Assembly (NCBI GenBank): GCA_964036665.1
Contig: OZ038526.1
Location: 15,500,001 to 15,564,000 of the forward strand
Direction: 5' to 3'
Source of the DNA: Gordius sp. MW1
Taxonomy: Eukaryota > Nematomorpha > Gordioida > Gordea > Gordiidae
DNA: 64,000 nucleotides
The notes beneath the pieces are model-generated. The model was not told the DNA's origin. It saw only the letters and a program-made list of their open reading frames with translations, and did no database searches. Shown piece after piece: positions 1-64,000 of this stretch. Made by a program: the position numbers and the translations under genes. How positions within the stretch are numbered: position 1 is the first letter of the stretch; the number at the start of each line of letters is the position of its first letter.

Positions 1-41
1 GCTGCGAGAACTATCATTTAGACAAAAGACAACGTTTTATT

Positions 42-68
42 GTTGCGATTAGTTTGTTGTATCGCAAC
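42..68. other. Conserved 8-bp inverted repeat in every monomer class (example)
   Basis: gttgcgat at 42-49 and atcgcaac at 61-68 are perfect reverse complements separated by 11 bases; a T-G pair could extend the stem in RNA. It is kept in A, B and A' although the subfamilies differ by about 6-7%. Changes within it are rare (for example T at 15911, gcaaaaat forms in some B monomers), while the loop changes more freely (cctaatcg, acatcaaac, acgacaaac in B). A protein-binding dyad or a hairpin in a satellite transcript are both possible; function is inference. Confidence 0.75.
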
Positions 69-276
69 GTGAGTGCTTAATTTTTGAAAACTGCTCTATG
101 CGATCATTCAAAGTAATAGTTTTTAGATTCTGATAAATTTTTACTTGGGATCATAGAAACCACGTCTGAAAACGACAACTTTCATCTGATGAATACGGTT
201 CAAAGATAAATATGTGAAAAATTGTGAGGTAAAAATATTTATTTTTTTCGATTCTATGTGAAAGAGCATGAAAAAA

Positions 277-286
277 TATATAAAAG
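277..286 (+). promoter_or_regulatory. TATA-box-like motif carried by nearly every monomer (example)
   Basis: tatataaaag (consensus offset 281-290) matches the eukaryotic TATA-box consensus TATAWAAR and is preserved in almost all A, B and A' monomers, on the monomer sense strand. Exceptions seen are a disrupted copy (atcaataaaag) near 31955, the 29-bp deletion monomer near 55370, ttattttttt near 48861 and the tctatattttt forms of the aaaagggttacc type. In AT-rich DNA such a word can be chance within one ancestral monomer, so promoter activity is not shown. Confidence 0.35.
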
Positions 287-3200
287 TAAGTCAATTTGAG
301 AATCCTATTATCCTCGATTGACTTCCGAAAAGAGGTTATAAGCTGCGAGAACTATCATTTTGACAAAAGACAACGTTTTATTGTTGCGATTAGTTTGTTG
401 TATCGCAACGTGATTGCTTAATTTTTGAAAACTGCTCTATGCGATCATAATTTCAAAGTAATAGTTTTTAGATTCTGATAAATTTTTACTTGGGATCATA
501 GAAACCACGTCTGAAAACGACAACTTTGATCGGATGAATACGGTTCAAAGAAAAATATGTGAAAAATTTTGAGGCAAAAATATTTATTTTTTTCGATTCT
601 ATGTGAAAGAGCATGAAAAAATATATAAAAGTAAGTCAATTTGAGAATCCTATTATCCTCGATTGACTTCCGAAAAGAGGTTTTAAGCTGCGAGAACTAT
701 CATTTTGACAAAAGACAACGTTTTATTGTTGCGATTAGTTTGTTGTATCGCAACGTGATTGCTTAATTTTTGAAAACTGCTCTATGCGATCATGATTTCA
801 AAGTAATAGTTTTTAGATTCTGATAAATTTTTACTTGGGATCATAGAAACCACGTCTGAAAACGACAACTTTCATCGGATGAATACGGTTCAAAGATAAA
901 TATGTGAAAAATTGTGAGGTAAAAATATTTATTTTTTTTCGATTCTATGTGAAAGAGCATGAAAAAATATATAAAAGTAAGTCAATTTGAGAATCCTATT
1001 ATCCTCGATTGACTTCCGAAAAGAGGTTTTAAGCTGCGAGAACTATCATTTTGACAAAAGACAACGTTTTATTGTTGCGATTAGTTTGTTGTATCGCAAC
1101 GTGATTGCTTAATTTTTGAAAACTGCTCTATGCGATCATGATTTCAAAGTAATAGTTTTTAGATTCTGATAAATTTTTACTTGGGATCATAGAAACCACG
1201 TCTGAAAACGACAACTTTCATCGGATGAATACGGTTCAAAGAAAAATATGTGAAAAATTTTGAGGTAAAAATATTTATTTTTTTCAATTCTATGTGAAAG
1301 AGCATGAAAAAATATATAAAAGTAAGCCAATTTGAGAATCCTATTATCCTCGATTGACTTCCGAAAAGAGGTTTTAAGCTGCGAGAACTATCATTTTGAC
1401 AAAAGGCAACGTTTTATTGTTGCGATTAGTTTGTTGTATCGCAACGTGAGAGCTTAATTTTTGAAAACTGCTCTATGCGATCATGATTTTAAAGTAATAG
1501 TTTTTAGATTCTGATAAATTTTTACTTGGGATCATAGAAACCACATCTGAAAACGACAACTTTCATCTGATGAATACGGTTCAAAGAAAAATATGTGAAA
1601 AATTTTGAGGTAAAAATATTTATTTTTTTCGATTCTATGTGAAAGAGCATGAAAAAATATATAAAAGTAAGCCAATTTAAGAATCCTATTATCCTCGATT
1701 GATTTCCGAAAAGAGGTTTTAAGCTGCGAGAATTATCATTTTGACAAAAGACAACGTTTTATTGTTGCGATTAGTTTGTTGTATCGCACCGTGAGTGCTT
1801 AATTTTTAAAAACTGCTCTATGCGATCATGATTTCAAGGTAATAGTTTTTAGATTCTGATAAATTTTTACTTGGAATCATAGAAACCACGTCTGAAAACG
1901 ACAACTTTCATCGGATGAATACGGTTCAAAGAAAAATATGTGAAAAATTTTGAGGTAAAAATATTTATTTTTTTCGATTCTATGTGAAAGAGCATAAAAA
2001 AATATATAAAAGTAAGCCAATTTGAGAATCCTATTATCCTCGATTGACTTCCGAAAAGAGGTTTTAAGCTGCGAGAACTATCATTTTGACAAAAGACAAC
2101 GTTTTATTGTTGCGATTAGTTTGTTGTATCGCAACGTGAGTGCTTAATTTTTGAAAACTGCTCTATGCGATCATGATTTCAAAGTAATAGTTTTTAGATT
2201 CTGATAAATTTTTACTTGGGATCATAGAAACCACGTCTGAAAACGACAACTTTCATCGGATGAATACGGTTCAAAGAAAAATATGTGAAAAATTTTGAGG
2301 TAAAAATATTTATTTTTTTCAATTCTATGTGAAAGAGCATGAAAAAATATATAAAAGTAAGCCAATTTGAGAATCCTATTATCCTCGATTGACTTCCGAA
2401 AAGAGGTTTTAAGCTGCGAGAACTATCATTTTGACAAAAGACAACGTTTTATTGTTGCGATTAATTTGTTGTATCGCAACGTGAGTGCTTAATTTTTGAA
2501 AACTGCTCTATGCGTCAAAGTAATAGTTTTTAGATTCTGATAAATTTTTACTTGGGATCATAGAAACCACGTCTGAAAACGACAACTTTCATCGGATGAA
2601 TACGGTTGAAAGAAAAATATGTGAAAAATTTTGAGGTAAAAATATTTATTTTTTTCGATTCTATGTGAAAGAGCATGAAAAAATATATAAAAGTAAGCCA
2701 ATTTGAGAATCCTATTATCCTGGATTGACTTCCGAAAAGAGGTTTTAAGCTGCGAGAACTATCATTTTGACAAAAGACAACGTTTTATTGTTGCGATTAG
2801 TTTGTTGTATCGCAACGTGAGTGCTTAATTTTTGAAAACTGCTCTATGCGATCATTCAAAGTAATAGTTTTTAGATTCTGATAAATTTTTACTTGGGATC
2901 ATAGAAACCACGTCTGAAAACGACAACTTTCATCGGATGAATACGGTTCAAAGAAAAATATGTGAAAAATTTTGAGGTAAAAATATTTATTTTTTTCGAT
3001 TCTATGTGAAAGAGCATGAAAAAATATATAAAAGTAAGCCAATTTGAGAATCCTATTATCCTCGATTGACTTCCGAAAAGAGGTTTTAAGCTGCGAGAAC
3101 TATCATTTTGACAAAAGACAACGTTTTATTGTTGCGATTAGTTTGTTGTATCGCAACGTGATTGCTTAATTTTTGAAAACTGCTCTATGCGATCATGATT

Positions 3201-3434
3201 TCAAAGTAATAGTTTTTAGATTCTGATAAATTTTTACTTGGGATCATAGAAACCACGTCTGAAAACGACAACTTTCATCGGATGAATACGGTTCAAAGAA
3301 AAATATGTCAAAAATTTTGAGGTAAAAATATTTATTTTTTTCGATTCTATGTGAAAGAGCATGAAAAAATATATAAAAGTAAGCCAATTTGAGAATCCTA
3401 TTATCCTCGATTGACTTCCGAAAAGAGGTTTTAA

Positions 3435-6041
3435 GCTGCGAGAACTATCATTTAGACAAAAGACAACGTTTTATTGTTGCGATTAGTTTGTTGTATCGCA
3501 ACGTGAGTGCTTAATTTTTGAAAACTGCTCTATGCGATCATTCAAAGTAATAGTTTTTAGATTCTGATAAATTTTTACTTGGGATCATAGAAACCACGTC
3601 TGAAAACGACAACTTTCATCTGATGAATACGGTTCAAAGATAAATATGTGAAAAATTGTGAGGTAAAAATATTTATTTTTTTCGATTCTATGTGAAAGAG
3701 CATGAAAAAATATATAAAAGTAAGTCAATTTGAGAATCCTATTATCCTCGATTGACTTCCGAAAAGAGGTTATAAGCTGCGAGAACTATCATTTTGACAA
3801 AAGACAACGTTTTATTGTTGCGATTAGTTTGTTGTATCGCAACGTGATTGCTTAATTTTTGAAAACTGCTCTATGCGATCATAATTTCAAAGTAATAGTT
3901 TTTAGATTCTGATAAATTTTTACTTGGGATCATAGAAACCACGTCTGAAAACGACAACTTTGATCGGATGAATACGGTTCAAAGAAAAATATGTGAAAAA
4001 TTTTGAGGCAAAAATATTTATTTTTTTCGATTCTATGTGAAAGAGCATGAAAAAATATATAAAAGTAAGTCAATTTGAGAATCCTATTATCCTCGATTGA
4101 CTTCCGAAAAGAGGTTTTAAGCTGCGAGAACTATCATTTTGACAAAAGACAACGTTTTATTGTTGCGATTAGTTTGTTGTATCGCAACGTGATTGCTTAA
4201 TTTTTGAAAACTGCTCTATGCGATCATGATTTCAAAGTAATAGTTTTTAGATTCTGATAAATTTTTACTTGGGATCATAGAAACCACGTCTGAAAACGAC
4301 AACTTTCATCGGATGAATACGGTTCAAAGATAAATATGTGAAAAATTGTGAGGTAAAAATATTTATTTTTTTTCGATTCTATGTGAAAGAGCATGAAAAA
4401 ATATATAAAAGTAAGTCAATTTGAGAATCCTATTATCCTCGATTGACTTCCGAAAAGAGGTTTTAAGCTGCGAGAACTATCATTTTGACAAAAGACAACG
4501 TTTTATTGTTGCGATTAGTTTGTTGTATCGCAACGTGATTGCTTAATTTTTGAAAACTGCTCTATGCGATCATGATTTCAAAGTAATAGTTTTTAGATTC
4601 TGATAAATTTTTACTTGGGATCATAGAAACCACGTCTGAAAACGACAACTTTCATCGGATGAATACGGTTCAAAGAAAAATATGTGAAAAATTTTGAGGT
4701 AAAAATATTTATTTTTTTCAATTCTATGTGAAAGAGCATGAAAAAATATATAAAAGTAAGCCAATTTGAGAATCCTATTATCCTCGATTGACTTCCGAAA
4801 AGAGGTTTTAAGCTGCGAGAACTATCATTTTGACAAAAGGCAACGTTTTATTGTTGCGATTAGTTTGTTGTATCGCAACGTGAGAGCTTAATTTTTGAAA
4901 ACTGCTCTATGCGATCATGATTTTAAAGTAATAGTTTTTAGATTCTGATAAATTTTTACTTGGGATCATAGAAACCACATCTGAAAACGACAACTTTCAT
5001 CTGATGAATACGGTTCAAAGAAAAATATGTGAAAAATTTTGAGGTAAAAATATTTATTTTTTTCGATTCTATGTGAAAGAGCATGAAAAAATATATAAAA
5101 GTAAGCCAATTTAAGAATCCTATTATCCTCGATTGATTTCCGAAAAGAGGTTTTAAGCTGCGAGAATTATCATTTTGACAAAAGACAACGTTTTATTGTT
5201 GCGATTAGTTTGTTGTATCGCACCGTGAGTGCTTAATTTTTAAAAACTGCTCTATGCGATCATGATTTCAAGGTAATAGTTTTTAGATTCTGATAAATTT
5301 TTACTTGGAATCATAGAAACCACGTCTGAAAACGACAACTTTCATCGGATGAATACGGTTCAAAGAAAAATATGTGAAAAATTTTGAGGTAAAAATATTT
5401 ATTTTTTTCGATTCTATGTGAAAGAGCATAAAAAAATATATAAAAGTAAGCCAATTTGAGAATCCTATTATCCTCGATTGACTTCCGAAAAGAGGTTTTA
5501 AGCTGCGAGAACTATCATTTTGACAAAAGACAACGTTTTATTGTTGCGATTAGTTTGTTGTATCGCAACGTGAGTGCTTAATTTTTGAAAACTGCTCTAT
5601 GCGATCATGATTTCAAAGTAATAGTTTTTAGATTCTGATAAATTTTTACTTGGGATCATAGAAACCACGTCTGAAAACGACAACTTTCATCGGATGAATA
5701 CGGTTCAAAGAAAAATATGTGAAAAATTTTGAGGTAAAAATATTTATTTTTTTCAATTCTATGTGAAAGAGCATGAAAAAATATATAAAAGTAAGCCAAT
5801 TTGAGAATCCTATTATCCTCGATTGACTTCCGAAAAGAGGTTTTAAGCTGCGAGAACTATCATTTTGACAAAAGACAACGTTTTATTGTTGCGATTAATT
5901 TGTTGTATCGCAACGTGAGTGCTTAATTTTTGAAAACTGCTCTATGCGTCAAAGTAATAGTTTTTAGATTCTGATAAATTTTTACTTGGGATCATAGAAA
6001 CCACGTCTGAAAACGACAACTTTCATCGGATGAATACGGTT
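3435..6041 (+). repeat. HOR copy 2 of the 3,434-bp spacing
   Basis: Monomers start at 3435, 3776, 4121, 4467, 4812, 5157, 5502 and 5847, repeating the length series 341, 345, 346, 345, 345, 345, 345, 336 of copy 1. All the private variants of copy 1 that I checked are present here. The right part (from about 5432) also belongs to the next, larger duplication, so this copy is shared by two overlapping HOR systems. Confidence 0.93.
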
Positions 6042-6182
6042 CAAAGAAAAATATGTGAAAAATTTTGAGGTAAAATTTTTTATTTTTTTCGATTCTATGT
6101 GAAAGAGCATGAAAAAATATATAAAAGTAAGCCATTTTGAGAATCCTATTATCCTCGATTGACTTCCGAAAAGAGGTTTTAA

Positions 6183-8952
6183 TCTGCGAGAACTATCATT
6201 TTGACAAAAGACAACGTTTTATTGTTGCGATTAGTTTGTTGTATCGCAACGTGAGTGCTTAATTTTTGAAAACTGCTCTATGCGATCATTCAAAGTAATA
6301 GTTTTTAGATTCTGATAAATTTTTACTTGGGATCATAGAAACCACGTCTGAAAACGACAACTTTCATCGGATGAATACGGTTCAAAGATAAATATGTGAA
6401 AAATTGTGAGGTAAAAATATTTATTTTTTTCGATTCTATGTGAAAGAGCATGAAAAAATATATAAAAGTAAGTCAATTTGAGAATCCTATTATCCTCGAT
6501 TGACTTCCGAAAAGAGGTTTTAAGCTGCGAGAACTATCATTTTGACAAAAGACAACGTTTTATTGTTGCGATTAGTTTGTTGTATCGCAACGTGAAATCG
6601 CAACGTGAGTGCTTAATTTTTGAAAACTGCTCTATGCGATCATGATTTCAAAGTAATAGTTTTTAGATTCTGATAAATTTTTACTTGGGATCATAGAAAC
6701 CACGTCTGAAAACGACAACTTTCATCGGATGAATACGGTTCAAAGAAAAATATGTGAAAAATTGTGAGGTAAAAATATTTATTTTTTTCGATTCTATGTG
6801 AAAGAGCATGAAAAAATATATAAAAGTAAGCCAATTTGAGAATCCTCTTATATTCGATTGACTTCCGAAAAGAGGTTTTAAGCTGCGAGAACTATCATTT
6901 AGACAAAAGACAACGTTTTATTGTTGCGATTAGTTTGTTGTATCGCAACGTGAGTGCTTAATTTTTGAAAACTGCTCTATGCGATCATTCAAAGTAATAG
7001 TTTTTAGATTCTGATAAATTTTTACTTGGGATCATAGAAACCACGTCTGAAAACGACAACTTTCATCGGATGAATACGGTTCAAAGATAAATATGTGAAA
7101 AATTTTGAGGTAAAAATATTTATTTTTTTCGATTCTATGTGAAAGAGCATGAAAAAATATATAAAAGTAAGCCAATTTGAGAATCCTATTATCCTGGATT
7201 GACTTCCGAAAAGAGGGTTTAAGCTGCGAGAACTATCATTTTGACAAAAGACAACGTTTTATTGTTGCGATTAGTTTGTTGTATCGCAACGTGAGTGCTT
7301 AATTTTTGAAAACTGCTCTATGCGATCATGATTTCAAAGTAATAGTTTTTAGATTCTGATAAATTTTTACTTGGGATCATAGAAACCACGTCTGAAAACG
7401 ACAACTTTCATCGGATGAATACGGTTCAAAGTAAAATATGTGAAAAATTTTGAGGTGAAATTTTTTATTTTTTTCGATTCTATGTGAAAGAGCATGAAAA
7501 AATATATAAAAGTAAGCCATTTTGAGAATCCTATTATCCTCGATTGACTTCCGAAAAGAGGTTTTAATCTGCGAGAACTATCATTTTGACAAAAGACAAC
7601 GTTTTATTGTTGCGATTAGTTTGTTGTATCGCAACGTGAGTGCTTAATTTTTGAAAACTGCTCTATGCGATCATTCAAAGTAATAGTTTTTAGATTCTGA
7701 TAAATTTTTACTTGGGATCATAGAAACCACGTCTGAAAACGACAACTTTCATCGGATGAATACGGTTCAAAGATAAATATGTGAAAAATTGTGAGGTAAA
7801 AATATTTATTTTTTTCGATTCTATGTGAAAGAGCATGAAAAAATATATAAAAGTAAGTCAATTTGAGAATCCTATTATCCTCGATTGACTTCCGAAAAGA
7901 GGTTTTAAGCTGCGAGAACTATCATTTTGACAAAAGACAACGTTTTATTGTTGCGATTAGTTTGTTGTATCGCAACGTGAAATCGCAACGTGAGTGCTTA
8001 ATTTTTGAAACCTGCTCTATGCGATCATGATTTCAAAGTAATAGTTTTTAGATTCTGATAAATTTTTACTTGGGATCATAGAAACCACGTCTGAAAACGA
8101 CAACTTTCATCGGATGAATACGGTTCAAAGAAAAATATGTGAAAAATTGTGAGGTAAAAATATTTATTTTTTTCGATTCTATGTGAAAGAGCATGAAAAA
8201 ATATATAAAAGTAAGCCAATTTGAGAATCCTCTTATATTCGATTGACTTCCGAAAAGAGGTTTTAAGCTGCGAGAACTATCATTTAGACAAAAGACAACG
8301 TTTTATTGTTGCGATTAGTTTGTTGTATCGCAACGTGAGTGCTTAATTTTTGAAAACTGCTCTATGCGATCATTCAAAGTAATAGTTTTTAGATTCTGAT
8401 AAATTTTTACTTGGGATCATAGAAACCACGTCTGAAAACGACAACTTTCATCGGATGAATACGGTTCAAAGATAAATATGTGAAAAATTTTGAGGTAAAA
8501 ATATTTATTTTTTTCGATTCTATGTGAAAGAGCATGAAAAAATATATAAAAGTAAGCCAATTTGAGAATCCTATTATCCTGGATTGACTTCCGAAAAGAG
8601 GGTTTAAGCTGCGAGAACTATCATTTTGACAAAAGACATCGTTTTATTGTTGCGATTAGTTTGTTGTATCGCAACGTGAGTGCTTAATTTTTGAAAACTG
8701 CTCTATGCGATCATGATTTCAAAGTAATAGTTTTTAGATTCTGATAAATTTTTACTTGGGATCATAGAAACCACGTCTGAAAACGACAACTTTCATCGGA
8801 TAAATACGGTTCAAAGAAAAATATGTGAAAAATTTTGAGGTAAAAATATTTATTTTTTTCGATTCTATGTGAAAGATCATGAAAAAATATATAAAAGTAA
8901 GCCAATTTGAGAATCCTATTATCCTGGATTGACTTCCGAAAAGAGGTTTTAA
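6183..8952 (+). repeat. Nested 4-monomer HOR, 1,385 bp x 2
   Basis: Units 6183-7567 and 7568-8952 each consist of monomers of 341, 358, 341 and 345 bp. Each carries the order tctgcgag start, 13-bp microduplication with cctcttatattcg end, tttagac start, agagggtttaagc junction. A further partial copy (358, 341, 345) follows at 9298-10341. The same pair is copied again at 11023-13792 as part of the 4,840-bp duplication. Small differences between the units, such as gaaaactgc versus gaaacctgc, separate them, so this level is older than the 4,840-bp one. Confidence 0.88.
6596..6608 (+). repeat. 13-bp tandem microduplication inside monomers (five occurrences)
   Basis: aatcgcaacgtga is inserted directly after the normal atcgcaacgtga, giving the 358-bp monomer class. 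It is found at 6596, 7981, 9370, 11436 and 12821, always in monomers that also end in cctcttatattcg. The last two are the +4,840 copies of the first two. The duplicated piece contains one full arm (atcgcaac) of the conserved inverted repeat, so these monomers have one gttgcgat arm and two possible partners. Confidence 0.93.
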
Positions 8953-10271
8953 GCTGCGAGAACTATCATTTTGACAAAAGACAACGTTTTATTGTTGCGA
9001 TTAGTTTGTTGTATCGCAACGTGAGTGCTTAATTTTTCAAAACTGCTCTATGCGATCATGATTTCAAAGTAATAGTTTTTAGATTCTGATAAATTTTTAC
9101 TTGGGATCATAGAAACCACGTCTTAAAACGACAACTTTCATCGGATGAATACGGTTCAAAGTAAAATATGTGAAAAATTTTGAGGCAAAAATATTTATTT
9201 TTTTCGATTCTATGTGAAAGAGCATGAAAAAATATATAAAAGTAAGCCAATTTGAGAATCCTATTATCCTCGATTGACTTCCGAAAAGAGGTTTTAAGCT
9301 GCGAGAACTATCATTTTGACAAAAGACAACGTTTTATTGTTGCGATTAGTTTGTTGTATCGCAACGTGAAATCGCAACGTGAGTGCTTAATTTTTGAAAA
9401 CTGCTCTATGCGATCATGATTTCAAAGTAATAGTTTTTAGATTCTGATAAATTTTTACTTGGGATCATAGAAACCACGTCTGAAAACGACAACTTTCATC
9501 GGATGAATACGGTTCAAAGAAAAATATGTGAAAAATTGTGAGGTAAAAATATTTATTTTTTTCGATTCTATGTGAAAGAGCATGAAAAAATATATAAAAG
9601 TAAGCCAATTTGAGAATCCTCTTATATTCGATTGACTTCCGAAAAGAGGTTTTAAGCTGCGAGAACTATCATTTAGACAAAAGACAACGTTTTATTGTTG
9701 CGATTAGTTTGTTGTATCGCAACGTGAGTGCTTAATTTTTGAAAACTGCTCTATGCGATCATTCAAAGTAATAGTTTTTAGATTCTGATAAATTTTTACT
9801 TGGGATCATAGAAACCACGTCTGAAAACGACAACTTTCATCGGATGAATACGGTTCAAAGATAAATATGTGAAAAATTTTGAGGTAAAAATATTTATTTT
9901 TTTCGATTCTATGTGAAAGAGCATGAAAAAATATATAAAAGTAAGCCAATTTGAGAATCCTATTATCCTGGATTGACTTCCGAAAAGAGGGTTTAAGCTG
10001 CGAGAACTATCATTTTGACAAAAGACAACGTTTTATTGTTGCGATTAGTTTGTTGTATCGCAACGTGAGTGCTTAATTTTTGAAAACTGCTCTATGCGAT
10101 CATGATTTCAAAGTAATAGTTTTTAGATTCTGATAAATTTTTACTTGGGATCATAGAAACCACGTCTGAAAACGACAACTTTCATCGGATGAATACGGTT
10201 CAAAGTAAAATATGTGAAAAATTTTGAGGTGAAATTTTTTATTTTTTTCGATTCTATGTGAAAGAGCATGA

Positions 10272-13200
10272 AAAAATATATAAAAGTAAGCCAATTTGAG
10301 AATCCTATTATCCTCGATTGACTTCCGAAAAGAGGTTTTAAGCTGCGAGAACTATCATTTTGACAAAAGACAACGTTTTATTGTTGCGATTAGTTTGTTG
10401 TATCGCAACGTGAGTGCTTAATTTTTGAAAACTGCTCTATGCGATCATGATTTCAAAGTAATAGTTTTTAGATTCTGATAAATTTTTACTTGGGATCATA
10501 GAAACCACGTCTGAAAACGACAACTTTCATCGGATGAATACGGTTCAAAGAAAAATATGTGAAAAATTTTGAGGTAAAAATATTTATTTTTTTCAATTCT
10601 ATGTGAAAGAGCATGAAAAAATATATAAAAGTAAGCCAATTTGAGAATCCTATTATCCTCGATTGACTTCCGAAAAGAGGTTTTAAGCTGCGAGAACTAT
10701 CATTTTGACAAAAGACAACGTTTTATTGTTGCGATTAATTTGTTGTATCGCAACGTGAGTGCTTAATTTTTGAAAACTGCTCTATGCGTCAAAGTAATAG
10801 TTTTTAGATTCTGATAAATTTTTACTTGGGATCATAGAAACCACGTCTGAAAACGACAACTTTCATCGGATGAATACGGTTCAAAGAAAAATATGTGAAA
10901 AATTTTGAGGTAAAATTTTTTATTTTTTTCGATTCTATGTGAAAGAGCATGAAAAAATATATAAAAGTAAGCCATTTTGAGAATCCTATTATCCTCGATT
11001 GACTTCCGAAAAGAGGTTTTAATCTGCGAGAACTATCATTTTGACAAAAGACAACGTTTTATTGTTGCGATTAGTTTGTTGTATCGCAACGTGAGTGCTT
11101 AATTTTTGAAAACTGCTCTATGCGATCATTCAAAGTAATAGTTTTTAGATTCTGATAAATTTTTACTTGGGATCATAGAAACCACGTCTGAAAACGACAA
11201 CTTTCATCGGATGAATACGGTTCAAAGATAAATATGTGAAAAATTGTGAGGTAAAAATATTTATTTTTTTCGATTCTATGTGAAAGAGCATGAAAAAATA
11301 TATAAAAGTAAGTCAATTTGAGAATCCTATTATCCTCGATTGACTTCCGAAAAGAGGTTTTAAGCTGCGAGAACTATCATTTTGACAAAAGACAACGTTT
11401 TATTGTTGCGATTAGTTTGTTGTATCGCAACGTGAAATCGCAACGTGAGTGCTTAATTTTTGAAAACTGCTCTATGCGATCATGATTTCAAAGTAATAGT
11501 TTTTAGATTCTGATAAATTTTTACTTGGGATCATAGAAACCACGTCTGAAAACGACAACTTTCATCGGATGAATACGGTTCAAAGAAAAATATGTGAAAA
11601 ATTGTGAGGTAAAAATATTTATTTTTTTCGATTCTATGTGAAAGAGCATGAAAAAATATATAAAAGTAAGCCAATTTGAGAATCCTCTTATATTCGATTG
11701 ACTTCCGAAAAGAGGTTTTAAGCTGCGAGAACTATCATTTAGACAAAAGACAACGTTTTATTGTTGCGATTAGTTTGTTGTATCGCAACGTGAGTGCTTA
11801 ATTTTTGAAAACTGCTCTATGCGATCATTCAAAGTAATAGTTTTTAGATTCTGATAAATTTTTACTTGGGATCATAGAAACCACGTCTGAAAACGACAAC
11901 TTTCATCGGATGAATACGGTTCAAAGATAAATATGTGAAAAATTTTGAGGTAAAAATATTTATTTTTTTCGATTCTATGTGAAAGAGCATGAAAAAATAT
12001 ATAAAAGTAAGCCAATTTGAGAATCCTATTATCCTGGATTGACTTCCGAAAAGAGGGTTTAAGCTGCGAGAACTATCATTTTGACAAAAGACAACGTTTT
12101 ATTGTTGCGATTAGTTTGTTGTATCGCAACGTGAGTGCTTAATTTTTGAAAACTGCTCTATGCGATCATGATTTCAAAGTAATAGTTTTTAGATTCTGAT
12201 AAATTTTTACTTGGGATCATAGAAACCACGTCTGAAAACGACAACTTTCATCGGATGAATACGGTTCAAAGTAAAATATGTGAAAAATTTTGAGGTGAAA
12301 TTTTTTATTTTTTTCGATTCTATGTGAAAGAGCATGAAAAAATATATAAAAGTAAGCCATTTTGAGAATCCTATTATCCTCGATTGACTTCCGAAAAGAG
12401 GTTTTAATCTGCGAGAACTATCATTTTGACAAAAGACAACGTTTTATTGTTGCGATTAGTTTGTTGTATCGCAACGTGAGTGCTTAATTTTTGAAAACTG
12501 CTCTATGCGATCATTCAAAGTAATAGTTTTTAGATTCTGATAAATTTTTACTTGGGATCATAGAAACCACGTCTGAAAACGACAACTTTCATCGGATGAA
12601 TACGGTTCAAAGATAAATATGTGAAAAATTGTGAGGTAAAAATATTTATTTTTTTCGATTCTATGTGAAAGAGCATGAAAAAATATATAAAAGTAAGTCA
12701 ATTTGAGAATCCTATTATCCTCGATTGACTTCCGAAAAGAGGTTTTAAGCTGCGAGAACTATCATTTTGACAAAAGACAACGTTTTATTGTTGCGATTAG
12801 TTTGTTGTATCGCAACGTGAAATCGCAACGTGAGTGCTTAATTTTTGAAACCTGCTCTATGCGATCATGATTTCAAAGTAATAGTTTTTAGATTCTGATA
12901 AATTTTTACTTGGGATCATAGAAACCACGTCTGAAAACGACAACTTTCATCGGATGAATACGGTTCAAAGAAAAATATGTGAAAAATTGTGAGGTAAAAA
13001 TATTTATTTTTTTCGATTCTATGTGAAAGAGCATGAAAAAATATATAAAAGTAAGCCAATTTGAGAATCCTCTTATATTCGATTGACTTCCGAAAAGAGG
13101 TTTTAAGCTGCGAGAACTATCATTTAGACAAAAGACAACGTTTTATTGTTGCGATTAGTTTGTTGTATCGCAACGTGAGTGCTTAATTTTTGAAAACTGC

Positions 13201-14209
13201 TCTATGCGATCATTCAAAGTAATAGTTTTTAGATTCTGATAAATTTTTACTTGGGATCATAGAAACCACGTCTGAAAACGACAACTTTCATCGGATGAAT
13301 ACGGTTCAAAGATAAATATGTGAAAAATTTTGAGGTAAAAATATTTATTTTTTTCGATTCTATGTGAAAGAGCATGAAAAAATATATAAAAGTAAGCCAA
13401 TTTGAGAATCCTATTATCCTGGATTGACTTCCGAAAAGAGGGTTTAAGCTGCGAGAACTATCATTTTGACAAAAGACATCGTTTTATTGTTGCGATTAGT
13501 TTGTTGTATCGCAACGTGAGTGCTTAATTTTTGAAAACTGCTCTATGCGATCATGATTTCAAAGTAATAGTTTTTAGATTCTGATAAATTTTTACTTGGG
13601 ATCATAGAAACCACGTCTGAAAACGACAACTTTCATCGGATAAATACGGTTCAAAGAAAAATATGTGAAAAATTTTGAGGTAAAAATATTTATTTTTTTC
13701 GATTCTATGTGAAAGATCATGAAAAAATATATAAAAGTAAGCCAATTTGAGAATCCTATTATCCTGGATTGACTTCCGAAAAGAGGTTTTAAGCTGCGAG
13801 AACTATCATTTTGACAAAAGACAACGTTTTATTGTTGCGATTAGTTTGTTGTATCGCAACGTGAGTGCTTAATTTTTCAAAACTGCTCTATGCGATCATG
13901 ATTTCAAAGTAATAGTTTTTAGATTCTGATAAATTTTTACTTGGGATCATAGAAACCACGTCTTAAAACGACAACTTTCATCGGATGAATACGGTTCAAA
14001 GTAAAATATGTGAAAAATTTTGAGGCAAAAATATTTATTTTTTTCGATTCTATGTGAAAGAGCATGAAAAAATATATAAAAGTAAGCCAATTTGAGAATC
14101 CTATTATCCTCGATTGACTTCCGAAAAGAGGTTTTAAGCTGCGAGAACTATCATTTTGACAAAAGACAACGTTTTATTGTTGCGATTAGTTTGTTGTATC
14201 GCAACGTGA
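10272..14209 (+). repeat. HOR copy 2 of the 4,840-bp spacing
   Basis: Monomers start at 10342, 10687, 11023, 11364, 11722, 12063, 12408, 12749, 13107, 13448, 13793 and 14138. Lengths and private marks follow copy 1 at exactly +4,840 until 14209. After that the monomer at 14138 lacks the 13-bp insertion that its partner at 9298 carries. Monomers 9656 and 9997, between the two copies, complete the 14-monomer period. The apparent identity over ~3.9 kb suggests a very recent duplication or conversion. Confidence 0.92.
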
Positions 14210-15505
14210 GTGCTTAATTTTTCAAAACTGCTCTATGCGATCATTCAAAGTAATAGTTTTTAGATTCTGATAAATTTTTACTTGGGATCATAGAAACCAC
14301 GTCTGAAAACGACAACTTTCATCGGATGAATACGGTTCAAAGTAAAATATGTGAAAAATTTTGAGGCAAAAATATTTATTTTTTTCGATTCTATGTGAAA
14401 GAGCATGAAAAAATATATAAAAGTAAGCCAATTTGAGAATCCTATTATCCTCGATTGACTTCCGAAAAGAGGTTTTAAGCTGCGAGAACTATCATTTTGA
14501 CAAAAGACAACGTTTTATTGTTGCGATTAGTTTGTTGTATCGCAACGTGAGTGCTTAATTTTTGAAAACTGCTCTATGCGATCATTCAAAGTAATAGTTT
14601 TTAGATTCTGATAAATTTTTACTTGGGATCATAGAAACCACGTCTGAAAACGACAACTTTCATCGGATGAATACGGTTAAAAGAAAAATATGTGAAAAAT
14701 TTTGAGGTAAAAATATTTATTTTTTTCGATTCTATGTGAAAGAGCATGAAAAAATATATAAAAGTAAGCCAATTTGAGAATCCTATTATCCTCGATTGAC
14801 TTCCGAAAAGAGGTTTTAAGCTGCGAGAACTATCATTTTGACAAAAGACAACGTTTTATTGTTGCGATTAGTTTGTTGTATCGCAACGTGAGTGCTTAAT
14901 TTTTGAAAACTGCTCTATGCGATCATGATTTCAAAGTATTAGTTTTTAGATTCTGATAAATTTTTACTTGGGATCATAGAAACCACGTCTGAAAACGACA
15001 ACTTTCATCGGATGAATACGGTTCAAAGATAAATATGTGAAAAATTGTGAGGTAAAAATATTTATTTTTTTTGATTCTATGTGAAAGAGCATGAAAAAAT
15101 ATATAAAAGTAAGTCAATTTGAGAATCCTATTATCCTCGATTGACTTCCGAAAAGAGGTTTTAAGCTGCGAGAACTATCATTTAGACAAAAGACAACGTT
15201 TTATTGTTGCGATTAGTTTGTTGTATCGCAACGTGAGTGCTTAATTTTTGAAAACTGCTCTATGCGATCATTCAAAGTAATAGTTTTTAGATTCTGATAA
15301 ATTTTTACTTGGGATCATAGAAACCACGTCTGAAAACGACAACTTTCATCGGATGAATACGGTTCAAAGATAAATATGTGAAAAATTGTGAGGTAAAAAT
15401 ATTTATTTTTTTCGATTCTATGTGAAAGAGCATGAAAAAATATATAAAAGTAAGTCAATTTGAGAATCCTATTATCCTCGATTGACTTCCGAAAAGAGGT
15501 TTTAA
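14138..15505 (+). repeat. A monomers between the 4,840-bp and 2,405-bp HOR systems
   Basis: Four monomers start at 14138, 14479, 14820 and 15165 (341, 341, 345, 341 bp). The first two carry the 4-bp loss at the atcatgat palindrome; 14138 shares tttttcaaaac and the gaggcaaaa variant with 13793. Monomer 14820 has tttttttgattc and the gtaagtc end. Monomer 15165 starts with the tttagac variant and pairs with 15506 as a dimer that is repeated at 15848 plus 16189 (683 bp). Confidence 0.85.
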
Positions 15506-17769
15506 GCTGCGAGAACTATCATTTTGACAAAAGACAACGTTTTATTGTTGCGATTAGTTTGTTGTATCGCAACGTGAGTGCTTAATTTTTGAAAACTGCT
15601 CTATGCGATCATAATTTCAAAGTAATAGTTTTTAGATTCTGATAAATTTTTACTTGGGATCATAGAAACCACGTCTGAAAACGACAACTTTCATATGAAT
15701 ACGGTTCAAAGAAAAATATGTGAAAAATTGTGAGGTAAAAATATTTATTTTTTTCGATTCTATGTGAAAGAGCATGAAAAAATATATAAAAGTAAGCCAA
15801 TTTGAGAATCCTCTTATATTCGATTGACTTCCGAAAAGAGGTTTTAAGCTGCGAGAACTATCATTTAGACAAAAGACAACGTTTTATTGTTGCGATTAGT
15901 TTGTTGTATCTCAACGTGAGTGCTTAATTTTTGAAAACTGCTCTATGCGATCATTCAAAGTAATAGTTTTTAGATTCTGATAAATTTTTACTTGGGATCA
16001 TAGAAACCACGTCTGAAAACGACAACTTTCATCGGATGAATACGGTTCAAAGATAAATATGTGAAAAATTGTGAGGTAAAAATATTTATTTTTTTCGATT
16101 CTATGTGAAAGAGCATGAAAAAATATATAAAAGTAAGTCAATTTGAGAATCCTATTATCCTCGATTGACTTCCGAAAAGAGGTTTTAAGCTGCGAGAACT
16201 ATCATTTTGACAAAAGACAACGTTTTATTGTTGCGATTAGTTTGTTGTATCGCAACGTGAGTGCTTAATTTTTGAAAACTGCTCTATGCGATCATAATTT
16301 CAAAGTAATAGTTTTTAGATTCTGATAAATTTTTACTTGGGATCATAGAAACCACGTCTGAAAACTACAACTTTCATATGAATACGGTTCAAAGAAAAAT
16401 ATGTGAAAAATTTTGAGGCAAAAATATTTATTTTTTTCGATTCTATGTGAAAGAGCATGAAAAAATATATAAAAGTAAGCCAATTTGAGAATCCTATTAT
16501 CCTCGATTGACTTCCGAAAAGAGGTTTTAAGCTGCGAGAACTATCATTTTGACAAAAGACAACGTTTTATTGTTGCGATTAGTTTGTTGTATCGCAACGT
16601 GAGTGCTTAATTTTTCAAAACTGCTCTATGCGATCATGATTTCAAAGTAATAGTTTTTAGATTCTGATAAATTTTTACTTGGGATCATAGAAACCACGTC
16701 TGAAAACGACAACTTTCATCGGATGAATACGGTTCAAAGTAAAATATGTGAAAAATTTTGAGGCAAAAATATTTATTTTTTTCGATTCTATGTGAAAGAG
16801 CATGAAAAAATATATAAAAGTAAGCCAATTTGAGAATCCTATTATCCTCGATTGACTTCCGAAAAGAGGTTTTAAGCTGCGAGAACTATAATTTTGACAA
16901 AAGACAACGTTTTATTGTTGCGATTAGTTTGTTGTATCGCAACGTGAGTGCTTAATTTTTGAAAAATGTACTATGCGATCATGATTTCAAAGTAATAGTT
17001 TTTAGATTCTGATAAATTTTTAGTTGGGATCATAGAAACCACGTCTGAAAACGACAACTTTCATCGGATAAATACGGTTCAAAGAAAAATATGTGAAAAA
17101 TTTTGAGGTAAAAATATTTATTTTTTTCGATTCTATGTGAAAGAGCATGAAAAAATATATAAAAGTAAGCCAATTTGAGAATCCTATTATCCTGGATTGA
17201 CTTCCGAAAAGAGGGTTTAAGCTGCGAGAACTATCATTTTGACAAAAGACAACGTTTTATTGTTGCGATTAGTTTGTTGTATCGCAACGTGAGTGCTTAA
17301 TTTTTGAAAACTGCTCTATGCGATCATGATTTCAAAGTAATAGTTTTTAGATTCTGATAAATTTTTACTTGGGATCATAGAAACCACGTCTGAAAACGAC
17401 AACTTTCATCGGATAAATACGGTTCAAAGAAAAATCTGTGAAAAATTTTGAGGTAAAAATATTTATTTTTTTCGATTCTATGTGAAAGAGCATGAAAAAA
17501 TATATAAAAGTAAGCCAATTTGAGAATCCTATTATCCTCGATTGACTTCCGAAAAGAGGTTTTAAGCTGCGAGAACTATCATTTTGACAAAAGACAACGT
17601 TTTATTGTTGCGATTAGTTTGTTGTATCGCAACGTGAGTGCTTAATTTTTGAAAACTGCTCTATGCGATCATGATTTCAAAGTAATAGTTTTTAGATTCT
17701 GATAAATTTTTACTTGGGATCATAGAAACCACGTCTGAAAACGACAACTTTCATCGGATGAATACGGTT
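15506..17769 (+). repeat. HOR copy 1 of the 2,405-bp unit (7 monomers)
   Basis: Monomers start at 15506, 15848, 16189, 16531, 16876, 17221 and 17566 (342, 341, 342, 345, 345, 345, 345 bp, sum 2,405). Private marks are gatcataatttc with tttcatatg, tttagac, gaaaactacaac, tttttcaaaac, gagaactataattt with gaaaaatgtac and tttagttggg, and aaaaatctgtg. The single difference I noticed from copy 2 is T at 15911 where copy 2 has G at 18316. This T breaks the atcgcaac arm of the conserved inverted repeat in that monomer. Confidence 0.93.
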
Positions 17770-17910
17770 CAAAGATAAATATGTGAAAAATTGTGAGGTA
17801 AAAATATTTATTTTTTTCGATTCTATGTGAAAGAGCATGAAAAAATATATAAAAGTAAGTCAATTTGAGAATCCTATTATCCTCGATTGACTTCCGAAAA
17901 GAGGTTTTAA

Positions 17911-20174
17911 GCTGCGAGAACTATCATTTTGACAAAAGACAACGTTTTATTGTTGCGATTAGTTTGTTGTATCGCAACGTGAGTGCTTAATTTTTGAAAA
18001 CTGCTCTATGCGATCATAATTTCAAAGTAATAGTTTTTAGATTCTGATAAATTTTTACTTGGGATCATAGAAACCACGTCTGAAAACGACAACTTTCATA
18101 TGAATACGGTTCAAAGAAAAATATGTGAAAAATTGTGAGGTAAAAATATTTATTTTTTTCGATTCTATGTGAAAGAGCATGAAAAAATATATAAAAGTAA
18201 GCCAATTTGAGAATCCTCTTATATTCGATTGACTTCCGAAAAGAGGTTTTAAGCTGCGAGAACTATCATTTAGACAAAAGACAACGTTTTATTGTTGCGA
18301 TTAGTTTGTTGTATCGCAACGTGAGTGCTTAATTTTTGAAAACTGCTCTATGCGATCATTCAAAGTAATAGTTTTTAGATTCTGATAAATTTTTACTTGG
18401 GATCATAGAAACCACGTCTGAAAACGACAACTTTCATCGGATGAATACGGTTCAAAGATAAATATGTGAAAAATTGTGAGGTAAAAATATTTATTTTTTT
18501 CGATTCTATGTGAAAGAGCATGAAAAAATATATAAAAGTAAGTCAATTTGAGAATCCTATTATCCTCGATTGACTTCCGAAAAGAGGTTTTAAGCTGCGA
18601 GAACTATCATTTTGACAAAAGACAACGTTTTATTGTTGCGATTAGTTTGTTGTATCGCAACGTGAGTGCTTAATTTTTGAAAACTGCTCTATGCGATCAT
18701 AATTTCAAAGTAATAGTTTTTAGATTCTGATAAATTTTTACTTGGGATCATAGAAACCACGTCTGAAAACTACAACTTTCATATGAATACGGTTCAAAGA
18801 AAAATATGTGAAAAATTTTGAGGCAAAAATATTTATTTTTTTCGATTCTATGTGAAAGAGCATGAAAAAATATATAAAAGTAAGCCAATTTGAGAATCCT
18901 ATTATCCTCGATTGACTTCCGAAAAGAGGTTTTAAGCTGCGAGAACTATCATTTTGACAAAAGACAACGTTTTATTGTTGCGATTAGTTTGTTGTATCGC
19001 AACGTGAGTGCTTAATTTTTCAAAACTGCTCTATGCGATCATGATTTCAAAGTAATAGTTTTTAGATTCTGATAAATTTTTACTTGGGATCATAGAAACC
19101 ACGTCTGAAAACGACAACTTTCATCGGATGAATACGGTTCAAAGTAAAATATGTGAAAAATTTTGAGGCAAAAATATTTATTTTTTTCGATTCTATGTGA
19201 AAGAGCATGAAAAAATATATAAAAGTAAGCCAATTTGAGAATCCTATTATCCTCGATTGACTTCCGAAAAGAGGTTTTAAGCTGCGAGAACTATAATTTT
19301 GACAAAAGACAACGTTTTATTGTTGCGATTAGTTTGTTGTATCGCAACGTGAGTGCTTAATTTTTGAAAAATGTACTATGCGATCATGATTTCAAAGTAA
19401 TAGTTTTTAGATTCTGATAAATTTTTAGTTGGGATCATAGAAACCACGTCTGAAAACGACAACTTTCATCGGATAAATACGGTTCAAAGAAAAATATGTG
19501 AAAAATTTTGAGGTAAAAATATTTATTTTTTTCGATTCTATGTGAAAGAGCATGAAAAAATATATAAAAGTAAGCCAATTTGAGAATCCTATTATCCTGG
19601 ATTGACTTCCGAAAAGAGGGTTTAAGCTGCGAGAACTATCATTTTGACAAAAGACAACGTTTTATTGTTGCGATTAGTTTGTTGTATCGCAACGTGAGTG
19701 CTTAATTTTTGAAAACTGCTCTATGCGATCATGATTTCAAAGTAATAGTTTTTAGATTCTGATAAATTTTTACTTGGGATCATAGAAACCACGTCTGAAA
19801 ACGACAACTTTCATCGGATAAATACGGTTCAAAGAAAAATCTGTGAAAAATTTTGAGGTAAAAATATTTATTTTTTTCGATTCTATGTGAAAGAGCATGA
19901 AAAAATATATAAAAGTAAGCCAATTTGAGAATCCTATTATCCTCGATTGACTTCCGAAAAGAGGTTTTAAGCTGCGAGAACTATCATTTTGACAAAAGAC
20001 AACGTTTTATTGTTGCGATTAGTTTGTTGTATCGCAACGTGAGTGCTTAATTTTTGAAAACTGCTCTATGCGATCATGATTTCAAAGTAATAGTTTTTAG
20101 ATTCTGATAAATTTTTACTTGGGATCATAGAAACCACGTCTGAAAACGACAACTTTCATCGGATGAATACGGTT
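17911..20174 (+). repeat. HOR copy 2 of the 2,405-bp unit
   Basis: Monomers start at 17911, 18253, 18594, 18936, 19281, 19626 and 19971, with the same length series and all the private marks of copy 1. The match ends at 20175, where this copy has ggtta and copy 1 has ggttc (17770). Copies are directly adjacent, as expected from unequal crossing-over by seven monomers. Confidence 0.93.
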
Positions 20175-23100
20175 AAAAGAAAAATATGTGAAAAATTTTG
20201 AGGTAAAAATATTTATTTTTTTCGATTCTATGTGAAAGAGCATGAAAAAATATATAAAAGTAAGCCAATTTGAGAATCCTATTATCCTCGATTGACTTCC
20301 GAAAAGAGGTTTTAAGCTGCGAGAACTATCATTTTGACAAAAGACAACGTTTTATTGTTGCGATTAGTTTGTTGTATCGCAACGTGAGTGCTTAATTTTT
20401 CAAAACTGCTCTATGCGATCATGATTTCAAAGTAATAGTTTTTAGATTCTGATAAATTTTTACTTGGGATCATAGAAACCACGTCTGAAAACGACAACTT
20501 TCATCGGATAAATACGGTTCAAAGAAAAATATGTGAAAAATTTTGAGGTAAAAATATTTATTTTTTTCGATTCTATGTGAAAGAGCATGAAAAAATATAT
20601 AAAAGTAAGCCAATTTGAGAATCCTATTATCCTCGATTGACTTCCGAAAAGAGGTTTTAAGCTGCGAGAACTATCATTTTGACAAAAGACAACGTTTTAT
20701 TGTTGCGATTAGTTTGTTGTATCGCAACGTGAGTGCTTAATTTTTGAAAACTGCTCTATGCGATCATGATTTCAAAGTAATAGTTTTTAGATTCTGATAA
20801 ATTTTTACTTGGGATCATAGAAACCGCGTCTGAAAACGACAACTTTCATCGGATGAATACGGTTCAAAGAAAAATATGTGAAAAGTTTTGAGGTAAAAAT
20901 ATTTATTTTTTCGATTCTATGTGAAAGAGCATGAAAAAATATATAAAAGTAAGCCAATTTGAGAATCCTATTATCCTCGATTGACTTCCGAAAAGAGGTT
21001 TTAAGCTGCGAGAACTATCATTTTGACAAAAGACAACGTTTTATTGTTGCGATTAATTTGTTGTATCGCAACGTGAGTGCTTAATTTTTCAAAACTGCTC
21101 TATGCGGTCATGATTTCAAAGTAAAAGTTTTTAGATTCTGATAAATTTTTACTTGGGATCATAGAAACCACGTCTGAAAACGACAACTTTCATCGGATGA
21201 ATACGGTTCAAAGTAAAATATGTGAAAAATTTTGAGGCAAAAATATTTATTTTTTTCGATTCTATGTGAAAGAGCATGAAAAAATATATAAAAGTAAGCC
21301 AATTTGAGAATCCTATTATCCTGGATTGACTTCCGAAAAGAGGTTTTAAGCTGCGAGAACTATCATTTTGACAAAAGACAACGTTTTATTGTTGCGATTA
21401 GTTTGTTGTATCGCAACGTGAGTGCTTAATTTTTGAAAACTGCTCTATGCGATCATGATTTCAAAGTAATAGTTTTTAGATTCTGATAAATTTTTACTTG
21501 GGATCATGGAAACCACGTCTGAAAACGACAACTTTCATCGGATGAATATGGTTCAAAGAAAAATATGTAAAAAATTTTGCTATAAAAATATTTATTTTTT
21601 TCGATTCTATGTGAAAGAGCATGAAAAAATATATAAAAGTAAGCCAATTTGAGAATCCTATTATCCTCGATTGACTTCCGAAAAGAGGTTTTAAGCTGCG
21701 AGAACTATCATTTTGACAAAAGACAATGTTTTATTGTTGCGATTAGTTTGTTGTATCGCAACGTGAGTGCCTAATTTTTGAAAACTGTAATATGCGATCA
21801 TGATCTCAAAGTAATAGTTTTTAAATTCTGATAAATTTTTACTTGGGATCATAGAAACCACGTCTGAAAACGACAACTTTCATCGGATGAATACGGTTCA
21901 AAGAAAAATTTGTGAAAAATTTTAAGGTAAATTTTTTTATTTTTTTCGATTCTATGTGAAAGAGCATGAAAAAATATATAAAAGTAAGCCAATTTGAGAA
22001 TCCTATTATCCTCGATTGATTTCCGAAAAGAGGTTTTAAGCTGCGAGAACTATCATTTTGACAAAAGACAACGTTTTATTGTTGCGATTAGTTTGTTGTA
22101 TCGCAACGTGAGTGCTTAATTTTTGGAAACTGCTCTATGCGATCATGATTTCAAAGTAATAGTTTTTAGATTCTGATAAATATTTACTTGGGATCATAGA
22201 AACCACGTCTGAAAACGACAACTTTCATCGGATGAATACGGTTCAAAGAAAAATATGTGAAAAATTTTGAGGTAAAATTTTTTATTTTTTTCGATTCTAT
22301 GTGAAAGAGCATGAAAAAATATATAAAAGTAAGCCAATTTGAGAATCCTATTATCCTCGATTGACTTCCGAAAAGAGGTTTTAAGCTGCGAGAACTATCA
22401 TTTTGACAAAAGACAACGTTTTATTGTTGCGATTAGTTTGTTGTATCGCAACATGAGTGCTTAATTTTTCAAAACTGCTCTATGCGATCATGATTTCAAA
22501 GTAATAGTTTTTAGATCTGATAAATTTTTACTTGGGATCATAGTAACCACGTCTGAAAGCGACAACTTTCATCGGATGAATACGGTTCAAAGAAAAATAT
22601 GTGAAAAATTTTGAGGTAAAAATATTTATTTTTTTCGATTCTATGTGAAAGAGCATGAAAAAATATATAAAAGTAAGCCAATTTGAGAATCCTATTATCC
22701 TGGATTGACTTCCGAAAAGAGGTTTTAAGCTGCGAGAACTATCATTTTGACAAAAGACAACGTTTTATTGTTGCGTAGTTTGTTGTATCGCAACGTGAGT
22801 GCTTAATTTTTGAAAACTGCTCTATGCGATCATGATTTCAAAGTAATAGTTTTTAGATTCTGATAAATTTTTACTTGGGATCATGGAAACCACGTCTGAA
22901 AACGACAACTTTCATCGGATGAATATGGTTCAAAGAAAAATATGTAAAAAATTTTGAGGTAAAAATATTTATTTTTTTCGATTCTATGTGAAAGAGCATG
23001 AAAAAATATATAAAAGTAAGCCAATTTGAGAATCCTATTATCCTCGATTGACTTCCGAAAAGAGATTTTAAGCGGCGAGAACTATCATTTTGACAAAAGA

Positions 23101-25141
23101 CAACGTTTTATTGTTGCGATTAGTTTGTTGTATCGCAACGTGAGAGCTTAATTTTTGAAAACTGCTCTATGCGATCATGATTTCAAAGTAATAGTTTTTA
23201 GATTCTGATAAATTTTTACTTGGGATCATAGAAACCACGTCTGAAAACGACAACTTTCATCGGATGAATACGGTTCAAAGAAAAAAATGTGAAAAATTTT
23301 GAGGTAAAAATATTTATTTTTTTCGATTCTATGTGAAAGAGCATGAAAAAATATATAAAAGTAAGCCAATTTGAGAATCCTATTATCCTCGATTGACTTC
23401 CGAAAAGAGGTTTTAAGCTGCGAGAACTATCATTTTGACAAAAGACAACGTTTTATTGTTGCGATTAGTTTGTTGTATCGCAACGTGAGTGCTTAATTTT
23501 TGAAAACTGCTCTATGCGATCATGATTTCAAAGTAATAGTTTTTAGATTCTGATAAATTTTTACTTGGGATCATATAAACCACGTCTGAAAACGACAACT
23601 TTCATCGGATGAATACGGTTCAAAGAAAAATATGTGAAAAATTTTGAGGTAAATTTTTTTATTTTTTTCGATTCTATGTGAAAGAGCATGAAAAAATATA
23701 TAAAAGTAAGCCAATTTGAGAATCCTATTATCCTCGATTGACTTCCGAAAAGAGATTTTAAGCGGCGAGAACTATCATTTTGACAAAAGACAACGTTTTA
23801 TTGTTGCGATTAGTTTGTTGTATCGCAACGTGAGAGCTTAATTTTTGAAAACTGCTCTATGCGATCATGATTTCAAAGTAATAGTTTTTAGATTCTGATA
23901 AATTTTTACTTGGGATCATAGAAACCACGTCTGAAAACGACAACTTTCATCGGATGAATACGGTTCAAAGAAAAAAATGTGAAAAATTTTGAGGTAAAAA
24001 TATTTATTTTTTTCGATTCTATGTGAAAGAGCATGAAAAAATATATAAAAGTAAGCCAATTTGAGAATCCTATTATCCTCGATTGACTTCCGAAAAGAGG
24101 TTTTAAGCTGCGAGAACTATCATTTTGACAAAAGACAACGTTTTATTGTTGCGATTAGTTTGTTGTATCGCAACGTGAGTGCTTAATTTTTGAAAAATGT
24201 ACTATGCGATCATGATTTCAAAGTAATAGTTTTTAGATTCTGATAAATTTTTAGTTGGGATCATAGAAACCACGTCTGAAAACGACAACTTTCATCGGAT
24301 AAATACGGTTCAAAGAAAAATATGTGAAAAATTTTGAGGTAAAAATATTTATTTTTTTCGATTCTATGTGAAAGAGCATGAAAAAATATATAAAAGTAAG
24401 CCAATTTGAGAATCCTATTATCCTCGATTGACTTCCGAAAAGAGGTTTTAAGCTGCGAGAACTATCATTTTGACAAAAGACAACGTTTTATTGTTGCGAT
24501 TAGTTTGTTGTATCGCAACGTGAGTGCTTAATTTTTCAAAACTGCTCTATGCGATCATGATTTCAAAGTAATAGTTTTTAGATTCTGATAAATTTTTACT
24601 TGGGATCATAGAAACCACGTCTGAAAACGACAACTTTCATCGGATGAATACGGTTCAAAGTAAAATATGTGAAAAATTTTGAGGCAAAAATATTTATTTT
24701 TTTCGATTCTATGTGAAAGAGCATGAAAAAATATATAAAAGTAAGCCAATTTGAGAATCCTATTATCCTCGATTAACTTCCGAAAAGAGGTTTTAAGCTG
24801 CGAGAACTATCATTTTGACAAAAGACAACGTTTTATTGTTGCGATTAGTTTGTTGTATCGCAACGTGAGTGCTTAATTTTTGAAAAATGTACTATGCGAT
24901 CATGATTTCAAAGTAATAGTTTTTAAATTGTGATAAATTTTTAATTGGGATCATAGAAACCACGTCTGAAAACGACAACATTCATCGGATGAATACGGTT
25001 CAAAGTAAAATATGTGAAAAATTTTGAGGCAAAAATATTTATTTTTTTCGATTCTATGAGAAAGAGCATGAAACAATATATAAAAGTAAGCCAATTTGAG
25101 AATCCTATTATCCTCGAATGACATCCTTAAAGAGGTTTTAA
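20175..25141 (+). repeat. A monomers with weak higher-order order; short 690-bp dimer inside
   Basis: Monomers start at 20316, 20661, 21005, 21350, 21695, 22040, 22385, 22729, 23072, 23417, 23762, 24107, 24452 and 24797 (mostly 345; 343-344 where one or two bases are lost). No long duplication was seen. A two-monomer repeat is visible: about 23000-23506 recurs at 23690-24196 (spacing 690), marked by agagattttaagcggcg, gagagctt and caaagaaaaaaatg. Monomer 24107 carries the gaaaaatgtac and tttagttggg marks of 16876 and 19281, and 24452 carries tttttcaaaac with gaggcaaaa, so this stretch reuses variants of the HOR to its left. Confidence 0.85.
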
Positions 25142-26866
25142 GCTGCGAGAACTATCATTTTAACAAAAGACAACGTTTTAATGTTGCGTATAGTTTGTTG
25201 TATCGCAACGTGAGTGCTTAATTTTTGAAAACTGCTCTATGCGATCATGATTTCAAAGTTATAGTTTTTAGATTCTGATAAATTTTTACTTGGGATCATA
25301 GAAACCACGTCTGAAAACGACAACTTTCATCGGATGAATACGGTTCAAAGAAAAATATGTGAAAAATTTTGAGGTAAAAATATTTATTTTTTTCGATTCT
25401 ATGTGAAAGAGCATGAAAAAATATATAAAAGTAAGCCAATTTGAGAATCCTATTATCCTCGATTGACTTCCGAAAAGAGGTTTTAAGCTGCGAGAACAAT
25501 CATTTTGACAAAAGACAACGTTTTATTGTTGCGATTAGTTTGTTGTATCGCAACGTGAGTGCTTAATTTTTGAAAACTGCTCTATGCGACCATGATTTTA
25601 AAGTAATAGTTTTTAGATTCTGATAAAATTTTACTTGGGATCATAGAAACCACGTCTGAAAACGACAACTTTCATCGGATGAACACGGTTCAAAGTAAAA
25701 TATGTGAAAAATTTTGAGGCAAAAATATTTATTTTTTTCGATTCTATGTGAAAGAGCATGAAAAAATATATAAAAGTAAGCCAATTTGAGAATCCTATTA
25801 TCCTCGATTGACTTCCGAAAAGAGGTTTTAAGCTGCGAGAACTATCATTTTGACAAAAGACAACCTTTTATTGTTGCGATTAGTTTGTTGTATCGCAACG
25901 TGAGTGCTTAATTTTTGAAAACTGCTCTATGCGATCATGATTTCAAAGTAATAGTTTTTAGATTCTGATAAATTTTTACTTGGGATCATATAAACCACGT
26001 CTGAAAACGACAACTTTCATCGGATGAATACGGTTCAAAGAAAAATATGTGAAAAATTTTGAGGTAAAAATTTTTATTTTTTTCGAATCTATGTGAAAGA
26101 GCATGAAAAAATATATAAAAGTAAGCCAATTTGAGAATCCTATTATCCTCGATTGACTTCCGAAAAGAGATTTTAAGCGGCGAGAACTATCATTTTGACA
26201 AAAGACAACGTTTTATTGTTGCGATTAGTTTGTTGTATCGCAACGTGAGAGCTTAATTTTTGAAAACTGCTCTATGCGATCATGATTTCAAAGTAATAGT
26301 TTTTAAATTCTGATAAATTTTTACTTGGGATCATAGAAACCACGTCTGAAAACGACAACTTTCATCGGATGAATACGGTTCAAAGAAAAATATGTGAAAA
26401 ATTTTGAGGTAAAATTTTTTATTTTTTTCGATTCTATGTGAAAGAGCATGAAAAAATATATAAAAGTAAGCCAATTTGAGAATCCTATTATCCTCGATTG
26501 ACTTCCGAAAAGAGGTTTTAAGCTGCGAGAACTATCATTTTGACAAAAGACAACGTTTTATTGTTGCGATTAGTTTGTTGTATCGCAACGTGATTGCTTA
26601 ATTTTTGAAAACTGCTCTATGCGATCATGATTTCAAAGTAATAGTTTTTAAATTCTGATAAATTTTTACTTGGGATCATAGAAACCACGTCTGAAAACGA
26701 CAACGTTCATCGGATGAATACGGTTCAAAGAAAAATATGTGAAAAATTTTGAGGTAAAATTTTTTATTTTTTTCGATTCTATGTGAAAGAGCATGAAAAA
26801 ATATATAAAAGTAAGCCAATTTGAGAATCCTATTATCCTCGATTGACTTCCGAAAAGAGGTTTTAA
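25142..26866 (+). repeat. 5-monomer HOR, copy 1 (1,725 bp)
   Basis: Five monomers of exactly 345 bp start at 25142, 25487, 25832, 26177 and 26522. Marks in order are ttaacaaaag with gttttaatg; gagaacaatc with the gaacacgg variant; caacctttta with catataaacc; agattttaagcggcg with gagagctt; gtgattgctt with ttttaaattc and caacgttcatc. The order is repeated in the next two blocks. Copy 1 has a private gttgcgtatag in its first monomer. Confidence 0.93.
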
Positions 26867-28588
26867 GCTGCGAGAACTATCATTTTAACAAAAGACAACG
26901 TTTTAATGTTGCGATTAGTTTGTTGTATCGCAACGTGAGTGCTTAATTTTTGAAAACTGCTCTATGCGATCATGATTTCAAAGTAATAGTTTTTAGATTC
27001 TGATAAATTTTTACTTGGGATCATAGAAACCACGTCTGAAAACGACAACTTTCATCGGATGAATACGGTTCAAAGAAAAATATGTGAAAAATTTTGAGGT
27101 AAAAATATTTATTTTTTTCGATTCTATGTGAAAGAGCATGAAAAAATATATAAAAGTAAGCCAATTTGAGAATCCTATTATCCTCGATTGACTTCCGAAA
27201 AGAGGTTTTAAGCTGCGAGAACAATCATTTTGACAAAAGACAACGTTTTATTGTTGCGATTAGTTTGTTGTATCGCAACGTGAGTGCTTAATTTTTTAAA
27301 ACTGCTCTATGCGATCATGATTTTAAAGTAATAGTTTTTAGATTCTGATAAATTTTTACTTGGGATCATAGAAACCACGTCTGAAAACGACAACTTTCAT
27401 CGGATGAACACGGTTCAAAGTAAAATATGTGAAAAATTTTGAGGCAAAAATATTTATTTTTTTCGATTCTATGTGAAAGAGCATGAAAAAATATATAAAA
27501 GTAAGCCAATTTGAGAATCCTATTATCCTCGATTGACTTCCGAAAAGAGGTTTTAAGCTGCGAGAACTATCATTTTGACAAAAGACAACCTTTTATTGTT
27601 GCGATTAGTTTGTTGTATCGCAACGTGAGTGCTTAATTTTTGAAAACTGCTCTATGCGATCATGATTTCAAAGTAATAGTTTTTAGATTCTGATAAATTT
27701 TTACTTGGGATCATATAAACCACGTCTGAAAACGACAACTTTCATCGGATGAATACGGTTCAAAGAAAAATATGTGAAAAATTTTGAGGTAAAAATTTTT
27801 TTTTTTTCGATTCTATGTGAAAGAGCATAAAAAATATATAAAAGTAAGCCAATTTGAGAATCCTATTATCCTCGATTGACTTCCGAAAAGAGATTTTAAG
27901 CGGCGAGAACTATCATTTTGACAAAAGACAACGTTTTATTGTTGCGATTAGTTTGTTGTATCGCAACGTGAGAGCTTAATTTTTGAAAACTGCTCTATGC
28001 GATCATGATTTCAAAGTAATAGTTTTTAAATTCTGATAAATTTTTACTTGGGATCATAGAAACCACGTCTGAAAACGACAACTTTCATCGGATGAATACG
28101 GTTCAAAGAAAAATATGTGAAAAATTTTGAGGTAAAATTTTTTATTTTTTTCGATTCTATGTGAAAGAGCATAAAAAATATATAAAAGTAAGCCAATTTG
28201 AGAATCCTATTATCCTCGATTGACTTCCGAAAAGAGGTTTTAAGCTGCGAGAACTATCATTTTGACAAAAGACAACGTTTTATTGTTGCGATTAGTTTGT
28301 TGTATCGCAACGTGATTGCTTAATTTTTGAAAACTGCTCTATGCGATCATGATTTCAAAGTAATAGTTTTTAAATTCTGATAAATTTTTACTTGGGATCA
28401 TAGAAACCACGTCTGAAAACGACAACGTTCATCGGATGAATACGGTTCAAAGAAAAATATGTGAAAAATTTTGAGGTAAATTTTTTTATTTTTTTCGATT
28501 CTATGTGAAAGAGCATGAAAAAATATATAAAAGTAAGCCAATTTGAGAATCCTATTATCCTTGATTGACTTCCGAAAAGAGGTTTTAA
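26867..28588 (+). repeat. 5-monomer HOR, copy 2 (1,722 bp)
   Basis: Monomers start at 26867, 27212, 27557, 27900 and 28244 (345, 345, 343, 344, 345). All five marks of copy 1 recur in the same order. Small private indels are a shortened T-run with gagcataaaaaat in the third monomer and gagcataaaaaat again in the fourth. Confidence 0.93.
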
Positions 28589-29278
28589 GCTGCGAGAACT
28601 ATCATTTTAACAAAAGACAACGTTTTAATGTTGCGATTAGTTTGTTGTATCGCAACGTGAGTGCTTAATTTTTGAAAACTGCTCTATGCGATCATGATTT
28701 CAAAGTAATAGTTTTTAGATTCTGATAAATTTTTACTTGGGATCATAGAAACCACGTCTGAAAACGACAACTTTCATCGGATGAATACGGTTCAAAGAAA
28801 AATATGTGAAAAATTTTGAGGTAAAAATATTTATTTTTTTCGATTCTATGTGAAAGAGCATGAAAAAATATATAAAAGTAAGCCAATTTGAGAATCCTAT
28901 TATCCTCGATTGACTTCCGAAAAGAGGTTTTAAGCTGCGAGAACAATCATTTTGACAAAAGACAACGTTTTATTGTTGCGATTAGTTTGTTGTATCGCAA
29001 CGTGAGTGCTTAATTTTTGAAAACTGCTCTATGCGATCATGATTTTAAAGTAATAGTTTTTAGATTCTGATAAATTTTTACTTGGGATCATAGAAACCAC
29101 GTCTGAAAACGACAACTTTCATCGGATGAACACGGTTCAAAGTAAAATATGTGAAAAATTTTGAGGCAAAAATATTTATTTTTTTCGATTCTATGTGAAA
29201 GAGCATGAAAAAATATATAAAAGTAAGCCAATTTGAGAATCCTATTATCCTCGATTGACTTCCGAAAAGAGGTTTTAA
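28589..29278 (+). repeat. 5-monomer HOR, truncated copy 3 (2 monomers)
   Basis: Monomers 28589 and 28934 repeat the first two members of the pentamer (ttaacaaaag with gttttaatg, then gagaacaatc with gaacacgg). The next monomer (29279) has gacaaagac and gttgccatt instead of caacctttta, so the pentamer is cut here and a different HOR context begins. Confidence 0.92.
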
Positions 29279-32200
29279 GCTGCGAGAACTATCATTTTGA
29301 CAAAGACAACGTTTTATTGTTGCCATTAGTTTGTTGTATCGCAACGTGAGTGCTTAATTTTAAAACTGCTCTATTCGATCATGATTTCAAAGTAATAGTT
29401 TTTAAATTCTGATAAATTTTTACTTGGGATCATGGAAACCACGTCTGAAAACGACAACTTTCATCGGATGAATACGGTTCAAAGAAAAAATGTGAAAAAT
29501 TTTGAGGTAAAATTTTTTATTTTTTTCGATTCTATGTGAAGAGCATGAAAAATATATAAAAGTAAGCCAATGTGAGAATCCTATTATCCTCGATTGACTT
29601 CCGAAAAGAGGTTTTAAGCTGCGAAAACTATCATTTTTACAAAAGACAACGTTTTATTGTTGCGATTAGTTTGTTGTATCGCAACGTGAGTGCTTAATTT
29701 AACTGCTCTATGCGATCATGATTTCAAAGTAATAGTTTTTAGATTCTGATAAATTTTTACTTGGGATCATAGAAACCACGTCTGAAAACGACAACTTTCA
29801 TCGGATGAATACGGTTCAAAGAAAAATATGTGAAAAATTTTGAGGTAAAAATATTTATTTTTTTCGATTCTATGTGAAAGAGCATGAAAAAATATATAAA
29901 AGTAAGCCAATTTGAGAATCCTATTATCCTCGATTGACTTCCGAAAAGAGGTTTTAAGCTGCGAGAACTATCATTTTGACAAAAGACAACGTTTTATTGT
30001 TGCGATTAGTTTGTTGTATCGCAACGTGAGTGCCTAATTTTTGAAAACTGCTCTATGCGATCATGATTTCAAAGTAATAGTTTTTAGATTCTGATAAATT
30101 TTTACTTGGGATCATAGAAACCACGTCTGAAAACGACATTTCATCGGATGAATACGGTTCAAAGAAAAATATGTGAAAAATTTTGAGGTAAAAATATTTA
30201 TTTTTTTCGATTCTATGTGAAAGAGCATGAAAAAATATATAAAAGTAAGCCAATTTGAGAATCCTATTATCCTCGATTGACTTCCGAAAAGAGGTTTTAA
30301 GCTGCGAGACCTATCATTTTGACAAAGACAACGTTTTATTGTTGCCATTAGTTTGTTGTATCGCAACGTGAGTGCTTAATTTTTGAAAACTGCTCTATGC
30401 GATCATGATTTCAAAGTAATAGTTTTTAGATTCTGATAAATTTTTACTTGGGATTATAGAAACCACGTCTGAAAACGACAACTTCCATCGGATGAATGCG
30501 GTTCAAAGAAAAATATGTGAAAAATTTTGAGGTAAAATTTTTTTATTTTTTTCGATTCTATGTGAAAGAGCATGAAAAAATATATAAAAGTAAGCCAATT
30601 TGAGAATCCTATTATCCTCGATTGACTTCCGAAAAGAGATTTTAAGCGGCGAGAACTATCATTTTGACAAAAGACAACGTTTTATTGTTGCGATTAGTTT
30701 GTTGTATCGCAACGTGAGAGCTTAATTTTTGAAAACTGCTCTATGCGATCATGATTTCAAAGTAATAGTTTTTAGATTCTGATAAATTTTTACTTGGGAT
30801 CATAGAAACCACGTCTGAAAACGACAACTTTCATCGGATGAATACGGTTCAAAGAAAAATATGTGAAAAATTTTGAGGTAAAAATATTTATTTTTTTCGA
30901 TTCTATGTGAAAGAGCATGAAAAAATATATAAAAGTAAGCCAATTTGAGAATCCTATTATCCTCGATTGACTTCCGAAAAGAGGTTTTAAGCTGCGAGAA
31001 CTATCATTTTGACAAAGACAACGTTTTATTGTTGCGATTAGTTTGTTGTATCGCAACGTGAGTGCTTAATTTTTGAAAACTGCTCTATGCGATCATGATT
31101 TCAAAGTAATAGTTTTTAAATTCTGATAAATTTTTACTTGGGATCATGGAAACCACGTCTGTAAACGACAACTTTCATCGGATGAATACGGTTCAAAGTA
31201 AAATATGTGAAAAATTTTGAGGCAAAAATATTTATTTTTTTCGATTCTATGTGAAAGAGCATGAAAAAATATATAAAAGTAAGCCAATTTGAGAATCCTA
31301 TTATCCTCGATTGACTTCCGAAAAGAGGTTTTAAGCTGCGAGAACTATCATTTTGACAAGACATCGTTTTATTGTTGCGATTAGTTTGTTGTATCGCAAC
31401 GTGAGTGCTTAATTTTTGAAAACTGCTCTATGCCATCATGTTTCAAAGTAGTAGTTTTTAGATTCTGATAAATTTTTACTTGGGATCATAGAAACCACGT
31501 CTGAAAACGACAACTTTCATCGGATGAATACGGTTCAAAGTAAAATATGTGAAAAATTTTGAGGCAAAAATATTTATTTTTTTCGATTCTATGTGAAAGA
31601 GCATGAAAAAATATATAAAAGTAAGCTAATTTGAGAATCCTATTATCCTCGATTGACTTCCGAAAAGAGGTTTTAAGCTGCGAGAACTATCCTTTTGACA
31701 AAAGACAACGTTTTATTGTTGCGATTAGTTTGTTGTATCGCAACGTGAGTGCTTAATTTTTGAAAACTGCTCTATGCGATCATGATTTCAAAGTAATAGT
31801 TTTTAAATTCTGATAAGTTTTTACTTGGGATCATAGAAACCACGTCTGAAAACGACAACTTTCATCGGATGAATACGGTTCAAAGAAAAATATGTGAAAA
31901 TTTTGAGGTAAAAATATTTATTTTTTTCGATTCTATGTGAAAGAGCATGAAAAAATCAATAAAAGTAAGCCAATTTGAGAATCCTATTATCCTCGATTGA
32001 CTTCCGAAAAGAGGTTTTAAGCTGCGAGAACTATCATTTTGACAAAAGACAACGTTTTATTGTTGCGATTAGTTTGTTGTATCGCAACGTGAGTGCCTAA
32101 TTTTTGAAAACTGCTCTATTCGATCATGATTTCAAAGTAATAGTTTTTAAATTCTGATAAATTTTTACTTGGGATCATGGAAACCACGTCTGAAAACGAC

Positions 32201-35200
32201 AACTTTCATCGGATGAATACGGCTCAAAGAAAAAATGTGAAAAATTTTGAGGTAAAATTTTTTATTTTTTTCGATTCTATGTGAAGAGCATGAAAAATAT
32301 ATAAAAGTAAGCCAATTTGAGAATCCTATTATCCTCGATTGACTTCCGAAAAGAGGTTTTAAGCTGCGAGAACTATCCTTTTGACAAAAGACAACGTTTT
32401 ATTGTTGCGATTAGTTTGTTGTATCGCAACGTGAGTGCTTAATTTTTGAAAACTGCTCTATGCGATCATGATTTCAAAGTAATAGTTTTTAAATTCTGAT
32501 AAGTTTTTACTTGGGATCATAGAAACCACGTCTGAAAACGACATTTCATCGGATGAATACGGTTGAAAGAAAAATATGTGAAAAATTTTGAGGTAAAAAT
32601 ATTTATTTTTTTCGATTCTATGTGAAAGAGCATGAAAAAATATATAAAAGTAAGCCAATTTGAGAATCCTATTATCCTCGATTGACTTCCGAAAAGAGGT
32701 TTTAAGCTGCGAGAACTATCATTTTGACAAAGACAACGTTTTATTGTTGCCATTAGTTTGTTGTATCGCAACGTGAGTGCTTAATTTTTGAAAACTGCTC
32801 TATTCGATCATGATTTCAAAGTAATAGTTTTTAAATTCTGATAAATTTTTACTTGGGATCATGGAAACCACGTCTGAAAACGACAACTTTCATCGGATGA
32901 ATACGGCTCAAAGAAAAAATGTGAAAAATTTTGAGGTAAAATTTTTTATTTTTTTCGATTCTATGTGAAGAGCATGAAAAATATATAAAAGTAAGCCAAT
33001 TTGAGAATCCTATTATCCTCGATTGACTTCCGAAAAGAGGTTTTAAGCTGCGAAAACTATCATTTTTACAAAAGACAACGTTTTATTGTTGCGATTAGTT
33101 TGTTGTATCGCAACGTGAGTGCTTAATTTAACTGCTCTATGCGATCATGATTTCAAAGTAATAGTTTTTAGATTCTGATAAATTTTTACTTGGGATCATA
33201 GAAACCACGTCTGAAAACGACAACTTTCATCGGATGAATACGGTTCAAAGAAAAATATGTGAAAAATTTTGAGGTAAAAAATATTTATTTTTTTCGATTC
33301 TATGTGAAAGAGCATGAAAAAATATATAAAAGTAAGCCAATTTGAGAATCCTATTATCCTCGATTGACTTCCGAAAAGAGGTTTTAAGCTGCGAGAACTA
33401 TCATTTTGACAAAGACAACGTTTTATTGTTGCGATTAGTTTGTTGTATCGCAACGTGAGTGCTTAATTTTTGAAAACTGCTCTATGCGATCATGATTTCA
33501 AAGTAATAGTTTTTAAATTCTGATAAATTTTTACTTGGGATCATAGAAACCACGTCTGAAAACGACAACTTTCATCGGATGAATACGGTTCAAAGAAAAA
33601 TATGTGAAAAATTTTGAGGTAAAATTTTTTATTTTTTTCGATTCTATGTGAAGAGCATGAAAAAATATATAAAAGTAAGCCAATTTGAGAATCCTATTAT
33701 CCTCGATTGACTTCCGAAAAGAGGTTTTAAGCTGCGAAAACTATCATTTTTACAAAAGACAACGTTTTATTGTTGCGATTAGTTTGTTGTATCGCAACGT
33801 GAGTGATTAATTTTTGGTAACTGCTCTATGCGATCATGATTTCAAAGTAATAGTTTTTAGATTCTGATAAATTTTTACTTGGGATCATAGAAACCACGTC
33901 TGAAAACGACAACTTCCATCGGATGAATGCGGTTCAAATAAAAATATGTGAAAAATTTTGAGGTAAAATTTTTTTATTTTTTTCGATTCTATGTGAAAGA
34001 GCATGAAAAAATATATAAAAGTAAGCCAATTTGAGAATCCTATTATCCTCGATTGACTTCCGAAAAGAGGTTTTAAGCTGCGAGAACTATCATTTTGACA
34101 AAGACAACGTTTTATTGTTGCGATTAGTTTGTTGTATCGCAACGTGAGTGCTTAATTTTTGGTAACTGCTCTATGCGATCATGATTTCAAAGTAATAGTT
34201 TTTAGATTCTGATAAATTTTTACTTGGGATCATAGAAACCACGTCTGAAAACGACAACTTTCATCGGATGAATACGGTTCAAAGAAAAATATGTGAAAAA
34301 TTTTGAGGTAAAATTTTTTATTTTTTTCGATTTATGTGAAAGAGCATGAAAAAATATATAAAAGTAAGCCAATTTGAGAATCCTATTATCCTCGATTGAC
34401 TTCCGAAAAGAGGTTTTAAGCTGCGAGAACTATCATTTTGACAAAAGACAACGTTTTATTGTTGCGATTAGTTTATTGTATCGCAACGTGAGTGCTTAAT
34501 TTTTGGTAACTGCTCTATGCGATCATGATTTCAAAGTAATAGTTTTTAGATTCTGATAAATTTTTACTTGGGATCATAGAAACCACGTCTGAAAACGACA
34601 ACTTTCATGGATGAATACGGTTCAAAGTAAAATATGTGAAAAATTTTGGGGCAAAAATATTTATTTTTTTCGATTCTATGTGAAAGAGCATGAAAAAATA
34701 TATAAAAGTAAGCCAATTTGAGAATCCTATTATCCTCGATTGACTTCCGAAAAGAGGTTTTAAGCGGCGAGAACTATCATTTTGACAAAAGACAACGTTT
34801 TATTGTTGCGATTAGTTTGTTGTATCGCAAGGTGAGAGCTTAATTTTTGAAAACTGCTCTATGCGATTATGATTTCAAAGTAATAGTTTTTAAATTCTGA
34901 TAAATTTTACTTGGGATCATAGAAACCACGTCTGAAAACGACAACTTTCAGGATGAATACGATTCAAAGTAAAATATGTGAAAAATTTTGAGGCAAAAAT
35001 ATTTATTTTTTTCGATTCTATGTGAAAGAGCATGAAAAAATATATAAAAGTAAGCCAATTTGAGAATCCTATTATCCTCGATTGACTTCCAAAAAGAGGT
35101 TTTAAGCGGCGAGAACTATCATTTTGACAAAAGACAACGTTTTATTGTTGCGATTAGTTTGTTGTATCGCAACGTGAGAGCTTAATTTTTGAAAACTGCT

Positions 35201-36821
35201 CTATGCGATTATGATTTCAAAGTAATAGTTTTTAAATTCTGATAAATTTTTACTTGGGATCATAGAAACCACGTCTGAAAACGACAACTTTCATCGGATG
35301 AATACGGTTCAAAGAAAAATATGTGAAAAATTTTGAGGTAAAATTTTTTATTTTTTTCGATTCTATGTGAAAGAGCAAGAAAAAATATATAAAAGTAAGC
35401 CAATTTGAGAATCCTATTATCCTCGATTGACTTCCGAAAAGAGGTTTTAAGCGGCGAGAACTATCATTTTGACAAAAGACAACGTTTTATTGTTGCGATT
35501 AGTTTGTTGTATCGCAACGTGAGTGCTTAATTTTTGAAAACTGCTCTATGCGATCATGATTTCAAAGTAATAGTTTTTAGATTCTGATAAATTTTTACTT
35601 GGGATCATAGAAACCACGTCTGAAAACGACAACTTTCATGGGATGAATACGGTTCAAAGAAAAATATGTGAAAAATTTTGAGGTAAAAATATTTATTTTT
35701 TTCGATTCTATGTGAAAGCGCATGAAAAAATATATAAAAGTAAGCCAATTTGAGAATCCTATTATCCTCGATTGACTTCCGAAAAGAGGTTTGTAGCTGC
35801 GAGAACTATCATTTTGACAAAGACAACGTTTTATTGTTGCGATTAGTTTGTTGTATCGCAACGTGAGTGCTTAATTTTTGAAAACTGCTCTATGCGATCA
35901 TGATTTCAAAGTAATAGTTTTTAAATTCTGATAAATTTTTACTATAGAAACCACGTCTGAAAACGACAACTTTCATCGGATGAATACGGTTCAAAGAAAA
36001 ATATGTGAAAAATTTTGAGGTAAAATTTTTTATTTTTTTCGATTCTATGTGAAGAGCATGAAAAAATATATAAAAGTAAGCCAATTTGAGAATCCTATTA
36101 TCCTCGATTGACTTCCGAAAAGAGGTTTTAAGCTGCGAAAACTATCATTTTTACAAAAGACAACGTTTTATTGTTGCGATTAGTTTGTTGTATCGCAACG
36201 TGAGTGCTTAATTTTTGAAAACTGCTCTATGTGATCATGATTTCAAAGTAATAGTTTTTAGATTCTGATAAATTTTTACTTGGGATCATAGAAACCACGT
36301 CTGAAAACGACAACTTTCATCGGATGAATACGGTTCAAAGAAAAATATGTGAAAAATTTTGAGGTAAAATTTTTTATTTTTTTCGATTCTATGTGAAAGA
36401 GCATGAAAAAATATATAAAAGTAAGCCAATTTGAGAATCCTATTATCCTCGATTGACTTCCGAAAAGAGGTTTTAAGCTGCGAGAACTATCATTTTGACA
36501 AAAGACAACGTTTTATTGTTGCGATTAGTTTGTTGTATCGCAACGTGATTGCGTAATTTTTGAAAACTGCTCTATGCGATCATGATTTCAAAGTAATAGT
36601 TTTTAGATTCTGATAAATTTTTACTTGGGATCATAGAAACCACGTCTGAAAACGACAACTTTCATCGGATGAATACAGTTTAAAGAAAAATATGTGAAAA
36701 ATTTTGAGGTAAAAATATTTATTTTTTTCGATTCTATGTGAAAGAGCATGAAAAAATATATAAAAGTAAGCCAATTTGAGAATCCTATTATCCTCGATTG
36801 ACTTTCGAAAAGAGGTTTTAA
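29279..36821 (+). repeat. Indel-rich A region with a ~3.43-kb spaced partial HOR
   Basis: Monomers start at 29279, 29618, 29958, 30301, 30646, 30991, 31335, 31677, 32021, 32363, 32706, 33047, 33388, 33731, 34077, 34420, 34764, 35106, 35451, 35796, 36132 and 36477; lengths vary from 336 to 346. The block 29279-30645 partly matches 32706-34076 (spacing 3,427-3,430): gttgccatt, gcgaaaactatc with ttttacaaaag, gcttaatttaactgc, and acttccatc with gaatgcgg. A 2,405-bp spacing is also visible (gacatttcatcgg near 30136 and 32541), as is a 685-bp one (ggctcaaag at 32222 and 32907). Frequent one-base losses (gacaaagac, gtgaagagc) shift the reading of monomer length. Marks from different HORs are shuffled, consistent with an older or less homogenised zone. 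Confidence 0.85.
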
Positions 36822-38169
36822 GCTGCGAGAACTATCATTTTGACAAAAGACAACGTTTTATTGTTGCGATTAGTTTGTTGTATCGCAACGTGAGTGCTTA
36901 ATTTTTGAAAACTGCTCTATGCGATCATTCAAAGTAATAGTTTTTAGATTCTGATAAATTTTTACTTGGGATCATAGAAACCACGTCTGAAAACGACAAC
37001 TTTCATCGGATGAATACGGTTCAAAGAAAAATATGTGAAAAATTGTGAGGTAAAAATATTTATTTTTTTCGATTCTATGTGAAAGAGCATGAAAAAATAT
37101 ATAAAAGTAAGTCAATTTGAGAATCCTATTATCCTCGATTGACTTCCGAAAAGAGGTTTTAAGCTGCGAGAACTATCATTTTGACAAAAGACAACGTTTA
37201 TTGTTGCGATTAGTTTGTTGTATCGCAACGTGATTGCTTAATTTTTGAAAACTGCTCTATGCGATCATGATTTCAAAGTAATAGTTTTTAGATTCTGATA
37301 AATTTTTACTTGGGATCATAGAAACCACGTCTGAAAACGACAACTTTCATCGGATGAATACGGTTCAAAGAAAAATATGTCAAAAATTTTGAGGTAAAAA
37401 TATTTATTTTTTTCGATTCTATGTGAAAGAGCATGAAAAAATATATAAAAGTAAGCCAATTTGAGAATCCTATTATATTCGATTGACTTCCGAAAAGAGG
37501 TTTTAAGCTGCGAGAACTATCATTTTGACAAAAGACAACGTTTATTGTTGCGATTAGTTTGTTGTATCGCAACGTGATTGCTTAATTTTTGAAAACTGCT
37601 CTATGCGATCATGATTTCAAAGTAATAGTTTTTAGATTCTGATAAATTTTTACTTGGGATCATAGAAACCACGTCTGAAAACGACAACTTTCATCGGATG
37701 AATACGGTTCAAAGAAAAATATGTCAAAAATTTTGAGGTAAAAATATTTATTTTTTTCGATTCTATGTGAAAGAGCATGAAAAAATATATAAAAGTAAGC
37801 CAATTTGAGAATCCTCTTATATTCGATTGACTTCCGAAAAGAGGTTTTGAGCTGCGAGAACTATCATTTAGACAAAAGACAACGTTTTATTGTTGCGATT
37901 AGTTTGTTGTATCGCAACGTGAGTGCTTAATTTTTGAAAACTGCTCTATGCGATCATGATTTCAAAGTAATAGTTTTTAGATTCTGATAAATTTTTACTT
38001 GGGATCATAGAAACCACGTCTGAAAACGACAACTTTCATCGGATGAATACGGTTCAAAGAAAAATATGTAAAAAATTTTGAGGTAAAAATATTTATTTTT
38101 TTCGATTCTATGTGAAAGAGCATGAAAAAATATATAAAAGTAAGCTAATTTGAGAATCCTATTATCCTC
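36822..38169 (+). repeat. A monomers resembling the left-edge array
   Basis: Monomers start at 36822, 37163, 37507 and 37851 (341, 344, 344, 345). They carry variants otherwise typical of 1-18 kb: gatcattcaaag with aattgtgagg and gtaagtc (36822), gtgattgctt with atgtcaaaaat (37163, 37507, as in 3090), the cctcttatattcg end (37507) and the tttagac start (37851). Monomers 37163 and 37507 share a one-base loss (aacgtttattg), so one is a recent copy of the other. Confidence 0.88.
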
Positions 38170-38470
38170 GAATGACTTCGGAAAAGAAGTTTTAAGCTAC
38201 GAGAACTATCATTTTGACAAAAGACAAGGTTTTATTGTTGCGATTAGTTTGTTGTATCGCAACGTGAGTGCTTAATTTTTGAAAACTGCTCTATGCGATC
38301 ATGATTTCAAAGTAATAGTTTTCTTATTCTGATAAATTTTAACTTTTTATCATGGAAATCGTGTCTGAAAACGACAACTTTCATCGGATGAATACGGTTG
38401 AAAGAAAAAAATCTGAAAAATTTTGAGGTAAAAATATTTATTTTTTGTTATTCTATGTGAAAGAGCTTAA
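38170..38470 (+). repeat. B-type tract inside the + strand A array
   Basis: About 300 bp read as subfamily B although they lie in the + array: cgaatgacttcggaaaagaag (38169-), agacaaggtttt, tttaactttttatcatgg, aaatcgtgtctg, ggttgaaagaaaaaaat, tttttgttattc and gagctta. Flanks are A (gccaatttgag after 38480, cctcg before 38170). B otherwise occurs only on the other side of the orientation switch, in opposite orientation, about 2.0 kb away. The tract covers most of monomer 38196 and the tail of 37851. Confidence 0.9.
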
Positions 38471-38540
38471 AAAAATATATAAAAGTAAGCCAATTTGAGA
38501 ATCCTATTATCCTCGATTGACTTCCGAAAAGAGGTTTTAA

Positions 38541-40478
38541 GCTGCGAGAACTATCATTTTGACAAAGACAACGTTTTATTGTTGCGATTAGTTTGTTGTA
38601 TCGCAACGTGAGTGCTTAATTTTTGAAAACTGCTCTATGCGATCATGATTTCAAAGTAATAGTTTTTAAATTCTGATAAATTTTTACTTGGGATCATAGA
38701 AACCACGTCTGAAAACGACAACTTTCATCGGATGAATACGGTTCAAAGAAAAATATGTGAAAAATTTTGAGGTAAAATTTTTTATTTTTTTCGATTCTAT
38801 GTGACGAGCATGAAAAAATATATAAAAGTAAGCCAATTTGAGAATCCTATTATCCTCGATTGACTTCCGAAAAGAGGTTTTAAGCTGCGAAAACTATCAT
38901 TTTTACAAAAGACAACGTTTTATTGTTGCGATTAGTTTGTTGTATCGCAACGTGAGTGCTTAATTTTTGAAATTGCTCTATGCGATCATGATTTCAAAGT
39001 AATAGTTTTTAGATTCTGATAAATTTTTACTTGGGATCATAGAAACCACGTCTGAAAACGACAACTTTCATCGGATGAATACGGTTCAAAGAAAAATATG
39101 TGAAAAATTTTGAGGTAAAATTTTTTATTTTTTTCGATTCTATGTGAAAGAGCATGAAAAAATATATAAAAGTAAGCCAATTTGAGAATCCTATTATCCT
39201 CGATTGACTTCCGAAAAGAGGTTTTAAGCTGCGAGAACTATCATTTTAACAAAAGACAACGTTTTATTATTGCGATTAGTTTGTTGTATCGCAACGTGAG
39301 TGCTTAATTTTTGAAAACTGCTCTATGCGATCATGATTTCAAAGTAATAGTTTTTAGATTCTGATAAATTTTTACTTGGGATCATAGAAACCACGTCTGA
39401 AAACGACAACTTTCATCGGATGAATACGGTTCAAAGAAAAATATGTGAAAAATTTTGAGGTAAAAATATTTATTTTTTTCGATTCTATGTGAAAGAGCAT
39501 GAAAAAATATATAAAAGTGAGCCAATTTGAGAATCCTATTATCCTCGATTGACTTCCGAAAAGAGGTTTTAAGCTGCGAGAACTATCATTTTGACAAAGA
39601 CAACGTTTTATTGTTGCGATTAGTTTGTTGTATCGCAACGTGAGTGCTTAATTTTTGAAAACTGCTCTATGCGATCATTCAAAGTAATAGTTTTTAGATT
39701 CTGATAAATTTTTACTTGGGATCATAGAAACCACGTCTGAAAACGACAACTTTCATCGGATGAATACGGTTCAAAGAAAAATATGTGAAAAATTTTGAGG
39801 TAAAATTATTTATTTTTTTCAATTCTATGTGAAAGAGCATGAAAAAATATATAAAAGTAAGCCAATTTGAGAATCCTATTATCCTCGATTGACTTCCGAA
39901 AAGAGATTTTAAGCTGCGAGAACTATCATTTTGACAAAAGACAACGTTTTATTGTTGCGATTAGTTTGTTGTATCGCAACGTGAGAGCTTAATTTTTGAA
40001 AACTGCTCTATGCGATCATGATTTCAAAGTAATAGTTTTTAAATTGATAAATTTTTACTTGGGATCATAGAAACCACGTCTGAAAACGACAACTTTCATC
40101 GGATGAATACGGTTCAAAGTAAAATATGTGAAAAATTTTGAGGCAAAAATATTTATTTTTTTCGATTCTATGTGAAAGAGCATGAAAAAATATATAAAAG
40201 TAAGCCAATTTGAGAATCCTATTATCCTCGATTGACTTCCGAAAAGAGGTTTTAAGTTGCTAAAACTATCATTTTGACAAAAGACAACGTTTTATTGTTG
40301 CGATTAGTTTGTTGTATCGCAACGTGATTGCTTAATTTTTGAAAACTGCTCTATGCGATCATTCAAAGTAATAGTTTTTAGATTCTGATAAATTTTTACT
40401 TGGGATCATAGAAACCACGTCTGAAAACGACAACTTTCATCGGATGAATACGGTTCAAAAAAAAATATGTGAAAAAAA
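38541..40478 (+). repeat. Last A monomers before the orientation switch
   Basis: Monomers start at 38541, 38884, 39228, 39573, 39913 and 40256 (343, 344, 345, 340, 343 bp, last one cut at ~223 bp). Variants match the 33-36 kb zone (gcgaaaactatc with ttttacaaaag in 38884). Monomer 39228 has ttaacaaaag and attattgcg; 39913 lacks two bases in taaattgat; 40256 starts with gttgctaaaac and carries gtgattgctt. The final monomer retains the hairpin and ends in the A-run after atatgtg. Confidence 0.9.
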
Positions 40479-40481
40479 ATT
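40471..40481. other. Orientation switch (+ A array to - B array)
   Basis: The + strand monomer reads normally through atatgtg, followed by an eight-A run (40472-40479) and then ttaagcactcacgttgcg, which is the reverse complement of monomer offsets ~70-83. The A array would give five A before tttt, and the B array has five or six A before ttaagc, so the join lies inside the A-run with 2-4 bases of ambiguity. Arrays converge (3' ends of monomers face each other). The two flanks form a giant inverted repeat with a ~140-bp spacer (about 40339-40478), because the - side keeps only offsets 1 to ~83 of its first monomer. No extra sequence lies at the join. Confidence 0.95.
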
Positions 40482-40559
40482 AAGCACTCACGTTGCGATA
40501 CAACAAACTAATCGCAACAATAAAACCTTATCTTTTGTCAAAATGATAGTTCTCGCAGC

Positions 40560-43500
40560 TTTAAAACTTCTTTTCGGAAGTCAATCGAGGATAATAGGAT
40601 TCTCAAATGGCTTACTTTTATATATTTTATTAAGCTATTTCACATAGAATAACAAAAAATAAATATTTTTACCTCAAAATTTTTCCCATTTTCTTCTTTC
40701 AACCGTATTCATCCGATGAAAGTTGTCGTTTTCAGACACGATTTCCATGATAAAAAGTTAAAATTTATCAGAATCAGAAAACTATTACTTTGAAATCATG
40801 ATCGCACAGAGCAGTTTTCAAAAATTAATTACTCACGTTGCGATACAACAAACTAATCGCAACAATAAAACCTTGTCTTTTGTCAAAATGATAGTTCTCG
40901 CAGCTTTAAAACTTATTTTCGGAAGTCAATCAAGGATAATAGGATTCTCAAATGGCTTACTTTTATATATTTTTTTAAGCTCATTCACATAGAATAACAA
41001 AAAATAAATATTTTTACCTCAAAATTTTTCACATTTTTTTCTTTCAACCGTATTCATCCGATGAAAGTTGTCGTTTTCAGACACGATTTCCATGATAAAA
41101 AGTTAAAATTTATCACAATAGGAAAACTATTACTTTGAAATCATGATCGCACAGAGTGGTTTTAAAAAATTAAGCACTCACGTTGCGATACAACAAACTA
41201 ATCGCAACAATAAAACCTTGTCTTTTTGTCAAAATTATAGTTCTCGCAGCTTAAAACTTCTTTTCGTAAATCAATCGAGGATAATTCTCAAATTGGCTTA
41301 CTTTTATATATTTTTTCATGCTCTTTCACATAGAATAATAAAAAATAAATATTTTTACCTCAAAGTTTCATATTTTTTCCTTTCAACCGTATTCATCCGA
41401 TAAAAGTTGTCGTTTTCATTCACGATTTCCATGATAAAAAGGTTAAATTTATCAGAATCAGAAAACTATTACTTTGAAATCATGACCGCATAGAGCAGTT
41501 TTCAAAAATTAAGCACTCACGTTGCGATACAACAAACTAATCGCAACCATAAAACCTTATCTTTTGTCAAAATGATAGTTCTCACAGCTTTAAAACTTCT
41601 TTTAGGAAGTCAATCGAGGATAATAGGATTCTCATTGGCTTACTTTTATATATTTTTTCAAGCTCTTTCACATAGAATAACAAAAAATAAATATTTTTAC
41701 CTCAAAATTTTTCACACTTTTTTCTTTCAACCGTATTCATCCGATGAAAGTTGTCGTTTTCAGACACGATTTCCATGATAAAAAGTTAAAATTTATCAGA
41801 ATCAGAAAACTATTACTTTGAAATCATGATCGCATAGAGCAGTTTTCAAAAATTAAGCACTCACGTTGCGATACAACAAACTAATCGCAACAATAAAACC
41901 TTGTCTTTTGTCAAAATGATAGTTCTCGTAGCTTAAAACTTCTTTTCCGAAGTCATTCGAGGATAATAGGATTCTCATTGGCTTACTTTTATATATTTTT
42001 TCAAGCTCTTTCACATAGAATAACAAAAAATAAATATTTTTACCTCAAAATTTTTCACATTTTTTTCTTTCAACCGTATTCATCCGATAAAAGTTGTCGT
42101 TTTCATTCACGATTTCCATGATAAAAAGGTTAAATTTATCAGAATCAGAAAACTATTACTTTGAAATCATGACCGCATAGAGCAGTTTTCAAAAATTAAG
42201 CACTCACGTTGCGATACAACAAACTAATCGCAACAATAAAACCTTATCTTTTGTCAAAATGATAGTTCTCGAAGCTTTAAAACGTCTTTTCGCAAGTCAA
42301 TCGAGGATAATAGGATTCTCAAATGGCTTACTTTTATATATTTTTTTAAGCTCTTTCACATAGAATAACAAAAAATAAATATTTTTACCTCAAAATTTTT
42401 CACATTTTTTTCTTTCAACCGTATTCATCCGATGAAAGTTGTCGTTTTCAGACACGATTTCCATGATAAAAAGTTAAAATTTATCAGAATCAGAAAACTA
42501 TTACTTTGAAATCATGACCGCATAGAGCAGTTTTCAAAAATTAAGCACTCACGTTGCGATACAACAAACTAATCGCAACAATAAAACCTTATCTTTTGTC
42601 AAAATGATAGTTCTCGCAGCTTTAAAACTTCTTTTTGGAAGTCAATCGAGGATAAGGGGATTCTCAAATGGCTTACTTTTATATATTTTTTTAAGCTCTT
42701 TCACATAGAATAACAAAAAATAAATATTTTTACCTCAAAATTTTTCAGATTTTTTTCTTTCAACCGTATTCATCCGATGAAAGTTGTCGATTTCAGACAC
42801 GATTTCCATGATAAAAAGTTAAAATTTATCAGAATCAGAAAACTATTACTTTGAAATCATGATCGCATAGAGCAGTTTTCAAAAATTAAGCACTCACGTT
42901 GCGATACAACAAACTAATCGCAACAATAAAACCTTGTCTTTTGTCAAAATGATAGTTCTCGTAGCTTAAAACTTCTTTTCCGAAGTTATTCGAGGATAAT
43001 AGGATTCTCATTGGCTTACTTTTATATATTTTTTCAAGCTCTTTCACATAGAATAACAAAAAATAAATATTTTTACCTCAAAATTTTTCACACTTTTTTC
43101 TTTCAACCGTATTCATCCGATGAAAGTTGTCGTTTTCAGACACGATTTCCATGATAAAAAGTTAAAATTTATCAGAATCAGAAAACTATTACTTTGAAAT
43201 CATGATCGCATAGAGCAGTTTTCAAAAATTAAGCACTCACGTTGCGATACAACAAACTAATCGCAACAATAAAACCTTGTCTTTTGTCAAAATGATAGTT
43301 CTCGTAGCTTAAAACTTCTTTTCCGAAGTCATTCGAGGATAATAGGATTCTCATTGGCTTACTTTTATATATTTTTTCAAGCTCTTTCACATAGAATAAC
43401 AAAAAATAAATATTTTTACCTCAAAATTTTTCACATTTTTTTCTTTCAACCGTATTCATCCGATAAAAGTTGTCGTTTTCATTCACGATTTCCATGATAA

Positions 43501-44338
43501 AAAGGTTAAATTTATCAGAATCAGAAAACTATTACTTTGAAATCATGACCGCATAGAGCAGTTTTCAAAAATTAAGCACTCACGTTGCGATACAACAAAC
43601 TAATCGCAACAATAAAACCTTATCTTTTGTCAAAATGATAGTTCTCGCAGCTTTAAAACTTCTTTTCGCAAGTCAATCGAGGATAATAGGATTCTCAAAT
43701 GGCTTACTTTTATATATTTTTTTAAGCTCTTTCACATAGAATAACAAAAAATAAATATTTTTACCTCAAAATTTTTCACATTTTTTTCTTTCAACCGTAT
43801 TCATCCGATGAAAGTTGTCGTTTTCAGACACGATTTCCATGATAAAAAGTTAAATTTATCAGAATCAGAAAACTATTACTTTGAAATCATGATCGCATAG
43901 AGCAGTTTTCAAAAATTAAGCACTCACGTTGCGATACAACAAACTAATCGCAACAATAAAACCTTGTCTTTTGTCAAAATGATAGTTCTCGCAGCTTAAA
44001 ACTTCTTTTCCGAAGTCATTCGAGGATAATAGGATTCTCATTGGCTTACTTTTATATATTTTTTCAAGCTCTTTCACATAGAATAACAAAAAATAAATAC
44101 TTTTACCTCAAAATTTTTCACATTTTTTTCTTTCAACCGTATTCATCCGATGAAAGTTGTCGTTTTTAGACACGATTTCCATGATAAAAAGTTAAAATTT
44201 ATCAGAATCAGAAAATTATTACTTTGAAATCATGATCGCACAGAGACGTTTTAAAAAATTAAGCACTCACGTTGCGATACAACAAACTAATCGCAAAAAT
44301 AAAACCTTGTCTTTTGTCAAAATGATAGTTCTCACAGC
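40560..44338 (-). repeat. B monomers nearest the switch
   Basis: Offset-1 positions (read leftward) are 40904, 41250, 41588, 41932, 42275, 42620, 42965, 43308, 43651, 43995 and 44338 (343-346, one of 338). Types alternate irregularly between the caaatggc and cattggc forms. A short-range repeat is seen: the monomer ending at 41932, with gtagctt and gataaaagttg next to it, resembles that at 43308, and the 42276-42620 and 43652-43995 surroundings share cttttcgcaag or related forms. No long clean duplication was found. The partial monomer 40479-40559 precedes this block. Confidence 0.85.
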
Positions 44339-46970
44339 TTTAAAACTTCTTTTCGGAAGTCAATCGAGGATAATAGGATTCTTAAAAGGGTTACCTTTCT
44401 ATATTTTTTTAAGCTCTTTCACATAGAATAACAAAAAATAAAAATTTTTACCTCAAAATTTTTCACGTTTTTTTCTTTCAACCGTATTCATCCGATGAAA
44501 GTTGTCGACACGATTTCCATGATAAAAAGTTAAAATTTATCAGAATCAGAAAACTATTACTTTAAAATCATGATCGCATAGAGCAGTTTTAAATAATTAA
44601 GCAATCATGTTGCGATACAACAAACTAATCGCAACAATAAAACCTTGTCTTTTGTCAAAATGATAGTTCTCGCAGCTTAAAACTTCTTTTCGTAAATCAA
44701 TCGAGGATAATAGGATTCTCAAATTGGCTTACTTTTATATATTTTTTCAAGCTCTTTCACATAGAATAATAAAAAATAAATATTTTTACCTCAAAATGTT
44801 TCATATTTTTTTCTTTCAACCGTATTCATCCGATAAAAGTTGTCGTTTTCATACACGATTTCCATGATAAAAAGGTTAAATTTATCAGAATCAGAAAACT
44901 ATTACTTTGAAATCATGACCGCATAGAGCAGTTTTCAAAAATTAAGCACTCACGTTGCGATACAACAACCTAATCGCAACATTAAAACCTTGTCTTTTGT
45001 CAAAATGATATTTCTCGCAGCTTAAAACTTCTTTTCCGAAGTCATTCGAGGATAATAGGATTCTCATTGGCTTACTTTTATATATTGTTTCAAGCTCTTT
45101 CACATAGAATAACAAAAAATAAATATTTTTACCTCAAAATTTTTCACATTTTTTTCTTTCAACCGTATTCATCCGATGAAAGTTGTCGTTTTCAGACACG
45201 ATTTCCATGATAAAAAAATTTATCAGAATCCGAAAACTATTAATTTGAAATCATGATCGCATAGAGCAGTTTTAAAAAATTAAGAACTCACGTTGCGATA
45301 CGACAAACTAATCGCAACAATAAAACCTTGTCTTTTGTCAAAATGATAGTTCTCGCAGCATAAAACGTCTTTTCCGAAGTCAATCGAGGATAATAGGATT
45401 CTCAAATTGGCTTTCATTTATATATTTTTTCAAGCTCTTTCACATAGAATAAAAAAAAATAAACATTTTTACCTCAAAATTATTCACATTTTTTTCTTTC
45501 AACCGTATTCATCCGATGAAAGTTGTCGTTTTCAGACACGATTTCCATGATAAAAAGTTAAGATTTATCAGAATCAGAAAACTATTACTTTGAAATCATG
45601 ATCGCATAGAGCAGTTTTCAAAAATTAAGCACTCACGTTGCGATACAATAAACTAATCGCAATAATAAAACCTTGTCTTTTGTCAAAATGATAGTTTTTG
45701 CAGCTTAAAACTTCTTTTCCGAAGTCATTCGAGGATAATAGGATTCTCATTGGCTTACTTTTATATATTTTTTCAAGCTCTTTCACATAGAATAACAAAA
45801 AATAAATATTTTTACTCAAAATTTTTCACATTTTTTTCTTTCAACCGTATTCATCCGATGAAAGTTGTCGTTTTCAGACACGATTTCCATGATAAAAAGT
45901 TAAAATTTATGAGAATCGTAAAACTATTACTTTGAAATCATGACCGCATAGAGCAGTTTTCAAAAATTAAGCACTCACGTTGCGATACAACAAACTAATC
46001 GCAACAATAAAACCTTGTCTTTTGTCAAAATGATAGTTCTCGCAGCTTAAAATTTCTTTTCGTAAATCAATCCAGGATAATAGGATTCTCAAATAGGCTT
46101 ACTTTTATATATTTTTTGAAGCTCTTTCACATAGAATAACAAAAAATAAAATATTTTACCTCAAAATTTTCACATTTTTTCTTTCTACCGTATTCATCCG
46201 ATGAAAGTTGTCGTTTTCATACACGATTTCCATGATAAAATGGTTAAATTTATCAGAATCAGAAAACTATTACTTTGAAATCATGACCGCATAGAGCAGT
46301 TTTAAAAAATTAATCACTCACGTTGCGATACAACAAACTAATCGCAACAATAAAACCTTATCTTTTGTCAAAATGATAGTTCTCGCAGCTTAAAATTTCT
46401 TTTCGTAAATCAATCGAGGATAATAGGATTCTCAAATGGCTTACTTTTATATATTTTATTAAGCTATTTCACATAGAATAACAAAAAATAAATATTTTTA
46501 CCTCAAAATTTTTCAAATTTTCTTCTTTCAACCGTATTCATCCGATGAAAGTTGTCGTTTTCAGACACGATTTCCATGATAAAAAGTTAAAATTTATCAG
46601 ACTCAGAAAACTCTTACTTTGAAATCATGATCGCATAGAGCAGTTTTAAAAAATTAAGCACTCACGTTGCGATACATCAAACTAATCGCAACAATAAAAC
46701 CTTATCTTTTGTCATAATGATAGGTCTCGCAGCTTTAAAACTTCTTTTCGGAAGTCAATCGAGGATAATAGGATTCTCAAATGGCTTACTTTTATATATT
46801 TTTTCAAGCTCTTTCACATAGAATAACAAAAAATAAATATTTTTACCTCAAAATTTTTCACATTTTTTTCTTTCAACCGTATTCATCCGATGAAAGTTGT
46901 CGTTTTCAGACACGATTTCCATGATAAAAAGATAAAATTTATCAGAATCAGAAAAGTATTACTTTGAAAT
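44339..46970 (-). repeat. B HOR, copy 1 of the 6,857-bp spacing (~7.5 monomers)
   Basis: Offset-1 positions are 44676, 45021, 45359, 45704, 46046, 46389 and 46733 (338, 345, 338, 345, 342, 343, 344). Marks in + order are aaaagggttacc with gtcgacacg; cttttcgtaaatc with gtttcatat; cttttccgaag with agaatccg; cataaaacgtc; tttttgcagc with tttactcaaaa and gagaatcgtaaaac; aaataggc with tttctaccg; the cttttcgtaaatc form with tttattaagc; ataggtctcgcagc; and gataaaaagataaaat. The series recurs at +6,857 to +6,860. Copy 1 has private losses in gataaaaaaattt. Confidence 0.9.
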
Positions 46971-47078
46971 CATGATCGCATAGAGCAGTTTTCAAAAATT
47001 AAGTACTCACGTTGCGATACAACAAACTAATCGCAACAATAAAACCTTGTCTTTTGTCAAAATGATAGTTCTCGCAGC

Positions 47079-49485
47079 TTTAAAACTTATTTTCGGAAGT
47101 CAATCAAGGATAATAGGATTCTCAAATGGCTTAATTTCATATATTTTTTTAAGCTCATTCACATAGAATAACAAAAAATAAATATTTTTACCTCAAAATT
47201 TTTCACATTTTTTTCTTTCAACCGTATTCATCCGATGAAAGTTGTCGTTTTCAGACACGATTTCCATGATAAAAAGTTAAAATTTATCAGAATCAGAAAA
47301 CTATTACTTTGAAATCATGATTGCATAGAGCAGTTTTCAAAAATTAAGCACTCACGTTGCGATACAACAAACTAATCGCAACAATAAAACCTTGTCTTTT
47401 GTCAAAATGATAGTTCTCGCAGCTTAAAACTTCTTTTCCGAAGTCATTCGAGGATAATAGGATTCTCATTGGCTTACTTTTATATATTTTTTCAAGCTCT
47501 TTCACATAGAATAACAAAAAATAAATATTTTTACCTCAAAATTTTTCACATTTTTTTCTTTCAACCGTATTCATCCGATGAAAGTTGTCGTTTTCAGACA
47601 CGATTTCCATGATAAAAAGTTAAAATTTATCAGAATCAGAAAACTATTACTTTGAAATCATGATCGCACAGAGCAGTTTTAAAAATTAAGCACTCACGTT
47701 GCGATACAACAAACTAATCGCAAAAATAAAACCTTATCTTTTGTCATAATGATAGGTCTCGCAGCTTTAAAACTTCTTTTCGGAAGTCAATCGAGGATAA
47801 TAGGATTCTCAAATGGCTTACTTTTATATATTTTTTCAAGCTCTTTCACATAGAATAACAAAAAATAAATGTTTTTACCTCAAAATTTTTCACATATTTT
47901 TCTTTGAACCGTATTCATCCGATGAAAGTTGTCGTATTCAGACGTGGTTTCTATGATCCCAAGTAAAAATTTATCAGAATCTAAAAACTATTACTTTGAA
48001 ATCATGATCGCATAGAGCAGTTTTCAAAAATTAAGCAATCACGTTGCGATACAACAAACTAATCGCAACAATAAAACGTTGTCTTTTGTCAAAATGATAG
48101 TTCTCGCAGAGTAAAACTTCTTTTCGTAAATCAATCGAGGATAATAGGATTCTCAAATTGGCTTACTTTTATATATTTTTTCAAGCTCTTTCACATAGAA
48201 TAATAAAAAATAAATATTTTTACCTCAAAATGTTTCATATTTTTTTCTTTCAACCGTATTCATCCGATAAAAGTTGTCGTTTTCATACACGATTTCCATG
48301 ATAAATAGGTTAAATTTATCAGAATCAGAAAACTATTACTTTGAAATCATGACCGCATAGAGCAGTTTTCAAAAATTAAGCACTCACGTTGCGATACAAC
48401 AACCTAATCGCAACATTAAAACCTTGTCTTTTGTCAAAATGATAGTTCTCGCAGCTTAAAACTTCTTTTCCGAAGTCATTCGAGGATAATAGGATTCTCA
48501 TTGGCTTACTTTTATATATTTTTTCAAGCTCTTTCACATAGAATAACAAAAAATAAATATTTTTACCTCAAAATTTTTCACATTTTTTTCTTTCAACCGT
48601 ATTCATCCGATGAAAGTTGTCGTTTTCAGACACGATTTCCATGATAAAAAGTTAAAATTTATCAGAATCCGAAAACTATTAATTTGAAATCATGATCGCA
48701 TAGAGCAGTTTTAAAAAATTAAGCACTCACGTTGCGATACGACAAACTAATCGCAACAATAAAACCTTGTCTTTTGTCAAAATGATAGTTCTCGCAGCTT
48801 TAAAACTTATTTTCGGAAGTCAATCAAGGATAATAGGATTCTCAAATGGCTTACTTTTATTTATTTTTTTAAGCTCATTCACATAGAATAACAAAAAATA
48901 AATATTTTTACCTCAAAATTTTTCACATTTTTTTCTTTCAACCGTATTCATCCGATGAAAGTTGTCGTTTTCAGACACGATTTCCATGATAAAAAGTTAA
49001 AATTTATCAGAATCAAAAAACTATTACTTTGAAATCATGATCGCATAGAGCAGTTTTCAAAAATTAAGCACTCACGTTGCGATACAACAAACTAATCGCA
49101 ACAATAAAACCTTGTCTTTTGTCAAAATGATAGTTCTCGCAGCTTAAAATTCTTTTCCGAAGTCATTCGAGGATAATAGGATTCTCATTGGCTTACTTTT
49201 ATATATTTTTTCAAGCTCTTTCACATAGAATAACAAAAAATAAATATTTTTACCTCAAAATTTTTCACATTTTTTTCTTTCAACCGTATTCATCCGATGA
49301 AAGTTGTCGTTTTCAGACACGATTTCCATGATAAAAAGTTAAAATTTATCAGAATCAGAAAACTATTACTTTGAAATCATGATCGCACAGAGCAGTTTTA
49401 AAAAATTAAGCACTCACTTTGCGATACAACAAACTAATCGCAAAAATAAAACCTTGTCTTTTGTCAAAATGATAGTTCTCGCAGC
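47079..49485 (-). repeat. B monomers between the HOR copies
   Basis: Offset-1 positions are 47423, 47764, 48110, 48455, 48798, 49143 and 49485 (345, 341, 346, 345, 343, 345, 342). The stretch contains the A-type tract. On either side are the cttttcggaag with ctcattcac form (47079-47423, 48799-49143), the gtttcatat form with gataaatagg (48111-48455) and the cattggc form. The order around 48111-48798 parallels 44677-45359, so pieces of the 44.3-kb unit are reused here. Confidence 0.85.
47871..48090 (-). repeat. A-type tract inside the B array
   Basis: About 0.2 kb carries A words as seen in the - orientation: aaatgttttt, cacatatttttctttgaacc, gacgtggtttctatgatccc, aagtaaaaattt, agaatctaaaaac and aaaacgttgtc. 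It is flanked by B words (gaataacaaaaaataaat before, cttcttttcgtaaatc after). The aatgttttt mark resembles the A' array (56.7, 58.5 and 61.2 kb), while aagcaatcacg matches the gtgattgctt variant of the + array rather than the aagccacg of A', so the donor is unclear. The 48110 monomer has gcagag where others have gcagc. Confidence 0.9.
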
Positions 49486-51195
49486 TTTAAAACTTCTTTT
49501 CGGAAGTCAATCGAGGATAATAGGATTCTTAAAAGGGTTACCTTTCTATATTTTTTTAAGCTCTTTCACATAGAATAACAAAAAATAAATATTTTTACCT
49601 CAAAATTTTTCACATTTTTTTCTTTCAACCGTATTCATCCGATGAAAGTTGTCGACACGATTTCCATGATAAAAAGTTAAAATTTATCAGAATCAGAAAA
49701 CTATTACTTTGAAATCATGATCGCATAGAGCAGTTTTAAATAATTAAGCAATCATGTTGCGATACAACAAACTAATCGCAACAATAAAACCTTGTCTTTT
49801 GTCAAAATGATAGTTCTCGCAGCTTAAAACTTCTTTTCGTAAATCAATCGAGGATAATAGGATTCTCAAATTGGCTTACTTTTATATATTTTTTCAAGCT
49901 CTTTCACATAGAATAATAAAAAATAAATATTTTTACCTCAAAATGTTTCATATTTTTTTCTTTCAACCGTATTCATCCGATAAAAGTTGTCGTTTTCATA
50001 CACGATTTCCATGATAAAAAGGTTAAATTTATCAGAATCAGAAAACTATTACTTTGAAATCATGACCGCATAGAGCAGTTTTCAAAAATTAAGCACTCAC
50101 GTTGCGATACAACAACCTAATCGCAACATTAAAACCTTGTCTTTTGTCAAAATGATAGTTCTCGCAGCTTAAAACTTCTTCGAAGTCATTCGAGGATAAT
50201 AGGATTCTCATTGGCTTACTTTTATATATTTTTTCAAGCTCTTTCACATAGAATAACAAAAAATAAATATTTTTACCTCAAAATTTTTCACATTTTTGTC
50301 TTTCAACCGTATTCATCCGATGAAAGTTGTCGTTTTCAGAAACGATTTCCATGATAAAAAGTTAAAATTTATCAGAATCCGAAAACTATTAATTTGAAAT
50401 CATGATCGCATAGAGCAGTTTTAAAAAATTAAGCACTCACGTTGCGATACGACAAACTAATCGCAACAATAAAACCTTGTCTTTTGTCAAAATGATAGTT
50501 CTCGCAGCATAAAACGTCTTTTCGGAAGTCAATCGAGGGTAATAGGATTCTCAAATTGGCTTACTTTTATATATTTTTTCAAGCTCTTTCACATAGAATA
50601 AAAAAAAATAAACATTTTTACCTCAAAATTTTTCACATTTTTTTCTTTCAACCGTATTCATCCGATGAAAGTTGTCGTTTTCAGACACGATTTCCATGAT
50701 AAAAAGTTAAGATTTATCAGAATCAGAAAACTATTACTTTGAAATCATGATCGCATAGAGCAGTTTTCAAAATTAAGCACTCACGTTGCGATACAATAAA
50801 CTAATCGCAATAATAAAACCTTGTCTTTTGTCAAAATGATAGTTTTTGCAGCTTAAAACTTCTTTTCCGAAGTCATTCGAGGATAATAGGATTCTCATTG
50901 GCTTACTTTTATATATTTTTTCAAGCTCTTTCACATAGAATAACAAAAAATAAATATTTTTACCTCAAAATTTTTCACATTTTTTTCTTTCAACCGTATT
51001 CATCCGATGAAAGTTGTCGTTTTCAGACACGATTTCCATGATAAAAAGTTAAAATTTATCAGAATCAGAAAACTATTACTTTGAAATCATGATCGCACAG
51101 AGCAGTTTTAAAAAATTAAGCACTCACGTTGCGATACAACAAACTAATCGCAAAAATAAAACCTTGTCTTTTGTCAAAATGATAGTTCTCGCAGC
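49486..51195 (-). repeat. B 5-monomer HOR unit (1,710 bp)
   Basis: Offset-1 positions are 49823, 50168, 50508, 50852 and 51195 (338, 345, 340, 344, 343). Order of types is aaaagggttacc with gtcgacacg; cttttcgtaaatc with gtttcatat; a cttcttcgaag form that has lost four bases plus agaatccg; cataaaacgtc with ataaacattt; tttttgcagc followed by a plain cattggc monomer. The first four types repeat from 51196. The fifth differs there (gagaatcgtaaaac at 52771, absent here). Confidence 0.9.
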
Positions 51196-53826
51196 TTTAA
51201 AACTTCTTTTCGGAGTCAATCGAGGATAATAGGATTCTTAAAAGGGTTACCTTTCTATATTTTTTTAAGCTCTTTCACATAGAATAACAAAAAATAAATA
51301 TTTTTACCTCAAAATTTTTCACATTTTTTTCTTTCAACCGTATTCATCCGATGAAAGTTGTCGACACGATTTCCATAATAAAAAGTTAAAATTTATCAGA
51401 ATCAGAAAACTATTACTTTGAAATCATGATCGCATAGAGCAGTTTTAAATAATTAAGCAATCATGTTGCGATACAACAAACTAATCGCAACAATAAAACC
51501 TTGTCTTTTGTCAAAATGATAGTTCTCGCAGCTTAAAACTTCTTTTCGTAAATCAATCGAGGATAATAGGATTCTCAAATTGGCTTACTTTTATATATTT
51601 TTTCAAGCTCTTTCACATAGAATAATAAAAAATAAATATTTTTACCTCAAAATGTTTCATATTTTTTTCTTTCAACCGTATTCATCCGATAAAAGTTGTC
51701 GTTTTCATACACGATTTCCATGATAAAAAGGTTAAATTTATCAGAATCAGAAAACTATTACTTTGAAATCATGACCGCATAGAGCAGTTTTCAAAAATTA
51801 AGCACTCACGTTGCGATACAACAACCTAATCGCAACATTAAAACCTTGTCTTTTGTCAAAATGATAGTTCTCGCAGCTTAAAACTTCTTTTCCGAAGTCA
51901 TTCGAGGATAATAGGATTCTCATTGGCTTACTTTTATATATTTTTTCAAGCTCTTTCACATAGAATAACAAAAAATAAATATTTTTACCTCAAAATTTTT
52001 CACATTTTTTTCTTTCAACCGTATTCATCCGATAAAAGTTGTCGTTTTCAGACACGATTTCCATGATAAAAAGTTAAAATTTATCAGAATCCGAAAACTA
52101 TTAATTTAAAATCATGATCGCATATAGCAGTTTTAAAAAATTAAGCACTCACGTTGCGATACGACAAACTAATCGCAACAATAAAACCTTGTCTTTTTCA
52201 AAATGATAGTTCTCGCAGCATAAAACGTCTTTTCGGAAGTCAATCGAGGATAATAGGATTCTCAAATTGGCTTACTTTTATATATTTTTTCAAGCTCTTT
52301 CACATAGAATAAAAAAAAATAAACATTTTTACCTCAAAATTTTTCACATTTTTTTCTTTCAACCGTATTCATCCGATGAAAGTTGTCGTTTTCAGACACG
52401 ATTTCCATGATAAAAAGTTAAGATTTATCAGAATCAGAAAACTATTACTTTGAAATCATGATCGCATAGAGCAGTTTTCAAAAATTAAGCACTCACGTTG
52501 CGATACAATAAACTAATCGCAATAATAAAACCTTGTCTTTTGTCAAAATGATAGTTTTTGCAGCTTAAAACTTCTTTTCCGAAGTCATTCGAGGATAATA
52601 GGATTCTCATTGGCTTACTTTTATATATTTTTTCAAGCTCTTTCACATAGAATAACAAAAAATAAATATTTTTACTCAAAATTTTTCACATTTTTTTCTT
52701 TCAACCGTATTCATCCGATGAAAGTTGTCGTTTTCAGACACGATTTCCATGATAAAAAGTTAAAATTTATGAGAATCGTAAAACTATTACTTTGAAATCA
52801 TGACCGCATAGAGCAGTTTTTAAAAATTAAGCACTCACGTTGCGATACAACAAACTAATCGCAACAATAAAACCTTGTCTTTTGTCAAAATGATAGTTCT
52901 CGCAGCTTAAAATTTCTTTTCGTAAATCAATCGAGGATAATAGGATTCTCAAATAGGCTTACTTTTATATATTTTTTGAAGCTCTTTCACATAGAATAAC
53001 AAAAAATAAAATATTTTACCTCAAAATTTTCACATTTTTTCTTTCTACCGTATTCATCCGATGAAAGTTGTCGTTTTCATACACGATTTCCATGATAAAA
53101 TGGTTAAATTTATCAGAATCAGAAAACTATTACTTTGAAATCATGACCGCATACAGCAGTTTTAAAAAATTAATCACTCACGTTGCGATACAACAAACTA
53201 ATCGCAACAATAAAACCTTATCTTTTGTCAAAATGATAGTTCTCGCAGCTTAAAATTTCTTTTCGTAAATCAATCGAGGATAATAGGATTCTCAAATGGC
53301 TTACTTTTATATATTTTATTAAGCTATTTCACATAGAATAACAAAAAATAAATATTTTTACCTCAAAATTTTTCACATTTTCTTCTTTCAACCGTATTCA
53401 TCCGATGAAAGTTGTCGTTTTCAGACACCCATGATAAAAAGTTAAAATTTATCAGACTCAGAAAACTCTTACTTTGAAATCATGATCGCATAGAGCAGTT
53501 TTAAAAAATTAAGCACTCACGTTGCGATACATCAAACTAATCGCAACAATAAAAGCTTATCTTCTGTCATAATGATAGGTCTTGCAGCTTTAAAACTTCT
53601 TTTCGGACGTCAATCGAGGATAATAGGATTCTCAAATGGCTTACTTTTATATATTTTTTTAAGCTCTTTCACATAGAATAACAAAAAATAAATATTTTTA
53701 CCTCAAAATTTTTCACATTTTTTTCTTTCAACCGTATTCATCCGATGAAAGTTGTCGTTTTCAGACACGATTTCCATGATAAAAAGATAAAATTTATCAG
53801 AATCAGAAAACTATTACTTTGAAATC
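51196..53826 (-). repeat. B HOR, copy 2 of the 6,857-bp spacing
   Basis: Offset-1 positions are 51532, 51877, 52219, 52564, 52906, 53249 and 53588 (337, 345, 342, 345, 342, 343, 339). It repeats the mark series of 44339-46970. The 52485-52795 stretch looks identical to 45625-45935. Private changes are cttttcggagtc in the first monomer, gtctttttc near 52194, and a short loss giving gacacccatgat near 53427. It overlaps the start of the 1,710-bp HOR and of the 2,056-bp one. Confidence 0.9.
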
Positions 53827-55006
53827 ATGACCGCATAGAGCAGTTTTCAAAAATTAAGCACTCACGTTGCGATACAACAACCTAATCGCAACATTAAAAC
53901 CTTGTCTTTTGTCAAAATGATAGTTCTCGCAGCTTAAAACTTCTTTTCCGAAGTCATTCGAGGATAATAGGATTCTCATTGGCTTACTTTTATATATTTT
54001 TTCAAGCTCTTTCACATAGAATAACAAAAAATAAATATTTTTACCTCAAAATTTTTCACATTTTTTTCTTTCAACCGTATTCATCCGATGAAAGTTGTCG
54101 TTTTCAGACACGATTTCCAGATAAAAAGTTAAAATTTATCAGAATCCGAAAACTATTAATTTGAAATCATGATCGCATAGAGCAGTTTTAAAAAATTAAG
54201 CACTCACGTTGCGATACGACAAACTAATCGCAACAATAAAACCTTGTCTTTTGTCAAAATGATAGTTCTCGCAGCATAAAACGTCTTTTCGGAAGTCAAT
54301 CGAGGATAATAGGATTCTCAAATTGGCTTACTTTTATATATTTTTTCAAGCTCTTTCACATAGAATAAAAAAAAATAAACATTTTTACCTCAAAATTTTT
54401 CACATTTTTTTCTTTCAACCGTATTCATCCGATGAAAGTTGTCGTTTTCAGACACGATTTCCATGATAAAAAGTTAAGATTTATCAGAATCAGAAAACTA
54501 TTACTTTGAAATCATGATCGCATAGAGCAGTTTTCAAAAATTAAGCACTCACGTTGCGATACAATAAACTAATCGCAATAATAAAACCTTGTCTTTTGTC
54601 AAAATGATAGTTTTTGCAGCTTAAAACTTCTTTTCCGAAGTCATTCGAGGATAATAGGATTCTCATTGGCTTACTTTTATATATTTTTTCAAGCTCTTTC
54701 ACATAGAATAACAAAAAATAAATATTTTTACTCAAAATTTTTCACATTTTTTTCTTTCAACCGTATTCATCCGATGAAAGTTGTCGTATTCAGACACGAT
54801 TTCCATGATAAAAAGTTAAAATTTATGAGAATCGTAAAACTATTACTTTGAAATCATGACCGCATAGAGCAGTTTTCAAAAATTAAGCACTCACGTTGCG
54901 ATACAACAAACTAATCGCAACAATAAAACCTTGTCTTTTGTCAAAATGATAGTTCTCGCAGCTTAAAATTTCTTTTCGTAAATCAATCGAGGATAATAGG
55001 ATTCTC
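53826..55006 (-). repeat. B duplication at +2,056 bp of 51770-52950
   Basis: Offset-1 positions are 53933, 54275, 54620 and 54962 (345, 342, 345, 342). From gaccgcatag and the cctaatcgcaacatt mark onward it repeats 51770-52950, including agaatccg, cataaaacgtc, tttactcaaaa and gagaatcgtaaaac. It ends where 52950 continues with aaataggc and this copy continues with aaatggc. It then joins a copy of 46390-47423 (54963 onward, spacing ~8,573, reduced to 8,544 after a 29-bp loss). Confidence 0.88.
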
Positions 55007-55306
55007 AAATGGCTTACTTTTATATATTTTATTAAGCTATTTCACATAGAATAACAAAAAATAACTATTTTTACCTCAAAATTTTTCACATTTTCTTCTT
55101 TCAACCGTATTCATCCGATGAAAGTTGTCGTTTTCAGACACGATTTCCATGATAAAAAGTTAAAATTTATCAGACTCAGAAAACTCTTACTTTGAAATCA
55201 TGATCGCATAGAGCAGTTTTAAAAAATTAAGCACTCACGTTGCGATACATCAAATTAATCGCAACAATAAAACCTTATCTTTTGTCATAATGATAGGTCT
55301 CGCAGC

Positions 55307-55622
55307 TTTAAAACTTCTTTTCGGAAGTCAATCGAGGATAATAGGATTCTCAAATGGCTTACTTTTATAAACAAAAAATAAATATTTTTACCTCAAAATT
55401 TTTCACATTTTTTTCTTTCAACCGTATTCATCCGATGAAAGTTGTCGTTTTCAGACACGATTTCCATGATAAAAAGATAAAATTTATCAGAATCAGAAAA
55501 TATTACTTTGAAATCATGATCGCATAGAGCAGTTTTCAAAATTTAAGTACTCACGTTGCGATACAACAAACTAATTGCAACAATAAAACCTTGTCTTTTG
55601 TCAAAATGATAGTTTTCGCAGC
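55307..55622 (-). repeat. Shortest monomer (316 bp) with a 29-bp internal deletion
   Basis: At 55368-55372 the sequence reads acttttata followed directly by acaaaaaat. The partner monomer (46734-47078) has 29 more bases between these words. Both edges carry ata, so the loss looks like a microhomology deletion. It removes part of the TATA-like motif and the ctttcacatag word that all other monomers keep. The rest of the monomer shares gataaaaagataaaat and aagtactcacg with its partner. Confidence 0.93.
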
Positions 55623-56540
55623 TTTAAAACTTATTTTCGGAAGTCAATCAAGGATAATAGGATTCTCAAATGGCTTACTTTTATATATTTTTTTAAGCTC
55701 ATTCACATAGAATAACAAAAAATAAATATTTTTACCTCAAAATTTTTCACATTTTTTTCTTTCAACCGTATTCATCCGATGAAAGTTGTCGTTTTCAGAC
55801 ACGATTTCCATGATAAAAAGTTAAAATTTATCAGAATCAGAAAACTATTACTTTGAAATCATGATCGCATAGAGCAGTTTTCAAAAATTAAGCACTCACG
55901 TTGCGATACAACAAACTAATCGCAACAATAAAACCATGTCTTTTGTCAAAATGATAGTTCTCGCAGCTTAAAACTTCTTTTCCGAAGTCATTCGAGGATA
56001 ATAGGATTCTCATTGGCTTACTTTTATATATTTTTTCAAGCTCTTTCACATAGAATAACAAAAAATAAATATTTTTACCTCAAAATTTTTCACATTTTTT
56101 TCTTTCAACCGTATTCATCCGATGAAAGTTGTCGTTTTCAGACACGATTTCCATGATAAAAAGTTAAAATTTATCAGAATCAGAAAACTATTACTTTGAA
56201 ATCATGATCGCACAGAGCAGTTTTAAAAAATTAAGCACTCACGTTGCGATACAACAAACTAATCGCAAAAATAAAACCTTGTCTTTTGTCAAAATGATAG
56301 TTCTCGCAGCTTTAAAACTTCTTTTCGGAAGTCAATCGAGGATAATAGGATTCTTAAAAGGGTTACCTTTCTATATTTTTTTAAGCTCTTTCACATAGAA
56401 TAACAAAAAACAAATATTTTTACCTCAAAATTTTTCACATTTTTTTCTTTCAACCGTATTCATCCGATGAAAGTTGTCGACACGATTTCCATGATAAAAA
56501 GTTAAAATTTATCAGAATCAGAAAACTATTACTTTGAAAT
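55623..56540 (-). repeat. Last B monomers
   Basis: Offset-1 positions are 55967 and 56310, with a hybrid monomer ending at 56644. The first two repeat 47079-47764 in part. The 56311-56522 stretch is the aaaagggttacc with gtcgacacg type, the fourth occurrence of that short form (others near 44507, 49651 and 51360). B marks stop after agaatcagaaaac at about 56527. Confidence 0.88.
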
Positions 56541-56557
56541 CATGATCGCATAGAGCA
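56523..56557. other. Subfamily boundary B to A' (same orientation)
   Basis: The last B word (agaatcagaaaac) ends at about 56527 and the first A' word (gagcatttttc, then aagccacgttg) begins at about 56555. The switch lies inside one monomer without change of phase or orientation; the resulting monomer is 334 bp. This looks like a recombination joint between two arrays of the same family. Confidence 0.88.
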
Positions 56558-56986
56558 TTTTTCAAAAATTAAGCCACGTTGCGATACAACAAACTAATCG
56601 CAAAATAAAACGTTGTCTTTTGTCAAAATGATAGTTCTCCCAGCTTAAAACCTATTTTCGGAAGTCAATCCAGGATAATAGGATTCTCAAATTGGCTTAC
56701 TTTTATATATTTTTTTATGCTCTTTCACAGAGAATCGAAAAAAATAAATGTTTTTACCTCAAAATTTTTCACATATTTTTCTTTGAACAGTATTCATCCG
56801 ATGAAAGTTGTCGTTTTCAGACGTGGTTTCTATGATCCCAAGTACAAATTTATCAGAATTTAAAACCTATTACTTTGAAATCATGATCGGATAGAGCAGT
56901 TTTCAAAAATTAAGCCACGTTGCGATACAACAAACTAATCGCAACAATAAAACGTTGTCTTTTGTCAAAATGATAGTTCTCGCAGC

Positions 56987-59036
56987 TTAAAACCTCTTTT
57001 CGGAAGTCAATCGACGATAATAGGATTCTCAAACTGGCTTACTTTTATATATTTTTTCATGCTCTTTCACATAGAATCGAAAAAAATAAAAAATTTTACC
57101 TCAAAATTTTTCACATATTTTTTTTTGAAAGTATTCATCCGATGAAAGTTGGCGTTTTCACACGTGGTTTCTATGATCCCAAGTAAATATTTATCAGAAT
57201 CTAAAAACTATTACTTTAAAATCATGATCGCATAGAGCATTTTTCAAAAATTAAGCCACGTTGCGATACAACAAACTAATCGCAACAATAAAACGTTGTC
57301 TTTTGTCAAAATGATAGTTCTCGCAGCTTAAAACCTCTTTTCGGAAGTCAATCGACGATAATAGGATTCTCAAACTGGCTTACTTTTATATATTTTTTTA
57401 TGCTCTTTCACAGAGAATCGCAAAAAATAAATATTTTAACCTCAAAATTTTTAACATATTTTTCCTTGAACCGTATTCATCCGATGAAAGTTGTCGTTTT
57501 CAGACGTGGTTTCTATGATCCCAAGTAAAAATTTATCAGAATCTAAAAACTATTACTTTGAAATCATAATCGCATAGAGCATTTTTCAAAAATTAAGCCA
57601 CGTTGCGATACAACAAACTAATCGCAACAATAAAACGTTGTCTTTTGTCAAAATGATAGTTCTCGCAGCTTAAAACCTCTTTTCGGAAGTCAATCGACGA
57701 TAATAGGATTCTCAAACTGGCTTACTTTTATATATTTTTTCATGCTCTTTCACATAGAATCGAAAAAAATAAAAAATTTACCTCAAAATTTTTCACATTT
57801 TTTTCTTTGAACCGTATTCATCCGATGAAAGTTGGCGTTTTCACACGTGGTTTCTATGATCCCAAGTAAATATTTATCAGAATCTAAAAACTATTACTTT
57901 GAAATCATGATCGCATAGAGCATTTTTCAAAAATTAAGCCACGTTGCGATACAACAAACTAATCGCAACAATAAAACGTTGTCTTTTGTCAAAATGATAG
58001 TTCTCGCAGCTTAAAACCTCTTTTCGGAAGTCAATCGACGATAATAGGATTCTCAAACTGGCTTACTTTTATATATTTTTTTATGCTCTTTCACAGAAAA
58101 TCGCAAAAAATAAATATTTTAACCTCAAAATTTTTAACATATTTTTCCTTGAACCGTATTCATCCGATGAAAGTTGTCGTTTTCAGACGTGGTTTCTATG
58201 ATCCCAAGTAAAAATTTATCAGAATCTAAAAACTATTACTTTGAAATCATAATCGCATAGAGCATTTTTCAAAAATTAAGCCACGTTGCGATACAACAAA
58301 CTAATCGCAACAATAAAACGTTGTCTTTTGTCAAAATGATAGTTCTCGCAGCTTAAAACCTCTTTTCGGAAGTCAATCGACGATAATAGGATTCTCAAAC
58401 TGGCTTACTTTTATATATTTTTTCATGCTCTTTCACATAGAATCGAAAAAAATAAATGTTTTTACCTCAAAATTTTTCACATTTTTTTCTTTGAACCGTA
58501 TTCATCCGATGAAAGTTGGCGTTTTCACACGTGGTTTCTATGATCCCAAGTAAATATTTATCAGAATCTAAAAACTATTACTTTGAAATCATGATCGCAT
58601 AGAGCATTTTTCAAAAATTAAGCCACGTTGCGATACAACAAACTAATCGCAACAATAAAACGTTGTCTTTTGTCAAAATGATAGTTCTCGCAGCTTAAAA
58701 CCTATTTTCGGAAGTCAATCGAGGATAATAGGATTCTCAAATTGGCTTACTTTTATATATTTTTTTATGCTCTTTAACAGAGAATCGAAAAAAATAAATA
58801 TTTTTACCTCAAAATATTTCACATATTTTTCTTTGAACCGTATTCATCCGATGAAAGTTGTCGTTTTCAGACGTGGTTTCTATGATCCCAAGTAAAAATT
58901 TATCAGAATCTAAAAACTATTACTTTGAAATCATAATCGCATAGAGCATTTTTCAAAAATTAAGCCACGTTGCGATACAACAAACTAATCGCAACAATAA
59001 AACGTTGTCTTTTGTCAAAATGATAGTTCTCGCAGC
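56987..59036 (-). repeat. A' 2-monomer HOR, ~683 bp x 3
   Basis: Units 56987-57669, 57670-58352 and 58353-59036. Monomer type 1 has catagaatcg with aaaaaattt and gttggcgttttcacacg; type 2 has cagagaatcg or cagaaaatcg with atatttt and aacctc, ttttccttgaacc and aatcataatcgc. The third unit is more changed: aatgttttt in its first monomer, and a second monomer with acctattttcgg, ctttaacag and aaatatttcac. Alternation is clear in the first two units. Confidence 0.88.
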
Positions 59037-60743
59037 TTAAAACCTCTTTTCGGAAGTCAATCGACGATAATAGGATTCTCAAACTGGCTTACTTTTATAT
59101 ATTTTTTCATGCTCTTTCACATAGAATCGAAAAAAATAAATAACCTCAAAATTTTTCACATATTTTTCTTTGAACCGTATTCTTCCGATGAAAGTTGGCG
59201 TTTTCACACGTGGTTTCGATCCCAAGTAAAAATTTATCAGAATCTAAAAACTATTACTTTGAAATCATGATCGCATAGAGCATTTTTCAAAAATTAAGCC
59301 ACGTTGCGATACAACAAACTAATCGCAAAATAAAACGTTGTCTTTTGTCAAAATGATAGTTCTCCCAGCTTAAAACCTATTTTCGGAAGTCAATCCAGGA
59401 TAATAGGATTCTCAAATTGGCTTACTTTTATATATTTTTTTATGCTCTTTCACATAGAATCGAAAAAAATAAATATTTTTACCTCAAATTTTTCACATAT
59501 TTTTCTTTGAACCGTATTCATCCGATGAAAGTTGTCGTTTTCAGACGTGGTTTCTATGATCCCAAGTAAAAATTTATCAGAATTTAAAAACTATTACTTT
59601 GAAATCATGATCGCATAGAGCATTTTTCAAAAATTAAGCCACGTTGCGATACAATAAACTAATCGCAACAATAAAACGTTGTCTTTTGTCAAAATGATAG
59701 TTCTCGCAGCTTAAAACCTCTTTTCGGAAGTCAATCGACGATAATAGGATTCTCAAACTGGCTTACTTTTATATATTTTTTCATGCTCTTTCACATAGAA
59801 TTGAAAAAAATAAATATTTTTACCTCAAAATTTTTCACATATTTTTCTTTGAACCGTATTCATCCGATGAAAGTTGTCGTTTTAAGACGTGGTTTCTATG
59901 ATCCCAAGTAAAAATTTATTAGAATCTAAAAACTATTACTTTGAAATCAATATCGCATAGAGCAGTTTTCAAAAATTAAGCACTCACGTTGCGATACAAC
60001 AAACTAATCGCAACAATAAAACGTTGTCTTTTGTCAAAATGATAGTTCTCGCAGCTTAACCTCTTTTCGGAAGTCAATCGAGGATAATAGGATTCTCAAA
60101 TTGGCTTACTTTTATATATTTTTTCATGCTCTTTCACATAGAATCGAAAAAAATAAATATTTTTACCTCAAAATTTTTCACATATTTTTCTTTGAACCGT
60201 ATTCATCTGATAAAAGTTGTCGTTTTCAGACGTGGTTTCTATGATCCCAAGTAAAAATTTATCAGAATTTAAAAACTATTACTTTGAAATCATGATCGCA
60301 TAGAGCAGTTTTCAAAAATTAAGCACTCACGTTGCGATACAACAAACTAATCGCAACAATAAAACGTTGTCTTTTGTCAAAATGATAGTTCTCGCAGCTT
60401 AAAACCTATTTTCGGAAGTCAATCCAGGATAATATTATTCTCAAATTGGCTTACTTTTATATATTTTTTTATGCTCTTTCACAGAGAATCGAAAAAAATA
60501 AATATTTTTACCTCAAAATATTTCACATATTTTTCTTTGAACCGTATTCATCCGATGAAAGTTGTCGTTTTCAGACGTGGTTTCTATGATCCCAAGTAAA
60601 AATTTATCAGAATCTAAAAACTATTACTTTGAAATCATGATCGCATAGAGCAGTTTTCAAAAATTAAGCACTCACGTTGCGATACAACAAACTAATCTCA
60701 ACAATAAAACGTTGTCTTTTATCAAAATGATAGTTCTCGCAGC
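59037..60743 (-). repeat. A' 5-monomer HOR, copy 1 (1,707 bp)
   Basis: Monomers of 333, 341, 345, 343 and 345 bp. Marks in + order are aaataaataacctc with ggtttcgatccc (two small losses); ctcccagc with tcaatccagg and gcaaaataaaacg; catagaattg with taagacgtgg, attagaatc and aatcaatatcgc; gcagcttaacctc; and aatccagg with aatattattc and cagagaatcg. Type 1 keeps the gttggcg mark of the dimer array to its left. Confidence 0.9.
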
Positions 60744-62451
60744 TTAAAACCTATTTTCGGAAGTCAATCGAGGATAATAGGATTCTCAAACTGGCTTACT
60801 TTTATATATTTTTTCATGCTCTTTCACATAGAATCGAAAAAAATAAATAACCTCAAAATTTTTCACATATTTTTCTTTGAACCGTATTCATCCGATGAAA
60901 GTTGGCGTTTTCACACGTGGTTTCGATCCCAAGTAAAAATTTATCAGAATCTAAAAACTATTACTTTGAAATCATGATCGCATAGAGCATTTTTCAAAAA
61001 TTAAGCCACGTTGCGATACAACAAACTAATCGCAAAATAAAACGTTGTCTTTTGTCAAAATGATAGTTCTCCCAGCTTAAAACCTATTTTCGGAAGTCAA
61101 TCCAGGATAATAGGATTCTCAAATTGGCTTACTTTTATATATTTTTTTATGCTCTTTCACAGAGAATCGAAAAAAATAAATGTTTTTACCTCAAAATTTT
61201 TCACATATTTTTCTAAGAACCGTATTCATCCGATGAAAGTTGTCGTTTTCAGACGTGGTTTCTATGATCCCAAGTAAAAATTTATCAGAATTTAAAAACT
61301 ATTACTTTGAAATCATGATCGCATAGAGCATTTTTCAAAAATTAAGCCACGTTGCGATACAATAAACTAATCGCAACAATAAAACGTTGTCTTTTGTCAA
61401 AATGATAGTTCTCGCAGCTTAAAACCTCTTTTCGGAAGTCAATCGACGATAATAGGATTCTCAAACTGGCTTACTTTTATATATTTTTTCATGCTCTTTC
61501 ACATAGAATTGAAAAAAATAAATATTTTTACCTCAAAATTTTTCACATATTTTTCTTTGAACCGTATTCATCCGATGAAAGTTGTCGTTTTAAGACGTGG
61601 TTTCTATGATCCCAAGTAAAAATTTATTAGAATCTAAAAACTATTACTTTGAAATCAATATCGCATAGAGCAGTTTTCAAAAATTAAGCACTCACGTTGC
61701 GATACAACAAACTAATCGCAACAATAAAACGTTGTCTTTTGTCAAAATGATAGTTCTCGCAGCTTAACCTCTTTTCGGAAGTCAATCGAGGATAATAGGA
61801 TTCTCAAATTGGCTTACTTTTATATATTTTTTCATGCTCTTTCACATAGAATCGAAAAAAATAAATATTTTTACCTCAAAATTTTTCACATATTTTTCTT
61901 TGAACCGTATTCATCTGATGAAAGTTGTCGTTTTCAGACGTGGTTTCTATGATCCCAAGTAAAAATTTATCAGAATTTAAAAACTATTACTTTGAAATCA
62001 TGATCGCATAGAGCAGTTTTCAAAAATTAAGCACTCACGTTGCGATACAACAAACTAATCGCAACAATAAAACCTTGTCTTTTGTCAAAATGATAGTTCT
62101 CGCAGCTTAAAACCTATTTTCGGAAGTCAATCCAGGATAATATTATTCTCAAACTGGCTTACTTTTATATATTTTTTCATGCTCTTTCACATAGAATTGA
62201 AAAAAATAAATATTTTTACCTCAAAATTTTTCACATATTTTTCTTTGAACCGTATTCATCCGATGAAAGTTGTCGTTTTAAGACGTGGTTTCTATGATCC
62301 CAAGTAAAAATTTATTAGAATCTAAAAACTATTACTTTGAAATCAATATCGCATAGAGCAGTTTTCAAAAATTAAGCACTCACGTTGCGATACAACAAAC
62401 TAATCGCAACAATAAAACGTTGTCTTTTGTCAAAATGATAGTTCTCGCAGC
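60744..62451 (-). repeat. A' 5-monomer HOR, copy 2 (1,708 bp)
   Basis: Monomers of 333, 342, 345, 343 and 345 bp repeat the marks of copy 1. The fifth monomer (62107-62451) is a hybrid: it begins like the fifth type (aatattattc) and continues like the third type (caaactggc, catagaattg, taagacg, aatcaatatcgc), so types 3-4 are iterated once more (61419-62106 and ~62145-62794, spacing 688). Confidence 0.9.
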
Positions 62452-63815
62452 TTAACCTCTTTTCGGAAGTCAATCGAGGATAATAGGATTCTCAAATTGG
62501 CTTACTTTTATATATTTTTTCATGCTCTTTCACATAGAATCGAAAAAAATAAATATTTTTACCTCAAAATTTTTCACATATTTTTCTTTGAACCGTATTC
62601 ATCTGATAAAAGTTGTCGTTTTCAGACGTGGTTTCTATGATCCCAAGTAAAAATTTATCAGAATTTAAAAACTATTACTTTGAAATCATGATCGCATAGA
62701 GCAGTATTCAAAAATTAAGCACTCACGTTGCGATACAACAAACTAATCGCAACAATAAAACGTTGTCTTTTGTCAAAATGATAGTTCTCGCAGCTTAAAC
62801 CCTATTTTCGGAAGTCAATCCAGGATAATATTATTCTCAAATTGGCTTACTTTTATATATTTTTTTATGCTCTTTCACAGAGAATCGAAAAAAATAAATA
62901 TTTTTACCTCAAAATATTTCACATATTTTTCTTTGAACCGTATTCATCCGATGAAAGTTGTCGTTTTCAGACGTGGTTTCTATGATCCCAAGTAAAAATT
63001 TATCAGAATCAAAAAACTATTACTTTGAAATCATGATCGCATAGAGCAGTTTTGAAAAATTAAGCACTCACGTTGCGATACAACAAACTAATCGCAACAA
63101 TAAAACGTTGTCTTTTGTCAAAATGATAGTTCTCGCAGCTTAAAACCTCTTTTCGGAAGTCAATCGAGGATAATAGGATTCTCAAATTGGCTTACTTTTA
63201 TATATTTTTTCATGCTCTTTCACATAGAATCGAAAAAAATAAATATTTTTACCTCAAAATATTTCACATATTTTTCTTTGAACCGTATTCATCCGATGAA
63301 AGTTGTCGTTTTCAGACGTGGTTTCTATGATCCCAAGTAAAAATTTATCAGAATCTAAAAACTATTACTTTGAAATCATGATCGCATAGAGCATTTTTCA
63401 AAAATTAAGCCACGTTGCGATACAACAAACTAATCGCAACAATAAAACGTTGTCTTTTGTCAAAATGATAGTTCTCGCAGCTTAAAACCTATTTTCGGAA
63501 GTCAATCCAGGATAATAGGATTCTCAAATTGGCTTACTTTTATATATTTTTTTATGCTCTTTAACAGAGAATCGAAAAAAATAAATATTTTTACCTCAAA
63601 ATATTTCACATATTTTTCTTTGAACCGTATTCATCCGATGAAAGTTGTCGTTTTCAGACGTGGTTTCTATGATCCCAAGTAAAAATTTATCAGAATCATT
63701 ACTTTGAAATCATGATCGCATAGAACATTTTTCAAAAATTAAGCCACGTTGCGATACAACAAACTAATCGCAACAATAAAATGTTGTCTTTTGTCAAAAT
63801 GATAGTTCTCGCAGC
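62452..63815 (-). repeat. A' monomers right of the pentamer
   Basis: Offset-1 positions are 62794, 63139, 63481 and 63815 (343, 345, 342, 334). 62452-62794 repeats the gcagcttaacctc type and 62795-63139 the aatattattc type. 63140-63481 is a plain A' monomer with aaatatttcac. 63482-63815 has ctttaacag and an 8-bp loss at about 63697 (cagaatc joined to attacttt). Confidence 0.88.
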
Positions 63816-64000
63816 TTAAAACCTCTTTTCGGAAGTCAATCGACGATAATAGGATTCTCAAACTGGCTTACTTTTATATATTTTTTCATGCTCTTTCACA
63901 TAGAATCGAAAAAAATAAATATTTTTACCTCAAAATTTTTCACATATTTTTCTTTGAACCGTATTCATCCGATGAAAGGTGTCGTTTTCAGACGTGGTTT
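63816..64000 (-). repeat. Partial A' monomer at the right window edge
   Basis: 185 bp of a monomer with aatcgacgat, caaactggc and catagaatcg (dimer type 1 features, but gtgtcgttttcag near 63979). The window ends in gacgtggttt, so the array continues. Confidence 0.93.

Follow-up and report, generated by a model that had tools for sequence, protein, structure and literature searches.

A head-to-head strand switch between two satellite subfamilies, probably a rearrangement breakpoint in a large satellite block

The stretch of DNA analysed here, referred to below as the window, comprises 64,000 nucleotides (C8:15500001-15564000, from a genome of 211.8 Mb in 12 contigs) and carries a satellite with a unit of 345 bp, represented by two subfamilies, A and B. 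The strand of this satellite flips between positions 40476 and 40477; the flip is truly present in the assembly and lies at a change of subfamily. Judged from its sequence and surroundings, the joint probably marks a genuine chromosomal breakpoint, at which a large satellite block was rearranged by a non-homologous, inversion-type event.

The strand switch at 40476/40477

The features on which the description rests are as follows, in window coordinates.

1 to 40476, + strand: 345-bp satellite, subfamily A, extending upstream as far as the sequence was read (C8:15450001)
38252 to 38595, + strand: lone B-type monomer in the + A array, in register and with chimeric edges, recognised by diagnostic columns
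40339 to 40476, + strand: spacer left unpaired between the inverted-repeat arms, 138 bp long in the register with the highest score; it belongs to the truncated monomer that ends the + array
40472 to 40479, no strand: run of eight A holding the joint, with 2-3 bp assignable to either side
40477 to 56589, - strand: 345-bp satellite, subfamily B, first monomer truncated, recognised by monomer cutting and diagnostic columns
47710 to 48054, - strand: chimeric monomer in the B block, in register, with 12 A-type and 5 B-type diagnostic positions
56590 to 64000, - strand: return to subfamily A with no strand change, the A block continuing to C8:15602982

An exact 12-mer anchor of the satellite occurs 118 times in forward orientation in the window, the last copy at 40316, and 51 times in reverse, the first copy at 40488, and no anchor lies on the wrong side of 40476/40477. 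Tandem Repeats Finder places the array break at 40475/40476, and the GC skew turns from +0.15 in 38001-40000 to -0.21 in 42001-44000, crossing zero in the bin between them (40001-42000). The monomers of one satellite reverse strand sharply here, a feature that the locus shares with satellite array inversions. To describe the arrays on both sides, 717 complete monomers were cut from 264 kb round the joint (C8:15450001-15714000, containing zero N) and clustered, A being told apart from B by 17 diagnostic alignment columns; of the 733 anchor intervals, 16 were excluded for lengths outside 300-400 bp, and copies with no recognisable anchor were also lost. A single B-like monomer is found among the 258 of the + side, and 237 of the 459 on the - side are B (inside the window, 1 of 117 and 46 of 69, respectively). 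The first-pass annotation had proposed that the + array is A and that the - array starts as B, and both these counts and the diagnostic columns bear this out.

The joint itself reads ATATGTGAAAAAAAATTAAGC. The + monomers continue as ATATGTGAAAAATTTTGAGG, and the - B monomers, written on the + strand, read AAAAAATTAAGC or CAAAAATTAAGC. Since the + monomers support the joint through 5 A and the - monomers from 5 or 6 A, 2-3 bp are ambiguous. The blunt join in an eight-A run described earlier is confirmed. Two partial monomers meet at this point, also as described, and the register is lost with the strand change. The overlap is unremarkable, because 200000 random joins of the two arrays gave at least 2 bp in 21% of draws and at least 3 bp in 8.6%; a homopolymer of at least 8 across the join arose in 0.9%. 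The overlap of two to three A was considered as a sign of a microhomology pathway and rejected, since 9-21% of random joins do as well. A search of the whole 211.8-Mb genome, with up to 2 mismatches allowed, placed the 25-mer that spans the joint at one position only.

The two arrays form an inverted repeat whose arms are 90.1% identical over 15.9 kb. Two arm registers score nearly equally, with either 138 or about 203 bp between the arms; the better of the two recovers the giant inverted repeat noted earlier, whose spacer had been put at about 140 bp. The locus therefore presents multi-kilobase opposed subarrays of one satellite, the arrangement of a macro-dyad symmetry. As single-stranded DNA, the 527 bases round the joint fold at -141.5 kcal/mol; 100 shuffled versions averaged -46.0, and not one reached the value of the real sequence. 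A fold of this strength would be expected of any inverted repeat of such length, and the cruciform formation or breakage suggested in the first-pass annotation is at most a possibility. A short dyad, TTGCGAT and ATCGCAA separated by 11 bases, lies at window positions 40298-40322 and is present at the equivalent place in other A and B monomers. Within the A array, a 13-bp duplication, ATCGCAACGTGAA, occurs five times in window positions 6584-12833, with spacings of 1385, 1389, 2066 and 1385 bp; these correspond to about four or six monomers, which suggests a higher-order repeat in part of this array.

Subfamily blocks and other strand changes

On the - side, B extends from the joint to C8:15556589 and is followed by A to 15602982, B to 15674879 and then A to the end of the 264-kb stretch, the B blocks holding four isolated A-type or chimeric monomers. 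The contrast between A and B at the joint is less special than first thought, since the - array is back to A after 16 kb and B, A, B and A blocks succeed one another on one strand. Subfamily changes that leave the strand unaltered largely keep the monomer length, to within about ten bases, whereas the strand change leaves two truncated monomers. By their sequence, the length-keeping changes appear to bear the mark of ordinary homologous exchange.

The - array is also interrupted by three insertions (C8:15589920-15592071, 15597201-15599352 and 15613374-15616386). The first two are 2152 bp each, lie 7281 bp apart and differ by 1 base, and this pair shows that local duplication is active in the array. 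Two of the insertions, when translated, held no open stretch longer than 118 residues. Each of the three ends on one side in a G+C-rich hairpin, a feature that we take to be reminiscent of Helitron-like elements.

To place the joint in its surroundings, contig C8 was surveyed with 53 short samples, 42 of which contained satellite. The satellite block extends over about 12.5-16.85 Mb, its left edge lying within 12.40-12.50 Mb and its right edge within 16.80-16.90 Mb. From 12.5 to 13.94 Mb, A was on the - strand at every sampled point. A third subfamily, C, occupies 13.96-14.43 Mb, with one non-satellite sample at 14.40 Mb, and is followed by B-like - samples at 14.46 and 14.48 Mb. Between 14.50 and 15.40 Mb, + A was seen at nine of nine sampled points, and beyond the window joint the satellite is on the - strand to 16.8 Mb, as A to 16.2 Mb and as B from 16.4 Mb. 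In the sample where the + A array begins, the bases C8:14500001-14500094 are non-satellite and rich in a CGGG motif. Retrotransposon-like and gene-like frames were also encountered in the samples, one of them matching Pfam DUF5641, and these frames suggest that the genome is that of an animal.

Subfamily C is about 70% identical to A and B, its repeat measuring 353 and 315 bp in two different samples, and throughout its stretch of about half a megabase (C8:13960001-14430250) the strand flips every few tens of kilobases. Successive satellite samples on C8 differ in strand 10 times; nine of these changes fall within 13.94-14.50 Mb (0.56 Mb) and the tenth is the window joint. Ten is a lower bound, because the sampling is blind to short inverted pieces. 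The C repeats at 14.10 Mb (+) have their best relatives, among the matches listed, at 14.33 Mb (-), with up to 97% identity; one candidate region was scored for this comparison, and the query's own place was absent from the list. Perhaps the C8 satellite block is the centromere region. Genome-wide, an exact 31-mer of the satellite is present 18059 times in forward and 27178 times in reverse orientation, and the same 31-mer was found 0 times in the viral contigs.

Further joints were sought genome-wide with a gapped head-to-head anchor pattern in two slices, 136-196 and 306-366 bases. The shorter slice returned two places, the window joint and C3:12921051. The latter has A on both sides and a phase different from that of the window joint, and by eye it has no clear overlap. 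The longer slice returned five places, all within about 20 kb (C6:13359799-13379881), four of them pointing one way and the fifth reversed; these five joints, also of a phase different from that of the window joint, share one sequence, and a genome-wide search allowing 2 mismatches gave no sixth copy. Tail-to-tail joints, sought in the single slice of 306-366 bases, numbered 0. Further joints are to be expected, since the two head-to-head slices represent about a quarter of the possible spacings and exact anchors lose more. In context, the window joint is less exceptional, because strand changes are common on C8 and joints exist on C3 and C6.

Origin of the joint

The reading we favour is that two ends, one from the + A array and one from the - B array, became joined, which would have set the arrays head to head. 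The join could be the work of an inverted template switch or of repair, either non-homologous or guided by microhomology; it would be an inversion-type event by end joining, with later array turnover, in the form of local duplication and subfamily replacement, having erased or altered the reciprocal joint. The opposite strands, the different subfamilies, the blunt and out-of-register joint, its unique sequence and the other strand changes nearby together make a non-homologous origin appear most likely. What counts against an inversion-type breakpoint is that no reciprocal joint was found and that the joint occurs only once, whereas the inversion sites of the flour beetle Tribolium madens are conserved in many copies. 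The reciprocal joint that a simple inversion predicts was absent from a search with an exact gapped pattern, which would miss subfamily variants; its sole match lies on C3, in DNA that resembles neither A nor B. A reciprocal joint could escape notice through array turnover or sequence variation. Of the earlier proposal that the switch marks an inversion breakpoint, the strand switch stands and the predicted partner was not found, and a simple two-break inversion with a surviving reciprocal joint is unsupported. The start of the + A array at C8:14500001 was considered as the partner and is not a clean one, its first 94 bases being non-satellite. When duplicates of the flanks of at least 1.5 kb at 97% identity or more were sought within the 264 kb, the left 20 kb had one other match and the right 20 kb none; with looser limits and the 6 kb round the joint, only the self match crosses the joint among the 25 of 500 matches listed.

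Satellite blocks are a classic site of misjoins, and the joint might instead be a chimeric assembly join inside the repeat, in which an assembler or scaffolder connected two distant satellite stretches or two haplotypes. We rejected a local fold-back or hairpin artefact, since arm identity is no higher than 90% and, across the joint, the closest complete monomers differ at 17 of 17 diagnostic columns. The first-pass annotation had taken the subfamily contrast to rule out an assembly fold-back, which holds for a local one; a distant misjoin would give the same contrast. A misjoin would also fit with a joint that occurs once and has no partner that we could find. Nevertheless, there is no N at or near the joint, and a single misjoin is insufficient to account for strand changes that recur on C8, C3 and C6, one of them at five places, although the window joint itself is not proven by that recurrence. 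On balance we consider a misjoin unlikely. More improbable still is that the opposed blocks form a functional macro-dyad selected for in centromere organisation, with the joint as one of its turning points. The layout of C8 has features of this kind: a left A block on the - strand and a right A block on the + strand flank the strand-changing C stretch, which lies in the interval holding nine of the ten detected changes, the related C repeats at 14.10 and 14.33 Mb are on opposite strands (again among the matches listed), and a similar pattern has been proposed to matter in Tribolium. The window joint, however, has a unique sequence and is separated from the alternating stretch by about 1.0 Mb, and neutral rearrangement followed by amplification explains the same facts. 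A selected role of opposed blocks is possible, and nothing in its support is specific to the window joint. A non-homologous breakpoint, by comparison, remains the probable origin.

Relation to known satellite inversions

The frame for telomerase reverse transcriptase (TERT) in this genome gave six distinct matches in the PDB at E values up to 10, all of them TERT. The chain 3du5 and related chains, which we take to be TERT of T. castaneum, were present in the PDB file searched and were not among these matches. This pattern argues against a Tribolium host, and the genome would appear to lie outside that genus. Searches for 7tm_6 (insect odorant receptors) and Chitin_bind_4 (arthropod cuticle proteins), which had no positive control, gave no match. 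Two TERT genes are present about 9 kb apart (C4:9709909-9710286 and 9719149-9719526), each with an open frame of 976 residues and no stop. As to the satellite itself, among the literature matches listed, and in the portions of text they contain, '345 bp' is printed only in a paper on Peromyscus, a genus of mice, where it appears three times.

Two related satellites of T. madens, TmSat1 and TmSat2, are described in the available excerpts of that study as forming macro-dyad symmetries, with conserved inversion sites whose copies number in the thousands and were verified with HiFi reads; the longest dyad listed there is 75 kb (PMC13081366). Its authors state, in the same excerpts, that such symmetries have been documented exclusively within Tribolium (PMC13081366), and in a literature search for the phrase 'macro-dyad' it was present, outside PMC13081366, only in the reference list of one further paper. 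If the present joint is confirmed by reads, it would imply that non-homologous joining gives rise to strand flips in large satellite blocks, that such flips are independent of most subfamily boundaries and that they may stay single copy or become amplified. A pattern that the T. madens authors, as far as the excerpts go, knew only from Tribolium (PMC13081366) would also gain a lineage beyond that genus, and the relevance of opposed satellite blocks to centromeres could thereby be tested more widely. We advance a broader picture only tentatively and regard it as rather doubtful: outside Tribolium, an animal centromere may consist of opposed megabase blocks of one satellite family round about half a megabase of an older, diverged subfamily whose orientation reverses at intervals of a few tens of kilobases. 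In this picture, the window joint would be a recent, single-copy starter event and the five-copy C6 joint one being amplified, so that early and later steps would be seen in one genome.

As in the described parts of the T. madens system, we find here an abundant satellite in large blocks, with orientation changes, inverted repeats of many kilobases and related types intermingled; joints occur on several contigs (C3, C6 and C8), and one joint type is repeated (C6). In contrast to the thousands of copies reported in those parts, the window joint is single copy and the C6 joint is present at only five places. The window joint was accordingly rejected as a conserved inversion site of the Tribolium type, its 25-mer being at one place only. 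Also unlike T. madens, as far as it is described there, the A and B blocks on C8 measure about 1.0-1.4 Mb by sampling and the unit is 345 bp. In primate centromeres, the excerpted text reports megabase-scale inverted stretches inside alpha-satellite arrays, validated by alignment of ultra-long reads and in some cases polymorphic (PMC11062924). The strand reversal within an array is common to these inversions, so far as that text describes them, and to the present locus, which is known from the sequence of one assembly. Overall, the window joint is best read, by analogy, as resembling both the macro-dyad symmetry of T. madens and the array inversions of primates.
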